Below, one piece after another: positions 1 to 60,629 of a DNA stretch of 60,629 nt. This DNA is from an uncultured Planctomycetaceae bacterium (lineage in GTDB: Bacteria; Planctomycetota; Planctomycetia; Planctomycetales; Planctomycetaceae). The stretch spans positions 1-60,629 of the forward strand of contig CAIOKE010000169.1 in NCBI GenBank assembly GCA_903858815.1, in the 5' to 3' direction. Each line of letters begins with the position of its first letter. Within the stretch, counting starts at the first letter, position 1. Made by a program: the position numbers and the translations under genes. Below the pieces are notes generated by a model that worked only from the letters and a program-made list of their open reading frames with translations, did no database searches and had not been told where the DNA came from.

Positions 1-67
1 AGAGGCCGCAGTCGATGCACGTGTCGGGGTCGATGTACAGCTGCTGCTGCGCGCCGTACTCGCCCTC
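1..67 (-). pseudogene. ferredoxin-like fragment at the left edge
   Basis: Read leftwards from base 67, the minus strand gives EGEYGAQQQLYIDPDTCID and then CGL before the window ends. LYIDPDTCIDCG is the pattern found before the second iron-sulfur cluster of small bacterial 4Fe-4S/7Fe ferredoxins. In the same frame an in-frame TGA lies about 12 bases upstream of the first quoted residue and no start codon lies between, and the bases just upstream (CGCCCTCCCA followed by G-rich sequence) belong to the dispersed repeat found elsewhere in the window. I infer a ferredoxin gene whose 5' part was lost or displaced by the repeat. The rest lies outside the window, so a chance match or an undisturbed gene with an unusual start cannot be excluded. 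Confidence 0.4.
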
Positions 68-215
68 CCAAGGGGGCCTTCACCGACCGTTCCCGGGACC
101 ACCGAGCACCAGCTCGGTGACGGTGATAAACGTGCTTGCGGCACGGCGGGAGCCTCGCCCTCCCAAAGCGAGCCTGCGCCGCCCAAACAGGAGCCTCGCC
201 TTCCCGAGGTGGGAT
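60..215 (+). repeat. dispersed intergenic repeat, copy A
   Basis: Bases 95-123 are identical over 29 bases to 11309-11337. That core contains the perfect hairpin CACCGAGC-ACCA-GCTCGGTG. Further on, GGCGGGAGCCTCGCCCTCCC at about 145-164 is nearly identical to the module at 11357-11380 and, inverted, to 21356-21390. Parts of the second module recur a third time up to about base 207. Translations of this stretch are arginine/proline-rich and have no recognisable domain, so it is treated as non-coding repeat lying between the ferredoxin fragment and rsmH. Confidence 0.75.
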
Positions 216-435
216 TTCAATCCCGCGAAGACGTTCGGCAGAATCTGCCGAAATCCCAGCGAAACTTGAGCCGCACGAAAATTGTCTGCCTGGGAAATGC
301 GATGAAATACTCGATTCGCCTCAAGATTCTGCGGCTCAGCGGGAACTGATCTTCGCGCAATCCGGCCACGGACCTAGACTGCCACCGCTGCGGTTTCCGC
401 AGCACTCAGTCATTTTTTCGTCGATCGTCTTCCCC

Positions 436-1338
436 ATGCCAGCGGACATTCGTCCTGTCCATATCCCCGTTATGCCTCGAGAAGTGCTGCAGTGGCTGCA
501 GTTGTCTCCGGGGCTGACAGTGCTGGACGGAACTGTGGGTGCCGCTGGTCACAGCAGCCTGATCCTGAAGGCCATCGGGCCGACAGGGTGGTTGATTGGG
601 GTGGACCGTGACCCGATGATGCTGGGGTTTGCCAGGGAAAAGCTGTCTGGCGACAACTGCCTGCTTACACGCGGCAGCTATCTCGAGGCAGCTGAAATTC
701 TCAGCAGGTTTGGACGGAACAGGGTTGATCGCGTACTGCTGGATCTGGGGTTGTCTTCGGACCAGCTGGCCGATCGTAATCGAGGCTTTGGATTTGATGC
801 GGGCGGACCTCTGGATATGCGGTTTCATCCGCATGAGGGACGTTCGGCAGCACAGTTTCTGCAGCAGTCATCTCAGGATGAACTGCAGACTGTCCTGGAA
901 ACGTGGGGTGAAGAACCGGCAGCTCGGCGAATTGCCGCTGAGGTGCACCGCAGACTGCATGCGGGCAACGCGGTAACCACCGCAGCTGACCTGCAGGCGT
1001 GTGTCGCTGCTGTCTGTGGCGACCTTCGCTCAGACGGTGGTCGAACGGCTCTCACTCGAGTCTTTCAGGCGCTGCGAATCACGGTCAATGAGGAACTGGA
1101 TCACGCGAATCGAATGCTGACGCAGGTGCTTCCGCAGATTCTGAATACGGATGGAATCGCGGTCGTCATTTCCTTCCACTCGCTGGAAGATCGAATCGTG
1201 AAGAATGCGTTCAAAGGAAACCAGGGATGGCAGGTACTGACAAAAACACCGATCGAAGCGCAACCGGCGGAAGTGCGGCTGAACCCGCGCAGTCGCTCAG
1301 CCAGACTCCGAGCAGCCCGGTGGCAGCCTCAGCCGTAA
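436..1338 (+). CDS. rsmH: 16S rRNA (cytosine-1402-N4)-methyltransferase RsmH
   Basis: RsmH methylates N4 of C1402 in 16S rRNA using SAM. The 300 aa product is close to the usual family length (about 310). Visible signatures: HIPVM near the N-terminus, the SAM-binding DGTVGAAGHS, GVDRDP, the family block LDLGLSSDQL with GPLDMRF, ALRITVNEEL and SFHSLEDRIVK, and an RSARLRAA C-terminus. An open frame extends upstream to 136, but those 100 residues come from repeat DNA and show no homology, so ATG 436 (MPADIRPVHIPVMP) is chosen. It is the first gene of a reduced division/cell-wall cluster, as mraW is in most bacteria. The next gene appears to start inside its 3' end. Confidence 0.95.
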   Translation: MPADIRPVHIPVMPREVLQWLQLSPGLTVLDGTVGAAGHSSLILKAIGPTGWLIGVDRDPMMLGFAREKLSGDNCLLTRGSYLEAAEILSRFGRNRVDRVLLDLGLSSDQLADRNRGFGFDAGGPLDMRFHPHEGRSAAQFLQQSSQDELQTVLETWGEEPAARRIAAEVHRRLHAGNAVTTAADLQACVAAVCGDLRSDGGRTALTRVFQALRITVNEELDHANRMLTQVLPQILNTDGIAVVISFHSLEDRIVKNAFKGNQGWQVLTKTPIEAQPAEVRLNPRSRSARLRAARWQPQP

Positions 1339-2906
1339 CCGCCCCGATCACCCCGAAAAAACTCAGTCATGAAGCACGACTGGGCATCATGGTTGTGACG
1401 GTGCTGGTGTTTGCCTTCGGGTTCCTTGTGTATCACAAGGTCGATCTGCACCAGCGTTCGCTGACACAGGCTGCCATTGCCGGACCGGCTGCTGCCGAGC
1501 CCGCTGCACAACCGAATGCCGATGCGACAGCAGCAGACGCTGCGGACCCACTGCTCGGACTGGCCTCGGCATCCGATCAGTCGCCCTTCATGAACCTGTC
1601 AGAGCCGTCGGTTGAACCCACGCTGGCTGCCAATGACGCTGCTGAACCGGGATTTGCTGAAAGCACTCCGGCCGAACCGCTGTCGTCAGACGCTGGTGCT
1701 CAGAATCTTCCTGCCGACGAACCCACGCTGGCGCTGTCAGAAGTGACTGCCCCAGACGCTGAACCGTCCTTTGAGATTTCGCAGCCAGCACCAACAGCAG
1801 CAGCCGAACCGCCAGCTTTTGCCATCACTGAGGCGGCGAATCCGGAACCTGTCCTGCCTGCGGCTGAGAGCGTCACACCAGCGACATCCGAAGATTCTGC
1901 GATCCCGAGTTTTCCTGAAACAGATGCTGGACAATTTGTCGCCACTGAGCCTGCTCGCGAACCAATTGACACTAACGGTGACAGCGTCGCCATTGCTGCG
2001 AACACCGTGGAATTCACGGGGACGGAGTCCACCACAGCCCCTCAAGGCAGTGGCGAACCGGCAGCTCCGGGATCATTCCCAGCAGAGACCTCGGCAACCG
2101 AATCACCGCTGCCGACCGAGGAACAGGCGTCAACGGAGGAACCAATGCTGCTGGCGCTGGCAGAGCCTCAGGAATCGAACGGCTTTTCAACATTCACTCC
2201 AGACGAACCTGCCCCGAGGGCCCCGGCATCTGAGCCGGTCTTCGGTGATGTTCCCGAGCGGCCAGCTGCCACTCCGAGGACCTCCGGGAACTCCGGCGGC
2301 TTTTCCGGATCAGCCGGTTTTGATGCCGTCGCCCGCCCGGCAGCCCGGCCGTCTCGCCAGGCCCTCAGAAGTGCCTCGGGAACCGGGTCTGACGGAAAAT
2401 TTGATCTGGCGGCATTCAATTATCAGAACTCGCCGCAGGCCAATCCGGCCAGCGATGCCGCAGACGTTCCCACGGTGGTTGTGCAGGAGGGTGAAAATTA
2501 CACCAGGCTGTCAAAGCGTGTTTACGGCACCACGCGATACTTTTCAGCACTGGCCGTCTTTAATCAGCATCGTATCCCGGACCCACGCCGGATGCGTCCG
2601 GGGATGATTGTGCTGACTCCCGATCGCCGCATCCTGGAAGAAAAGTATCCGCAACTGTTTGTCGACTCATTGCCGCGAATTGCCGAGCCACCCGGGTTTC
2701 TGCTGCTGGAGGACGGGAGTGCGGCTTATCGGGTAGGGGAACGCGAAACTTTGTCGGATATATCGAAGAAGCATCTTGGGCGAGCTTCTCGCTGGATCGA
2801 ACTGTACGAGATGAATCGTGCCGTAGTGAATGATCCTAACAGGCTGAAACCCGGCACCATTCTGGCTCTTCCTGATGATGCCACAGAAGTTTTGATTATG
2901 CCGTAG
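1227..2906 (+). CDS. membrane-anchored protein with two LysM-like domains
   Basis: A 559 aa protein. It has a short cytoplasmic N-terminus, one membrane segment (about residues 52-70, LGIMVVTVLVFAFGFLVYH), a long Ala/Glu/Pro-rich linker of about 330 residues, and two C-terminal LysM-like modules at about 414-470 (VQEGENYTRLSKRVYG, then NQHRIPDP and MRPGMIV) and 497-553 (YRVGERETLSDISKKHLG, then LKPGTILALP). LysM modules bind N-acetylglucosamine polymers such as peptidoglycan. I infer an inner-membrane protein reaching into the wall. ATG 1227 has an AAAGGA site about 8 bases upstream but overlaps rsmH by 112 bases; GTG 1320 would cut the overlap to 19 bases and keep all domains. It lies between rsmH and ftsI, which suggests a role in division or wall synthesis. 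Confidence 0.85.
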   Translation: MAGTDKNTDRSATGGSAAEPAQSLSQTPSSPVAASAVTAPITPKKLSHEARLGIMVVTVLVFAFGFLVYHKVDLHQRSLTQAAIAGPAAAEPAAQPNADATAADAADPLLGLASASDQSPFMNLSEPSVEPTLAANDAAEPGFAESTPAEPLSSDAGAQNLPADEPTLALSEVTAPDAEPSFEISQPAPTAAAEPPAFAITEAANPEPVLPAAESVTPATSEDSAIPSFPETDAGQFVATEPAREPIDTNGDSVAIAANTVEFTGTESTTAPQGSGEPAAPGSFPAETSATESPLPTEEQASTEEPMLLALAEPQESNGFSTFTPDEPAPRAPASEPVFGDVPERPAATPRTSGNSGGFSGSAGFDAVARPAARPSRQALRSASGTGSDGKFDLAAFNYQNSPQANPASDAADVPTVVVQEGENYTRLSKRVYGTTRYFSALAVFNQHRIPDPRRMRPGMIVLTPDRRILEEKYPQLFVDSLPRIAEPPGFLLLEDGSAAYRVGERETLSDISKKHLGRASRWIELYEMNRAVVNDPNRLKPGTILALPDDATEVLIMP

Positions 2907-3015
2907 GATGCAGTCTGCCGAAGCGCAACGGTGCGCAGCGTTGTTTCGCGCGGGCGGGCGAAGGACAGCCAGTCAATCAGGACGACGGACCGCAACACTC
3001 TGCGGACGCTGAGCC

Positions 3016-3291
3016 GTGTATTTCCGCTTTGCAGCCGGATTGATACTGGCACTGCTGGTTTCGATGGCCGGAATCTGGCTGGAGAAGCAGACGCTGGAGC
3101 TGCGTCGTTCCATCAGCGTTCAGCACTATCATGAAGAAATACTGCGTGGCTGGCTGGTGCGACGTCGGCTGCAGGCCGAGCGACTGACTATGGACGCACT
3201 GCAGACGTCCGGCATGCAGAACCCCACGCTGGCCGAACCGGCGGCGAACGGCGGACGCCGAGGCGCTGCTGCTGAAAGGCCGCGCAGATGA
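3016..3291 (+). CDS. small bitopic protein, FtsL-like
   Basis: A 91 aa protein from a GTG start. It has one membrane segment at residues 3-21 (FRFAAGLILALLVSMAGIW) followed by a charged helix likely to form a coiled coil (EKQTLELRRSISVQHYHEEILRG), which is the layout of the divisome protein FtsL. The sequence is too short and divergent for assignment by similarity, so the call rests on topology and on its place directly before ftsI, where ftsL sits in most dcw clusters. Its TGA overlaps the ftsI ATG (ATGA, 4 bases), implying translational coupling. No strong ribosome-binding site is seen before the GTG. Confidence 0.6.
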   Translation: MYFRFAAGLILALLVSMAGIWLEKQTLELRRSISVQHYHEEILRGWLVRRRLQAERLTMDALQTSGMQNPTLAEPAANGGRRGAAAERPRR

Positions 3292-5078
3292 ACGACGTGG
3301 ACCAGCCAGCACAAGCCGCAGCGACACCCCGCAGCTCATACAGGTGGCGTGCGGTCCTGGTTCGCTTTGTGATGCTGACAGGCTGGATCATTCTGGTCGG
3401 TCGACTGATCCAGCTCCAGGCAACTCAGCATGCACAGCTGCAGGTTCGAGTGGCTCGTCAGAGTGTGCATCGGGAGGTGCTGCCGGCACGACCAGGCGAC
3501 ATTCTGGACCGCAGTGGGCAGGCACTGGCGATGACGATTGAATGCGAAAGTCTGTTCGCTGTGCCGGCGAAGATTTCTGATCCACTGCGATTTGCGTGGC
3601 AGGTGAGCAGCATTCTGAATCTGAATACGGACGAGCTTTATAACAGCCTGCTGCAATCTCGTGAAAAACAGTTCCTGTGGATTCGCCGCAGACTGAACGA
3701 GCAGCAGGCAGAACAGATTCGTAATCTGGACCTGCCGGCGGGATCGTGGGGTCTGCGAACGGAATTTCTGCGACGTTATCTGCACGATGGCTATGCGGCT
3801 CACGTGATCGGGCTGCGTGACATTGATAACCGCGGTCAGGGTGGACTTGAGGAGTCTCTGGATCAGGCACTGCGAGGTGTGGATGGGGTGCGTGTGTTCG
3901 CGCGGGATGCTCGTGGTGTGCTGATGGATGTGGATCAGCAGCAGTCGCGTCCGGCAAGGGCAGGGCGATCGGTCGTCAGTTCCATTGATCTGCCACTGCA
4001 GATTCGCACCGAGCAGCTGCTGGATGAACTGGTTCAGGAATGGCGTCCAAAGGGTGCCTGTGCAATCGTAATGGAGCCGTGGAGTGGTGAAGTGCTGTCG
4101 ATGGCATCCCGCCCAGCATTCCATCCCGAACGGCTGGAGTCCGTTGACGAGCGGGCATGGAAGAATCTGGCGGTATCCGCTGTCTTCGAACCGGGCTCAA
4201 CATTCAAACCGATGATCACTGGCTGGGCACTGGAACGCGGTTGCCTGCAGCGTGACGAGCAGATTGACTGCAGTTACGGAGTCTATCGGATGGGACCACG
4301 TGTCCTGCACGATCACCATTCTTATGGACGCCTGAGTGTGACGGATGTGCTGGTGAAATCCAGCAATATCGGCATGGCAAAGATCGGCGAGAAGCTGGGG
4401 CTGGACCAGTTGTATGAAGGGGTCAGAAGTTTTGGATTCGGCCGTCTGACAGGAATCGAGCTGCCCGGGGAATTACCGGGGATTGTGCATCCGCGTGCCG
4501 ACTGGACCATCTATTCACTAGGCTCGATCCCCATGGGGCAGGAACTGGCGGTTACTCCCCTGCAGCTGCTGACCGCGCACGCTGCTCTGGCCAACGGTGG
4601 TCAGCTGCGCAGACCAACGCTGCTGCGACGTTCACTGCAGCCGGAACTGGCGACTGCCGACACAGCAACGGTCGCGGCCGGTGAAGCCGTCGACAGCCTG
4701 CTGTTGAGTCGCGAGACAGCAGAGTGGCTGGTGCGTGAACCAATGCGGCAGGTCGTGGAACGCGGTACGGCAAAGGCAGCGCGTCTGCCCGGGATTTCGC
4801 TGTTTGGCAAGACGGGAACAGCACAAAAGCTGGATCCAGAAACCGGAACCTATTCGGATCGGGCGTGGGTCGTTTCGTTCGTCTGTGGTGCACCAGCGGA
4901 AGCACCGCGGGTTGTTGTGCTGGTGATGGTTGATGAACCGACAGCTCCGGGCATCCACTATGGAGGCACAGTGGCGGCTCCCACGGCAGCCCGCTTGACT
5001 GCGATTGCCGAGCAGCGTGTGGCAGAGCTGGGCCTGCCAGCTTCGACTGAATCGACGAGAATCAGTCAGAAGCCGTGA
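3288..5078 (+). CDS. ftsI: penicillin-binding protein, FtsI/PBP2 type (peptidoglycan D,D-transpeptidase)
   Basis: A 596 aa class B penicillin-binding protein that cross-links peptidoglycan stem peptides in the periplasm. It has one N-terminal membrane anchor (about residues 24-43), a pedestal domain containing the R-x-GDILDRSG motif (about 68-77), and a transpeptidase domain with all three active-site motifs: STFK (304-307), SSN (358-360) and KTG (508-510). No PASTA domain is present. The preceding FtsL-like gene supports a septal role (FtsI) over an elongation role (PBP2). It shows that this organism keeps at least part of septal wall synthesis even though no ftsZ, ftsW, mraY or mur gene follows here. 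Confidence 0.9.
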   Translation: MNDVDQPAQAAATPRSSYRWRAVLVRFVMLTGWIILVGRLIQLQATQHAQLQVRVARQSVHREVLPARPGDILDRSGQALAMTIECESLFAVPAKISDPLRFAWQVSSILNLNTDELYNSLLQSREKQFLWIRRRLNEQQAEQIRNLDLPAGSWGLRTEFLRRYLHDGYAAHVIGLRDIDNRGQGGLEESLDQALRGVDGVRVFARDARGVLMDVDQQQSRPARAGRSVVSSIDLPLQIRTEQLLDELVQEWRPKGACAIVMEPWSGEVLSMASRPAFHPERLESVDERAWKNLAVSAVFEPGSTFKPMITGWALERGCLQRDEQIDCSYGVYRMGPRVLHDHHSYGRLSVTDVLVKSSNIGMAKIGEKLGLDQLYEGVRSFGFGRLTGIELPGELPGIVHPRADWTIYSLGSIPMGQELAVTPLQLLTAHAALANGGQLRRPTLLRRSLQPELATADTATVAAGEAVDSLLLSRETAEWLVREPMRQVVERGTAKAARLPGISLFGKTGTAQKLDPETGTYSDRAWVVSFVCGAPAEAPRVVVLVMVDEPTAPGIHYGGTVAAPTAARLTAIAEQRVAELGLPASTESTRISQKP

Positions 5079-5234
5079 TCGTCGGATACCGCTGTCAGCG
5101 GTCGCAGGGACACATGCAGGGCAGCCTTTCCGTGCATAGCCGTTTTTCCTTGCGGACAGTGTGATTCCCGATGTTTCTTCCCCAGCCGGTTTCCTGAAAC
5201 GTTGCTTTTGGCTAGAGTCTCAGCTGGTGGTGTC

Positions 5235-6602
5235 ATGCAACCAGACGAGGATTTTCTGCCGTTTATGCAAACGCACAGTGATTCACTACTCAGACGACTG
5301 TTCAGCGATTACGGCATGGTGCTGGTGCTGCTGTTGTTGATACTGGTGGTTAGTATTCTGACTCTGGAGCCTCAGAATCTGACGGGGCGTGAGGCTGGAG
5401 CAGCGACGGCCGATCAGATTCTGGCGGCTTATGGTCAGCAGGCAGTCGTGGCAATTGCAGTGCCTGCGGGTGCCGCAGATCGACAATATCTGGAAGGTGT
5501 CAAGGCCCGGATCGAGCAGGCAGGTGGTCGGATTGCCGGCGCGGTCTCCGGCACCCCCGCTCAGGCTCGACAGATGCTGCAGCGTGCGGCCCAGTCTGGC
5601 GTGGCCATCAATGCGTTGGCCGTCACCGGCAAATCGCAGGAGTGGACAGTCCTTGACAGTGTGCGACAGGACGGACAGATTCGATTTTTTGTACCGCAGG
5701 TGCGCTGGTGGCCCAATTTTCTGAAGGCCGGCAACCTGCTGGGTGTTGCCAACCAGACGGCTATTTATGCGATCATCGCCGTGGGCATGACGATGGTCAT
5801 CATCCTGCGCGAGATTGATCTCAGCGTCGGTTCGATTGTCGCACTGTCCTCAGTCACGGTGGCCGGTTATCTCCGCTACTTCGCCGGCGGTTCCAGTGCC
5901 GGTGCTGGAGCTTTGACAATCGCCTGTCTGCTGGCTCTGCTGGTTTCTGCTGCAGCCGGGGCAGTGAACGGAGTACTGCTGACGGTGGCCCGCCTGCCGT
6001 CGTTCATCGTAACCCTGGCCATGATGCTGGTTGCTCGAGGACTGGCGCAGCGACTGTCCAATCAGGAATCGATTGGTGATGTCTGGCTGCCGCCCGCTTT
6101 TCGCACACTTGGCGGTGGCAGTCTGGCCGGTCTGCCAAATCCCGTATGGATCATGATCGTGCTGTATCCTGCGGCACACTTCATGATGAGTCGCACCGCG
6201 TTCGGTCGCAAACTGTACGCGATCGGTGGCAATCCGGAGGCAGCCAGACTTTGCGGGATTCGATTGCAGCAGATGAAATTCCTGGTCTTTACCCTGAGCG
6301 GTGCTCTTGCCGGACTGGGCGGACTGCTGCTGTCATCGCGTCTGAATTGCGGTGACCCCAAGTATGGTGACATGTACGAGCTGGAGGTCATTGCGGCGGT
6401 CGTCGTTGGCGGTACTTCGCTGATGGGTGGCGAAGGTCGTATGCTGGGAACGTTGATCGGTGCCTTCATCATCGCTGTGATACGCAATGGCATGAATCTG
6501 CTGGGGATTGAGTCTTCCAGTCAGAATATTGTGCTGGGGGCGGTACTGGCAGGTGCCGTGCTGGCCGATCAGTTGAAACGCCGCTGGCAGTCGACTCGTT
6601 GA
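5235..6602 (+). CDS. RbsC-type sugar ABC transporter permease with an inserted periplasmic domain
   Basis: A 455 aa protein from ATG 5235; a TTG at 5202 would add 11 residues. From about residue 165 on it is a classical BPD_transp_2 permease: GNLLGVANQTAIYAIIAVGM, EIDLSVGSIVALS, GNPEAARLCGI and a glycine-rich helix near GGTSLMGGEGRMLGTLIGA. The first membrane helix (about 26-45) is normally followed directly by this segment in RbsC. Here about 115 extra residues intervene (about 51-164), in the loop that should face the periplasm. They have an alternating strand/helix pattern (VVAIAVPAG, then YLEGVKARIEQAGGRI, then GVAINALAVTG) like the first lobe of a periplasmic sugar-binding protein. No ATPase or binding-protein gene is adjacent, so substrate and partners are unknown. 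Confidence 0.85.
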   Translation: MQPDEDFLPFMQTHSDSLLRRLFSDYGMVLVLLLLILVVSILTLEPQNLTGREAGAATADQILAAYGQQAVVAIAVPAGAADRQYLEGVKARIEQAGGRIAGAVSGTPAQARQMLQRAAQSGVAINALAVTGKSQEWTVLDSVRQDGQIRFFVPQVRWWPNFLKAGNLLGVANQTAIYAIIAVGMTMVIILREIDLSVGSIVALSSVTVAGYLRYFAGGSSAGAGALTIACLLALLVSAAAGAVNGVLLTVARLPSFIVTLAMMLVARGLAQRLSNQESIGDVWLPPAFRTLGGGSLAGLPNPVWIMIVLYPAAHFMMSRTAFGRKLYAIGGNPEAARLCGIRLQQMKFLVFTLSGALAGLGGLLLSSRLNCGDPKYGDMYELEVIAAVVVGGTSLMGGEGRMLGTLIGAFIIAVIRNGMNLLGIESSSQNIVLGAVLAGAVLADQLKRRWQSTR

Positions 6603-6680
6603 TCAGGGACTGGTGGCCCTGTCAACAAAAATCCGGCTGGATCCTGAACCTCGAAAGTCAGTCGCCCGATTTTGCGGGTA

Positions 6681-6698
6681 TGTGGCGAAAAAGCCACA
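6681..6698. terminator. weak hairpin between convergent genes
   Basis: TGTGGC-GAAAAA-GCCACA forms a 6 bp stem in the 132-base gap between the convergent permease and MMPL genes. No T-run follows on either strand, so a terminator role is only suggested by position. Confidence 0.25.
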
Positions 6699-6734
6699 CA
6701 AATCCGGGAGTCAAATCGCGGGTGACAGGCGGAA

Positions 6735-9700
6735 TTACGCCGCCTTTTTGCCCTTCTGGGCAGAGTTCTTCGCAGCTGCATCGCGTGCGGCACTGTCATC
6801 AGCGTCTGTCGATTTTTCGCGAATCACCTTCACCGGCTCCATCTGAGCAGGCTGATGTCTGGCCACCAGCGTCAGAACAGGCGGCATCAGCAACAACGAG
6901 ACGACAAGGCAGCAGGCAACCCCGATGGCCAGCAGCAGACCGATACTGAAGAGACCAGCATGGGCGGAAACCAGCAATCCGGAGAAGCCCGCGATCGACG
7001 TCAGTGAAGTCACGATCACACTGCTGAGCGTATCCGTGGATGGCAGGTAACCTTCTTTGCCGGCAGCAATCTGTCGACGGCAGTCGGCGACCAGGTAAAT
7101 CCCGTTATCGACTCCGATGGCAAACACCAGCGGCAGTGCCATCAGACTCATCGGATTCAGCTGCAGCCCCAGCAGCTGCAGCATGCCCAGCAGCACAGTG
7201 CCACCAGCAAGAGCCGGCAGCAGTGTCAGCACTGTATCTCGCAGGTTGCGGAAATCCAGGACCGCAGCGATGAACGCTGCCAGTCCGACACAGATCATCA
7301 CGGCCAGCGAGGGGTCCACGGACCCATTCCGCTGGTACAGAGTATATCCGATGAAGGCAGCCACACCGATCGGCGGTACGATGGTCAGAAGCTTCTGTCC
7401 GGGTCGCAGGTAGTTGAACAACAGGATCATGAAGATCACAGACAGGGCATAGAGTCCGATCGAGGCCCATGTGACATCCATGCGTCCAGCGGATTCATAC
7501 ACCTGAATCGGCGCTCCGGTAACTCCGGCATCCACTGTCCGCAATTCACGAACAAAGCGATCCAGCTCGGGTCCGTTCCAGATGTTCTCACGCGGATAGA
7601 TCCGCAGTGCCCACTGCTGTTTTCCATCACCATCGATCTTCAGAAATCGCGACTTCAGCTCGCGCGGCAGGTCGCGGAGGTCCACTGGGTCGAAGCGATC
7701 GGCGGCGGCAATTTCCTGGTATTCCCCCAGCAGCCAGCGTACGGTCATCGTGTTCCAGGCGGTCAATATGGCGGCGGATTCCCGCGCTGGTGTGGCCGAC
7801 AGCTCATTCAGGAACTGATCAAGGCTGGCAGCCGCTGCTTTGGCTCGCGGGTGATCTGATTTCTTCAGTACAGCATACAACTCGTCGGCCTGTCGACCGG
7901 TTTCAAGATAGCTGCCTTCGCGGAGTGCAGGCACACTGGCTGAAAGACTGGCAGCCTGCTGCTGCAGACTCTGCAGCATCTGCACGGTGCTGCTGTTGGG
8001 CTGCTCCGGCAGTTTGCTGGCAGCATCGCTGACTCGTCCTACCGTTGACAGCTTCAGGAACTTCGTCCGCAGCTGCATCGCTTCTTCCCAGGAGCGGGCG
8101 ATCGAGACGGCGTGCAGGACGGTTTCCGAACCGGCTGCGTCAAGAGCTCGCTCGGCCTCCACCGACTCGGCCCGCTGATCCTGCAGTTCCAGCAGATTCG
8201 GATTGTAACCCACGCGGGACTGCAGGCGTCCATCTGACCAGCGGAAGGCCTGCGAGGAAAACGCGAGGACAAGGACAGCGGCTGCGGCGGTGGCCGGTAC
8301 GGGCCATGCAGTCAGCCAGCCGGACAGTTTGGCTGCAGGCAGAGGTTGGGGCAGCTGTTCAACGTCAACATCCGCGTCGGAAATTGCAATCAGCGCGGGC
8401 AGGAACCAGAAGACAGACGCTGCACACAGCACAACACCCATCGCAGAGATCAAACCCAGTTCAGCAACGCCCGGAAATCCGGTCAACAGAGCGGTGGCAA
8501 AAGCGAGGGCAGCTGTGGCAGCTGAAATCAGAATCCCGCCGCCCGTGGTTTCAGCAGCTTCTCGCAGAGCCTGCGGCAGCTCATACAGTTCCTGCCGCAA
8601 TGCCAGATAGCGATGAATATACGAGACAGAGAAGTCAATACTGAGCCCGATCAGGAAGATCGCAAAACAGATACTGACAATATTGACCGACCCAACTACG
8701 GCCGTAGCAGCGCCGAAAGTCCAGCACAGCGAAACCAGCAGGGTCATCAACGCCAGCATCGGGTGCCGCATCCCGCGGAACACGGCAAACAGAACGCCCC
8801 CCACCAGCAGGGCTGCTGCCAGAGCAGCATTGCGAATATCAATCGACGTTGATCGCAGCTCGTCGTGCTCAAGAGCCGGCATGCCGGTCAGCGAAACTTT
8901 CAGTGCGGCCGCATCCGTTCGCCCGGCGGTTTCTGCTTCCCGAGCCAGTGTCCGCAGGCGATCAAGAGACGACTCCTGAGCCTTCGCAACCTGCTGCTGT
9001 GGCTGCGACAGGCACACCAGCAGCACACCCACAGTGCCTTCGGTGTTAATCATCCACGAGAGCGCACCATCAGACAGTTTCTGATCCGATGCGATGGTCA
9101 TCAGTTCGGGCAATGGCGGCTTGAACGTATTCTGTTCTGCCCGACCACTGGCCACAGCATTGTGCATGTAAGAAGACAGGCTGTCAGCAAACCGTTCGGC
9201 AGATATCCATGTGGCCTCGGGTACCATCCCATCAGCCTGACCACGCCGAATCTGGCCCAGCAGAGTCGCTGCAAGACTTTCAGAACGAATCAGATCCCAG
9301 TTCTGCTGCCGCACTACTCGGTCGTAGGTCTGCAGTCGAGCAGCCGTCTTGCGAATTTCATCGTCAGTCAGGAACTGCAGGGCCTTGCGGCGCATGGCCG
9401 TCAGGTCGACACGTGACAGCACATTTTCAAAGTGCTCTGGTTCTCGCTTCAGCTTCTCGCCGAGTTCGTCAATGACGCTGCGAATCAGACGCACATTCGG
9501 TGCTTCCGTCTGCACCACCACCATCAGGTCGGCGGCGCTGCCGAAAGTATCGGAATACTGCTGCCAGCTGCGGCTGAAACGGGCTTCACGATCCGTCAGC
9601 TGTGAGCGACTTGTCTGGATTTCCAGATGCGTGACGGAATAGCCCACAGACGCACAGGCTGCCAGCAGGCCCAGCCACAGCATCAGCCTTGGGCGAGCGC

Positions 9701-9782
9701 AGGCAACGGCCGCCACCCAACCGGCGAGTCGTGCCGGCAGTGGTCGAGTTGTTCCGTTTTCTGATGACCGACCCATGACCAT
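6735..9782 (-). CDS. MMPL/RND-superfamily transporter (HpnN-like)
   Basis: A 1015 aa integral membrane protein with two repeated halves, each with one membrane helix, a large periplasmic domain and a group of five or six helices. Helix 1 is near residues 34-52. The first sterol-sensing-like bundle (about 325-470) includes LIGLSIDFSVSYIHRYLALR, and the second bundle near the C-terminus includes VFAIGVDNGIYLVADCRRQI. Both carry the buried Asp of RND proton relay helices. This resembles the MMPL/HpnN group that moves hopanoids or other lipids to the outer membrane; no hopanoid genes are nearby, so the substrate is not assigned. The start is either ATG 9782 or ATG 9776. It is convergent with the permease gene. 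Confidence 0.85.
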   Translation of the reverse strand: MVMGRSSENGTTRPLPARLAGWVAAVACARPRLMLWLGLLAACASVGYSVTHLEIQTSRSQLTDREARFSRSWQQYSDTFGSAADLMVVVQTEAPNVRLIRSVIDELGEKLKREPEHFENVLSRVDLTAMRRKALQFLTDDEIRKTAARLQTYDRVVRQQNWDLIRSESLAATLLGQIRRGQADGMVPEATWISAERFADSLSSYMHNAVASGRAEQNTFKPPLPELMTIASDQKLSDGALSWMINTEGTVGVLLVCLSQPQQQVAKAQESSLDRLRTLAREAETAGRTDAAALKVSLTGMPALEHDELRSTSIDIRNAALAAALLVGGVLFAVFRGMRHPMLALMTLLVSLCWTFGAATAVVGSVNIVSICFAIFLIGLSIDFSVSYIHRYLALRQELYELPQALREAAETTGGGILISAATAALAFATALLTGFPGVAELGLISAMGVVLCAASVFWFLPALIAISDADVDVEQLPQPLPAAKLSGWLTAWPVPATAAAAVLVLAFSSQAFRWSDGRLQSRVGYNPNLLELQDQRAESVEAERALDAAGSETVLHAVSIARSWEEAMQLRTKFLKLSTVGRVSDAASKLPEQPNSSTVQMLQSLQQQAASLSASVPALREGSYLETGRQADELYAVLKKSDHPRAKAAAASLDQFLNELSATPARESAAILTAWNTMTVRWLLGEYQEIAAADRFDPVDLRDLPRELKSRFLKIDGDGKQQWALRIYPRENIWNGPELDRFVRELRTVDAGVTGAPIQVYESAGRMDVTWASIGLYALSVIFMILLFNYLRPGQKLLTIVPPIGVAAFIGYTLYQRNGSVDPSLAVMICVGLAAFIAAVLDFRNLRDTVLTLLPALAGGTVLLGMLQLLGLQLNPMSLMALPLVFAIGVDNGIYLVADCRRQIAAGKEGYLPSTDTLSSVIVTSLTSIAGFSGLLVSAHAGLFSIGLLLAIGVACCLVVSLLLMPPVLTLVARHQPAQMEPVKVIREKSTDADDSAARDAAAKNSAQKGKKAA

Positions 9783-10162
9783 CCCTGGTCAGGAAACTGC
9801 AATTCGGGGAATGCTCAACAGGAACCCTGCAGCAGATTCTGCCGAAACCCACATTGAGCAGGCTGTTTCGCAGTGCGCACAAAGGCAGCACGTACGACGC
9901 AGTCGCTCGTAATCGAAAGATCGGCATCTGCAGAGAGATTGCTGGAGCGAAACTGAGAATTGGCGGGTGAACGATGCGGAACTTGAGTTTCAGCAGGAGG
10001 TTTTTGGGCGAAATTCATAGGATTCCAGTGTCCGGATCGCTGCAGGCCCACTGAAACTCAGCTTCAGCCGCCAGCCAATTCGTTTGTAACAAGCGTTGCC
10101 CGCCCGTTTTTTATGCAGACAATGCCGCAGATGACGGAACTTTGCCACGAGGAAATTCCACG
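9783..10162. other. divergent intergenic region
   Basis: About 380 bases between the divergent MMPL and MnmE-like genes. It probably holds promoters for both. I see no RNA gene, repeat copy or convincing open frame, and no clear -35/-10 pair that I would defend. Confidence 0.5.
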
Positions 10163-11251
10163 GTGAAGACCACTTCCGCTATGGCTCGTCTGCTGACGGC
10201 TCCCGGCCCGGGGGCCGTCGCCGTGATTCAGGTTCAGCTTGAGCCAGGTTTGCATGCGAATGCCTTTCAGCCGTTCACCCGACCGGATCAACTGAGTCCC
10301 TTCGATGCTGTCACAGGCCGGATTCTGTATGGTCGCTGGAACGGTGAAGATCTTGTCATAGTCCGGACAGGCTCACAGACATGGGAAATTCAATGCCATG
10401 GGGGCCAGGTTGCAGTGGAACGCATTCTGGCCGATCTGCAGCACGCAGGAATCAACCGCCAGCCAGTTGGGGGCTATTCGCCTGCGGCAGTGTCAGCAGG
10501 CAGCACCGCAGCAGACCGCGAAGCAGCCGTGATCAGCACGGCACTGCAGTTATGCCGCACACGGCAGGCGGCTGACATTGTGCTGCGGCAGGCGGATGGC
10601 AGACAGCGACCATGGATGCAGCAGGTGCAACAGGATGACGCAGCCGCTCTTCAGCATCTGAATCGCTGGTTGCCGTTAACCCGAGCTTTGCTGCATGGAT
10701 TTCGCATTCTGCTGACGGGTGAGCCGAATGCCGGCAAATCGTCATTGCTGAATCTGCTGTGTGGTCGACAGCGGGCTATCGTCTCTGAGACTCCGGGAAC
10801 GACTCGTGATCTGCTCGAAGCAGAAACATGCCTTGCAGGTTGGGTGCTGCAGTTCCACGACTCAGCCGGTATTCGCAGTGCAACGGATTCAGAAATTGAG
10901 GCGGACGGGATTCGTCGTTCGCTGTCGGCAGCAAACACGGTCGATCTGATCTGCTGTGTAGCCGGACTGCAGCCCGTGCCGACGGTGCTGCTGCAGGCAT
11001 TGGCCGCAGCCCGATGTCCCGTGCTGCTGGTGCAGAACAAGGCAGACCTGCTGACGGGTGACGAGCGAGCGAAGATGTCGTCTCAGGCAGTTGTTGCCCC
11101 CTTCACTGCCAGAGTTGTCGTTTCGGCTCTGACCGGTGAAGGCCTGCCCGAATTGCACCAGCGGATGCTGCACTTGCTGATCCCCGAACAGCCAGCCGAA
11201 GATGCGCCGTTGCCACTGGAACAGGCTCTCAGCCAGGTTGCCGTTGGGTAG
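10163..11251 (+). CDS. shortened MnmE/TrmE-like GTPase
   Basis: A 362 aa protein from GTG 10163, which has an AGGAAA site about 8 bases upstream; an in-frame TTG lies at 10142 and an ATG at 10181. The N-terminal part matches the MnmE tetrahydrofolate-binding domain (MARLLTAPGPGAVAVIQV; WEIQCHGGQVAVERIL). A G domain inserted after a helical stretch is complete: GEPNAGKSS (186-194), ETPGTTRD, DSAGIR, QNKADL and SALTGEG. MnmE normally ends with a helical segment and the FCIGK motif whose cysteine is needed for tRNA wobble-uridine modification; here the protein stops about 25 residues after the G domain and that motif is absent. It may be a paralogue with another role or a partial enzyme. No mnmG is nearby. 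Confidence 0.8.
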   Translation: MKTTSAMARLLTAPGPGAVAVIQVQLEPGLHANAFQPFTRPDQLSPFDAVTGRILYGRWNGEDLVIVRTGSQTWEIQCHGGQVAVERILADLQHAGINRQPVGGYSPAAVSAGSTAADREAAVISTALQLCRTRQAADIVLRQADGRQRPWMQQVQQDDAAALQHLNRWLPLTRALLHGFRILLTGEPNAGKSSLLNLLCGRQRAIVSETPGTTRDLLEAETCLAGWVLQFHDSAGIRSATDSEIEADGIRRSLSAANTVDLICCVAGLQPVPTVLLQALAAARCPVLLVQNKADLLTGDERAKMSSQAVVAPFTARVVVSALTGEGLPELHQRMLHLLIPEQPAEDAPLPLEQALSQVAVG

Positions 11252-11410
11252 TCAGCACAGCGACAGCACCCGTCAGCTTACGCTGACGGCTTGCCCGATC
11301 CTGCCCCTGGGACCACCGAGCACCAGCTCGGTGACGGCATCTACGTACTTGCGGCTCGGCGGGAGCCCCGCCCTCCCAGGGGGAACTTCACTGACCACGG
11401 CTTTCCGCAG
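11252..11410 (+). repeat. dispersed intergenic repeat, copy B
   Basis: It begins just after the MnmE-like gene. Three modules are visible: CAGCTTACGCTGACGG at about 11274, the 29-base core at 11309-11337 (identical to 95-123) and TCGGCGGGAGCCCCGCCCTC at about 11355. Each module contains an inverted repeat. The remaining bases up to 11493 hold no gene that I can support. Confidence 0.8.
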
Positions 11411-11493
11411 GCATCTCGTGGCGAAAAATCACCAACACTCGCACGCCACAATCCCACCGCGCGCACGATTTCCAAAACCTTATCGCCCGGTGC

Positions 11494-12171
11494 TCACAAT
11501 TCCACTGTGCTGCCGGGGGCCATGACCAGCGGCGCAGCACTGGTGTTCTGACGAACCTGCTGGGCCCACAACGTGATATCCTGCTCGATCACCGGGAACG
11601 TCGAATAATGACAGGGAATTGCCAACTGCGGCTGCAGCAGGCGAATGGCAGCCAGCGAATCTTCCGGACCCATCGTGTAATTATCACCCACCGGCAAAAT
11701 AGCAGCCCTTAGACCGGCCGCACCAATCAGTGACATATCCGAGAACAGCGCCGTGTCGCCCGCATGATAGACATTGCCTTCCGCCGTTTTGAACAGCAGC
11801 CCCGCCGGATTGCCTCCATAGGTCCCGTCAGGAAGCACAGAGCCATGGTGCGCAATCGTCAGTTTCAATGTTCCGAAGTCAAAACGAAAGCTGCCTCCAA
11901 GATGCATATCATGCGTCCGAGGAACTCCCTGTTTCTGCAGCCACTGACAGATTTCATGGTTGGAAATCACCAGCGCGTTGGTGCGTTGAGCAATCTGCAC
12001 GGTATCACCCACGTGGTCTCCGTGTCCATGTGACACCACAATGTAATCGCACTGCACCTGATCAGCCGCAATCGTGTTCAGGGGATTGCCGGTCAGAAAC
12101 GGATCAATCAGGATTCGCTGACCACCAACTTCCAGAGCAAACGCACTGTGTCCGAAAAATGTCAGTTTCAT
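11494..12171 (-). CDS. UPF0173-family metal-dependent hydrolase (metallo-beta-lactamase fold)
   Basis: A 225 aa cytoplasmic protein; the whole length fits the family. It begins MKLTFFGHSAFALEVGG and LIDPFLTGNP, typical of UPF0173, and carries the metal-binding motif SHGHGDHVGD (about 48-57) with later histidines and aspartates such as YHAGDTALFSDM and HYSTFP near the C-terminus. The reaction is unknown for most members. It lies 30 bases downstream of the glucose-6-phosphate isomerase gene on the same strand and may be co-transcribed with it. Confidence 0.88.
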   Translation of the reverse strand: MKLTFFGHSAFALEVGGQRILIDPFLTGNPLNTIAADQVQCDYIVVSHGHGDHVGDTVQIAQRTNALVISNHEICQWLQKQGVPRTHDMHLGGSFRFDFGTLKLTIAHHGSVLPDGTYGGNPAGLLFKTAEGNVYHAGDTALFSDMSLIGAAGLRAAILPVGDNYTMGPEDSLAAIRLLQPQLAIPCHYSTFPVIEQDITLWAQQVRQNTSAAPLVMAPGSTVEL

Positions 12172-12201
12172 TGTGCAGATCTCCGCGGCAGAAGTGTGGG
12201 A

Positions 12202-13608
12202 CTATTGAATTCCAAGATTGGCCTGCATGTTGCGTTTATAAGCTTCCACACCCGGCTGACCGTAGGGATTCGTACCTACCAGTCGCCCCTCGACCACTGT
12301 GGCCAGCATCAGCATCTGGAACAGCTGGCCCAGAGCATGTTCGGTCAGACCGGGCAACCGCAGGTCGGCAGTGGGTCGCCCGACATCGGCATAAGCCTGA
12401 TTGGTTCCCGCAATGGCGGCATCAAGGATCCGGGGCAGAGTAGTTCCCGCTAATTGGTTCAAACGATCTTCATCCAGCCGATGGGCAGCCACAGCAAGCG
12501 GCGCCAGCACGGGTGGACCTGGCAACAGATTTGTAATCAGTTTATCCCGTCGGCCTTCCTGATGCTGCTGCCCGCGACTGTGCAGGTCACGAGTATTCAC
12601 CACAGTCAGGGGAGTGGCACCGCGTTCGTGTTTTCCAAGGCTTTCGCTGAGCAGCTGATCGTACCACAGCCCCACGGCTTCAAGACGACTGCCCCACGTC
12701 GACAGGACTCGGCAGTTCAGCCCATGATCAACTTCGAAGGCATGGCACACGGCAACGAACTGCAGCACAACATTCTGATCAAACGGGGCCCGTCGGAAAT
12801 GATCCGTGAGGTCCGCCGCCCCCTGCAGCAATGCTCGAATGTTCAGACCCGCAGCGGCGGCCGGCAGCAAACCCACCGCCGTCAGGACAGAGAACCGTCC
12901 GCCAATACCATCAGGGATCGAGAACACATCACGGTATCCCGCTGCCGCAGCCAGACTGCGAAGCCGACCGGATTCCCCTGTCACCGGAACGATCAGGTCC
13001 CGCTCCAGACCCGAAAAACGTTGCTCCACAAAATCCCGAAACGCGCGAAAGGCCACTGCCGGTTCCAGAGTTCCCCCGGATTTGCTGATGCTGATGACAG
13101 CCGTGCGACCGTCCACAGCGTTGGGATTTGCGGCAGCCCGCTGATCCAGCAGTGACAGCAATTCCTGCTGGCGGTCCGAGTCCACATTCCAACCGTCGAA
13201 ATACAGCCGCGGAGCTCCCTGGCGGGAAGTGCGACACAGTTCATTCCAGCAGGCAGGGCGAAGGGCTTCGAACATCGCTCGCATGCCCATGTAGGAACCA
13301 CCAATCCCCAGCACCACCAGCGAATCAGCCAGCTGCTGCAGCCGTTTGCCACTGTCTTCAAGGCGAGCGACCAGACTGCTGGCCCGATTTCCCTGCAGGT
13401 CTGCCAGCAGCTCCTCTGGCCACTGAATAAACCCGGCGTCCAGCGGCTGTCGCTCGGCCGGCAGTGGCTGACCACTCTGCCACTGGTCCACATCATTCAG
13501 AGTTTCATCACGAGCCGCCTCAAGAGCAGCCTGCAGTCCAGCAAGTCGGCCGGGACGCAGCAGCCTTAATGCGGCATCCGGATGATATGTAAGCAGAGGA
13601 CCAGTCAT
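12202..13608 (-). CDS. pgi: glucose-6-phosphate isomerase
   Basis: Interconverts glucose-6-phosphate and fructose-6-phosphate in glycolysis and gluconeogenesis. From ATG 13608 the protein is 468 aa, near the length of shorter bacterial Pgi enzymes. Conserved features are VLGIGGSYMGMRAM in the first SIS domain, the phosphate-binding ISKSGGTLEP, a second SIS domain with LSTWGSRLEAVGLWYDQLLSESLGK (given here in two parts: LSTWGSRLEAVG and YDQLLSESLGK), and NTRDLHSRGQQ with the catalytic histidine region. A GTG at 13668 would add 20 residues. The UPF0173 gene follows on the same strand. Confidence 0.9.
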   Translation of the reverse strand: MTGPLLTYHPDAALRLLRPGRLAGLQAALEAARDETLNDVDQWQSGQPLPAERQPLDAGFIQWPEELLADLQGNRASSLVARLEDSGKRLQQLADSLVVLGIGGSYMGMRAMFEALRPACWNELCRTSRQGAPRLYFDGWNVDSDRQQELLSLLDQRAAANPNAVDGRTAVISISKSGGTLEPAVAFRAFRDFVEQRFSGLERDLIVPVTGESGRLRSLAAAAGYRDVFSIPDGIGGRFSVLTAVGLLPAAAAGLNIRALLQGAADLTDHFRRAPFDQNVVLQFVAVCHAFEVDHGLNCRVLSTWGSRLEAVGLWYDQLLSESLGKHERGATPLTVVNTRDLHSRGQQHQEGRRDKLITNLLPGPPVLAPLAVAAHRLDEDRLNQLAGTTLPRILDAAIAGTNQAYADVGRPTADLRLPGLTEHALGQLFQMLMLATVVEGRLVGTNPYGQPGVEAYKRNMQANLGIQ

Positions 13609-13932
13609 ATTGGCAGGACTTTGGAAAGGTGTGACAACGGAAGCAATCGGCAACTGAGCAGCCAGCACAGACGATCCGAGGGACTATGAATACGCACCGT
13701 GGGAAATGAAGCATAACGAAACCGACTTCCCACGGCATTTCACTCCGGGTGACGCCGTGGAGATTCCCGCGGCTGCATTGCGTCACCCGCGTCTCCGGTC
13801 ATGCAGTTGCAACACCCGCGCCATCCCACTAACCTTCTTACTCTGCCGACAGACATTTCAGTCAGTCGCAGAAAGTCCTCTGAATTGAAGGAATATGGCA
13901 GTTCCGGAATCGTGACTGCTGCGGTAAAACAC

Positions 13933-15864
13933 ATGGAATGGCAGGCGTGGCTGACAATTGCAGTAACCGTCGCGACCCTGATCGCACTGGCGTTTGATCG
14001 CCCGGCTGATCTGGTGTTCATGGGATCGCTGATTGTACTGACTCTGGCAGGGGTTGTGGACTTCAAGTCCGCCTTCGAAGGCTTTATCAGCCCGTCCCTC
14101 CTGATGGTCGCCGCGTTGTTCGTCGTTACCTCAGGACTGAAAGAGACGGGCGTCGTGGACTATGTCGGAGCCCGTATCCTGGGCCCCGTACGTACAGAGC
14201 TGACGGGATTGGCTATGCTGATCTGCTTTGCGATTGCCGTCTCCGCATTCATGAACAACACGCCGATCGTTGCGATGCTGATTCCTGTTGTTCTGAAATG
14301 GTGCCGCAAGAATCATGTGCCGCCGTCGAAACTGCTGATTCCCCTCTCATTTGCCACAATTCTGGGTGGCTGTTGTTCGCGGATCGGAACCAGCACCAAT
14401 CTGGTTGTTGATGGTTTGATGAAGAAATCCGGTTTACCGGGCCTTGAAGAAATGCATTTCTTCGAAATCGGTCGGGCTGGTCTGCCCTGTGCCATCGTGG
14501 GGGCGATCTATCTGCTGACATTCGGACGCCTGCTGTTGCCCGCTCGTAAAGAACTGCTGGCTCAATTCGGCGAATCGATGCGTGAATACCTTGTCGAAAT
14601 GAAGGTGTCCGCCGGTTGTCGTCTGATCGGCCAGACCATCGAGGCCGCCGGCCTGCGCGGTCTGCCCGGTCTGTTTCTGGCTGAGGTTGACCGTCGCGGG
14701 TCCATCATCGCGCCCGTCAGTCCGGATACTGTTCTCGAACAGGACGATCGTCTGGTCTTCACCGGAATCGTCGACACCATTGTGGACCTGAAGAATATTC
14801 CAGGGCTGGAACCCGTTGCGGCAGGTGAGGATTCAGGCTCTGCGGTCGCGCGGCAGCGCCGCATGTGTGAAGCGGTCGTCAGTCGGTCATCACCATTGAT
14901 TGGCCAGACCGTCAAAGCCTCGCAGTTCCGTTCTCATTACAACGCGGCAATTGTGGCCATTCATCGAAATGGCGAACGTGTCACCACAAAGATCGGTGAT
15001 GTCTGTCTTGAAGCCGGTGATACCCTGCTGCTGCAGACCGGTGCCAACTTTACTCAGGCACATCGCAACAATCCAGACTTCTACCTCGTCAGTGATGTCG
15101 ATGGCTTCCAGGTGGCGCGGCAGGAACGCTGGTGGATCGCCGTTGTCATCTTTCTGGCATTGCTTGCAGCCATGGTGCTGCTGCCTGGGGATCGAGCAAC
15201 CCTTGCAGCGTTCCTGGCCGGTGGACTGATGATTCTGACTCGCTGTATGTCAACAGCAGACGGTCGACAGGCTGTTGAATGGCCCGTTCTGATTGCCATC
15301 GGCGCGTCCTTCGGCCTCGGTACTGCACTCGACAAATCCGGTGCCGCAGAATACCTCGCGGCACAGTTGATTCACCTGACTCAGCCGTTCGGCCCGATCG
15401 CTGCTCTGGCAGCCATTTACTGTGCCACAATGGTTCTGAATGAACTGATCACAAACAACGGGGCTGCCGCAATTGCATTTCCATTCTGCCTGCAGGCTGC
15501 CGAATTGTCGCATAGTCACCCGCGGCCCTTTGTGATGGCCGTCGCACTGGCCTCGTCATTCGCCTTCGCATCGCCGGTGGGGTACCAGACACACATGATG
15601 GTCTTTGGGCCCGGGGGCTACCGCTTCAGTGACTTTGTACGCTCAGGACTGCCACTCAACCTGCTGATGATGATTGTCAGCGTGCTGCTGATCCCGATAC
15701 TCTGGCCTTTCGCTCCACCACCGCAGCCACCAGCAGCCGAAGATCTCAAGGCTGCAGTCGAGGTGCTGCAGGAGCAGCCGGACCTGAATGTCGAGCCGGA
15801 CGCACAGTTCCCGTCGCTGGCCCGTTCCATGCAGGAGCCTCGACAGGGCCACCCGCTCGAATGA
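13933..15864 (+). CDS. SLC13-family anion transporter with two RCK/TrkA-C domains
   Basis: A 643 aa membrane protein from ATG 13933 (MEWQAWLTIAV); the open frame extends to 13801 but the added residues are polar and unlike a membrane protein. The two transporter halves carry the hairpin motifs of the divalent-anion/Na+ symporters: FMNNTPIVAMLIP and SRIGTSTNLVVDGLM in the first, LNELITNNGAAAIAFPF in the second. Between them (about residues 215-380) are two TrkA-C-like regulatory domains, each beginning with LIGQTIEAAG or LIGQTVKASQ. This design is common in bacterial sulfate or dicarboxylate permeases; the substrate cannot be read from sequence. The 3' end overlaps the convergent TPR gene by 119 bases. 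Confidence 0.88.
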   Translation: MEWQAWLTIAVTVATLIALAFDRPADLVFMGSLIVLTLAGVVDFKSAFEGFISPSLLMVAALFVVTSGLKETGVVDYVGARILGPVRTELTGLAMLICFAIAVSAFMNNTPIVAMLIPVVLKWCRKNHVPPSKLLIPLSFATILGGCCSRIGTSTNLVVDGLMKKSGLPGLEEMHFFEIGRAGLPCAIVGAIYLLTFGRLLLPARKELLAQFGESMREYLVEMKVSAGCRLIGQTIEAAGLRGLPGLFLAEVDRRGSIIAPVSPDTVLEQDDRLVFTGIVDTIVDLKNIPGLEPVAAGEDSGSAVARQRRMCEAVVSRSSPLIGQTVKASQFRSHYNAAIVAIHRNGERVTTKIGDVCLEAGDTLLLQTGANFTQAHRNNPDFYLVSDVDGFQVARQERWWIAVVIFLALLAAMVLLPGDRATLAAFLAGGLMILTRCMSTADGRQAVEWPVLIAIGASFGLGTALDKSGAAEYLAAQLIHLTQPFGPIAALAAIYCATMVLNELITNNGAAAIAFPFCLQAAELSHSHPRPFVMAVALASSFAFASPVGYQTHMMVFGPGGYRFSDFVRSGLPLNLLMMIVSVLLIPILWPFAPPPQPPAAEDLKAAVEVLQEQPDLNVEPDAQFPSLARSMQEPRQGHPLE

Positions 15865-16699
15865 CACGTCCCTGATCAGCTGCGGCAGATGCCTGCACGA
15901 CACCGGACGAAGACTCGCGGGATACGGCCACCTCGGAACGTCCACCGCGAGGCTCGCGAGCGTTGCCTGACAACTCCGCCAGCAGGGCTCGCGAACGTTC
16001 GGCTGTCTGCCGATCCGGATGTTCACTTAACGCCTGCTGCAGCCACTGTATGGCGTCCGCATTCCGCGATTGCTCATGCAGAATCCAGGCCACGTTGTAA
16101 CACGCAGCCGGACGACCAACAGAAAACGTCAGATGCGGCAATGCATCCTGAATCCGCCCGGCTCGCACCATGGATATCCCCACCTGATAGCGGGCATTCT
16201 GGTCGTTGGGCGCCAACTGACACACCTTCTCACACGTTCCGAGGCACTGTGCCCAGTCTTCCGCAGATGCATACAGGCTCATCAACTGCAGTTGTACGTC
16301 CACATTCTGCGGATGCGCTACAGCAGCTTTCTGCAGCACACTCAAAGCCTGCTCGGTACGCCCTGTTGCGGCTTCGACACGAGCAATCCCCAGCTGCGGC
16401 TGGATACTCTCCGGATAGCCGATAGACAGATCGCGATAGGTCTTCATCGCCTCAGCGTACTGTTCCTGATCCTCCTGGTACAGGGCCCAGGCAAGCAGGT
16501 TCTTCTCGGTGTTCTTCCCGAATATCCGCCGGGCTTCACGAAACTCAGGGCTCACCGGCTCAGTTGCATTACGGCGAGCAAACGGCAGGCTGAATCGGGA
16601 TGCCTTCCCGTCTTCGGCGACCATTGCACAGCCCACCTGCAGACAGATCAGCAGGAGAACCGGCAGTGGACGGGGAACAGACAGCATGGTTGATGACAT
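15746..16699 (-). CDS. TPR-repeat protein with signal or lipoprotein leader
   Basis: A 317 aa protein. A hydrophobic leader (VLLLICLQVGC) ends in a cysteine that only partly fits a lipobox. Residues about 55-220 hold roughly four to five tetratricopeptide repeats (for example ALYQEDQEQYAEAMKTYRDL, and NVAWILHEQSRNADAIQWLQ), which serve as protein-binding scaffolds. The last 90 residues are low-complexity and rich in Ala, Gly and Pro, and their coding sequence runs antisense into the end of the SLC13 gene. It is probably co-transcribed with the glycine-rich lipoprotein gene 200 bases upstream. No function is assigned. Confidence 0.8.
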   Translation of the reverse strand: MSSTMLSVPRPLPVLLLICLQVGCAMVAEDGKASRFSLPFARRNATEPVSPEFREARRIFGKNTEKNLLAWALYQEDQEQYAEAMKTYRDLSIGYPESIQPQLGIARVEAATGRTEQALSVLQKAAVAHPQNVDVQLQLMSLYASAEDWAQCLGTCEKVCQLAPNDQNARYQVGISMVRAGRIQDALPHLTFSVGRPAACYNVAWILHEQSRNADAIQWLQQALSEHPDRQTAERSRALLAELSGNAREPRGGRSEVAVSRESSSGVVQASAAADQGRVIRAGGPVEAPAWNGPATGTVRPARHSGPAAPAAPRLQP

Positions 16700-16899
16700 C
16701 CTCTGAGACTCCGCAGGCGGAGTTGATGGCGCGGTGGTACTGCACCACCTTCGACTTCATCGAATTCGACGGCGACCATACAACAGGAAAAGTCAGCCCC
16801 GGCCGAGGGACGCTGGCTGTCTCAACGCCCGCATATCGGCAGCAGCTGCCGAAACTCTCAGAGCTGCGGCAGTGTACGCCGAAATCTGCTGCGGGTTTC

Positions 16900-17697
16900 T
16901 CAGGGTCCACTGGCTCCGCTGCCAGCAGGAATTCCCGGAGCAACCGTATACCCGGTCCTTCCGACTCCGCCCTGGGAACCACCGCGACTGCCGCCCCCCA
17001 TACCGCCACCCATGCCGCCGCCACTGCCACCAAAGGTACTACCACCGCCAGTATTCGACAGGCGTGGAGAAGGCGTGGAGTTGATGTACTGTTCGGCGAT
17101 CTCTGCAACTTCAGCCGCTGGTCGACCAATCTCCTCACAGGACCGCAGCATAATCTCTTCCGGAGCCTGACCGGGACGCAGCGCTTCCATGGACTCAGCC
17201 ACCGACACACGACGGATTTCATCGCCATCCGGACTGTGTGTCGCCTGCACGTAAACATTCCGCCGCTGGGGTGGAACAGTAAACAGGATGTACTCAAGAT
17301 GAATGCGACCGGCCGTATTCAGCGTCTGAGTCGTGGCATCAAAATGCCGATCATACAAAGTCGTCTGGTCCTGCCAGCCCAGTGCAGTCTGCGTATCGAC
17401 CATACGATGCACAGCCAGACTGTCCTGTGCTGTGTACGGGTGCGGCCAGTAGTGCTGCGAGTGGTAGACGTGAGTCAATTGCTGTTTGGGAGCCGTGGAC
17501 CGCGGCGCAGCGGGCCACACTTTGCCCTTCCATCGTGACTGCCGCACGCCAGGCGGCAGGGTCGCCTTTTCAGCCCACCACGAATCAGATCCGGGCTTGT
17601 GGCGACTGGTGGGATCATCCCGCTCAAACAGGCCATTGGTCATGCAGCCCGAGAGCATTCCGGCCAGAGCCAGCATTGGCAGGGTTCTGAAAAACAT
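16900..17697 (-). CDS. glycine-rich outer-envelope lipoprotein of unknown function
   Basis: A 265 aa protein from ATG 17697 with a good lipoprotein signal: MFFRTLPMLALAGMLSGC. The mature part contains Trp/His-rich stretches (SDSWWAEKATLPPG; VYHSQHYWPHPY) and a central domain I do not recognise. The last 50 residues are almost pure Gly/Ser (GGGSTFGGSGGGMGGGM). An upstream in-frame start at 17718 would add seven residues in front of the signal. It is divergent from the FHA-protein gene and followed on the same strand by the TPR gene, so the two may act together at the envelope. Confidence 0.7.
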   Translation of the reverse strand: MFFRTLPMLALAGMLSGCMTNGLFERDDPTSRHKPGSDSWWAEKATLPPGVRQSRWKGKVWPAAPRSTAPKQQLTHVYHSQHYWPHPYTAQDSLAVHRMVDTQTALGWQDQTTLYDRHFDATTQTLNTAGRIHLEYILFTVPPQRRNVYVQATHSPDGDEIRRVSVAESMEALRPGQAPEEIMLRSCEEIGRPAAEVAEIAEQYINSTPSPRLSNTGGGSTFGGSGGGMGGGMGGGSRGGSQGGVGRTGYTVAPGIPAGSGASGP

Positions 17698-18139
17698 GGT
17701 TGGCAACCCCGAACTCAAGGATGATCACAGAGAGCGCAGACGGCCGCGCATTCCCTGCAGTCATATCGGAGAACGCGGACGGAAATGGCAGTGAAAACGC
17801 TGCAGCCCGCAGAGCCCCGCCAACCGGAACAAATAACCCACTCCACGCAGACAACACATTCCTCCAAAACCCCCGACTGAACCTCATAGTCTGCTGGAGA
17901 ACGTTCACGTGCAGAACCGCTGCAACCTGCAAAGACCGACTTTTGACGGCCTGTTGCGGAATTTCAACACTCGCTCTCAGGGCTTTCTTAATCACGCAGG
18001 ATGAGTCCGGGGAAAGATTGCTATATTCGCGGAGTTGGGTAGCTGCGAAAGATACACAAAACAGACACATCGAAATCAGCAGAAACACCCGGTCGTCCGG
18101 CTGGCCACGGTGTTTCAATACGAACAGGGTGCATTCGGG
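17698..18139. other. divergent intergenic region
   Basis: About 440 bases between the divergent lipoprotein and FHA genes. A TTGCTATATTCGC stretch near 18018 could be a -10 region for the FHA gene, but no convincing -35 accompanies it. Short frames here have no domain or codon pattern to support them. Confidence 0.4.
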
Positions 18140-21100
18140 ATGTCCATGCCATCGCTGCTTACAGCATCAGCGAGCAGATTCACCAGCAAAGCAGCACCGC
18201 TGCTGGTGCCTCTGTACGACCAGCGTGTTGGCCCATGGCAGATTGCAGGTGATGGAACTTTTGTTTGTGGTTCAGCAGCAGATGCTCAAATCTGCATTCA
18301 GCATTCAGGACTTCGCGATCAGCACTGCCGTTTCGAATTCCGGGAAGGTCGTCTGACGGTTTTCCGGATGGCGGGGCAGGTCTGGGTCAACGAAGTTCCG
18401 GTCTTCCATGATCTTCCGCTTGAGCCTGAAGACGTTGTCAGTCTGGGCAGCCTGACAGTACGAATTCAATCGGGCGATCCACTGCGTCCTCAGGTTTCAG
18501 ATGACGATGGAATCATTCGGCGTCCGATTCTGCTGGGCATCAGTTCGCCTGCAGTGATCTTCACCGGTGGATCAGACCGCAGATTTCATCAGGTCTTTCC
18601 ACGTTCCCCACGATCGGCATCAGCGGCGGCTTCTAACCGCACCGAACAGCCCGACGTGCAGAGCGATGCGATCAGGGTTCGCCAACTGCGTGAACGTGAG
18701 TCGGAAGTTGCCCTGCGTGAAAGTCGCCTGCAGTCCGACGAAACTCGGCTGGCAGAACTACTGGAAGAACTAGAGCAGGCGCGTGCCGATCTGCAGCTTG
18801 AACAGCAGCTGGTCAGTCGCCAAAGCTCAGACCGACTGCTGCTTGAACAGCGGCAACGGCTGGCCGACAGTCGTTTGGCAGAAGCCAGTGCGATTCAGAA
18901 CGAAGCCCTCGCTCTGCAGCAGAAACTTCAGCGGGAGCGACAGGAACTGGATGCGCAGGCAGCCCAGTTGCAGCAGTTGCGTGATAGTCTGACACAGCAG
19001 GCAGCTCGTCAGCAGGCAGCAATTTCCGAGGCTGAAGCACGACTGGCCGAACAGCGCCAGCAACTTGATCAGCAGCGTGACACATTTGCACAACAGCAGC
19101 AGCAGGCCGAACAGCAGCGACTGCAGCTGGCAGCACAGCAGCAACAGGTCGTGCAGCAGCTGGCCCAGCTTGAATTGCAGAAGGACCACCGGGATCAGCA
19201 GCTGGCCCAGCAGGCCGCCGCCCTTGAAGAGCAGTCAATCCAGCTACAGCAGGCACAGGCAATCGCCGCCTCCGATCGGGATCAGCTGGCGGGTCGTCTG
19301 CAGGCTCTTGAGGTTCGTGAAGCGGCACTGGCCGAACGCAGTCGGAAAGTCCACGCTGCCGCACTGACCAATGCCACGCTGGACAATGCTCAGATTCAGC
19401 AGTGGAGCGATCTTGAGGCTCGCGCCGCTGAGCTTGCCGCTCGTGAAACGGAACTGGCAGGCCGAGTGGCGGATGTCTGTCGCTGGCGTCGCCAGCAGGC
19501 CGCAAGACTGCTGCAGCAGCGAGTGGAAATGGACGCGGCTGCTGTCGAGCTGCGACAACAAAAATCAGCTCTGCGCCTGAAAACTCGCGAACTTGAGGCA
19601 CTGGAAAACTCACTGAATCAAAAACTCACTGAGATTTCGCACAAAGCAACTGCCGACTTCCCTGAGCATCCTGAACACTCTGCACGACAGGCCGAACTGG
19701 AAGCCGAACTGGAAGCCGCGCGGGTCCAGCAGCAGCTGATCACACAACAGCTGACAGCAGCGCTGACGACCTGCGAAAAGTATCATTCCACACAGAACTC
19801 ACTACTGGCTGCACAGGATGCGCTGTGCCAGCGTGATCGGCAGATGCAGGATCTGCAGCTGCAGCTCAGTTCCGCCGTAGGCTCAGTGGCCGAACGCGAC
19901 ACTCTGATTCAGGAACTGCACCGGCAGCTTCTGAATCTGCTGAACGAACGACGCTCGGATCCCGTTGTCACTTCGCCGGACGTCAGTCAGCCGACACATG
20001 CTGCACAGTCTGTTGACACAGCAGAAATGACAGAGCCCGCCCCGGTGCAGGAAGCTGCGGTACAGGAAGCCACGGTGCAGGAAGCCACGGTGTCGGTCAG
20101 CCAGCACATGGAACAGCCGGCACAGGTTCCTGAGCAACTCATCGCGGCTGAAACCGTATTGGAAGCTGCGGGAAGTGAATCACTGCAGGCTCACAATCAG
20201 TCGTTGCTGCATATCCTGCCTCCTGGAGTTCTGCACAACGAACTGTTTGCTCTCCTGCAGCTTTCACATCCCGATAGATTTGACGCAGCATTGAACATCG
20301 CAACCTCGAGGGCATCTGACGAGACAGAAAACCTGTCGTCCAGCAACATTGTTCCGGTCCTTGATGATCAGACTGCCAGAATGCTGCAGGAATCATCCCC
20401 GGAAGTCCGCGCACATATTGAAAAACTGCTGTTTGACCGCCGCAGGACAGAAGACGAGGCCCCGGAAATGCCAGCACCCAAATCCACAGCATCGCCACGA
20501 CGTCCCAGCACTCGTTCCGGAACGCAGCCGGAAAAAAGCGAACCGATCTCCCCAATGCGCCCCGCAAAGTCCTACATCGATGAATACAATCGAGGTGCGT
20601 TCGTTATCGGTGACGAACGAGCTGCGTTTGAGGTTGCGGCCGAAGCCGAAGCCGCTGCGGTGGCGGCGGGCAGCCAGCCCGCAGCTGCGGCTGCACAATC
20701 CGCACCCGCTGCCGCCGAGGTTGCACCAAGGTCCCTGGCCGATGAAATGGTACGAAGTACCCGTCGCACCAACACCAACGTGGCACTGAATCAGCACCTG
20801 AATGAACTGCGAAAGATTGCATCCGAGGCTTCACAGACCGCCATTATCCGGCACTCACTCAGACGCCATCGCAAAGGGTTTCTTGTTCGCACATCGGCTA
20901 TGGTCGCCAGTATGGCAGCGGTGGTCTGGAGTCCGCCGTGGCTACTTCTCTGGACGCAGAATCGTGACTTCGCCTTCTGGGGACCACTCGCTCTGCTGAC
21001 GCTCACCTGCCTTGAACTGACCCGAAAACTGGTGCTGGTACTGCGACTGGAACGCAGAAAGATCGTCGCTCCGATCGCCCCCGTACGTCCGGCCATGCCA

Positions 21101-21169
21101 CTGACCAATGTGCCGCCCCGACTCCCTGAACCCGATGGCGAACTTGACGATCAGCATCCGCTGATCTGA
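18140..21169 (+). CDS. FHA-domain protein with long Gln-rich coiled coil and C-terminal membrane segments
   Basis: A 1009 aa protein from ATG 18140 (MSMPSLLTAS); the frame is open to 18035 but lacks homology there. Residues about 20-115 form an FHA domain (IAGDGTFVCGSAADAQICIQ, GLRDQHCRFEF, VWVNEVPV), which binds phosphothreonine. From about 185 to 620 it is heptad-like and extremely rich in Gln, Ala, Leu, Glu and Arg, predicting a very long coiled coil. A Pro/Ala/Glu-rich region follows, and near the C-terminus are two membrane segments (AMVASMAAVVWSPPWLLLW and WGPLALLTLTCLELTRKLV). I infer a membrane-tethered cytoplasmic scaffold reading Ser/Thr phosphorylation. No kinase gene is adjacent. 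Confidence 0.85.
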   Translation: MSMPSLLTASASRFTSKAAPLLVPLYDQRVGPWQIAGDGTFVCGSAADAQICIQHSGLRDQHCRFEFREGRLTVFRMAGQVWVNEVPVFHDLPLEPEDVVSLGSLTVRIQSGDPLRPQVSDDDGIIRRPILLGISSPAVIFTGGSDRRFHQVFPRSPRSASAAASNRTEQPDVQSDAIRVRQLRERESEVALRESRLQSDETRLAELLEELEQARADLQLEQQLVSRQSSDRLLLEQRQRLADSRLAEASAIQNEALALQQKLQRERQELDAQAAQLQQLRDSLTQQAARQQAAISEAEARLAEQRQQLDQQRDTFAQQQQQAEQQRLQLAAQQQQVVQQLAQLELQKDHRDQQLAQQAAALEEQSIQLQQAQAIAASDRDQLAGRLQALEVREAALAERSRKVHAAALTNATLDNAQIQQWSDLEARAAELAARETELAGRVADVCRWRRQQAARLLQQRVEMDAAAVELRQQKSALRLKTRELEALENSLNQKLTEISHKATADFPEHPEHSARQAELEAELEAARVQQQLITQQLTAALTTCEKYHSTQNSLLAAQDALCQRDRQMQDLQLQLSSAVGSVAERDTLIQELHRQLLNLLNERRSDPVVTSPDVSQPTHAAQSVDTAEMTEPAPVQEAAVQEATVQEATVSVSQHMEQPAQVPEQLIAAETVLEAAGSESLQAHNQSLLHILPPGVLHNELFALLQLSHPDRFDAALNIATSRASDETENLSSSNIVPVLDDQTARMLQESSPEVRAHIEKLLFDRRRTEDEAPEMPAPKSTASPRRPSTRSGTQPEKSEPISPMRPAKSYIDEYNRGAFVIGDERAAFEVAAEAEAAAVAAGSQPAAAAAQSAPAAAEVAPRSLADEMVRSTRRTNTNVALNQHLNELRKIASEASQTAIIRHSLRRHRKGFLVRTSAMVASMAAVVWSPPWLLLWTQNRDFAFWGPLALLTLTCLELTRKLVLVLRLERRKIVAPIAPVRPAMPLTNVPPRLPEPDGELDDQHPLI

Positions 21170-21352
21170 AAACTGAGGTCGTGTCGTGGGTCTCGACAGT
21201 CAATATCACCGTCACAAGTGCCAACTGCAGCGGGCCCCTGTGGACACTGACCAACAGCTGGCGACTACCTCAGAAAAAAACGCTGGGTAAAATACTGTGC
21301 GCAGTGTTGCTGTGCCCTTTGTCAGTCATCAGTGATCAGTGCACGCATGGTT

Positions 21353-21394
21353 CCCTTTGGCAGGGCGAGGCTCCTGCCGAGCCGAGGTCAATTG
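21353..21394 (-). repeat. dispersed intergenic repeat, partial copy C
   Basis: Inverted relative to copies A and B: its reverse complement reads CTCGGCTCGGCAGGAGCCTC followed by GCCCTGCCA, matching the third module of copy B with a few changes. Confidence 0.6.
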
Positions 21395-21540
21395 TCAGTA
21401 TTCAGTTGTCGCTGTTCGCCCGCAACCGTAGCCCAGGCATTCCTGCCCAGCCACCTTTTGCCCACACAAGGCCGCGACACGGCGCACGTTTGCCCTTCGC
21501 TCACCTATTCCCGGGGCTGATAACCACTCAGCAAAGGGCC

Positions 21541-21650
21541 TCTCGGCATCGTCACCGAACTGGTGATCGGTGGTCCTGGCAGGGGCGTAAGCCCATGTCG
21601 TCCGCTGCGTTCAAGCCCCCGACAGGCGAACCGTCAGCGTAAGCTGCCAG
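21541..21650 (-). repeat. dispersed intergenic repeat, copy D
   Basis: The reverse complement contains GGCAGCTTACGCTGACGG at its start and GACCACCGATCACCAGTTCG followed by GTGACG near its end, matching the first and second modules of copy B in the same order. A unique stretch with GGGCTTACGCCCC lies between. The two differences from the 29-base core keep the hairpin partly paired. Confidence 0.7.
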
Positions 21651-21908
21651 AGGTTGTCGTATGCGTCTGAGCGATTATGTTTTTCCTGATACGGAAGCTG
21701 CTCCCAGTGCGTTTTTCGCCAACCCCATCAAACTGCAACCTGCCGGCGTGCACAGGATTTTTCGTTGATCCGAAAAATTTGCCCCCAAAGCCAGCAACGG
21801 CTGTCTCCGGCGAAAATTCTGAATTACGCTGGACGTGAATCGTCACGCTGCAAGAATATGACTCTTTCGCAGAGCGAATGCAAACTGCACCCCCACAGAT
21901 CGAACCGT

Positions 21909-22418
21909 ATGGCTGGTTCACGACACAGCAAAAAATCCGCAGACGATGCCGACGAACGCCAGATCGTCTGCACCAATCGTCGCGCACGTCACGAATTCGA
22001 CGTCCTCGACGAACTTGACTGCGGTATCGTGCTGACGGGCAGCGAAGTCAAAAGCATCCGCAATCACAAGATCACGCTCGACGAAAGCTATGCTCGCGTC
22101 GACCATGAAGAAGTCTGGTTGTGCGGATGCGATATCGCTGAATACGCGCAGGCCAGCATCTACAATCACGAGCGTCAGCGAAAACGCAAACTACTGCTGA
22201 ATCGACGAGAGATTCGCAAGTTCGCCGAAGCCGCTGAAAATGACGGACTGACTCTCGTGCCACTGCAGGTATTCTTCCAGCGTGGCTTTGTCAAAATTCG
22301 GCTGGGCCTGTGCAAAGGTCGCAAACAGCACGACAAACGACAGCGACTGAAAGAAGAAGCAGACCGGCGCGAAATGCGATCCGCTCGCATGCATGCCCCG
22401 GCCCGACGCCGACAATAA
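21909..22418 (+). CDS. smpB: SsrA-binding protein SmpB
   Basis: SmpB binds tmRNA and the stalled ribosome in trans-translation. From ATG 21909 the product is 169 aa, the expected size. Signatures are NRRARHEFDVLDELDCGIVL, GSEVKSIR, SYARVDHEEVWLCGCDIAEY, RKRKLLLNRREI, LVPLQVFFQRGFVKIRLGL and the basic tail CKGRKQHDKRQRLKEE. The 48 upstream residues of the open frame are discarded because family members start just before this block. The gene converges with the RDD gene 7 bases away. Confidence 0.95.
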   Translation: MAGSRHSKKSADDADERQIVCTNRRARHEFDVLDELDCGIVLTGSEVKSIRNHKITLDESYARVDHEEVWLCGCDIAEYAQASIYNHERQRKRKLLLNRREIRKFAEAAENDGLTLVPLQVFFQRGFVKIRLGLCKGRKQHDKRQRLKEEADRREMRSARMHAPARRRQ

Positions 22419-22425
22419 CAGCACT

Positions 22426-23166
22426 TCAATTCCGCGGCAGCTCAACCACAGCAGTCGACGCAATCAGATCGTGCAGACAACGACGATCCTGCCGAAAAAT
22501 GAAAAGCGCATCCACGAGGCCATACAGCCCGCCGATGTTGGGTATCGCAGTGATAACACCATGCACAAAGAATCTCAACAGCACGCATGAGACCGCTCCG
22601 GCGCGCTGACCCGTCCGATAATCAACAATCAAAGTTCGTGTCAGAATCTTGCCCACGGTCTGACTGCGAGTCACCAGCAGGTAAATCTGCAGACCGAAAA
22701 TCACCAGAACCGACAACCCAATCAACGCGAAACCGCCCAGCACAGAACCGATCAGCATCGGTGGCACAGCCGCACCTCCCGGACCACCAATTCCACCCGG
22801 CGTTCCCGTCAGCCCAGGCTCGCCTCCAACATCTGAACCCGGAACTTCCATACCGTCGAAAGGCGACAGCTCAGTTCCCTCAACGCCAAATTCTTCTGCT
22901 GGCCCCGACTGTACCGCATCAGGTGCCATGGGAATACCACCCGCACCTGCTGCGGCTGCGGAGAAGATCCCGAAGCCCATCAGAATGAACCCAGGGATCA
23001 CTGCCACCAGTCCCAAAAATGTGTCGATCAACGATCCCACCAGTCGCCGACCGCGACCGGCAAGTGGCAACTGCACACCCGCCTGCAGTTCAGACGTTGC
23101 CTGCACCTCGAAAGGCACATCAAACGGATTGTCACTGCCACCAGCATCCCCCCCGAACGCAGACAT
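22426..23166 (-). CDS. RDD-family membrane protein
   Basis: A 246 aa protein from ATG 23166. The first membrane helix begins with LAGRGRRLVGSLIDTFLGLV, the Arg-Asp-type start of RDD domains. Three or more helices follow, and the C-terminal part has the family-like LVTRSQTVGKILTRTLIVDY and DALFIFRQDRRCLHDLIAST. Between helices 1 and 2 there is an unusual Gly/Pro-rich insert of about 70 residues. RDD proteins are small transporters or accessory membrane proteins; the function here is unknown. A GTG or ATG 12 residues upstream (23202) is possible. Confidence 0.8.
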   Translation of the reverse strand: MSAFGGDAGGSDNPFDVPFEVQATSELQAGVQLPLAGRGRRLVGSLIDTFLGLVAVIPGFILMGFGIFSAAAAGAGGIPMAPDAVQSGPAEEFGVEGTELSPFDGMEVPGSDVGGEPGLTGTPGGIGGPGGAAVPPMLIGSVLGGFALIGLSVLVIFGLQIYLLVTRSQTVGKILTRTLIVDYRTGQRAGAVSCVLLRFFVHGVITAIPNIGGLYGLVDALFIFRQDRRCLHDLIASTAVVELPRN

Positions 23167-23603
23167 GACACAACTCCTGCAACAGATGCGAGCATCACAC
23201 AAACTACCACAGACACGAGAAACCCTCGGTTCTGCAGGGACTCAGGGGCTTCCAGACTGCAAGGAAAGAGTTCTGAGAAAGGACCTTTTCCGGAACGACA
23301 GCTCCACGCCAGGACGGCGCACGACACGTCTTTTCAGGATGGAACCCGGGGCCACACCCCCTCGCCTGTCCCGTAAGTCCAGCCTTGCTCAATCCCTCAA
23401 TAAAAACAAGCTGACAAAACCACTCGAACAGCAACTCATGCCCCGCGACATCTTCGGCCCGAAACACGATCCCCGACCTCTTTGGTGACAGGAACGGACC
23501 GAGCACGCTTTTCGCAGTATAGAAGCCACTACCCCATCGCACAAGCAGCCACCGTACCGGCGAAAACAGGCAGTATCATTCGTTTCATCTGCGAGTGTTT
23601 TTT
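23167..23603. other. intergenic region between two minus-strand genes
   Basis: About 440 bases. Several short frames are open on the minus strand but none has a domain or a plausible start. I see no RNA gene, no repeat copy and no clear terminator. Confidence 0.4.
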
Positions 23604-24575
23604 TTACAGGTGCCCCATGTAGCCGATCACGCTGTAGCGAGAGACAGGCTCTGCGTAATCGCCAATTAACGACAGGCACTCGTCCAGGTCTCGGTAGGCG
23701 AAGGGCCCATCTGTACGGAGTGAGCTGTCTTCGACACCCGATGGGATCATGATGCGCCGTCGCATCGCAGTGAAATCGAAATTATCTGCCAACGGTTTGC
23801 AATCACTACGAGACATTTTGCGGCCAGTACCATGACTGATTGAGTTGAGTATGTCTTCAACGCGATCACTGGCACGCACCAATACGATGTCGCCGGACAT
23901 ATGCGATGGCAGGATCGACAAGTCACCCGGCGCGACACGAACCGAGCCCTTCCGAATCACAGCGGCACCATCCTCAAGGATTTCATACGTGTTGTGCGGA
24001 AGATCAAGGACAAGTTCGACATCACCAAACACCTCGTTCAGGGAGTCATGTATCGCAGCTCTGTTGTCAGCCGCCCACCTGACGACTCGGTCGAATTCAC
24101 TGTCGAATCGAGTGGGCGAGTCAATGAAGGCGTCAACGTGTCCCGATTCATTGCGAGATCCGGTGTGAATGAGGAAATGCAGCGGACAGTCGTCATACGG
24201 TTCAAGTGCGTCGAGGAAATGGTTTCCACCGCCGAGGTCGCCCAGACCACCTTTGTTGCGCCGAAGCAGGTCAGCAACACGATCCCAACGGGCAGGGGTC
24301 AGTTCACGAGGCGATAAATCTGATCTCAGCAACCGCATCCCACATCCACAATCCGAAACGGCGAACTTACGCCAGTTGTCCTGCCGTGTGAGCACCGCAG
24401 TCCCGGTGGGTAGTGGCGATTTTCCCGGACAAGCATCCGGAAGAAACACGATTCGCTCAGCCTCCAGGTCATGAGGAATCCAGGAATGCAGCCTGCCAAT
24501 CGGTTCGGCGGAGAGATTGATGAGGTCCACTGTACGAGCCTGTGGAGTGAATGAGGCCTGCCAGCACACACGCAC
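23604..24575 (-). CDS. compact RtcB-family RNA ligase
   Basis: RtcB joins RNA 2',3'-cyclic phosphate or 3'-phosphate ends to 5'-OH ends, using GTP and Mn2+, in RNA repair or tRNA splicing. All core catalytic motifs are visible in the 323 aa product: SDCGCGM (Asp and Cys metal ligands), GGGNHF (Asn/His), LIHTGSR (His), DLPHNT (His), RKGSVR (Lys) and SHGTGRKMSR with the histidine that is guanylylated. It is about 85 residues shorter than E. coli RtcB (408), lacking several loops between motifs. The start is uncertain; GTG 24575 is used. A tRNA-Ser gene lies 440 bases upstream on the same strand. No RtcA, RtcR or PrfH gene is adjacent. Confidence 0.85.
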   Translation of the reverse strand: MRVCWQASFTPQARTVDLINLSAEPIGRLHSWIPHDLEAERIVFLPDACPGKSPLPTGTAVLTRQDNWRKFAVSDCGCGMRLLRSDLSPRELTPARWDRVADLLRRNKGGLGDLGGGNHFLDALEPYDDCPLHFLIHTGSRNESGHVDAFIDSPTRFDSEFDRVVRWAADNRAAIHDSLNEVFGDVELVLDLPHNTYEILEDGAAVIRKGSVRVAPGDLSILPSHMSGDIVLVRASDRVEDILNSISHGTGRKMSRSDCKPLADNFDFTAMRRRIMIPSGVEDSSLRTDGPFAYRDLDECLSLIGDYAEPVSRYSVIGYMGHL

Positions 24576-24980
24576 TCAGGACATGCGCCATCAGGAAAAG
24601 TTCGCACAGGGCAGAGAACCCCGGTGCATACCCAGCTGGATGAAACCTGAACACCGCACCATTGCAGCTCACAACGCAAAGAGCGAACTCCAGGGGTCAC
24701 GTGATTTCCCCCCCTGAAAACCCATCAAAAAATGGATGGAGTGATAGATATCATCGTCTGGCTGCGGGAGATCACGCACACGCCCCGAATCCAGACGTAT
24801 GCTCAGACGTGGATCGCCACCAGACTGGGCGACGCAACACAGGCGACACGCATCGCATCGCATCGCAAGTACAAGCTTCGCAGAGCGTCGAAAGTACCGG
24901 AAAGAAATCAGGACCAAGGCGCATCAGCAGCCCGCCAGTCGTGAAATTCTACTTTCCACTTTCTCGCATCTAAACTCTTT
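24576..24980. other. intergenic region upstream of the RtcB gene
   Basis: About 400 bases with no supported gene. It includes a short simple repeat at 24849-24867 (three CGCAT units and a partial one). It may carry the promoter of the RtcB gene. Confidence 0.4.
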
Positions 24981-25008
24981 GCCGAATGGGCGTCAAAGCC
25001 CATTCGGC
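24981..25008. terminator. hairpin just 3' of tRNA-Ser
   Basis: GCCGAATGGGC and GCCCATTCGGC form a perfect 11 bp stem around a 6-base loop, 4 bases past the tRNA discriminator base. On the tRNA strand a TTTT lies before the hairpin and no T-run follows it, so it may stop transcription or mark the 3' processing site. Confidence 0.55.
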
Positions 25009-25012
25009 AAAA

Positions 25013-25099
<87 letters not shown>

Positions 25100-25214
25100 G
25101 AATACCACCAGCAACGCTGTCGTCACTCAGAACATGCCTGATGACTTCAGTCGGGGATGACAACGCACCACGCCGACGCACTGCTTCAAGGTACACACGC
25201 AACAGCCGAAGCAA

Positions 25215-25472
25215 TCAACCTTCCGCTGATTCGCCAGCTGCCGCCAGTTCTGCCTTCCGCTGGACCGCCGCTGCTTCGCGAGCTTCCAATGCGGCGACAG
25301 CCAGCAAACGACGCTTCAGCTGACGGTAATCACCATTCAGGTGTCGCCACGTTGCATTACGCCCCTTGGCCTTACCCGTCACACCCTGACCAGAAAGCTG
25401 CGTCTCATAGGCTGACAACTTCTGCTGAGACAATGCCAACTGACGCTCAATTCGAGTTCGGTCCTTCAACAT
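25215..25472 (-). CDS. small basic coiled-coil protein of unknown function
   Basis: An 85 aa protein from ATG 25472 (MLKDRTRIERQLALSQQKLS). Two helical stretches with heptad character flank a polar turn (GKAKGRNATWRHLNGDYRQL). It has no membrane segment. Codon use looks like the neighbours, and the frame is not explained as the shadow of another gene, which is the main argument that it is real. It shares its strand with tRNA-Ser downstream and is divergent from the HisN-like gene. I do not recognise the family. Confidence 0.6.
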   Translation of the reverse strand: MLKDRTRIERQLALSQQKLSAYETQLSGQGVTGKAKGRNATWRHLNGDYRQLKRRLLAVAALEAREAAAVQRKAELAAAGESAEG

Positions 25473-25819
25473 GGCACACCAGATCACTTCAAAGCAAAAA
25501 GGATTTTTACCGCACCACTGTACACAAGATTAGCGGTCACCAAGGAATCGAGCATTGTTGCATCTTCAGCACCGTTGTTCAAACCCAAAGCGGCAAAAAC
25601 GCATCCGGGAAACACGATTCTTCGCTCGAAAACTCGGATTCTGACGGGCTTTTGTCGGTTTTTCACCCGCTCAGTCTTCCCGGTTTCGAGGAATCCACTC
25701 AGATTTTCCCGTCCTTACCCGACTTCACTCCGAAATTTCAGCGAGATTACACATACAGCCGACCCCCAATTCCGCTCCGCTTTACCAGCCCTCTGCCCTC
25801 CAAACCTCCACGCGCCGGT
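25473..25819. other. divergent intergenic region
   Basis: About 350 bases between the small coiled-coil gene and the HisN-like gene. The forward frame is open throughout but the translation is Ser/Pro-rich and has no domain, so it is not included in the downstream gene. Promoters for both genes presumably lie here. Confidence 0.4.
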
Positions 25820-26632
25820 ATGCCCATGTCACAACTGCTTGACCGCCTTAACTACGCTCTTGAAATGGCCTCCACCGCCGGACAACTGATCCTGCAGCAC
25901 TACCGCACCGATGGCCTGCTGGTGGAATCCAAAGCCGATCAGTCACCCGTCACCGTTGCCGACCGCGGCGCAGAACTCCTGATTCGACAACAACTGCAAC
26001 AACGCTTTCCGGACGATGGTGTGCTGGGTGAAGAATTCCCCGACACACCCTCCCATAACGGCTATCGCTGGATCGTGGACCCCATCGATGGAACCAAAGC
26101 ATTCGTCCACGGTGTCCCGCTTTTCGGCACCCTGATTGGTATCGAACATGACGGCCAGATGGTGGCCGGTGTCTGTCGCTTCCCGGCCATGGATGAGGTG
26201 GTCTATGCGGCCAGCGGGCACGGCTGCTGGTGGAAAATTCGCGATCTGCCCGAACGTCGCACATTCGTCCCCCCCACAGCAGATCTCAGCCACGCCCGCC
26301 TGATGTTCACCGAACCGACCCACTGGCGACAAACCGGTCGCTTCGATGCCATTGTGCAGGTTATGGATCAGGTACGCATTTCACGCGGTTGGGGTGACTG
26401 CTACGGACACGCGCTGGTCGCCACCGGCCGCGCTGAAATCGCCATCGACCCGCTGATGTCCGCGTGGGATATCGCCGCGCTGATCCCCATCCTGCGCGAA
26501 GCCGGTGGCTGCTGCACCGACTGGCAGGGACAGGAAACCATCTTCGGCGGGGACGGCGTTTCCACCACGCCTGCCCTGAAAAATGCCGTCATCGACATCC
26601 TCAGTCAGGCACCACCGCTGAACAGGAAATAA
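25820..26632 (+). CDS. inositol monophosphatase-family phosphatase, likely histidinol-phosphatase (HisN type)
   Basis: A 270 aa Mg2+-dependent phosphatase from ATG 25820 (a second ATG lies at 25826). It has the three family motifs: LGEEFPD (metal-binding Glu-Glu), WIVDPIDGTKAFVHGVPLFG (Asp-Pro-Ile-Asp-Gly-Thr) and SAWDIAALIPILREAGG. The insertion FVHGVP after DGT and the GDCYGHALVATGRAEIAID stretch resemble HisN histidinol-phosphatases more than inositol or bisphosphate nucleotidases, so a histidine-biosynthesis role is likely but not proven. No other his gene is nearby. The open frame reaching back to 25157 is ignored because members start near this ATG. Confidence 0.85.
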   Translation: MPMSQLLDRLNYALEMASTAGQLILQHYRTDGLLVESKADQSPVTVADRGAELLIRQQLQQRFPDDGVLGEEFPDTPSHNGYRWIVDPIDGTKAFVHGVPLFGTLIGIEHDGQMVAGVCRFPAMDEVVYAASGHGCWWKIRDLPERRTFVPPTADLSHARLMFTEPTHWRQTGRFDAIVQVMDQVRISRGWGDCYGHALVATGRAEIAIDPLMSAWDIAALIPILREAGGCCTDWQGQETIFGGDGVSTTPALKNAVIDILSQAPPLNRK

Positions 26633-26659
26633 CAACCGACAAGCTGCATTGCGGCTGCT

Positions 26660-27802
26660 TCACCGGCCGGCATATACCGTCAACCACTGCGCCATCTTCT
26701 CAAAGACCGCATCCGGAATCACATGCCCCTCGCCATGATTCAGCAACCCCAGCCGAATCGGGCCCGGATACAATTTCCAGACGGGCAGCGCGGCATTGAT
26801 CAGAACCCACGAACGGTCACCATCGGCCGCTCCCGGGCCACTTTCACCACCCACCACCAGCAAGGGGCGAGGGGCTGCCAGCGCCAGCAGCTGATGATGA
26901 TTCAGCGGAAACTGCGGATCTCGAATCGCCGGGCCCAGATACCATGCTGCATCCCAGTTGGTTGAACGAAACCCCAACCCACCCTCGCATGACACCGCCG
27001 CCCGTACCCGCTCATCGAATGCCGCCAGATACAGGACCTCCTTGCCACCCAGCGAATGCCCGATCGCACTGATCTGCTGATTGTCAACCTGCTGCATGTC
27101 ACTCAGTAAATCCACCGCCCGCGATGCGTCATACAGCATCCTGGCCATCCCCAGCGTCTGCGGGTGCCGACTGCGATGACGCTGCACTGCCTCATTCAGA
27201 TTACTGACATCCTGCCACAGAAAACAACGCGGACAAAACACGATGAATCCCCGCCGTGCCAGCTTCAGCCCGATCTGCATGGCATCCGGACCACTCACCC
27301 CGGCTATCTCATCGATCGACACGCTGGTCGTCTGATGCAATGCCACTACTGCCGGGCGTTTGCCTGCGTACGCCGCGCCGGAGGGCAGGGGAACCGTTTC
27401 ATGCGGAATCAGCAGATACCCCTGAACTCGCAAACCGGGCTCCCCCGTGTACTCCACAAGCTGCCGCACAACAGTTCCCACCTGCTCGCTGGTCACGATT
27501 TTTACGTCCAGCGCCGGTGGCTCAGGCATCGGCCCCAGAAACTGCAGCCACTGCTGCCGCACCAGTTGTCTCTGGACCTGCCATTGAGACAGATCGGCTG
27601 TGCCACTCCCGTCCGCAGCCAGCAGCGGAGCAATCGTTCCGGCCTGTTCCAGAACAGGTCGCGCGGGCGATCGAGTCACCTCAGTCAGCCATGCGACATC
27701 CTGTCCGCACGCTGGCCCCGCTGTGGCCGACAGCAACGGCAGCACCGCCCTCGCCCACAGCCTGAAAACACACCGTGCCACAAACCGCCTGCCATCGCTC
27801 AT
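26660..27802 (-). CDS. secreted alpha/beta hydrolase (acetyl-esterase/dienelactone-hydrolase type)
   Basis: A 380 aa protein with an N-terminal signal peptide (RLWARAVLPLLSATAGPACG). The hydrolase core has RPAVVALHQT (oxyanion region), the nucleophile elbow IGHSLGGKE, an acidic residue after the next strands (SCEGGLGF or VVGGESG) and a C-terminal catalytic His in LLNHGEGHVIP. Planctomycetes carry many such secreted esterases next to sulfatase and carbohydrate-degrading genes; the substrate is unknown. It converges with the HisN-like gene, with 27 bases between them. Confidence 0.82.
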   Translation of the reverse strand: MSDGRRFVARCVFRLWARAVLPLLSATAGPACGQDVAWLTEVTRSPARPVLEQAGTIAPLLAADGSGTADLSQWQVQRQLVRQQWLQFLGPMPEPPALDVKIVTSEQVGTVVRQLVEYTGEPGLRVQGYLLIPHETVPLPSGAAYAGKRPAVVALHQTTSVSIDEIAGVSGPDAMQIGLKLARRGFIVFCPRCFLWQDVSNLNEAVQRHRSRHPQTLGMARMLYDASRAVDLLSDMQQVDNQQISAIGHSLGGKEVLYLAAFDERVRAAVSCEGGLGFRSTNWDAAWYLGPAIRDPQFPLNHHQLLALAAPRPLLVVGGESGPGAADGDRSWVLINAALPVWKLYPGPIRLGLLNHGEGHVIPDAVFEKMAQWLTVYAGR

Positions 27803-27975
27803 TCCGACACTCCCTCATGCCTGCCGCAGCATCCGCTCAGGAACGACATTCACGCAGTCACAGTGGCCCGGACAATGTGCTGGCCCCGGACCAGCCTGCC
27901 TTTCGATCCCGCCACCGTTCACCGGCCCGAACTTTTCAGACTGAGTATTCTGCAGCACACATGGCCCAGTCGTCT

Positions 27976-30489
27976 TCAGTTGCGATATTCCCGATGACAT
28001 TCCGCGCAGGTTTTTTCCAGATTTGTCAACAGCTGTGATGCTGCGTCGCGGCGGTCCTGCTTCAGCGATTCAGCCAGGGCTGCGGCCTGATGCTCCGACT
28101 GCTGCAGCAGAGTGCGAAAGCGGGCGTCATAGTCTACGGCAGCCAGTCGCTGACTTTCCCGCAGCTCTTCTGTGACCAACACAGCAGCCTGAACAGCCCC
28201 TGCCGTGCCATTTCCGCCGGCGGTCTTCCAATCATTTTTCCGAGTCACCCTGATGGCGTCGAAATGTCGATCGAGACGTGCCATAGCAGCGGCGAGCGAC
28301 GCTGTTCCGGCGCTGGCTCGCAGCTCGGGCAGAACCGCATCAGCTGCGGGACGCTGCCATGCAGCGACATCGCGCCACAAGCCGGCATAGTCGGGGCTGG
28401 TTCCGGCGAGAGCCAGCAGACCACCAGCCTGTTCGGCAGTCATTGCCCCGGTCGCCATACAGGCAACAGCAGCGGCTGCTGGTCCGCGATGTCGACCATG
28501 ATGGCAGTGCACATACATCTTGCCCTCGGCTTCCCGAGCGGCCCGGGCCAGTGCCAGCCCTGCGGCCGAATCAATGCCGTCATAACCAATGGGAATATGC
28601 ACGTATCGCAGTCCGAAGGCAGCCGCCTGAGCCACATCCGGCTCTGCTCCATCCACGCTGACAATCATTTTCACGCCCAGCGCCTGCAGACTGCGGAACG
28701 CCGGCTCGCCCTCGGGCTCACTGCCACTGTAGACACCCTGCGAAACCTGCAGCAGGTTGTGAATTCCCGGAGGATCAGCGAGCCGAGCGATGGGTGTGCC
28801 GGCCGCAGCGGCAATCGCTTCGGGCTTCGTCAGATTCAGCATGTGCCCATGGTCGGCCGTGACAATCAACAGTGATTCATTCCAGTTGCTGTGCTGTTCG
28901 ACCCAGTCCGTAATGACTTTGACCGCGGCATCACCGCTGTTCACAGCACCGATGGAATTATCGAGGTTATCATCGTGATTGGCCCAGTCGACGTCACCAG
29001 GTTCCACCATCAGCCAGAAGCGTCCTTTTTCCCGGCTTAGAACCTGAATGGCGGCGGTGGTCATTTCAGCCAGCGTCGGATTCTCCTGCAGATCTGCGGC
29101 AGCATATGTTTCGGCCTTCTTACCAACACCTGGTGACGGAACGTAGTCACCATCGGCGGTGGCAAACGGCAGATGTCCGTTGTTGCTGCCCTGACCGAAA
29201 AATCCCAGCAGGCGAGTTTTACCGGCAGCGGCCGAGCGCGCGGCGGCATTCAGGACATCCGTCCCATCAGCTCCCGCGGTGCGCACGGCAGTTGAGTAAC
29301 GACCACCCGATCGGACATCTGCCGCCTGCAGATCCTGCTCTGTCAGATAGACATTGCCGGCGACAAAGTTCTGCCCCTGCTTTTTGACTCCATCAGCCTG
29401 TTTGGCTGTCGTACCAAAGCCACCTCCGATAATGACATCCAGTCCTGGCAATGGCTGCTGCGGATGTGCGATGGATGGCAGACCAAGCAGATCGCGGGTC
29501 AGGTCCTGATAGTCATCACGAGCAACATTATGTGCATATGCGGCGGCGGGAGTGGCATGACTGATGGGCACCGACGAGACGGCCCCGACCAGCCAGCCCT
29601 GTTCCTGCAGCTGGTGTGCGATGGTCGCAACAGGCTGCCCACCGGCATCGACATTGATGGCACCATTAAAGGTCTTGATGCCGGCCGTCATGCTGCTGGC
29701 GGACGAAGACGAGTCGGTGTAGGCGTGACGCGGGCCGTCAGTGCGACCTTTGCCAATCAGGTAACCCGGATCCGGTGGAGTGTCCCACGGGGAATTGCCA
29801 GCAGCCTCGGCGGCATATCCGCCTTGCATCTTACCGCCAGGGTTCTGCACCTTCTGCAGATCCACATCAACATCGGTGCCCTCATTGTGAGGGCTGGTCA
29901 CCATAAAGCCGAACTGAGACGTGCCGGCGGCATCATAGCGTTGAAAGTGCGTCCCATCTCCGCGCCCCTCGCGATAGGTCACTGCTTTGCGATTCCAGAG
30001 TGCTGCAGCATAGGTGGTCTGCCAATCCATCCCGTCAAAGACCACCAGAAAAATATGTTTCTTCCCCGCAGCGGCAGCGGCCTTCTGAATATCAAACAGA
30101 TTGGTCTGATCCATCCAGACAGCCTGCGGATTGACGGTTTGCTCGGGCAGGTAACCGTAGATCTTCTGCAATGCCGCGGCCGAACGGTAGGGACTGCGAT
30201 CCCCGAACCACGTCTGCAGATCCACGCCCTCGCCGGCCCCCTTTGTTCCATAGGTGTAGACGGGAATCAGTCGATTGGAATGGGATGTCCAGCCTGTGTA
30301 GCGGGCGGGATCAGTACCCCAGTGGCCGAAGTCAGCCGCGCCGGCTTCGATGGCAGCGGCCTGCATTTCCGCGATGGAGGGTGGACTTGCGGGTTTGGCA
30401 GGCGGTTCCTGAAAAGCGCGCAGGCTGGACAGTCGGGAAAGGATGACCAGCAGCGAGACGGCTGCAGTGAAATACGGAGACTTTTTCAT
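27976..30489 (-). CDS. alkaline phosphatase - tyrosine phosphatase - cytochrome c-like triple fusion
   Basis: An 837 aa exported protein (ATG 30489, signal MKKSPYFTAAVSLLVILSRL). Residues about 45-575 are a PhoA-type alkaline phosphatase: FDGMD (about 151-155), nucleophile region TDSSSSASSMTAG (258-270), EPGDVDWANHD (496-506) and TADHGHM (544-550). The chain then passes into a dual-specificity/tyrosine phosphatase-like domain at about 575-700, starting GIHNLLQVSQGVYSGSEPEG and containing the CX5R loop HCHHGRHR (661-668). The last 130 residues are helical and end with the heme-c attachment motif CAECH (828-832), as in cytochrome c'-like proteins. The alkaline phosphatase part stops about 30 residues after TADHGH, so the usual C-terminal His ligand region seems missing unless H577 supplies it. 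Confidence 0.85.
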   Translation of the reverse strand: MKKSPYFTAAVSLLVILSRLSSLRAFQEPPAKPASPPSIAEMQAAAIEAGAADFGHWGTDPARYTGWTSHSNRLIPVYTYGTKGAGEGVDLQTWFGDRSPYRSAAALQKIYGYLPEQTVNPQAVWMDQTNLFDIQKAAAAAGKKHIFLVVFDGMDWQTTYAAALWNRKAVTYREGRGDGTHFQRYDAAGTSQFGFMVTSPHNEGTDVDVDLQKVQNPGGKMQGGYAAEAAGNSPWDTPPDPGYLIGKGRTDGPRHAYTDSSSSASSMTAGIKTFNGAINVDAGGQPVATIAHQLQEQGWLVGAVSSVPISHATPAAAYAHNVARDDYQDLTRDLLGLPSIAHPQQPLPGLDVIIGGGFGTTAKQADGVKKQGQNFVAGNVYLTEQDLQAADVRSGGRYSTAVRTAGADGTDVLNAAARSAAAGKTRLLGFFGQGSNNGHLPFATADGDYVPSPGVGKKAETYAAADLQENPTLAEMTTAAIQVLSREKGRFWLMVEPGDVDWANHDDNLDNSIGAVNSGDAAVKVITDWVEQHSNWNESLLIVTADHGHMLNLTKPEAIAAAAGTPIARLADPPGIHNLLQVSQGVYSGSEPEGEPAFRSLQALGVKMIVSVDGAEPDVAQAAAFGLRYVHIPIGYDGIDSAAGLALARAAREAEGKMYVHCHHGRHRGPAAAAVACMATGAMTAEQAGGLLALAGTSPDYAGLWRDVAAWQRPAADAVLPELRASAGTASLAAAMARLDRHFDAIRVTRKNDWKTAGGNGTAGAVQAAVLVTEELRESQRLAAVDYDARFRTLLQQSEHQAAALAESLKQDRRDAASQLLTNLEKTCAECHREYRN

Positions 30490-30558
30490 TGGATCAGGAA
30501 TTCCGAACGAAGCGAATGACGGTCGGTGATTTGCTGCCGGAAAGATTCGCAGAAAAGA

Positions 30559-30583
30559 AGTGCGATGGCAAATCCATCGCACT
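30559..30583. promoter_or_regulatory. perfect inverted repeat in the divergent phosphatase/dnaE region
   Basis: AGTGCGATGG-CAAAT-CCATCGCACT is a perfect 10 bp stem, flanked by GAAAAGA on the left and GTTTTC on the right so that the pairing nearly extends by five more bases. It lies 70 bases upstream of the phosphatase start and 112 upstream of dnaE. It could be an operator or an attenuator; the side T-runs also make it terminator-like on both strands. Confidence 0.5.
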
Positions 30584-30694
30584 GTTTTCCTTCGTATTCA
30601 GGGATGGCCAGACTGTCGAACCGGGCCAGGATCTGCTATGCTGCCCAGCCGTTGCACTGCGCAACGGAAAACTCTGCTCACGGGATTCAGATTC

Positions 30695-33600
30695 ATGGCG
30701 GACCCTGTCCCTGCGCCGGCGGCGCCTGTTGCTTCTGCGCGGCCTTTTGTGCATCTGCATTGTCACACGCACTACAGCCTGCTGGACGGCGTCAACCGCA
30801 TTCCAGACCTTGTCTCGCACGTGAAGTCCCACGGCATGAATGCTGTGGCTATCACTGACCACGGCAATCTGTACGGTGCCATCGAATTCTACAATGCGTG
30901 CAAGGCGGGCGGCATCAAACCGATCGTCGGCTACGAAGCCTACGTTGCTCCGGGGGTCCGCACCGATCGCAGTGCCACTCGACAGAAGGAAGCTGCTACT
31001 CATCTGACCCTGCTGGCCATGAATCGTCGCGGCTTCGACAATCTGATCCGCATGTCGTCGTCAGCTTATCTGGAAGGCTTTTACTACAAGCCAAGAATTG
31101 ACCGCGCGCTGCTGGAAGAATGCAATGAAGGCATTATCTGTCTGTCGGGCTGCGCATCATCCGAGCTGTCTCGGCTGCTGCTGGCAGACAACCAGGATGA
31201 AGCAAAACGGCTGGTTGAGTGGTATGTGCGAGTGTTTGGTGATCGCTTCTATCTGGAGATCCAGAATTCAGGATTTGAGATTCAGCGACAGTGCAAGGAA
31301 ATGACGGTCGATCTTGCGGCCCGCATGGGGCTGCCTCTGGTAGCCACCAACGACGCCCACTACCTGACTCAGGCTGACGCCAAAGTTCAGGACGTGATGC
31401 TCTGTGTGAATACCCGCACAACCGTTGATGACGAAAAACGGATGAAGATGGAGCATGACGGCCTGCATGTCTGCCCGCCGGAAGAAATGTATTCCCGCTT
31501 CACTGGCCTTGAAGATGCCGTCAAACGGTCTCAGGAGATTGCCGATCGCATTGATATGCAGCTGGGGGAACGCAAGCTGTATCCGGTCTATCGCCCCCCG
31601 GAAGGTCGCACGGACATTCAGTACCTGCGGGATCTCTGCAAGGAACGCATGTACGAGCGTTACGGAGACGAACTGACGGAATCGCACTGGAAACGACTGG
31701 ACTATGAACTCAGTGTGATCGAGTCGAAGGGCTATGCCAGTTACTTCCTGATTGTCTGGGACTTCGTCGAATTTGCCCGGCGAAATGGCATTCCCTGCGG
31801 AGCCAGAGGTTCAGCCTGTGGTGCAATTGTCGCCTATCTGCTGAGACTGGGTGATGTTTGTCCGCTGAAGTACGATCTGCTGTTCGAACGATTCCTCGAC
31901 CCCAGTCGAACTGAGCCTCCTGATATCGATATTGACTTCTGTCGTGATCGACGACAGATGGTGATTGACTACACCAAGCAGAAGTACGGCGAGCGCAATG
32001 TTGCGCAGATCGGCACGTATGGCACATTGAAGGCCAAGAATGCGATCCGGGACGTCGGGCGGGCCCTGAATGTGCCGTTGCCGCGAGTCAACGAGCTGGC
32101 GGGCATGGTCCCGGACACACTGAATATTCGCCTGAAGGACGCTCTTGAAGAAAGTGCCGACCTGAAGGCCGCGTGGACCAACGACCCGGTGGCTCGCAAG
32201 CTGCTGGATTTCGCCATGGCTGTGGAAGGTCTGGCTCGCAGCGCAGGAACTCATGCAGCCGGTGTGGTGATTGCTGACGTACCGCTGGATACGGTACTGC
32301 CGCTGCAGACGATCACCGGTAAGGAAGACATCATCACGCAGTGGGATGGTCCGACGGTTGAAAAAGTCGGACTGCTGAAGATGGACTTTCTCGGACTGCG
32401 CAACCTCACAATCCTCGATAAGACGGTGCAGAACGTCAAACGTTCGCATCCGGACTTTGACCTTGAGCAGGTGAAGAACAATCTGACAGACGCACGCACG
32501 TTCGCGCTGCTGCAACGTGGTGAAACGAAGGGCGTGTTTCAGCTGGAGTCCGGTGGGATGCGGGACCTGCTGACAAAAATGCGGCCCGACTGCTTCGCCG
32601 ATATCATTGCCACGTCGGCCCTGTACCGACCGGGCCCGCTGGAAGGCGGGATGGTGATGGAATACGTGGACGTCAAGCATGGCCGCAAGCCACCGCGAAA
32701 AGTTCACCCGACCGTCGATGCCGTTCTGGAAGAGACCTACGGAGTGATGGTCTACCAGGAACAGGTGATGCGAATTCTGAACCGCGTCGGCAACATCGAG
32801 CTGAGCAAAGCGTACAAGTGCATCAAGGCGATCAGCAAGAAGCAGGAAAAGGTAATCACCAGCTTCCACTCTGACTACATCTCAGGGGCGGTGAGTAATG
32901 GAATTTCGCAGCAGGTGGCCCAGGAACTGTGGAACCTGATCGTGGCTTTCGCCGGGTACGGCTTCAACAAATCCCATTCCACCGCTTACGGTCTGATTGC
33001 CTATGAAACAGCCTGGCTGAAGGCGCACTATCCCGTGGAATTCATGGCTGCACTGCTCAGCTGTGAAATGGAAAGTACCGAGCGGATCAGCGAGCACGTT
33101 GACGACGCGCGGCGCATGAAAATTGAGATTCTGCCACCTGACGTCAATCGGTCAGAAGTCGACTTCGGGATGGCGGATGGTCGCCTGACGTTCGGTCTGG
33201 GGGCGATCAAGGGTGTGGGCGAGAACGCTGTTCGGGCCATTGTCGAAGAACGACAGAATAAGGGACCGTTCCGTGACATTTTTGAATTGACGGAACGAGT
33301 GGATCCGAAGGTCCTGACAAAGGGTGTGCTGGAAACACTGATCAAAGCGGGAGTCCTGGATTGCCTGCCGGGCACGCGTGCTCAGCAGATGGCTGTCGTG
33401 GAACGTGCCGTACAGGCGGCCACAGCGAGGCAGAAAGACAAGGCCCGTGGGCAGAAAAGCCTGTTCGGCGGTGACGACGACAACGCTGCTGAAGATACCC
33501 CGAATGCTGTGGCCGCACTCCCGGATATCGCGGACTGGAATCACGCGCAAAAGCTGCAGTTCGAAAAGGAAACCATCGGCTTCTATCTGACCTCCCATCC

Positions 33601-34273
33601 ACTGACACAACATGCTCGCCGGGTCGAGAAGTACTCCACGAATCGAAATAACGAGCTGGCGGATATGGAGGATGGTACGCAGGTCGTGATTGGTGGCATG
33701 ATCTCGGCCATCAAACTGGCCACCGCAAAAAAGACCAGTCGCAACGGGCACTCAAAATATGCCAATTTCGATCTGGAAGATCCGACTGGCATCATTCGCT
33801 GCATCGCGTGGCCCGAAGACTACGCTCGATATGAAGAGGTCATTCGAGCAGAGAATGTAGTGATCGTGGCGGGCAAGGTCGACCGGCGTGGTCGCGAACC
33901 CAATGTAGTGGTCAACCGAATCCTGACTCTGGATCAGGCCGATCGTGAATTCACCTCGCAGGTCGCAATTCGGTTTGAAACAGGGATCCATACCGTGGAT
34001 GACATGCAGCGAGTTCGCGGACTGCTGCAGCGGTATCCCGGATCCACAGACGTTGTTCTGCTGGTGGATTCCGGCACGGATGCCCTGAAGGATCAGAGTG
34101 GTACTCCCATTCGCACGAATCGACTGCGGTTTGTACTGACCACGGGGAATGATTGTCGGGTCACCGTGGGCCCCGAGTTTCTGCAGGGACTGACGGATAT
34201 CCTCGGTGACGCGCACTTCGAGCTGAAGGCTCAGAAATCCCGACGTTCGTCCGGGCAGAGCATCGGTCGCTGA
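30695..34273 (+). CDS. dnaE: DNA polymerase III alpha subunit
   Basis: The replicative polymerase subunit. From ATG 30695 it is 1192 aa, normal for DnaE1. In order: PHP domain (FVHLHCHTHYSLLDGVNRIP, KPIVGYEAYVAPG), polymerase core with RGSACGAIVAYLL and the catalytic acidic motif EPPDIDIDFCRDRR (about 406-419), GTYGTLKAKNAIRDVGRALN, the fingers region with SGGMRDLLTKM and YRPGPLEGGM, GYGFNKSHSTAYG, tandem HhH region (FGLGAIKGVGENAVRAI), and a C-terminal OB fold (VVIGGMISAIK, FDLEDPTGIIRCIAWPEDY). The 45 residues upstream in the open frame are rejected because the PHP start follows closely after this ATG. It is divergent from the phosphatase fusion. Confidence 0.95.
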   Translation: MADPVPAPAAPVASARPFVHLHCHTHYSLLDGVNRIPDLVSHVKSHGMNAVAITDHGNLYGAIEFYNACKAGGIKPIVGYEAYVAPGVRTDRSATRQKEAATHLTLLAMNRRGFDNLIRMSSSAYLEGFYYKPRIDRALLEECNEGIICLSGCASSELSRLLLADNQDEAKRLVEWYVRVFGDRFYLEIQNSGFEIQRQCKEMTVDLAARMGLPLVATNDAHYLTQADAKVQDVMLCVNTRTTVDDEKRMKMEHDGLHVCPPEEMYSRFTGLEDAVKRSQEIADRIDMQLGERKLYPVYRPPEGRTDIQYLRDLCKERMYERYGDELTESHWKRLDYELSVIESKGYASYFLIVWDFVEFARRNGIPCGARGSACGAIVAYLLRLGDVCPLKYDLLFERFLDPSRTEPPDIDIDFCRDRRQMVIDYTKQKYGERNVAQIGTYGTLKAKNAIRDVGRALNVPLPRVNELAGMVPDTLNIRLKDALEESADLKAAWTNDPVARKLLDFAMAVEGLARSAGTHAAGVVIADVPLDTVLPLQTITGKEDIITQWDGPTVEKVGLLKMDFLGLRNLTILDKTVQNVKRSHPDFDLEQVKNNLTDARTFALLQRGETKGVFQLESGGMRDLLTKMRPDCFADIIATSALYRPGPLEGGMVMEYVDVKHGRKPPRKVHPTVDAVLEETYGVMVYQEQVMRILNRVGNIELSKAYKCIKAISKKQEKVITSFHSDYISGAVSNGISQQVAQELWNLIVAFAGYGFNKSHSTAYGLIAYETAWLKAHYPVEFMAALLSCEMESTERISEHVDDARRMKIEILPPDVNRSEVDFGMADGRLTFGLGAIKGVGENAVRAIVEERQNKGPFRDIFELTERVDPKVLTKGVLETLIKAGVLDCLPGTRAQQMAVVERAVQAATARQKDKARGQKSLFGGDDDNAAEDTPNAVAALPDIADWNHAQKLQFEKETIGFYLTSHPLTQHARRVEKYSTNRNNELADMEDGTQVVIGGMISAIKLATAKKTSRNGHSKYANFDLEDPTGIIRCIAWPEDYARYEEVIRAENVVIVAGKVDRRGREPNVVVNRILTLDQADREFTSQVAIRFETGIHTVDDMQRVRGLLQRYPGSTDVVLLVDSGTDALKDQSGTPIRTNRLRFVLTTGNDCRVTVGPEFLQGLTDILGDAHFELKAQKSRRSSGQSIGR

Positions 34274-34376
34274 TCAAGTCAAGGGATTTCAGCGCGATCA
34301 ACGGCGTAATTCGGCAGATCCCGCCGGAACTGCACGGCCTCACCCTCCTTACGATTGCTGCAGCCGATACAACCCG

Positions 34377-34412
34377 CATTCTTAACAATTCACATCGGAA
34401 AAACCTTTGACG
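34377..34412 (+). promoter_or_regulatory. shared upstream motif of porin genes, copy 1
   Basis: CATTCTTAACAATT (34377-34390) is identical to 36129-36142 upstream of the second porin. TTTGACG follows at 34406-34412 (15-base gap) and at 36166-36172 in the second copy (23-base gap); in both cases TTGTG lies just after. It is a candidate operator or promoter element shared by the two porin genes. Confidence 0.5.
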
Positions 34413-34435
34413 TTGTGACGATTTTAGCGCCTGCC

Positions 34436-34479
34436 GTTCACAACGAATTCACCAAAGGTTCATCGAATGCTCACCTTCA
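34436..34479 (+). promoter_or_regulatory. four direct repeats spaced by 11 bases at the porin start
   Basis: GTTCACAACGA, ATTCACCAAAG, GTTCATCGAAT and GCTCACCTTCA follow each other without gaps, each with TCA at the same phase. Direct repeats of 11 bases with a GTTCAC-like core are the layout of PhoB/PhoP-type phosphate-response boxes. The array runs across the ATG at 34467, so it may act as a repressor site or be partly coincidental. Confidence 0.35.
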
Positions 34480-36020
34480 GCTCCAGTCGCTGCATTTCCA
34501 GCCCATCTGGTACTCAGGTTCGCAACCGTCTGCTGGCCCTCCTCGCCTGCTGCTCCGCGCAGTGCGGCATCGCGGGATCGTTGCTGGCCGAGGACCCGGG
34601 CAGTCTTCAGTCGCGTCTGGAGGCGATTGAGTCACAGAACGCCCAGTTGCGGCAGGAACTCAGTGAACTGCGTGATCGTGATGAGCTGCTGGCGACTGAG
34701 ATTTCGTCATCGCGAGTTCTGACAGAAGAGCAGAAGGCGGCCGGTGCCGAAGACCCGAAGGCCTTTTCGGCAAAGTGGAACAACGGATTCGAGGCCACAT
34801 CCAAAGACAAACGATTCAAGTATCACGTCGGTGGTCGCGTTCAGTTCGATACGATCTTCCTGTCGGACAGCCCACAGGCCTTTGCGGGAACCGGACCATT
34901 TACTGATCAGGATGCAGTCGGTTTCCGGCGTGCTCGTCTGCGGGCCGACGGGACGATGTATGAAACGATCGACTGGTGTGCTGAATTCGACTTCGTGAAT
35001 TCGGTAAACGACAATCTTCCCAGTCCGCCGACCGAGTCAACTGTCATCGGAGTCCCGGCTCCGACAGACCTGTGGGTGACGTTCCGCGAAGTTCCTGTGG
35101 TCGGAAATGTCCGTGTCGGTGACGTGAAAGAACCGATTGGCTTCGAGCATCTGACCAGCAGCCGCTACCTGGACTTCATGGAACGCTCGTACAATCAGGA
35201 CATTTTTTACGGCGCCTACAACAACGGATTTACTCCCGGGGTCGTGATCTACGACACGTGGGCTGACGAACTGGGCACCTGGTCGACGGGATTCTTCAAG
35301 AACAACACCAATGTGTTTGGCTATGGAGTTGGTGAAGGCGAGTACGCGTGGACCAGTCGGGTAACGGCCCTGTTGTGGTACGAAGATGAGGGGCGTTACC
35401 TGACACATATCGGTGCATCCGGCAGTCTGCGTGATCCCAACAACGGTCAGACTCAATACAGGGCTCGAGGTTCCCTGCGAAACGGACTGGGTGGCGTCAA
35501 TCCAACCCTGGCCACCACGGGCCAGTTTCTGGCCAGCGATGTGGAGTACGCGGGGCTGGAATTCGTGCACCAGATGGATTCGCTGCTGTTTCAGGCGGAA
35601 TATACAGGCACGTGGAATCATGATGCTGTTGGCAACGGAACCACAGCTCCGGCCGCTGCAAACCTTGGTACTGTCTACTTCTATGGATGGTACGCCGAGG
35701 CCCTGTACTTCCTGACGGGCGAGCACCGCGAGTATGAAAAGAAGCAGGGAGTGTTTGGGCGTGTGTCTCCGGATGAAAACTTCGGCGAAGGCGGTGGCAT
35801 GGGCGGACTTCAGCTGGGTGCCCGCTACAACCAGCTGTGTCTGGTGGATTCCGGCCTGAATGGCGGTCGCCTGCAGGACATCACTCTGGGACTGAACTGG
35901 TTCCTCAACCCCAATATGAAGATCCAAACCAACTATACCCACACAATCCGCGATTCGATCGCCACTCCGGACGGCAGCACCTACGATGGGGTGGGTATGA
36001 GACTGGCATGGGATTTCTGA
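34467..36020 (+). CDS. OprO/OprP-like outer-membrane porin 1
   Basis: A 517 aa outer-membrane beta-barrel protein with a signal peptide (about NRLLALLACCSAQCGIAGSL) and a short coiled-coil segment (SLQSRLEAIESQNAQLRQEL) typical of OprO/P porins. Barrel features include RFKYHVGGRVQFDTIFL, FRRARLRADGTMYETIDWCA, VGDVKEPIGFEHLTSSRYL, YFYGWYAEALYFLTGEHREY and a terminal aromatic residue (RLAWDF). OprO/P porins pass phosphate or polyphosphate; the arginine-ladder specificity cannot be read here. The upstream region carries the shared CTTAACAATT motif and 11-base repeats. A strong terminator-like hairpin follows at 36071-36095. Confidence 0.85.
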   Translation: MLTFSSSRCISSPSGTQVRNRLLALLACCSAQCGIAGSLLAEDPGSLQSRLEAIESQNAQLRQELSELRDRDELLATEISSSRVLTEEQKAAGAEDPKAFSAKWNNGFEATSKDKRFKYHVGGRVQFDTIFLSDSPQAFAGTGPFTDQDAVGFRRARLRADGTMYETIDWCAEFDFVNSVNDNLPSPPTESTVIGVPAPTDLWVTFREVPVVGNVRVGDVKEPIGFEHLTSSRYLDFMERSYNQDIFYGAYNNGFTPGVVIYDTWADELGTWSTGFFKNNTNVFGYGVGEGEYAWTSRVTALLWYEDEGRYLTHIGASGSLRDPNNGQTQYRARGSLRNGLGGVNPTLATTGQFLASDVEYAGLEFVHQMDSLLFQAEYTGTWNHDAVGNGTTAPAAANLGTVYFYGWYAEALYFLTGEHREYEKKQGVFGRVSPDENFGEGGGMGGLQLGARYNQLCLVDSGLNGGRLQDITLGLNWFLNPNMKIQTNYTHTIRDSIATPDGSTYDGVGMRLAWDF

Positions 36021-36070
36021 ACAGGAACTCACGCCCGGATCGTCTCTGGTGCAGAAGACTGAACCCTGCG

Positions 36071-36095
36071 AAAACCGGCAGATACTGCCGGTTTT
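36071..36095 (+). terminator. rho-independent terminator after porin 1
   Basis: AAAACCGGCAG-ATA-CTGCCGGTTTT is a perfect 11 bp stem 50 bases after the porin 1 stop codon, ending in TTTT and followed by CTGCGTTTTG. It lies between porin 1 and the motif upstream of porin 2, so the two porins are separate transcription units. Confidence 0.8.
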
Positions 36096-36128
36096 CTGCG
36101 TTTTGTGGCGATGCAACGTACATAAGAC

Positions 36129-36195
36129 CATTCTTAACAATTACGACTGCAACAATCAGGCAGACTTTGACGATTGTGCCAGACAAGTTAACAAT
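36129..36195 (+). promoter_or_regulatory. shared upstream motif of porin genes, copy 2, with possible promoter
   Basis: It contains CATTCTTAACAATT (36129-36142) and TTTGACG (36166-36172) as in copy 1. TTGACG at 36167 followed after 17 bases by AACAAT at 36190 would be an acceptable -35/-10 pair. GTTAACAATTTCTTA at 36187 repeats part of the motif. Confidence 0.45.
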
Positions 36196-36273
36196 TTCTT
36201 ATGCGTTGGCCGCTCGGATGAATCATCGCTTTACGAGCATTCCGCCGGCACCAAACCTGCAGATTGGTGGCAC

Positions 36274-37800
36274 TTGAATTCCTACATCAATGGTGCTGTA
36301 AATCTTGTTGCCTGCATCGGGATAATTGCAGGTGCTGCCGCAGAAGATCGCGCAGTGTCCGGCCTGCAGCCAACACTCACAGAGTCAGTGATTGAGGACC
36401 GTTTCGGTGCGGCACTGGCTGAGCTTGAACAGCGACTGCTGCGGGTTGAGGATGAAAATCGGCAATTGCACCAGCGACTGAATGCGGCAGACCCGGTTCT
36501 GGAGATCCCGGAGCCGGCAATTGATGATTCCGGATTGCCGGCCTGCAACGATCCCGGTGCAGAACTGACCTCGCTCAGAACTGAGCCAGCACCGCAGTCA
36601 GCCGCAGCGACAGCCGAACCCAAAAAGGAGAAGAAGTGGTTCGAGAAGTACACAATCCGGGGCTATGCACAGCTGCGATTCAATGATGTGCTCGACAGCG
36701 ATGGGGCAGCCGCAGCACAGACAGTCGGCGACAGCTCAATCGGTGATCGACAGTCGTTCCTGCTGCGACGAGTTCGTATGATCATTCAGGGGGATGTTTC
36801 TGAGCATGTCTCGCTGTATTTTCAGCCGGATTTCGCTGCGGCTGTCCCCGGAAGCCCTGACGGCAACCAGTATGGTCAGATCCGTGACATGTATGCCGAT
36901 GTGCACCTCGATGATCAGAAGGAACTGAGGTTTCGAATTGGACAGTCGAAAGTCCCTTATGGCTGGGAAAATCTGCAGTCCAGCTCCAATCGTCTGCCCC
37001 TCGACCGCAATGATGCACTGAACAGCAGCTTTAAAAACGAACGCGATCTGGGTGTGTTCTTCTACTGGACGCCGCTTGAAGTGCAGGAGTTTTTCAAGTA
37101 CGTGAATGACGAAGGCCTGAAGGGTTCCGGGAACTACGGAATGTTTGGCATCGGTTTCTGCAACGGTCAGGGAGGATCACTGCGAGAGCAGAACGACAAT
37201 CTGTGCCTTGTGGCACGTCTCACTGTCCCCTTCGAATATGGGGAAGGTCGACATGCCGAAATCGGCATGCAGGGCTACACCGGCCAGTACGGCGTGCTGG
37301 GAAGCCCAATCAGTCCTCTGGGGGCAGGGCCCGCCGTTCGCCCATCTGGATCTGTAGAGACTGGAGAAACCGGACTCAGAGATGAGCGACTGGCATGGAC
37401 CTTTGTTGCCTACCCGGAACCAATCGGGTTCCAGGCTGAATGGAATGTTGGATATGGCCCGGCGCTCAATGCCAGCCAGACGGCGATTGGTGTGGAATCA
37501 CTCACCGGTGGCTACGCGATGATCATGGGACGCCGCAAGCTCAAAAAGGGCGAGCTTCTGCCGTTTGCTCGATGGAACTACTTTGAAGGTGGCTACAAGA
37601 CCGAAAGAAACGCTCCTTTCGTCAACATTGAGGAATGGGAACTGGGACTGGAATGGCAGTTTTCCAAAAGCCTCGAACTGGTGACGATGTACACACTCAC
37701 GGACCGTACCAGCACAACAGCGCTGACTTCCGCGAATTCTCGTTCCTACCAGCAGTTCGAAGGCCAGCTGGTGCGATGCCAGGTACAGGTCACCTGGTGA
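36274..37800 (+). CDS. OprO/OprP-like outer-membrane porin 2
   Basis: About 508 aa from TTG 36274, which directly precedes a signal-like segment (GAVNLVACIGIIAGAAAED). No in-frame ATG lies between the upstream terminator and the mature protein. A short frame MNHRFTSIPPAPNLQIGGT (36219-36277) ends in TGA overlapping this TTG, so a coupled leader or a one-base frameshift joining the two is possible. The mature part has a coiled-coil segment (LAELEQRLLRVEDENRQLHQ), then the porin barrel: KYTIRGYAQLRFNDVLD, QSFLLRRVRMIIQGDV, RFRIGQSKVPYGWENLQSSS, and a terminal aromatic residue (CQVQVTW). It is related to porin 1 but diverged. Confidence 0.8.
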   Translation: MNSYINGAVNLVACIGIIAGAAAEDRAVSGLQPTLTESVIEDRFGAALAELEQRLLRVEDENRQLHQRLNAADPVLEIPEPAIDDSGLPACNDPGAELTSLRTEPAPQSAAATAEPKKEKKWFEKYTIRGYAQLRFNDVLDSDGAAAAQTVGDSSIGDRQSFLLRRVRMIIQGDVSEHVSLYFQPDFAAAVPGSPDGNQYGQIRDMYADVHLDDQKELRFRIGQSKVPYGWENLQSSSNRLPLDRNDALNSSFKNERDLGVFFYWTPLEVQEFFKYVNDEGLKGSGNYGMFGIGFCNGQGGSLREQNDNLCLVARLTVPFEYGEGRHAEIGMQGYTGQYGVLGSPISPLGAGPAVRPSGSVETGETGLRDERLAWTFVAYPEPIGFQAEWNVGYGPALNASQTAIGVESLTGGYAMIMGRRKLKKGELLPFARWNYFEGGYKTERNAPFVNIEEWELGLEWQFSKSLELVTMYTLTDRTSTTALTSANSRSYQQFEGQLVRCQVQVTW

Positions 37801-37842
37801 GTTTGACGACGACACTCGCGGATTATCTGCAGCACGCCGACC

Positions 37843-39246
37843 TCAGAAATCCACCTGCGCCCGCAGACCAAACATGTCCGTCTGACTCTGAGGACTTCCC
37901 GGCACATTCGCCATGGAATGCACATAGTTGAAGACCAGTTTGGTGTACGGATTCCAGTACCAGTTCACCCCCGCCGTCCAGTCCGTCAGCTGGCCTCCTT
38001 TGATGTCGTGATCGCTGAGATCCAGCCACGAAAACCGAGTGGCAACTTCCCAGGCGCCCGAACCTCCGGCAGCGTTGTAAACAAAATTCTCCTTCGGAAT
38101 CACTCTGTCAATTGCCCCCTGTTTGCGGTCGTAAGGGCGATGTTCGCCCGTCAGAAACCACCCCGCTTGCGCATACACGCCCGGCAACGCACACGACTGA
38201 CCCTGAAAATCGCACATCGTTACCATCGCCTCAGACTGCAGACTGATCGGACCATCGACCCACAGCAGTTCCGAACCAACCACGTGATACGAGGACACGT
38301 TCAGATTGCCAGTCGCCACAAAGAAGGGAGTACCATTTGCTCCCCCAGGAACAGCCTGTCCACTGGATCCCACTGCACCCGGCCCGTTTGCACCAATGTA
38401 GAACTCAGGAATCGTGCGAAAATTGATCGTCTCGTCACCTGGAGCATTAAAAAAGTGACCGGCTCCGATATGCAGATAGCGATTGCCGCCTTCCAGCCAC
38501 ATGGGAAGTATCGTCAGTCTTTCCGCTGTGCCCCATCCACCATCATCCGTCAGCGTACCACCAAACTGGTCCTGCCCCGAGCGAAACACTGAGGCGGCCC
38601 ACGTCGCGTCCAGTTCTTCCGTATGGTCGTAGAAGCCGATCCCCATATGCCGAAACGGCGTAAACGGCTGGAACAGAGAACTGCGCTCCATAAAGGTCGT
38701 GTAACGGAAACTACTGACAACCTCCAGGCTGAATGGCTGTTTCCACTGGCCAATGCGGACGTTGCCCAACACTGGCACCTGAGTCTGCTCGACCCACACG
38801 TCCGTGAAAGTCGGTCGGCCGAAAAAGCCGAAGTCCATCTGGAAAAAGTAGTTTGTCGTCTCAGTGACGCTGCCTTTGGCCGACAGACGAGCACGCCGGA
38901 AATCAGCGCCATCCTGAATGTCACCATATTTCCGGCGACTGGCTGCATCCTGCTGGATCCAGCCCGCATCCGCCTGAAAAACACCGTTAATGGTCACCGA
39001 AGGAAGCGTCTTTTTCGCTGCTTTCGCCTGCAGATCCTGCACCATCTTTTCCAGTTCACCCAGACGCTGGTCCGTATCAGTCAGTTGTGGCTCCACATCC
39101 ACAATTGCGGCTGTGGCTTCCTCGGCAAATGCCACCCTGCCTCCCAAATCGTCGCCTTCCTGTTGTCCAAAGACTGCCTGACAGGAACCCAACAGCAGCA
39201 ATAGTCCGATCGGGTAACAAACAGAGTTCCATGCGATCCTGCCCAT
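37843..39246 (-). CDS. OprO/OprP-like outer-membrane porin 3
   Basis: A 467 aa protein from ATG 39246, which has a CAGGAG site 8 bases upstream and is followed by a good signal peptide (NSVCYPIGLLLLLGSCQAVFG). ATG 39324, also with a GGAGG site, would add 26 residues. A coiled-coil segment (TDTDQRLGELEKMVQDLQAK) precedes the barrel: ADFRRARLSAKGSVTETTNY, VRIGQWKQPFSLEVVSSFRY, QAGWFLTGEHRPYDRKQGAI, and terminal Phe (LRAQVDF). It is closer to porin 1 in several blocks (FLTGEHR, FRRARL). It converges with porin 2 and does not carry the CTTAACAATT motif upstream. Confidence 0.85.
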   Translation of the reverse strand: MGRIAWNSVCYPIGLLLLLGSCQAVFGQQEGDDLGGRVAFAEEATAAIVDVEPQLTDTDQRLGELEKMVQDLQAKAAKKTLPSVTINGVFQADAGWIQQDAASRRKYGDIQDGADFRRARLSAKGSVTETTNYFFQMDFGFFGRPTFTDVWVEQTQVPVLGNVRIGQWKQPFSLEVVSSFRYTTFMERSSLFQPFTPFRHMGIGFYDHTEELDATWAASVFRSGQDQFGGTLTDDGGWGTAERLTILPMWLEGGNRYLHIGAGHFFNAPGDETINFRTIPEFYIGANGPGAVGSSGQAVPGGANGTPFFVATGNLNVSSYHVVGSELLWVDGPISLQSEAMVTMCDFQGQSCALPGVYAQAGWFLTGEHRPYDRKQGAIDRVIPKENFVYNAAGGSGAWEVATRFSWLDLSDHDIKGGQLTDWTAGVNWYWNPYTKLVFNYVHSMANVPGSPQSQTDMFGLRAQVDF

Positions 39247-39525
39247 ACACCAACTCCTGAGGATTGTTCTGAAAAAGGACGCAGACACCAGAGGCACGGC
39301 GCAGGATGCCGATCCTCGGGGCATTTTCCTCCAGTAATTAACCCAGACTTACTGGCCACATCGACATCGACCGACTTTCATTTGAGCCATCAAATCAGCT
39401 ACAGTTGCTGAATCTGAACTCATTTGAATAACTGGTATCGCCGGAAAATATCCCACCGGACACCCCAGCCCCCCATTCCTCCAGTTCCTGCCAGATCCCG
39501 TAGACTCAGGCAGAGGTTGCATCCG

Positions 39526-40731
39526 ATGACAAACACTGGTCATAAGCCGCCCGCAGCCCGCTTCCTGCCCCTGCTCGTGACGATCCTGCTCCAGATCCCG
39601 CCTTTCAGCATTTGGGCGATCGCGGGAAATCCACATCCTGCCAGCCCCCGGATTCTTGCGAAAGGGCAGGGCAGTACCGCTCCCCAGCAGCCACAGTCCG
39701 CCATAGATCCTGCCGGTTCTGTGCACGTGGTTTTTGGCAAGAGCAACGAAGTCTGGTACTGTCGCTCTCGGAATGACGGCACTGGCTATACAACGCCGAC
39801 GAAGGCCTTTGCTGTGCCCAACATGTCGCTGGGAATGCGTCGTGGCCCGCGAATTGTGGCCCTGAAAAACCGGTTGATCATCACAGCCATCGGGGGGCCT
39901 CAGGGCAAGGGGCGTGACGGGGATATCCTGTCATGGACTTCGCAGGACGGTGGTGAAACCTGGGCAGGTCCCGTCCGTGTAAATGATGTGGAAGCGTCTG
40001 CGCGAGAGGGACTGCATGCAATGGCTGGCGGACAACCGGATCCTGGAAAACCGCACGAAGTGGTGTGGACGATCTGGCTGGACCTGCGAAACAACCGAAC
40101 TGAGATCTGTGGTTCAAGCTCAATTGACGGCGGATTGACCTGGAGCCCGAATCGCATCCTGTACACGAATCCGCAGAAGAGTGTCTGCGAGTGCTGTCAT
40201 CCTTCAATCACCATGGACGGGCGCAGTGTGCATGTGTTGTTTCGAAACTCGCTGGACGGCAATCGAGATATGTTTGTGATGAGTTCAACAGATGGTGGCC
40301 GCAACTTTGAAGCGGCCGTCCCGGCGGGCCGTGGTCACTGGAAACTGAACGCCTGTCCGATGGATGGCGGTATGCTGGCCGCAGCCGCCGGTAAAACACC
40401 GGTCGCTGTTTGGCGACGTGAGGGAAACATTTATCAGGGCACAACAGGTGATGCTGAGCAGTTATTGGGGCCCGGTGACCAGCCATGGATTGCAGCAACG
40501 TCGGGTGGCCCGGCCATTGCCTGGACAGCCGGAAAAACTCGCGATCTCATGCTGCAGAAACCGGGCTCGTCCGGCCCTGAACTGGTAGCGCGGGAAACGG
40601 GATTTCCAGTGCTGACAGCGGGGAAACAGGGCGAGCGAGCGATCCTTATCTGGGAGCAGCGAGAGGGTGGGCAGCAGACCATTCAGGTGCTGGATGTCGT
40701 CGGGGGCCTTGCCAGCCGGGCATCTCGTTAA
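39526..40731 (+). CDS. exported sialidase-like beta-propeller protein
   Basis: A 401 aa protein from ATG 39526 with a signal peptide (RFLPLLVTILLQIPPFSIWA). At least three Asp-box (BNR) motifs are visible, SQDGGETWAG, SIDGGLTWSP and STDGGRNFEA, as in six-bladed sialidase propellers. A Cys cluster (SVCECCHPSI) sits between the second and third; such clusters occur in bacterial exo-alpha-sialidase-like proteins, and here CECCH also happens to satisfy CXXCH. True sialidase activity is not established, since the arginine triad cannot be placed with certainty. It is divergent from porin 3. Confidence 0.8.
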   Translation: MTNTGHKPPAARFLPLLVTILLQIPPFSIWAIAGNPHPASPRILAKGQGSTAPQQPQSAIDPAGSVHVVFGKSNEVWYCRSRNDGTGYTTPTKAFAVPNMSLGMRRGPRIVALKNRLIITAIGGPQGKGRDGDILSWTSQDGGETWAGPVRVNDVEASAREGLHAMAGGQPDPGKPHEVVWTIWLDLRNNRTEICGSSSIDGGLTWSPNRILYTNPQKSVCECCHPSITMDGRSVHVLFRNSLDGNRDMFVMSSTDGGRNFEAAVPAGRGHWKLNACPMDGGMLAAAAGKTPVAVWRREGNIYQGTTGDAEQLLGPGDQPWIAATSGGPAIAWTAGKTRDLMLQKPGSSGPELVARETGFPVLTAGKQGERAILIWEQREGGQQTIQVLDVVGGLASRASR

Positions 40732-41133
40732 TGATTTCCCCAAAACGCAGAGGCTCGTTTTTTGACGATCCCCACCGGGAACGGCCGGACTTTATGGCAG
40801 GAATCACGTTCTGCCTGTGGTTGTGCCATTGAAGCCAGACGTCACCGCGACCAGCTTTCCCCGCACATGACTTTGGAAAAATCCCCGATTTTAAGCCACT
40901 GCAGCAGTTTCCAGCACGCTTAACAGACTTTCAGCACCGGCCCGCAACTCGCCTCTTCTCATTCGCCAACCCAGGCCTTGCAGCTGGTCGAACAGGATTT
41001 CAATGCGGGATTTCTGCGATTCGGAAAGTCGGATCCTGCTTGAGTTTCGGGCCAGATTTCGTCACTATTCCGTCTCTGCGTCTGCTCAGATCCCTTTTTA
41101 CCGCTCAGAATACGGCCGAAAGAAGTCTACGGA
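40732..41133. other. intergenic region upstream of infA
   Basis: About 400 bases with no supported gene, repeat copy or RNA gene. Part of it probably carries the infA promoter. A T-run after GGCTCG at about 40757 gives a weak terminator-like appearance for the preceding gene. Confidence 0.4.
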
Positions 41134-41352
41134 ATGTCGAAGGAAGAAGCGATTCAGGTCGAAGGCAGTGTCATTGAAGCTCTGGCAAACACTCAGTTCC
41201 GCGTCGAACTTGAGAACGGCCATCAGGTGATGGCGCATGTGGCCGGCAAGATGCGGAAGCACTTCATCCGTATTGTACCAGGCGACCGCGTGGTCGTGGA
41301 AGTTTCTCCTTACGACCTGAAGCGTGGTCGCATTGTCTATCGTGAAAAATAA
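41134..41352 (+). CDS. infA: translation initiation factor IF-1
   Basis: IF-1 occupies the ribosomal A site during initiation. The 72 aa product is a complete S1/OB-fold protein: [40 protein letters not shown], then [20 protein letters not shown]. It is followed after only 3 bases by rnhA, which is not the usual ribosomal-protein neighbourhood of infA. Confidence 0.97.
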
Positions 41353-41355
41353 TCT

Positions 41356-41847
41356 ATGACAGTGTCTGAGGGCACAGTACAGCTTCCTTTCGTGCAACTG
41401 TTCACGGATGGTGCCTGCAGTGGAAATCCCGGCCCGGGTGGTTGGGGCTGCATCCTGCGTCATCCTGCATCCGGGAAGGAATCTGAATTCAGCGGCGGAG
41501 AACTGCTGACAACAAACAACAGGATGGAACTGCAGGCTGTCATCGAGGGTCTGAACAGACTGCGTGCTCGATCCCGTGTCGAGGTTGTGACCGACAGCTC
41601 GTATGTGGCCAAAGGGTCGTCGGAATGGCTGCCAGGCTGGAAGCGTAACGGCTGGCGTCGGAAGGATGGTCGCCAGTGGGTCCCAATCGCTAATCAGCAG
41701 CATTGGCAGCAGTTGGACCAGCTGCTGGCGAAACATGAGGTGCGATTTACTCTGGTGCGCGGTCATGCGGGGCATCCAGAGAATGAGCGGTGTGACGTCC
41801 TTGCGGTTGCAGCAGCCGCTGCCGTACGTCAGCAGTCTGAAGAATGA
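41356..41847 (+). CDS. rnhA: ribonuclease HI
   Basis: Degrades the RNA strand of RNA-DNA hybrids. The 163 aa product has the four acidic active-site residues of the family: Asp in LFTDGACSGNPGPGGWG, Glu in NNRMELQAVIEGL, Asp in VTDSSYVAKG, and Asp in HPENERCDVLA, plus the basic KRNGWRRKDG handle. ATG 41356 is 3 bases after infA, implying one mRNA, and the sigma-54-type regulator gene starts 24 bases after it. Confidence 0.95.
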   Translation: MTVSEGTVQLPFVQLFTDGACSGNPGPGGWGCILRHPASGKESEFSGGELLTTNNRMELQAVIEGLNRLRARSRVEVVTDSSYVAKGSSEWLPGWKRNGWRRKDGRQWVPIANQQHWQQLDQLLAKHEVRFTLVRGHAGHPENERCDVLAVAAAAAVRQQSEE

Positions 41848-41871
41848 CCAGCCCGCAAAGGAGAATGTGCA

Positions 41872-43422
41872 GTGGGACAGGTTTCCGCGGAAGATCTGCA
41901 ACTGGCACAGGCGATTTCGGACCTGAACTACACCAACCCATTTCTCCCGGAACGCCTCGAACGCGAACAGCTGGTGCTGGGAACTGCGTTTGAACCAGAG
42001 CCCGACAGTTACTGGAGCCTGACGCCAACTCAGGTCTCTCAGAGACGCCCTAATTTAATCCGCATACTTGAACGGGCACGTGAGACAGCCGAGCGGATGC
42101 GCAGACAACTGCAGGACAGTCGACGTCGGGATGCCGAGCTGGTGCGGCTGTATGACGAACTGACAGTCTATGTGCTGTTCTATGAGGTCTTCGACGAGCG
42201 GCTCAAATGTCGAGCCGGGGGGCTGGATAAACAGACCGCAGATCGAAAGGTGTGGAATCACTTTTCTGCGGAATTTGACAGACGCATGCAGCTCCCTGAT
42301 CTGCTGCTGCCGTCTGCCTCGCAGAAGCTTGAACTGTTTGAGTTGTTCCATCAGGTCCTGCGTGCATTCTTCAACATCTTTGACTGTGTGATCGGTCGTT
42401 CGGCACCGGCAGCTCGGCTGCGAGCTCGTGTCTGGCAATCCATCTTCACCCACGACATGCGCCGCTATCGACGCTCATTAATGAAGTCCTGGCAAAACGC
42501 AACAACGCTGATCACTGGTCCCAGTGGCAGTGGCAAGGATCTTGTCGCGCAGGCTGTCGGGCTGTCCCGGCGCGTTCCCTTTGACCCGGAATCCCGACGA
42601 TTTGCGGTACAGCCCGAAGAAGTCTGGTTTGCAGTGAACGTGTCGGCGTTCTCCACCGGCCTCGTGGAATCCGAACTGTTTGGACACGCAAAGGGTGCGT
42701 ACACCGATGCCGCAACAGCGCGCGAAGGCTGGCTGGAAGCCTGTGGCCCCTGGGGGGCCGTACTGCTGGATGAAATTGGAGAACTGGATCCGGCGACGCA
42801 GGTTAAGCTGTTACGAGTCCTGCAGAATCGCCAGTTTCAACGCCTCGGAGAAACAAAAATCCGACAGTTTGAGGGACGAATCATCGCTGCCACAAATCGC
42901 GATCTCCGCAGGGAAATTGAATCCGGGCGATTTCGCGAAGATCTGTACTATCGCCTGTGTGCCGATATTATTGAGACTCCTTCGCTGGCCGCTCAGACGG
43001 CGGATAACCCCGATATGCTCAGTGACCTCGTCCAGCAGATTGCCGGACGAATCTGCCCGGATGAACAGGACGCACTGGCCACGGAAGTCCTGACGTGGAT
43101 CCAGCGCTCGCTGCCTTCAGACTATCACTGGCCCGGCAATATCCGTGAGCTTGAGCAGTGCGTCAGGAACGTACTGATCTCGGGCAGTTATGTCCCGGCA
43201 CAGCAGCAAAATGCAGAACTCGACGGACAGTTCCCCGCAGAGCTGCTGCCGGTATTTCAGGGAATGACCGCACTGTCCATGACTGCTGATGAGGTACTGG
43301 CTCACTACTGTCGTTACGCCTATCGACGCACTGCAAGCTTTGAACGTGCTGCGAAACTGCTGCAATTGGATCGTCGCACGGTACGTGCGCGAGCTGATCA
43401 GGCATTGCCCACCGACAACTGA
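41872..43422 (+). CDS. sigma-54-type AAA+ transcriptional regulator without receiver domain
   Basis: A 516 aa protein from GTG 41872, preceded by AAAGGAG. The N-terminal 200 residues are helical and match no sensor domain I know (no phospho-acceptor receiver). The AAA+ domain has Walker A GPSGSGKD (216-223), Walker B VLLDEIGELD (297-306), ATNRDLRREI and the arginine-finger region RFREDLYYRL. The sigma-54 contact loop, normally GAFTGA, reads GAYTDA (275-280). A Fis-like helix-turn-helix (FERAAKLLQLDRRTVRARAD) closes the protein. The Tyr is a common alternative, while Asp in place of the second Gly could weaken sigma-54 activation. Downstream of infA-rnhA, its target genes are unknown. Confidence 0.85.
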   Translation: MGQVSAEDLQLAQAISDLNYTNPFLPERLEREQLVLGTAFEPEPDSYWSLTPTQVSQRRPNLIRILERARETAERMRRQLQDSRRRDAELVRLYDELTVYVLFYEVFDERLKCRAGGLDKQTADRKVWNHFSAEFDRRMQLPDLLLPSASQKLELFELFHQVLRAFFNIFDCVIGRSAPAARLRARVWQSIFTHDMRRYRRSLMKSWQNATTLITGPSGSGKDLVAQAVGLSRRVPFDPESRRFAVQPEEVWFAVNVSAFSTGLVESELFGHAKGAYTDAATAREGWLEACGPWGAVLLDEIGELDPATQVKLLRVLQNRQFQRLGETKIRQFEGRIIAATNRDLRREIESGRFREDLYYRLCADIIETPSLAAQTADNPDMLSDLVQQIAGRICPDEQDALATEVLTWIQRSLPSDYHWPGNIRELEQCVRNVLISGSYVPAQQQNAELDGQFPAELLPVFQGMTALSMTADEVLAHYCRYAYRRTASFERAAKLLQLDRRTVRARADQALPTDN

Positions 43423-43483
43423 ATCAATGGCATCATCACTGCTGCAAGGGATGCTGTGGGTCCAGTGCACGTCGAGCCGGCGT

Positions 43484-44617
43484 TCAGATGTTCTGAGCGA
43501 CCCGACGAAAAAATCGTTTTGTGGCATCCAGATTCCACTGAATTGTCAGAGACATCGGTATCGACGACCGGAGTTTCTCAACACGTTCTGCGACCTGTTG
43601 GGCCGTCTGCTCAGGTGTCCCGCGGCGGATCCGAGGTGTGCGACTGACGGTACACAGCCACTCCAAAGACTGATCACAGAAAGTCAACAGGTCCTGCTCA
43701 CTCCGAATTGCCTGCTCGTCAGAGCGGTTGTGCCAGGTTTCCGGAAATTCCAGTCGCAGTCGCTGAGAGATAACAGAACGCTGTCCCTGCAACGGCTCAA
43801 GCACCGGACTGACCAGATCCGCGTGTAACCGCAATGGGGGACCTGCCAAACTGGAAAGTTGCTTCACCAGCAATGCATTCTGTCGCAGCGCAGCGTGAGA
43901 CCCTCGTCGCTGCGGAATGAACTGACGATAGGCATACAACAGTCGGAAGGCCGGCAGGCTCAGGCTTCCCGGTGACCTGCGGATCTTCTCTGTTTCAAGG
44001 TCCAGGTGATAATTCTTTCTGAAATGACGTACAACACAGCCATCAGGGAACAGGTGAGGGGCGTAGGGAAACAGTTCCACGCGAGCCCCCCCAAAAACTC
44101 GCTCCAGCACTCTGATCCGCTCAGCATAATCCAGCACTGCCACATTCTGCGGTGTGATCCGAAAACTACGTCCGCCACGAACTATGTGATCCTGAAAACG
44201 ACTCTCCAGCCAGTCATGCCGCGGACGCAGATAGGCGACAACCCTGATCGCCAGTTTCGCTGCATTGATGAATTTCCGCACCGCCAGCAACTCCGCTTCC
44301 GGCATCATCCAGCAGTTTTCTGCGGACAGATACAGGCTGCTGTGTGTCGAAGTCGCCACAGACAGAGCCTGCCACAGTTTCTGCTCTGCTGTCCGCTGAA
44401 ACTCGGCAAATCGTTCCGGGGACCACCCCAGCATCCGCACACGCGGATCGTCCGATGGATCCGCGGCGAATAATGCATTGATTGTCGCTGTCGCCTTTGT
44501 TTCCGCAAAGCTGAAGTACAGGGTCTCCGGATTGTCGAGTCCGTAATACAGAGACTCCTGTATCGAAGAGGCGCCAGTCCGAGGCATCCCCACATGCAAA
44601 ATGCATTCACCAGCCAT
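43484..44617 (-). CDS. sulfotransferase-like protein
   Basis: A 377 aa protein starting MAGECILHVGMPRTGASSIQ, where HVGMPRTGASS is the 5'-phosphosulfate loop (PAPS binding) of the sulfotransferase fold. AIRVVAYLRPRHDWLESRFQ near residues 125-145 resembles the 3'-phosphate site with its Arg. The rest is not similar to a named subfamily. It may sulfate a surface sugar or peptide. It is downstream of the cytochrome operon on the same strand but separated by a hairpin, and converges with the regulator gene. Confidence 0.7.
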   Translation of the reverse strand: MAGECILHVGMPRTGASSIQESLYYGLDNPETLYFSFAETKATATINALFAADPSDDPRVRMLGWSPERFAEFQRTAEQKLWQALSVATSTHSSLYLSAENCWMMPEAELLAVRKFINAAKLAIRVVAYLRPRHDWLESRFQDHIVRGGRSFRITPQNVAVLDYAERIRVLERVFGGARVELFPYAPHLFPDGCVVRHFRKNYHLDLETEKIRRSPGSLSLPAFRLLYAYRQFIPQRRGSHAALRQNALLVKQLSSLAGPPLRLHADLVSPVLEPLQGQRSVISQRLRLEFPETWHNRSDEQAIRSEQDLLTFCDQSLEWLCTVSRTPRIRRGTPEQTAQQVAERVEKLRSSIPMSLTIQWNLDATKRFFRRVAQNI

Positions 44618-44754
44618 TGTGATCTGTCCCGTTGCCTGATCGACATCTGTCGAACCGCTGACAAGTCACTCAGAGTTGTCTTCAACCTTATTGTCTCGCT
44701 GCTGCCAGATGTTGCCACAAGGCATCAGCAGAACGGAAAATGTTGCAGTAAGAC

Positions 44755-44794
44755 AACGCCGTGGCAGACATTGATGCGAAACACGGCGTTTTTT
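44755..44794. terminator. terminator-like hairpin after the decaheme cytochrome gene
   Basis: AACGCCGTG and CACGGCGTT form a 9 bp stem with an 18-base loop, about 50 bases past the cytochrome stop codon. A T6 run follows on the plus strand and a weaker GTTGTCTTA follows on the minus strand. It probably separates the cytochrome operon from the sulfotransferase gene. Confidence 0.6.
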
Positions 44795-44842
44795 CTGAGT
44801 CACTTCACGGGATGCAATCGGTGTGCCGGAATGATACACTGT

Positions 44843-47800
44843 TCAGCGAATGCTGCTGTCCAGCGGTATTACCAGACGGGCCGAACGATCCGTCTCGGAA
44901 GGCGAAGGACCGCGGTCAGGCTGTTCAGAAGGCCCATAGAACAATTGCAGCTGCGAACGCAGTGCTGATTCTCGTTGTCGCGGGTTAGTAATCGTCCAGT
45001 CACGCTGCGGATCCACTACCGTCCACGGACTTCCTGATTTCTGAAGGTACAGTCGCTGTTGCTCAGCGAGATTCAGAGGACGAGCCCCCACGCGTCCGAA
45101 GACTGCCAGTTGATTACCAGCCTCGTCAATTGCACGATCTCGATCCACACCTTCCGACACACACAGGATCTCACCGCCCTCAGGTGCAGGCCATGTCGCC
45201 ACCAGCATGGGCTGAGGACGGACATTGAAGCCCGCGTTACCCGGCGTCTCCGGAGACGTCAGCTGTATTACCCGCAGACCATTATGCCCATCCGCCACAT
45301 ACGCAAACTGGCTGGTATACGTAATGCCAAGCCGTACATCGCGAGCGTCATTGATCAGACCGCCGGCCGTGTATACCTGATCGACTCGCGGCTTTGTCGG
45401 AGTCTCCACATCCACAATTGTCAGACCATTTTTCCCGGCCGCAACATAGGCATAGCTGCGAGCGACATAGAGGCTGCGAGCATCCGCCAGCGACAGAGAA
45501 GCAGCAAGCACCGGCTGATCGGGTTGTGTCATGTCCAGAACCTGCAGCCCACGCTCGTCCAGTACAAACGCATACCGGAACTGCGCCTCAACCGCTCGAG
45601 GCTTCTGCAGCACATCCGCCCCCAGAACCCGCACCACTCGCGGCTTCAATGGATTCTCCAGCGATACGATCACCAGCCCGGCGCGACAGCAGATCCACGC
45701 ATTTGTTCCGATGATCGTGATCGACGTAGCCCCGGTCAGTAGCCCATCCGGATTGAACACAACATCCTTCTTCAGAAAGTTGTTGAGCGGATTACCGTCC
45801 AGCAGTGTCCCGGCTCCGATCATGATCAACCCATCATAAAGATCGGTGGCATACAGGAACCCATACAGCAGATGCACGGGTGGCTCGCCATTCTCCGGTT
45901 GCCTCGCTCGGGTCGGATCAGGAGCGATGGTTGTCGGTGCGGCCACATCAGTCGCAAACCTTGAAGGCACGTAAAACTTCTGTCCGGCAGGAGACACTGG
46001 CGCAGTAACTATGCGTTCAGAAAATCCCTTATGCTCGATAAACGCCACATCAAAAACTCGCACCCCACCCGCACCACAGGCCGCATAGGCATATTCACCA
46101 CGCACCTGAAGACTCAGGATTTCCGGCTTCCTGCCGGGTCGCAACAGCTGATCTCCGATATCCACACCCGGATGCTCATGCGCGTGCTGCAGCACCCCCT
46201 CGTGCTCCCGATGCTGCTTCCATCGCTGCGGATAGACAGCTCGATGCATCGTACTGCCAATGACCGACTGTGGCTCATCCCGCTCCGTCACCTGGACAGC
46301 AAACAAACCGTGATCGCCCGCACCAACCCAGCAGTTTCTCCCAATGAAGTTGAAATAGTTCGTGCCGTGCATCAGCAACTGAGCAAGAAGTGCGTTGTTG
46401 TCACCTGCGTCTGACAAGTGACAGTCTGTGCACGACTTCGTTTCCCCTTTTCCACGAACCGTATGCGGTACGTTGGTTGAAAAGGCGATGCCACTGAGCC
46501 CATCTGCCGAGATGGTCTGCTGCTGAGTGTAAATGGCTTCCCGATTCATATTGTACGAAGTCACATGAATTGCGCATGATGATCGCGACGGGCCAATTCG
46601 ATTGCCTGTCACATTGCCATCCTTCGCCAGCATAAATACGTCATCCCGCAGCGTCTGAAAATTGTAGGCCACCTGATTGCGAGTAATATCCCCCTCGTTG
46701 TGCAGGCTCGGTGTCCTGCGGGTGGCCTTCTGCGGCAGATGACAGCCGTAGCAACTTGGGTTCCATGATGTGTGACAGGCAATGCACGACATCGTGCCCG
46801 TGTTATGACCGCAGCGATCATCCGCAGAAATCGCCCCCCACTGGAACTTCCCGGCATCATCCAGCCGTACGGTCTTGGCCAGTGCTGCTGCCGCATTATA
46901 CTCAGGCTGATCAGGATCCAGCGTGTCGGCAACCTGTGTCACGGGCCAGCTTACGCCCGGCTCAACCATTGAGTTCTGTACCACCCGTCCATTGATGAAT
47001 TCAAACCGGCGACGGCCAAAAGGCGTGCGCATCGCAGACAGACTTCTGCCAACGGTCTGACCGTCCCGCTCTTCTGCTGCAGGCCCGCCCGTCCGCAATT
47101 CACGACGGCCATCAATCGAGATTCCGGCACGAGCAGTGGCTGTGCCATGGCAGTCCTCACAACGGATCTCAATCGCCGCTCGAACTTCCCCGTACAATTT
47201 TCCGTTCCCATGCATGTCCTGCACAAAGTGGCAGTCGACACAATGCATGCCCTTCTCAAGGTGAATGTCCAGCAGATGCACCGGCACTCCGGCATGCTGT
47301 CGCAACAGCGCTTCGTCTGCCTGACGGACCCGTTCCAGTGCCTCGGGGCCCGTCCAGTCGATATCTCGTCGCAGTTCCTTCGCCTGCTCAGCTCGCTTCA
47401 CTGCTCGCTGACGCAGCGCAGCATCCGGCTCGACAACCGGATCACCAAACGCATCCACAGGCATACCATGACGATCCCTGCGGAACACCGCCTGAAACAT
47501 CCAGCCATGGCCATGAAAATCAGCAAACTGAGTATATTCCAGCTGCGGATTCAATCGGCTGGATTCAGCCAGAAACTCAGGGTCCGACCAGTTGCCCCGG
47601 GCCGAAGCCTCGTGAGGATCCGACATCGTGGATTGCATGAACTGTTCAGAAGTCGGCTCACGTTCCTGTTTCGGGTACATGAAACCAGCATCCGTCTCCA
47701 TGTCCCACCACATGAAGCCCAGATAACTGTTCATCACAGTGGTTCCCGGATGCATGTGACAGACGATGCACTGACTGGTCGGAACTCCAGTGGTGAATCG

Positions 47801-49051
47801 ATGAGCAATCGGATGCCCCGGTTCATTTTTCGGGATCGTCGGATCCGGTCGCCCCACAAACTCATCCGGCTGGGCTGCTGCAAAACCACGATTACCATAC
47901 TTCGCAAAGGGACCCGAATGTACCGGCGACCGATCATTCGCATAGACGATGTGACAGGCTGTGCAGCCACTCGAACGAAAGTCACCAGCATGATCATTCG
48001 TTCCCAGAAAATTCAATGTCGGATCCAGCAGACGCGTTTTCTGCAATCCGATGAAGACCGGGTCGGTGCGAGTGCCGGTGCCCAGCCCCCGATTGCTCAG
48101 ACGGGTCCGCGGTCGTCCGGATTCCTCAAGTCGCTCAGGAATTCCAATGTCCGTGACAAACCTCCCGCCTCGCTCAAAGATCCTCAGAATGTTTCCAGGC
48201 TGCGTGATTTCAAAACGTGGCAGGGGTTCAAGATAGGGCAGCACACCTTTGCGAGCCGTTTCGTCCGGAGTAGGCGCAGGCACAGTCTGCAGCCGCTGCG
48301 GCACGCCATGCATACTGTAGCTTTCACCATAGCGAGCCCATTTTTCAGAAACTGCCCCGTTATTGTACAGCGCCGCCCCCCACAGCATGCAGCCATGAGT
48401 CATCATGCTCTTTTTGACCTGCAGCGTCTCGGTCCCATGACAACCCGATGTTCCGCAGCTCTGATGTGCCACTCGCAGATCTCCCGGATTCACAAACCTG
48501 ATGAATTCCGGATCCTCATGATTCAGTACCGTATAAGAACGAACCGGATTGCCGGACGTGCGAAATACATCGGGGAATCGTGGCTGCACATGTGCTGCGT
48601 CCTTGGTACGAGCCAGGGGATTGCCTCCATGACAATCCGAGCATCCCAGATTTACTGCACTGCTGTAGTGAGGATCATGAGCATCCCGATGACACGTGAT
48701 ACAGCCTGCGCTGAGTGCCGCAGCCTCGGCTGGCGTCCGCGTCGCCAGACTCGCCGCAGGCATGGTAATTCTGCCCGCAGGTGGCGAATTCCCCGAGCTT
48801 TTCAGTTGTGCACGACCAGAAATATCCCTGCCCCGTGATTCCTCAGCGCTCAGCGAGGCACGCCCTGTTGTCCCCTCCGAACTTCCGGGCTTCTCAGGCA
48901 ACTCGCCCGCTGCCAGATACCATTCATCCTGACGCGTCTCACGCAGCAGAAACAGTCCGCAGCCCAGCAAAGCAGCGTTCAGCAGCACGACAACAAGAGT
49001 TCGTAGTCTCATGATCATCGAAAACGTCCATCCATGGACACGCAGGAACAC
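44843..49051 (-). CDS. decaheme cytochrome c fused to an LVIVD-type beta-propeller
   Basis: A 1402 aa exported protein. The leader (LRTLVVVLLNAALLGC) fits a lipobox, LLGC, so it may be a lipoprotein; ATG 49018 or 49012 are possible starts. Heme-attachment motifs: CITCH (117), CSDCH (137), CGTSGCH (199, CX4CH), CTACH (363), CIVCH (428), CVDCH (604), CEDCH (631), CIACH (756), CYGCH (767) and CTDCH (874), ten in all. From about 975 to 1290 come LVIVD-like blades, such as YAYAACGAGGVRVFDV, LVIVSLENPLKPRVV, LQVLDMTQPDQPVLA and LTIVDVETPTKPRV. The gene starts about 10 bases after the outer-membrane barrel gene, so the two are co-transcribed. I infer a periplasmic or surface electron carrier working with that barrel. 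Confidence 0.9.
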   Translation of the reverse strand: MFLRVHGWTFSMIMRLRTLVVVLLNAALLGCGLFLLRETRQDEWYLAAGELPEKPGSSEGTTGRASLSAEESRGRDISGRAQLKSSGNSPPAGRITMPAASLATRTPAEAAALSAGCITCHRDAHDPHYSSAVNLGCSDCHGGNPLARTKDAAHVQPRFPDVFRTSGNPVRSYTVLNHEDPEFIRFVNPGDLRVAHQSCGTSGCHGTETLQVKKSMMTHGCMLWGAALYNNGAVSEKWARYGESYSMHGVPQRLQTVPAPTPDETARKGVLPYLEPLPRFEITQPGNILRIFERGGRFVTDIGIPERLEESGRPRTRLSNRGLGTGTRTDPVFIGLQKTRLLDPTLNFLGTNDHAGDFRSSGCTACHIVYANDRSPVHSGPFAKYGNRGFAAAQPDEFVGRPDPTIPKNEPGHPIAHRFTTGVPTSQCIVCHMHPGTTVMNSYLGFMWWDMETDAGFMYPKQEREPTSEQFMQSTMSDPHEASARGNWSDPEFLAESSRLNPQLEYTQFADFHGHGWMFQAVFRRDRHGMPVDAFGDPVVEPDAALRQRAVKRAEQAKELRRDIDWTGPEALERVRQADEALLRQHAGVPVHLLDIHLEKGMHCVDCHFVQDMHGNGKLYGEVRAAIEIRCEDCHGTATARAGISIDGRRELRTGGPAAEERDGQTVGRSLSAMRTPFGRRRFEFINGRVVQNSMVEPGVSWPVTQVADTLDPDQPEYNAAAALAKTVRLDDAGKFQWGAISADDRCGHNTGTMSCIACHTSWNPSCYGCHLPQKATRRTPSLHNEGDITRNQVAYNFQTLRDDVFMLAKDGNVTGNRIGPSRSSCAIHVTSYNMNREAIYTQQQTISADGLSGIAFSTNVPHTVRGKGETKSCTDCHLSDAGDNNALLAQLLMHGTNYFNFIGRNCWVGAGDHGLFAVQVTERDEPQSVIGSTMHRAVYPQRWKQHREHEGVLQHAHEHPGVDIGDQLLRPGRKPEILSLQVRGEYAYAACGAGGVRVFDVAFIEHKGFSERIVTAPVSPAGQKFYVPSRFATDVAAPTTIAPDPTRARQPENGEPPVHLLYGFLYATDLYDGLIMIGAGTLLDGNPLNNFLKKDVVFNPDGLLTGATSITIIGTNAWICCRAGLVIVSLENPLKPRVVRVLGADVLQKPRAVEAQFRYAFVLDERGLQVLDMTQPDQPVLAASLSLADARSLYVARSYAYVAAGKNGLTIVDVETPTKPRVDQVYTAGGLINDARDVRLGITYTSQFAYVADGHNGLRVIQLTSPETPGNAGFNVRPQPMLVATWPAPEGGEILCVSEGVDRDRAIDEAGNQLAVFGRVGARPLNLAEQQRLYLQKSGSPWTVVDPQRDWTITNPRQRESALRSQLQLFYGPSEQPDRGPSPSETDRSARLVIPLDSSIR

Positions 49052-49061
49052 GCGAACGTGA

Positions 49062-51011
49062 CTACCATGTCAGAACCAGATCCATGAACATTCCGTAAAG
49101 GTTTTCCGCTCGTCCGGCCGCACCGGCAGCCGCTGACAGCGGATCTGTAACACCATAAAGATCATCGAAACCGCGACCGGGAAGCAGTGCAGACACACCA
49201 CCGGCAATCAGAATGTTGTCACTCAGCAGGGGACGATACTCGAGCCCCACGCTGAGATCAGTTCCGATACTGCGTGAAATGCCACTCTGATACGCAAATC
49301 GCTCCAGAATGGCCGTCTGATCAAACCACAGAAAGTTGATATTGGTGACTGCCCGAACCCTCGGTGTGATTTCAAAATCCATGCCACCGTTCAGCAGACG
49401 CAGACCAGGGTTCACAAAATTGCTTTGCCCCTGAAACTTGCTGCTGCGAAGGTTCGGCACAAGACTCTCACGCTGCTTCAGATTGACTCCGAATAAGCGA
49501 ATCTGCTGACGCTGCCAGAAACTGAACTGGCCGCCGGCAAAATTCGGATTGTCCAGAACCGAATCGAACCCCTCCGCCTGTCCATCGTTCGGATCATCAT
49601 CCCCCGAAGCCCAGAAACCTGAAGTCCGAAAACGCACCCAGTCACGATCAATCGACAACTCAAGCGCCGCCATGTCAGCACTGATCTGCGAACGTTCCCC
49701 CTGAATCGGATTGAAACTGTCGGTTCCGGTGACATGATAGTACGCGTGGCTCACATTGAATCGGCCGATATGCCCATCGCCGGCAAATCCCAGATACCAT
49801 GCATCAACCTCGTGCGGGCGGTAAACCCCGGCCGGATCAGGCCGCACCAGCACATTGTTACGATCATACTCCACACTGGGCTGATCATTGTTATGGTGCA
49901 GACTGATCATCGCAGTATAGCCGGGGAAAATGAAATCCTGCCGAAAATAGTTGGCGATCAGCGTATTCTGATGGCGGTCGTCGAACGTATTGAGCGTACT
50001 GTTCGTGTCCTTTTCTGTCTGATCAAACCAGATCAGATTGAACTGATCCCGGTTTGACAGTCGCGTTCCGAATAGCCGCACAGCACGATTGGTATCCGCA
50101 AATACAAACCCTCGAAAGTCACTCACAAACGGCTGTGATCCGGCACGAACCGACAGAAAGTCATAGCTGGGGCTCAGGTCCGCCAGACGCGCCTCGACAA
50201 ACCACTCCTCCATCGCCGCATACCCACGAGCTCGCGTCGTTCCGCTGCGAACATTGGGAGTCACAACTGCCAGTTCCTCCACGTCAAGGTAATTCAGATT
50301 GAACACTGGAGCCACCCGAAGCTGCCAGTCAAATGGGCGAAAACCAGCGTCCCCGTGAAACAGACTCAACTGCAGTTTCAGATTGTTAATGAAAAAGTAC
50401 TGGTCGGGATCCCCAAAAAACTCTTCATGGCCCGCTCCTGCTGTACTCTCAAATGGTGAGGTTCCAGTCGGTGTTTTGCGGAATTCATGCAGCATAAAAT
50501 TCGTGGCACTCACATTCAGAAATGTGTGCTGTCCAATGATCGGATAATCGCCCTTCAGAACATTCTGATTGTACGGATCCCACCAGTGCCCCAGTTCTCC
50601 GAAACGATCGTCTACCGGTGGATTGCCGTCCGGATAACGATCTCTCTCCGGAAAACCAATCCGCCAGCGATCTTCCACAGGCACAAAATCCAGAGTCTGC
50701 TGCTGCTCACTGGGGCGAATTCCGGTTGCTCCAGTGTAACCACGAGGCATATCCGCGGGAGAAACGGCAGTCTCCTGCCGAGGTGCGGGCTCAGCAAAAA
50801 CATCTGCCGGAGTCCGGGGCTCAAATGGCATTTGCAGCACGTCAGGCCCGGCTTCTGCATCGCTGGCGACCGATGGCGGTTCCGGAGGTACCTGCAGCGG
50901 CGGAGTGATCGATTCCTGCGCCCCAGCCGAAGACCTTGAACACAAAAATATGCTGAACAGCAGCATCCACCGCAGTTGTCTCCGCACAGACGCACTTACC
51001 CCGCTCACCAT
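49062..51011 (-). CDS. large outer-membrane beta-barrel protein, probable partner of the decaheme cytochrome
   Basis: A 649 aa protein from ATG 51011 (665 aa from ATG 51059), with a signal peptide RRQLRWMLLFSIFLCSRSSA ending near GAQ. A Pro-rich stretch of about 100 residues (TPPLQVPPEPPSVASD) is followed by about 500 residues of alternating amphipathic strands with aromatic girdles (FFINNLKLQLSLFHGDAGF, WQLRVAPVFNLNYLDVEEL, VRAVTNINFLWFDQT) and a terminal aromatic residue (MFMDLVLTW), a typical outer-membrane barrel end. It shows no similarity that I can see to the OprO/P porins at 34-39 kb. Its tight linkage to the decaheme gene suggests the barrel sheath of a porin-cytochrome conduit. No CXXCH is in it. 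Confidence 0.8.
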   Translation of the reverse strand: MVSGVSASVRRQLRWMLLFSIFLCSRSSAGAQESITPPLQVPPEPPSVASDAEAGPDVLQMPFEPRTPADVFAEPAPRQETAVSPADMPRGYTGATGIRPSEQQQTLDFVPVEDRWRIGFPERDRYPDGNPPVDDRFGELGHWWDPYNQNVLKGDYPIIGQHTFLNVSATNFMLHEFRKTPTGTSPFESTAGAGHEEFFGDPDQYFFINNLKLQLSLFHGDAGFRPFDWQLRVAPVFNLNYLDVEELAVVTPNVRSGTTRARGYAAMEEWFVEARLADLSPSYDFLSVRAGSQPFVSDFRGFVFADTNRAVRLFGTRLSNRDQFNLIWFDQTEKDTNSTLNTFDDRHQNTLIANYFRQDFIFPGYTAMISLHHNNDQPSVEYDRNNVLVRPDPAGVYRPHEVDAWYLGFAGDGHIGRFNVSHAYYHVTGTDSFNPIQGERSQISADMAALELSIDRDWVRFRTSGFWASGDDDPNDGQAEGFDSVLDNPNFAGGQFSFWQRQQIRLFGVNLKQRESLVPNLRSSKFQGQSNFVNPGLRLLNGGMDFEITPRVRAVTNINFLWFDQTAILERFAYQSGISRSIGTDLSVGLEYRPLLSDNILIAGGVSALLPGRGFDDLYGVTDPLSAAAGAAGRAENLYGMFMDLVLTW

Positions 51012-51059
51012 CTTGTGGTGACCAGCAGCAGGCCCAGCCAGTTGCAGGGTGGGGGTCAT

Positions 51060-51504
51060 GGCAGCACATCATCCGCGACACAAACTATCAACGCAAAGCG
51101 TCTGGGCAGACCATCCCCCCCAGGTGGTCTGCCACAACCTGTACCATATGTATGCGCGGATTCGTGGAGCAAGGGAGGAACAGCCCCCCATTACCTCTAA
51201 TCCCTCAGGCAACTTGACGTCACCAGAAACAGCAGCAGATTTGCGCAGGGTTTCAGACGAGTCGGCAGGACCCGCCTGCCAGGCAGATGCAAAACATCAT
51301 TGCCAGCGGCGGATTCTGCCGGAAACTGCTGGGCAAATTGACAGACATGTTCCGGCAGTTGGTCATCGCAATTGACACTGTGCGTTGCTTCTCAATAACC
51401 ACGAAGACCAACGCGACTCAGCAAAGGCTGAGTCAGAACACGATCGCCATCGCAGTTTCTCCACCCGGAGCTCAACAGATAGAAACTACAGAAACCGTTG
51501 GCGA
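51060..51504. other. upstream region of the barrel-cytochrome operon
   Basis: About 450 bases with no supported gene. CTGCCGGAA (51316-51324) and TTCCGGCAG (51350-51358) form an inverted repeat with a 25-base loop, about 300 bases upstream of the barrel gene; it might be an operator. No clear promoter is proposed. Confidence 0.4.
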
Positions 51505-51549
51505 CGCAAAACAAAGGAGTCGTTTTCTGCTGCACAGACAACGACTCCT
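51505..51549 (-). terminator. rho-independent terminator of the ThuA gene
   Basis: On the minus strand AGGAGTCGTT and AACGACTCCT form a perfect 10 bp stem, followed by TTTGTTTTGCG. It starts 28 bases after the ThuA stop codon. Confidence 0.85.
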
Positions 51550-51576
51550 GAAAATGTGCGTCAGAAACAATCAGAG

Positions 51577-52434
51577 CTATTTATTCACAGCCTCAGCCGC
51601 AGTTTTCGCTGTCTGCTCCTGCTGAGCAGACAAGTCTGGATTCGGCTTCGCGTCCAGTTGAATGTCCCCACGAATCCAGCGGACGGCCTCTGTGATTGAC
51701 TTCAAATATCGTTCATCCGCCCACGAGCTTTCATTGTGCCCCAGATTGTTGAAATACACCCGCCCAGCTCCGTACTCCTTGACCCACGCTACCGGCACAT
51801 GATAGGGCATCGATGGTCGGCACTTGGCCATGTTCAGACTCATCAGAACTCGAACCTTCTCTGGCTGCCAGTTCTTGTACTGATAAATCTCGTCGCGAAT
51901 CACAAACTCTGCACCGAACGACTGCATCAGCGGATTCTTCGGTTCATGCACAGTGATCGTCACCTCATTCCCAGCGTTCCACGGATGCCCATTGAAAGTC
52001 CCACCCACCATGTCCCAATACGGCTGGTAGTCTCCGTACGTGTCGGCGGCCGAGTGGAAGCCGAGGAACCCATGGCCTTTGGCCTTCAGCCATTCATTGA
52101 AAAAGTACTGGCGATCAGCTTCTGCGATCGGCAAAGCACCGGTTGTGTAAAACATCACGATATCGTAGTTCTGCAGATTAGCCTTCGTAAAGTCGGATGC
52201 GGCGTCCTGCGTGCAATCGACGCGAAACAAGCCCGTTTTCTCACCCAATTGGATCATCGCCACCTCTGAAACGGCCAGCTTCTCGGACTTTCGATTCACG
52301 CTGCCATGCATAAAACCTGCACTCTGAGTCAGCATCAGGACACGAGATGGCTTGACCTCCTGAGCCAGCAGGCCTCCAGCAAACAGAATACTCGACACCA
52401 GACTCAGCACAAAAGAATACCTGCGAATCGTCAT
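51577..52434 (-). CDS. exported ThuA-domain (trehalose utilisation-like) protein
   Basis: A 285 aa protein with a signal peptide (YSFVLSLVSSILFAGGLLAQ). The ThuA/glutamine-amidotransferase-like fold is shown by RVLMLTQSAGFMHGSVNRKS, NYDIVMFYTTGALP, GFLGFHSAADTYGDYQPYWD, GGTFNGHPW and PVAWVKEYGAGRVYFNNLGH. ThuA-like proteins are abundant in planctomycetes and are linked to sugar metabolism; the reaction is unresolved. A good terminator follows, and the gene is divergent from the zinc-ribbon gene. Confidence 0.88.
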   Translation of the reverse strand: MTIRRYSFVLSLVSSILFAGGLLAQEVKPSRVLMLTQSAGFMHGSVNRKSEKLAVSEVAMIQLGEKTGLFRVDCTQDAASDFTKANLQNYDIVMFYTTGALPIAEADRQYFFNEWLKAKGHGFLGFHSAADTYGDYQPYWDMVGGTFNGHPWNAGNEVTITVHEPKNPLMQSFGAEFVIRDEIYQYKNWQPEKVRVLMSLNMAKCRPSMPYHVPVAWVKEYGAGRVYFNNLGHNESSWADERYLKSITEAVRWIRGDIQLDAKPNPDLSAQQEQTAKTAAEAVNK

Positions 52435-52841
52435 TTCCTAACCCCTTGAATCTGAATGCCGGAAGTTTGTGGGAAACTGTGCGGACCAACATCGCCACGA
52501 CTGAAGTCCCCACGGATACACGCGAGTGAAAAAAAATTTCACTAGTGCTGACCATGAGCCACTGATTTTCGGGCCCCGTTTAAGCCGTTCTCAACGGTGT
52601 GTCCCCGACCAGTCTAGAGTGCATCAGACGTGCGGTAAAGTCCGCAGAACCCATCCATCTCCATCGCTGGTGTTGGCGGATACTGCTGCAATCCGGAGTT
52701 TTCTCACGAACGTCTGCACGTCTGCACGAATCAATTATCGCAGCAAAAAGCTGCTGGAACTCAGTGATTTGCAGCGTTTCGACTGACCATCCGTTCCGTT
52801 TCACATGCGTCAATCCCCCCTTGTGGAGCCGGGACATTCAA
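52435..52841. other. divergent intergenic region
   Basis: About 400 bases between the ThuA and zinc-ribbon genes. The plus-strand frame is open from 52599, but its first 81 residues show no domain and contain several rare-looking clusters, so it is treated as upstream sequence carrying promoters for both genes. Confidence 0.4.
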
Positions 52842-53516
52842 ATGGATAACCAGAACATTCGTCGACTCGATACGGGTAAGCACGCGGTTACGCGGAAACA
52901 GACGCTCACTCAGGCTCAGGAATTCGTGCTGCCAGTTACACCGAATTTTCCTTCCCCACAGGCAGCGGATTCCCTACCCCCAGGTCAAACTGCAGCATTC
53001 GTGCTTGCTGAAGCGTCATCTTCGACTAGACTCGCAGCGGTGACAGTGTCACACCCTGCAAACAATGGCACCCAGCGTCCGTCGATCCGCCCGGAAAGAC
53101 AGAAGCAGATTTTCGCCAGTCAGCAGTGTTCAACAACGATGGTCCCACTGACAGTGGGAAGCAAAAATTCAAGCGTTTCAATTGTTGACAGAAATTCGGC
53201 GCAGTCGGCGGTGGCAGGCAGGCCAGGAACAGATATGTCCGATCAACGTTCCTCGCGATCTTCCAGTGGCAGGTCGCAGAGCAAATCCACGGTTCCCTCG
53301 GCATGGTGGCGCGCGATGAACTATCGCTGTCACTTCTGCATGAAGGTGCTTGCCCCCATGAAAATGGGTACACTGGATCGGTTTCTCCTGCTTCTCAGCA
53401 TCCGCCAGTATTACTGCCAGCACTGCTTTATCGCGCATTACCGACCGTTCGGCCCTTTGAAATTGCTGCTGGCCCCGCTGCGATGGGTGTATTTCAACCT
53501 TGCCGACGAAGAATAG
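52842..53516 (+). CDS. hypothetical protein with C-terminal zinc-ribbon-like CXXC pairs
   Basis: A 224 aa protein from ATG 52842, with a GTGGAG-type site about 13 bases upstream. The first 140 residues are polar, Ser/Thr/Gln-rich and probably disordered. The C-terminal 75 residues contain YRCHFCMKVLAPMKMGTLDR and QYYCQHCFIAHYRPFG, that is two CXXC pairs 30 residues apart suited to bind zinc, followed by a hydrophobic, basic tail (LKLLLAPLRWVYFNL). A shorter start at ATG 53236 would keep only the zinc-binding part. The family is not recognised. Confidence 0.6.
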   Translation: MDNQNIRRLDTGKHAVTRKQTLTQAQEFVLPVTPNFPSPQAADSLPPGQTAAFVLAEASSSTRLAAVTVSHPANNGTQRPSIRPERQKQIFASQQCSTTMVPLTVGSKNSSVSIVDRNSAQSAVAGRPGTDMSDQRSSRSSSGRSQSKSTVPSAWWRAMNYRCHFCMKVLAPMKMGTLDRFLLLLSIRQYYCQHCFIAHYRPFGPLKLLLAPLRWVYFNLADEE

Positions 53517-53736
53517 TGGCTTCCATTCCGCGGAAAAACGATAACTCCGGGCCTGCTGGCTACGGTCTGCCCCGCGACCATTGTTAGCATCTGCTCGGCC
53601 CGGTTCCCATGCAGCAGTCGCGGCATTGTGCTGCATGGGTTTGGGCTGGTAGTCTGTGTCGCAGCTCAGTGACGACTGGTTCGGTGTGTCCGGCAGCAGA
53701 CTGCTATTTCAACCCAGGCCGCCTTCAGCTTACGCC

Positions 53737-54927
53737 ATGCATACGTCTGCCCTCGTTAATCAGCTCAAGCCATCAGAGACTCTGGCCGCCGCCGCGCGGG
53801 CTCGCGAGTTGCGATCGAAAGGTATTGAAGTCCTTGAGTTCACAGTTGGTGAACCGGATTTCATTACCCCAGCCCATATTCGCGAGGCTGCTCGCAACGC
53901 GATGGACGCCGGCTTCACTCGCTACACCGCAGCCACAGGTATTCCCGAACTGAAAAAGGCGATCTGCGACGCGTTTCTGCGCGACCACGGGGTTTCGTGG
54001 AAACCCTCCGAAGTGACTGTGTCCAACGGTGCAAAACACTGTCTTCACAATGTCCTCGTAGCCTGTTGCGAACCTGGCGACGAAGTCATCATTCCGACTC
54101 CCTACTGGGTCAGCTATTCAGCGCTCGTCGAACTGGTCGGAGCAAAGCCAGTACTTGTTGAGACTCAGGAGGCAGACGGATTCTGCCTGTCGGCCACCCA
54201 GTTCCGCAACGCAATCACTCCCAGAACCCGACTGCTGATGCTCAACAGCCCCAGCAATCCAACGGGTGGTGTCTACCCGGTTGCGGCCCTGCAGGCTCTG
54301 GCAGAAGTCGCTGTAGAAAAGAACATCATCGTTCTGTCTGATGAAATCTATGACAAACTGATCTACCCGGGTCACGAATTCCGATCCTTCGCGGCTCTCG
54401 GTGAAGAAGTCAAAAAACGAACGATCATCGTGAACGGCGTCAGTAAGGCATATGCCATGACCGGCTGGCGAATCGGCTGGACACTGGCTCCGGACAACGT
54501 CAGCGCCGCGATTAACAAGCTGCAAAGTCAACAGACGTCAAATCCCTGCAGCGTTTCGCAGTACGCTGCACTGGCCGCACTGACCGGCCCTCAGGAATGT
54601 GTCGCGGAAATGTGCAGCGAATTCGTTAAACGTCGAGACTACGTCTGCGGACGACTGCGAGCAATCCCCGGTCTCAGCTTTGCTGAGCCCGGTGGGGCTT
54701 TCTACGTGTTTTTCAATGTTTCCAGCTACTTCGGCCGTCCGATCGGTGGCGGTGCACCGGTGTCCAACGCCACCGATTTCTGCACAGCACTGCTTGATCG
54801 AGCACACGTCGCTCTGGTTGCCGGAGATGCGTTCGGAACCCCAGGCTACGTTCGACTCAGTTTCGCCGCATCCATGGAATCGCTGGTCGCAGGCCTGAAC
54901 GCTATCGAGAAATTTCTCGCCGGCTGA
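53737..54927 (+). CDS. aspartate aminotransferase-type class I/II aminotransferase
   Basis: A 396 aa PLP enzyme from ATG 53737, moving amino groups between amino and keto acids. Family features: VGEPDFITPAHIREA, YTAATGIPELKKAI, NGAKHCLHNVLVA, PTPYWVSYSALVELVGAKPV, LNSPSNPTGGVY (PLP-binding Asn/Pro), LSDEIYDKLIYPG (Asp/Tyr) and NGVSKAYAMTGWRIGW with the Schiff-base lysine. It resembles the I-gamma AspC group of many bacteria. The upstream open-frame residues are dropped because the family starts near MHTSALVNQLKPSETLA. It converges with sulfatase 2, 5 bases apart. Confidence 0.92.
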   Translation: MHTSALVNQLKPSETLAAAARARELRSKGIEVLEFTVGEPDFITPAHIREAARNAMDAGFTRYTAATGIPELKKAICDAFLRDHGVSWKPSEVTVSNGAKHCLHNVLVACCEPGDEVIIPTPYWVSYSALVELVGAKPVLVETQEADGFCLSATQFRNAITPRTRLLMLNSPSNPTGGVYPVAALQALAEVAVEKNIIVLSDEIYDKLIYPGHEFRSFAALGEEVKKRTIIVNGVSKAYAMTGWRIGWTLAPDNVSAAINKLQSQQTSNPCSVSQYAALAALTGPQECVAEMCSEFVKRRDYVCGRLRAIPGLSFAEPGGAFYVFFNVSSYFGRPIGGGAPVSNATDFCTALLDRAHVALVAGDAFGTPGYVRLSFAASMESLVAGLNAIEKFLAG

Positions 54928-54932
54928 TTCAT

Positions 54933-56432
54933 TCACCTCGGCCTGTAGTCCGCCCCCGTCAGGCTGTTCAATACACCAGTCTGCCATTGCAGCAGCTGTT
55001 CAGTCAGACGCTGCACGGTGGCCGATTCTGTCTGTGCAAGGTCGCGCAGTTCAGCAGGATCCGCGCGCAGATTGAACAGTTCTGCCTGACGCCCGGCCAG
55101 CACCAGCTTCCACTCGCCATCCACCACTGCGCGCGGTCCTCGACAAGACTGCTCATCCCACGTGTCATAGTGAAAGTTGGTGAAATCACGAGTGGCTTTG
55201 CCACCCATCTTTTTCACAAGGGGAGTTGTGCCGGCCTGCAACCGCGGATCAATCCATGGATCTCCGCGGTTCCGACCGGCCGAGGTATATTCCCAGAAGA
55301 ACAATGGCTGATCACGGATCAGTTCACGGCCCGCCAGCAGTTCACTGAGGTCCTGCCCATCCAGCGGGCGTTGCGGCGGGTCGATACCTGCCAGATGGCA
55401 GACAGTTGGCAATAGATCGCTCGTAGAAGCGGGAACAGTTGAAACTCGTGGCCGCACAATTCGTCGTGGCCATTCAATCAGCCCCGGAACCAGTAATCCC
55501 CCCTGATACATTGTGCCCTTGGTACCCCGATGTGGTGCCCCAAGTGCAGCATCAGCTGATGTGCCGTTGTCACCACAGTAAAACAACAATGTGTTGTCAC
55601 GCAGTCCGATGTCAGCCAACCGCCTGCGGAGTCGCCCAATCGCCCGATCCATCGCAGTAATTTCGGCATATCGAGCCTGCAGGACCTGCCCCTGTGAAAC
55701 CTGAACCTGCTGCCCCGTTTCATTGGACGTGACTGTGACCGGTTTCGTGTATCGGGCAGGCAGATCTGCATACAGCTCCAGATCTTCCGGCAACCCGCTG
55801 TACGGTTCATGTGGAGAACCAAACCACAGCACAATCAGAAATGGTTGCCCCTGCTCCTGACAACGCTCCAGAAATCTGACAGCCTCATCCACAAGAATCG
55901 CCGAACTCTCCCCCTCAATGCGCTGCGGGTCTGCACCGTTCCTCGACAGAACTGGGTTCAGCTCAAAGAAATTGTCGTGCGAGACCCATTCATCAAATCC
56001 CATGGATCCCGGACTGACAGGCGAATCCTTGCGCACTGGACCCGTATGCCATTTGCCATAATGTGCACATCGATAGCCAGACTGCCGCAGAATCGCCGCC
56101 AGCGTGATCTCTTCCGGCCGAAATGACCAGCCTGGCGCAAACGTACCCATGCGATTCGGATGACGGCCCGTCAGAAAACTGGCCCGGGTCGGCGAACAGT
56201 TCGGATGAGCCGCATAAAACTGATCAAGACGCAGGCCAGTGCGAGCCATTTCATCCAGCACGGGAGTTCGCACGTGAGGATGACCATGAAAGCCCGTTTC
56301 CTCCCAGCCATGATCATCACCCATCATCAGGATCAGATTCGGACGATCATCTGCTGAAACAGACTGCAGAACAATGCGGGTGAACAACCACAGGAGAATT
56401 ACCGCAACAGAATGACGGTGAAGGATGCTCAT
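54933..56432 (-). CDS. exported sulfatase 2
   Basis: A 499 aa secreted type I sulfatase with a signal peptide ([20 protein letters not shown]). The metal-binding start is [17 protein letters not shown] and the formylglycine motif is [12 protein letters not shown] (CXPXR, where Cys becomes formylglycine). Further motifs are [10 protein letters not shown]-like [10 protein letters not shown] and [11 protein letters not shown]. The substrate is a sulfated compound, probably a polysaccharide. The ATG overlaps the stop of sulfatase 1 (ATGA), so the two genes are translationally coupled. Confidence 0.92.
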
Positions 56433-58057
56433 GGCTGCACTGGTTCCTTTTCAAAATCACCCGGATTCACCCAACCGGCAGGCGGACGACGCCCCGCTTT
56501 AAAGGCCTCGTAAAAACCGCTGCCATTCGTAACCGGATAAGCGTCAAATATTGCCCCCTGACCATTCATTCGAGGATCCCCGCTCCGCAGCAGTTCAGCT
56601 TCAAGCACTCTTCTCAGTTCAGCAGCAACCCGTGGCTGGTCGGATATCAGATTCCGAACGCAGTCCGGATCCGCCTTCAGATCATAAAGTTCCTCAGCAG
56701 GCCGCATGCCAAAATTCAACCTCCAGTACAGATCCAGCCGATCGCCGCGTCCCAAGTCAAGAATCCGAGTCTTCGTGGGACTGCCATCCGTATCCAGATA
56801 ACCGGTTTCCGGATTCCCGGCGGGCCAGCGGGATGGTTCGTAATTGCACAGATAAAGATACTGTCGAGTTCGCAGACCACGAATCGGATAGCCCACATCA
56901 CCCGGTCGACCAACATCTGTGCGTTCCTTCCCGACAATCACCTGAGTTCTTGTGGGCTGAATCTGACCACTGACCGAACTTTCCAGCAACGGCCGCAGCG
57001 ATGCTCCATACATTTCTGCCATCCCGGAACGCTGCGGTGGAATTCCTGCATAGTCCAGAATTGTGGGGGCGAGGTCCGGAAAGCTGACGAAGTCATCAAC
57101 CGTGCGACCGCGAGTTTCAGCAGGGCCCTGCGGACAGCGAATAGCCAGTGGTACTCGACATGAAGCGTCATAGGCGTATCCTTTGGCTCGCGGAAACGGC
57201 ATGCCGTGATCACTGGTGACAATCACCAGAGTTTGCTCCAGCAGGTCACGCTGTTCCAACTCCTGCAGCATCAGTCCCAGATGACGGTCGGCATGCTCGA
57301 CCTCCAGAGCATAGTCAAGCAGATCCGTCCTGACAGTTTCGTCGTCCGGCCAGTACTCAGGCACATGATCAATGTCGGCCAGTACCCGGTCTGACTGCTG
57401 CAACCCCGAACCGAACTGATAGTCGCGATGTGGCTCCAGACAGCCATACCAGAAACACCACGGTGTCTCAGACGGGGCCGCATCAAGAAAATCACGAAAG
57501 TTGGCAGCGTAATCCGTGCCTGACATCTGTGATGTCGGAGGTGATAACTTCCGTTTCTGCCAGGCCTTGCCCGTCATTTCGCGAGGCTTTTGGAGGGTAT
57601 TCATGGCAACTCCCGGCCCCCACCCCTTACCAGTAAACCCCATGTGCCAGCCTGCACCGGTCAGAACCTCGGGCCATACGGCGAACTTCGCCGGAAAATA
57701 CGACATATGATTCCCGGCCTGCTCCAGTTGCCAGAAACTGCGTCCGGTCAACACGATCGCTCGCGACGGAGCACACTTGGCCATGGGCGTAAAAGCATGA
57801 CTGAACAATGTGCCTTCAGCAGCAACCCGATCAAAAGCGGGTGTCTTAATCCAGCGAGTGCCATAAGCTCCCGCATGGCGCCCCCAGTCATCGGCAATAG
57901 CAAACAGAATGTTGCAGGGACGTGGTGCACTACGAGCATTTGCAGGACTGCAGCCCGTGCCAGCCTGCAAAGGTTCGACTGGAAACCCCAACAACAACCC
58001 AGCGAGGTGCAGGGCAAGAAGAATGCAATGGTGCACTGAAAGAGACTCCCACGACAC
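56429..58057 (-). CDS. exported sulfatase 1
   Basis: A 542 aa secreted type I sulfatase. The start is GTG 58057; GTG 58036 ([17 protein letters not shown]) would give an equally good signal peptide. It has [38 protein letters not shown] with the CXPXR formylglycine motif, GKGWGPG, and [20 protein letters not shown]. The layout [20 protein letters not shown] is typical of heparan-sulfatase-like planctomycete enzymes. It is the first gene of the two-sulfatase operon, and I see no partner transporter or sulfatase-maturation enzyme in the window. Confidence 0.9.
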
Positions 58058-58441
58058 TGCGCTGGCAAGCCCAGCAATTAGCCTTCAATTCACAACGAAA
58101 ACTGCTCACCAGCAGGTTGTATCTCAGCCGGCAATCCGAGTGAACTGAAGTCGCAGGGAATGGGCATGCGGAGAATAAAATCTGCCGTCCATCAGTCAGA
58201 CAAATACACGCTGTGATTTGAGGCGGGGCATCACCAACTGAAACCTGCAGTTGACGCTACTGAGGCTCAGTAAGCTCATGATTCTTCCGTGTCGTACTCT
58301 CGCCAGCAGTCTGCGTGCTGGCACCACAGGGTACCGGAAGAGATGCGACGAGCACAAATATTTGGCCTATTGGCTCTCGATCAGAGTCAAAGTATTCTGC
58401 CCATCGTGGATTTCTGTTTGCGATGACCTGACCGCAGAACA
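58058..58441. other. intergenic region upstream of the sulfatases
   Basis: About 380 bases with no supported gene, repeat copy or RNA. It should contain the sulfatase operon promoter and the 3' end of the metalloprotease transcript; no clear signal is visible. Confidence 0.4.
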
Positions 58442-59299
58442 TCAGACCGGTGGTTTGCGAGGTAATCGGCGAGATCGACGAATGACCGCGATGCACACTG
58501 CAACTGATGCGGCAGCCATCACCATGGAAGCAGGTTCTGGAACGCTGACCATGTACCCAAGGTCCTGAAAACTGCCCATTGTCACAGAACTGATGTAGGT
58601 GGGACCATCCAGCCAACCGGTCATCAACTCAAAGCGAAAATCACGACCAGTAATATTGCTGACAAAGCCCGTATTGCTTCCCCCGCCGTTCACTTCATTC
58701 CAGTGCGCGTTAGCTGTCCCTGACCCACCACCCAACTCGACAGGAACGAAAGTGGCCGATGGCTGATTGAATTCTGCTCGCCATGCAGCCAGAGCATTTG
58801 CGCCGGTGTACTGGCCGGTCCCGGAAACATACAGTTCCTGAAATCCAGGAACGCCGACTGCACTGCTGCTCCACAGTGTTCCAATGCCAAGCACATGAGC
58901 CATCTCGTGCAGAATCACGTCATAAAGCAGCCCGCTGGACTGCAGACCTGCGAGATCAGCGGAATCGAACTGCATGCTACCCTGAGCAGCATACAGGTAG
59001 CGCAATTCAGTACCCACTTTTCCAACCGTGGGGCCGGCACTTCCAAGGATGCCGCCAGCACCATCTATCGTGACCCCCGTGGCGTTGATCTGCACGATGT
59101 TTGAAGCGACTGTGTCCTGGTAGCCAATCAATCGTGATTCCCACGTCTGCGCAGCAGCCTGAAACACAGCCTGCTGCGAAGTCGTCAGACCGCTGAATGT
59201 GAGTTGAATATCGAATCCAAGCACGCCTGCGTGACTGCATGGAGTAAGCCACACGAGATGTACCAGAGCAGTTAACAGTGAGTAATTCAGGGATCGCAT
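58442..59299 (-). CDS. leishmanolysin-like zinc metalloprotease with PEP-CTERM sorting signal
   Basis: A 285 aa protein from ATG 59299 (MRSLNYSLLTALVHLVWLTP signal). It has HEMAHVLGIGTLW (HEXXHXXGXXXLW zinc motif) and a downstream AHWNEVNGGG supplying a likely third ligand, the pattern of M8/leishmanolysin-like enzymes. The C-terminus is SVPEPASMVMAAASVAVCIA followed by VIRRSRR, a PEP-CTERM sorting signal (motif, membrane helix, basic cluster) read by an exosortase. Planctomycetes use this for surface export; no exosortase gene lies here. The open frame runs on to 59557, but those residues are unsupported. Confidence 0.85.
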   Translation of the reverse strand: MRSLNYSLLTALVHLVWLTPCSHAGVLGFDIQLTFSGLTTSQQAVFQAAAQTWESRLIGYQDTVASNIVQINATGVTIDGAGGILGSAGPTVGKVGTELRYLYAAQGSMQFDSADLAGLQSSGLLYDVILHEMAHVLGIGTLWSSSAVGVPGFQELYVSGTGQYTGANALAAWRAEFNQPSATFVPVELGGGSGTANAHWNEVNGGGSNTGFVSNITGRDFRFELMTGWLDGPTYISSVTMGSFQDLGYMVSVPEPASMVMAAASVAVCIAVIRRSRRLPRKPPV

Positions 59300-60388
59300 A
59301 GGACTGATACCAACCGCCCAGCAGGAGCGAACAACCCAAGGAAGCAAAGAACGAGGCCACACCGTACCGCTGAGTGCAGAATTCACCACAACCTCTGAAT
59401 CCGCCGAGTTGTGGAGAATTCGCCCCGAGATGTTGCCGGACCACCATTCCAACCATGCGCAGGACGCAGAAGCAAGAAGAAAACAACAAATCGGACGTTT
59501 CAGCCCCGATTCCAGCCTCAACCTCCGCCACCTGAAGTCCCGAAGTCCCGGGGACACAGCACGCTGAGGGATGCAAGGTCACGGAAAGGCGGAGGTGACG
59601 GGGACACACAGGGGTGACGGGGACACACACAGAGGTGACGGAGGTGACGGGGACACACAAGTTACGGGGACACTGCAGCCTTCCACTAGAGAAGAGTCAT
59701 GAAAACACCGAGGGAATAAACCTCTCCGGGGCTCACAAAAACTTGCGATATTGACGCGAGAATTGAGAAACCAGTAGCAGTCACGACCGTAACTGGAACC
59801 ACAAGTCGTGGGGACACAGCAAGTCGTGAGCAAGTCGTGGGGACACAGGGCTTCGTATGTCGTAGTGCCGTAGGGACATGCCGTAGGGACACACCGTTTC
59901 AAGGCCTCGCACCCCACCCCCGGGAACACACTTGCTGACGAACGCAGAATCGCGGGGACACAGCACCTTACCAGAAAACAGCGATGTAACACTCGGGAGT
60001 TGACCGGCGGGCAATTATCCACATTGAGCTACCCGAGGGGGCGCACCACTACGATTGAATTTTGTGCACGGACATCAAATCACAATCGGTTAGGGAACGG
60101 ACTGTCATGGGGAGGAAACAGCGTATGAAAGTATTTGAGGCGGTATCACATCGCATTGATGAACTTTGGTAACGAGGGGACATTTGGCTACGGACAGTTC
60201 TGCACCAGCGATAACAGTCGCGCGGAGTTTTGACAACAAAACCAAAGAATTCGACTACTCGCCATGACCGTCCCAACCTAAGCGCATAGGCTGAATTACA
60301 AATTACCTACATGTGGAAATACGCCCCACACCAAGGTACCATTGCGATGAATGCTTGAAGATTCGCTTCCATGATCGCGAGGTGCCCC
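59300..60388. repeat. non-coding region with repeated GGGGACA motifs
   Basis: About 1.1 kb without a supported gene. GGGGACA occurs at 59550, 59600, 59619, 59649, 59667, 59810, 59839, 59954 and 60176, with AGGGACA near 59872 and 59884. Most continue as CAC or CAGC (for example GGGGACACACA, GGGGACACAGC), often preceded by GTGACG or GTCGT. The spacing is irregular, so it is a cluster of degenerate units, not a regular tandem array. Minus-strand frames here read as repeated VPVT-like sequence and are not genes. The cluster ends just upstream of the Y1 transposase gene. Confidence 0.7.
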
Positions 60389-60629
60389 ATGGCCCGATTG
60401 GCTCGAGTTGAGGTCTTTGCCGCAGATGAAATTGCTATCGTGCATGTCATGAATCGCACTGTGCGACGCTGCTTCCTTTTCGGTAACGATGACGTCACCG
60501 GACGAAACTTTGACCATCGAAAACAGTGGCTCGATGATCTCCTCGTGCAACTGGCAAAGTACTTTGCCATCGACCTTCTGAGTTCGGCAATACTCAGCAA
60601 TCACTTTCACCTGCTGCTTCGATCAAGAC
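60389..60629 (+). mobile_element. Y1 (REP-associated tyrosine) transposase-like gene, 5' part
   Basis: ATG 60389, preceded by a GAGG site, opens a frame that runs off the right edge (80 codons in the window). It reads MARLARVEVFAADEIAIVHV, then MNRTVRRCFLFGNDD, FDHRKQWLDDLLVQLAKYF, and LLSSAILSNHFHLLLRSR. HVMNR at the first strand and the HUH motif in SNHFHLLLR are the signatures of Y1_Tnp transposases of the REP-associated type, which cut single-stranded DNA with a tyrosine that would lie beyond this window. The opposing minus-strand frames in this region are shadows. In-frame ATG 60371 is an alternative start. Confidence 0.85.

Follow-up and report, generated by a model that had tools for sequence, protein, structure and literature searches.

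What a predicted outer-membrane barrel and a very long multiheme cytochrome, encoded side by side in a planctomycete, might do together is the question raised by a locus in a 60,629-nucleotide contig of an uncultured Planctomycetaceae bacterium; this whole stretch of DNA is here called the window. The barrel gene (BAR; 49062-51059, minus strand) is an ORF of 665 aa with an ATG start, and the cytochrome gene (CYT; 44843-49051, minus strand), identified by ORF, motifs, LVIVD match and conservation, encodes 1402 aa from a GTG start that lies 10 bp beyond the called BAR stop codon. Alternative CYT starts at in-frame ATGs (residues 12 and 14) are possible and would give gaps of ~43-49 bp. The initial annotation had described this arrangement, ten heme-attachment motifs, an LVIVD-type propeller and an outer-membrane barrel, all of which are borne out below, and had proposed a conduit for electrons. 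It is reasonably likely that the pair forms the part of a PCC4-type electron-transfer chain that sits at the outer membrane.

CYT contains nine CXXCH motifs and one CX4CH motif; shuffled CYT holds a mean of 0.023 CXXCH and at most 2 (5000 shuffles). From motif and alignment the sites, all on the minus strand, are CITCH at residue 117 (48689-48703), CSDCH at 137 (48629-48643), the CX4CH site CGTSGCH at 199 (48437-48457), CTACH at 363 (47951-47965), CIVCH at 428 (47756-47770), CVDCH at 604 (47228-47242), CEDCH at 631 (47147-47161), CIACH at 756 (46772-46786), CYGCH at 767 (46739-46753) and CTDCH at 874 (46418-46432). Across 72 aligned sequences (the window's and those of 71 of the 97 loci with a match, the other 26 being dropped by a completeness filter), C(X2 or X4)CH is kept at all ten positions, eight of them in 72/72 and the remaining two in 71/72. 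Site 3 is CXXCH in 41 of the 72 and CX4CH in 31, and the tenth heme site is thus backed by homology. The C-terminal propeller region (about residues 970-1347 by inferred limits; 45011-46144, minus strand) matches Pfam LVIVD (PF08309) above its cut-off with E 9.7e-14, the best repeat being residues 1190-1222 (45386-45484, minus strand), and alignments to relatives often stop near residue 1347. Neither whole CYT nor the propeller has a PDB sequence match at E<=1. Since CYT exceeds 1200 aa, structure prediction was confined to the heme part (residues 97-1010) and drew on 53 homologues (homologue sets A1, with 60 members, and A2, with 53, were hand-picked from lists); pLDDT was only 55, the low-confidence model had no PDB fold match at E<=0.001, and it is not used as evidence. 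Assignment of CYT to ExtM (NF040943) was rejected at 70.7 bits against a cut-off of 800, with a best stretch of 47 residues, and the likeness to ExtM, ExtN and ExtO appears to be generic heme-motif similarity.

Outside the heme motifs the alignment shows conserved residues C221, C826, H829 and C992 that could form an active site, and such residues would suit an enzyme that turns over a soluble substrate in the periplasm or at the surface, with BAR as an AlgE/Occ-like channel for substrate or product and the propeller as a substrate or partner site. The CYT heme profile does show weak similarity to NrfA in the PDB sequence search (E 0.09 and above), but this covers ~80 residues around two heme motifs; similarity to tetrathionate-reductase-family and NrfA models is far below cut-off, and no NCBIfam enzyme family passes its cut-off. 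Hydrazine synthase also combines a propeller with hemes; its family is not among the Pfam and NCBIfam matches of the two window proteins. An enzyme with its channel is unlikely on these grounds and on those of the inner-membrane partner discussed below.

The profile searches suggested by the initial annotation, informative for CYT, left BAR without a Pfam or NCBIfam family at cut-off (two weak Pfam matches, E 0.18 and 0.23), and the BAR profile has no PDB sequence match at E<=1. The predicted fold is more telling. AlphaFold gives residues 95-665 as 18 long beta strands, mostly with pLDDT >90 (mean 81.9); a signal region, judged by eye, is followed by a proline-rich low-confidence stretch and then by the 18-strand barrel (residues about 179-664 from the strand list; 49068-50525, minus strand). 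Loop lengths and conservation single out a conserved 68-aa loop that joins strand 13 to strand 14 (about residues 485-552), whose side is expected to face outward from the pattern of short turns and long loops. The best Foldseek match of the model is AlgE, the alginate exporter of Pseudomonas aeruginosa (E 5.3e-16, TMt up to 0.69), which likewise has an 18-strand barrel. BAR differs from AlgE in sequence (12-13% identity) and in having a cytochrome as its partner, and no alginate gene was recognised among annotated neighbour families. MOMP, chitoporin and Occ porins are also matched, a set that would fit a substrate channel, and MtrB is not among the best 50 of 889 fold matches.

The two genes are co-inherited. 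Of 294 Planctomycetota genomes, 32, among them that of the window, match BAR strongly, and exactly these also match CYT strongly (Fisher p 5e-42, with genomes counted without correction for kinship); both genes lie on one contig in 30 of these 32 and are adjacent on the same strand in 28, as read from tables. Among 62 CYT loci with enough upstream sequence, BAR adjoins CYT on the same strand in 48, so that the expected synteny stands for most loci but not for 14: in one (L052) BAR lies nearby on the opposite strand and in 13 it is elsewhere in the genome, for L034 in two pieces on two contigs. A follow-up of 22 of the 25 loci without visible BAR (all except L020, L065 and L079) found BAR elsewhere in 21 of the 22 genomes checked; the CYT of L051, missed by the neighbourhood ORF caller, was shown by tblastn. 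The 14 loci might suggest that BAR is a general porin co-transcribed with CYT without forming a complex, but no genome among the 13 lacks BAR, and a general porin would not be expected to be confined to those 32 genomes of the 294. Moreover, BAR distances rise and fall with CYT distances (r 0.81 for 56 pairs, against a permutation maximum of 0.22 in 2000), also when only the rows of the 7 pairs that are not adjacent are taken (r 0.93), which makes the general porin highly improbable. Cultured planctomycetes that bear the pair are Rubripirellula obstinata and Roseiconus nitratireducens. By record titles, lakes and groundwater are among the sources of the planctomycete records.

PCC4 clusters, according to the portion of He et al. 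2017 drawn on here (PMC5566968), comprise a porin, an inner-membrane protein (IMP) and multiheme cytochromes of 4, 5 and 10 hemes; subgroup II includes Planctomycetes, and in it the IMP gene is preceded by one for an Fe-S protein (pfam13247). The window's genome contains a comparable set on another contig, C5, all on one strand: an Fe-S/cNMP protein (4328-6595) directly upstream of IMP (6606-9104), followed by cytochromes with 10 CXXCH (9165-10880), 4 CXXCH (10905-12377) and 5 CXXCH (12411-14057). These three cytochromes, standing together, leave unsupported the earlier idea that a single fused cytochrome replaces the usual two, and they bring the genome to six redox proteins with 28 CXXCH and one CX4CH. 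The IMP retains both WX3HX13H motifs and SGXXG in 11/11 aligned members, the combination published as the PCC3/PCC4 IMP signature in the same excerpt (PMC5566968). A simple hydropathy count gives 3 to 6 segments, with five, the PCC4 number, in 4/11 and four in the window genome's copy. Several Fer4 models pass their cut-offs for the C5 Fe-S protein, PF13247 itself reaching 24.4 bits against 26.2.

Because the set and the pair lie on different contigs in the window's genome (C5 and C169), their link there rests on co-occurrence. The Fe-S profile A5 was rejected as a marker for this since it matched 269/294 genomes and was too generic; IMP was used instead. A strong IMP match (E<=1e-50) is found in 19/294 genomes, 17 of them pair-bearing; the two with a strong IMP and no strong pair are G044 and G076, the latter with a weak BAR match. 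Of the 15/32 pair-bearing genomes without an IMP match at this level, 12 have weaker matches, possibly to divergent or paralogous proteins, and three (G052, G108 and G154) have none at E<=1e-3; in these three, the contig of the pair carries an Fe-S/cNMP match with an E-value of about 1e-50. At E<=1e-30, IMP is present in 34/36 pair-bearing genomes picked by eye from 80, or 27/29 once the 7 that contributed profile rows are set aside. A likely inner-membrane partner in most pair-bearing genomes checked (at 1e-50, 17/32 of the even draw) argues against the soluble-substrate enzyme. In part of the relatives, multiheme cytochromes resembling those of C5 flank the BAR/CYT pair itself.

Near-full-length homologues occur on 13 Sphingobium and Sphingopyxis plasmid records. 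The cluster is nearly complete on pMSHV, a plasmid of the cultured strain Sphingobium herbicidovorans MH, where an F3-type cytochrome (4 CXXCH and one longer-spaced site), an HbpS protein, BAR, CYT, a 10-heme cytochrome, IMP and an Fe-S protein lie within ~16 kb, the last three oriented opposite to the BAR/CYT side. The Sphingobium Fe-S/cNMP protein is fused to pyridine-nucleotide oxidoreductase domains. A keyword search for Sphingobium with multiheme cytochrome and porin gave no literature match. The HbpS-domain protein is found in both sphingomonad plasmids inspected (2 of the 13), on contig C119 of the window's genome and, as family F2, in the fetched flanks of 35/80 loci, and would serve as the surface binder of heme or iron if the system reduced or handled extracellular Fe(III) or heme for iron uptake. 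Such assimilation is very unlikely: it normally needs fewer redox proteins and hemes than the complement counted above, and no transporter or siderophore gene is among annotated neighbour families F2-F8, F15 and F21.

With a PCC4-like inner-membrane and multiheme chain in the same genome a trans-envelope route is plausible, and the pair and that chain probably carry electrons from one side of the cell envelope to the other. In the route that we infer, from localisation and carrier order to flow direction and substrate, an Fe-S protein of the cytoplasm, equipped with domains that bind cyclic nucleotides, would exchange electrons with IMP, an inner-membrane protein presumed to carry two b hemes; the electrons would pass through the inner-membrane-anchored 10-heme cytochrome and the periplasmic 4- and 5-heme cytochromes to CYT, which in a putative physical complex with BAR would give them to, or take them from, a partner located at the outer membrane or outside it. 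On geometric grounds BAR is probably too narrow to sheath the whole decaheme protein as MtrB does MtrA. The narrow AlgE-type barrel thus argues against a simple MtrAB-like sheath, and crossing of the outer membrane would need another arrangement, e.g. a heme-bearing segment plugging the pore; how electrons might pass through an 18-strand barrel becomes a structural question. That the whole forms a distinct conduit type across Planctomycetota and sphingomonad plasmids, with a too-narrow AlgE-like barrel in a new geometry to the decaheme-propeller protein and fed from NAD(P)H by a cyclic-nucleotide-gated flavin/Fe-S protein, is a bolder and rather doubtful extension.

Among known systems, MtrCAB, MtoAB and PioAB share the logic of a barrel with a decaheme cytochrome. 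However, MtrB has 26 strands and BAR 18 in an AlgE-like fold, CYT exceeds MtrA in length more than threefold, and BAR and CYT match no Mtr-type family at E<=1 in Pfam and NCBIfam. The planctomycete conduit of the initial annotation survives as a co-occurring pair with a plausible trans-envelope route; within the reach of these comparisons it is not a homologue of MtrCAB or Omb-Oma-Omc. A porin with an adjacent multiheme cytochrome is also described from Verrucomicrobia, within the same PVC superphylum, although the cytochrome there has eight hemes and the porin at least 20 TM motifs as characterized in the excerpt (He et al. 2017, PMC5615132). In the Sterkfontein MAGs, group 1 porin-cytochrome complexes have a 4-5 kb decaheme gene adjoining a ~20-strand porin in 11 clusters, with a ferredoxin-NADP reductase gene near 7/11; they match the BAR/CYT pair by description alone, and the portion of text concerned states no propeller, barrel fold or PCC4 link (PMC13264449, 2026). 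In the excerpt of a paper on Mn oxidation, cytochromes of this kind are not reported for the strain studied (PMC9634551). The closest likeness is to PCC4: the window's genome has the porin gene, cytochromes with 4, 5 and 10 sites (putatively periplasmic), the IMP signature and the upstream Fe-S protein, but split over C169, C5 and C119 instead of in one cluster, whereas the parts stand together in some relatives and nearly all do so in pMSHV. PCC4 is said to have no extracellular multiheme cytochrome, and its text in the portion consulted mentions no 1400-aa decaheme-propeller protein and allows the porins to be likened by description only (PMC5566968); CYT may be absent from those clusters or uncounted in them. 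The pair is probably a variant of this system, for which genome surveys have been the sole source to date, and the "large decaheme plus porin" pattern is now tied to the PCC4 chain, a hypothesis made testable by the near-complete plasmid cluster and by the pair in cultured strains. If this is right, an electron chain that spans the envelope and belongs to neither the Mtr nor the Omb family exists in planctomycetes and in some soil sphingomonads.

Both genes described in the initial annotation lie in the interval it gives and are read from the minus strand, at 49062-51059 for the barrel (665 aa) and 44843-49051 for the cytochrome (1402 aa); the cytochrome starts at a GTG 10 bp beyond the end of the barrel gene, with alternative ATG start codons at residues 12 and 14. 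The ten heme sites claimed for the cytochrome prove to be nine CXXCH motifs and one CX4CH, set against 0.023 CXXCH per protein expected by chance from the shuffled sequence. In an alignment of the 72 cytochromes that pass a completeness filter, nine of the heme positions are conserved in 71 or 72 of 72. Because the aligned relatives have either CXXCH (41/72) or CX4CH (31/72) at the remaining position, the alignment supports the window's CX4CH as a likely genuine heme site. Outside the heme motifs at least 99% of the 72 sequences retain H128, H219, H413, H417, H434, H515, H592, H597 and other histidines, and likewise C221, C826, H829 and C992. The expected LVIVD-type propeller is found at the C-terminus, marked by an LVIVD match (E 9.7e-14). 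The barrel gene is preceded at a distance of ~0.5 kb by a ThuA-family gene in the same orientation (51577-52434, minus), whose cluster is present among 80 loci of cytochrome relatives only in L002 and L003. Three consecutive large ORFs (517, 583 and 493 aa) at 34467-39324 appear by eye to encode porin-like outer-membrane proteins.

The barrel protein matches no Pfam or NCBIfam family above its cut-off. Structure prediction with AlphaFold (60 homologues) yields the proposed outer-membrane barrel as a model of 18 long strands (mean pLDDT 81.9), in which short turns and long loops mostly alternate, as they should in a barrel. Strands 13 and 14 are joined by an exceptionally long loop (68 residues), which is well conserved (0.77 vs 0.65 for the strands). 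In a Foldseek comparison of the model with the PDB the top 15 matches are all AlgE (best E 5.3e-16, TMt up to 0.69), followed by other porins; MtrB is absent among the best 50 of 889 matches. Since MtrB has 26 strands, compared to 18 in the model, the modelled barrel is not an MtrB-type sheath.

A protein search of genome contigs gave 134 cytochrome relatives. Among the best 80 of the 134, which were kept, the titles name a planctomycete in 77 and just "bacterium" in 3, and the closest named relative is L002, "Planctomyces sp.", at 85% identity; together with the survey across the phylum, this marks the source as a planctomycete. The expected synteny holds in large part: at the 62 loci whose upstream sequence reaches 2.3 kb or more, the barrel is immediately upstream of the cytochrome on the same strand in 48 (47 by rule plus L002, whose barrel and cytochrome matches overlap slightly), but 13 have no barrel at the locus, and in L052 it is nearby on the opposite strand. 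The barrel is found elsewhere in 21 of 22 genomes searched, which derive from 25 barrel-less loci and include all 13; it is split between two contigs in the genome of L034 and is a fragment of ~100 residues alone in that of L050, and the sole miss is the genome of L036. Another outer-membrane protein family (F21) is encoded divergently beside the cytochrome in L034 and L053, both without an adjacent barrel, and its L053 member matches Legionella_OMP.

Among 294 evenly drawn Planctomycetota genomes a 251-aa piece of the cytochrome finds a strong match in 32 (E<=4e-41; next best 4e-9). The barrel is matched in 33, strongly in the identical 32 genomes and weakly (3e-4) in genome G076 (Fisher p 5e-42, kinship ignored). 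Barrel and cytochrome distance matrices correlate with r 0.81 (56 pairs; maximum 0.22 in 2000 permutations); restricted to the rows of 7 pairs that are not adjacent, r is 0.93. The pair is patchy, since only 2/17 genomes of the window's own family have it, the window's genome included.

Clustering of the proteins neighboring the cytochrome at the 80 loci, together with window 34001-60629, gives families F2 to F8, recurring at 35, 29, 24, 14, 13, 12 and 10 loci, respectively. Pfam annotation, from one or a few members each, identifies F2 as an HbpS-domain protein, F3 as multiheme cytochromes whose domains resemble c554 or c7, F7 as a protein with cNMP-binding and 4Fe-4S domains and F8 as a GAF/cyclase protein; F4 has no Pfam match. 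F5 is a 10-heme cytochrome, in 14/14 members with a membrane segment at the N-terminus, and F6, the putative inner-membrane protein (IMP), weakly matches b-type cytochromes (E 0.001, under cut-off). None of F2-F8 lies within 34001-60629; on another contig of the same genome (C5) F7, F6, F5 and two F3 genes (4 and 5 CXXCH) are consecutive on one strand, and F2 and F4 are on a third (C119). The Fe-S input protein of C5 (L105:4328-6595) and its F7 relatives have cyclic-nucleotide-binding domains and an F8 gene adjoins the cytochrome in several relatives (e.g. L045, L052, L063), which suggests that electron flow may be under second-messenger control. The IMP of this genome (L105:6606-9101) has a ~540-residue Ala/Pro-rich insertion, with repeats like SPLELMKQKAAEKAA, that is missing from its 10 aligned relatives; IMP matches in genomes G321 and G330 are likewise long and split.

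An IMP match at E<=1e-50 occurs in 19/294 genomes, 17 of which have the pair. In the other 15 pair-bearing genomes it is weaker in 12 and absent in 3 (G052, G108, G154); in each of these three the contig that carries the pair also has an Fe-S/cNMP match of about 1e-50. At E<=1e-30 the IMP is matched in 34/36 genomes with the pair, chosen from among the 80 loci, or 27/29 without the 7 that supplied IMP profile rows.

Searched with tblastn, 72,556 plasmid records include 13 that carry the cytochrome at near full length (89-90% covered, 40-43% identity), 12 of Sphingobium, several apparently close relatives of one another, and one of Sphingopyxis. The order in S. herbicidovorans pMSHV is F3 (with 4 CXXCH and a further site of longer spacing), followed by F2, barrel and cytochrome, then in opposite orientation F5, F6 and an F7 with additional pyridine-nucleotide oxidoreductase domains; no second F3 was found among the pMSHV proteins compared. 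Sphingopyxis indica pMC4 has F3, F2, barrel and cytochrome, and no IMP match at E<=1e-30. PLSDB types 2/13 records as conjugative and 11/13 as non-mobilizable; pMSHV and pMC4, large plasmids with the barrel-decaheme operon, are typed conjugative.

On balance, the window's pair is rather likely to be the outer-membrane end of a chain of the published PCC4 type. The weakest points of this reading are the predicted narrowness of the barrel, the low-confidence model of the cytochrome's heme part and a basis made up of genes and predictions. In the open-licence literature, as far as it was accessible, no paper was found in which the pair is connected with a propeller, with a barrel resembling AlgE or with PCC4. 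According to He et al. 2017 (PMC5566968), PCC4 comprises a porin, 4-, 5- and 10-heme cytochromes, an IMP and further redox proteins; its subgroup II, which includes Planctomycetes, also has an Fe-S protein. The window's genome has this content but not the single-cluster organisation. All 11 aligned F6 members carry two WX3HX13H motifs and SGXXG, which the same paper gives as the signature of PCC3 and PCC4 IMPs. Excerpts of a 2023 study (PMC10732223) report porin-cytochrome complexes in MAGs, many of them Planctomycetota. Those of a 2026 metagenome study (PMC13264449) report 11 clusters in which a 4-5 kb decaheme gene adjoins a ~20-strand porin, with a ferredoxin-NADP reductase gene near 7/11; judged by their description, these are a good fit to the window's pair together with F7.
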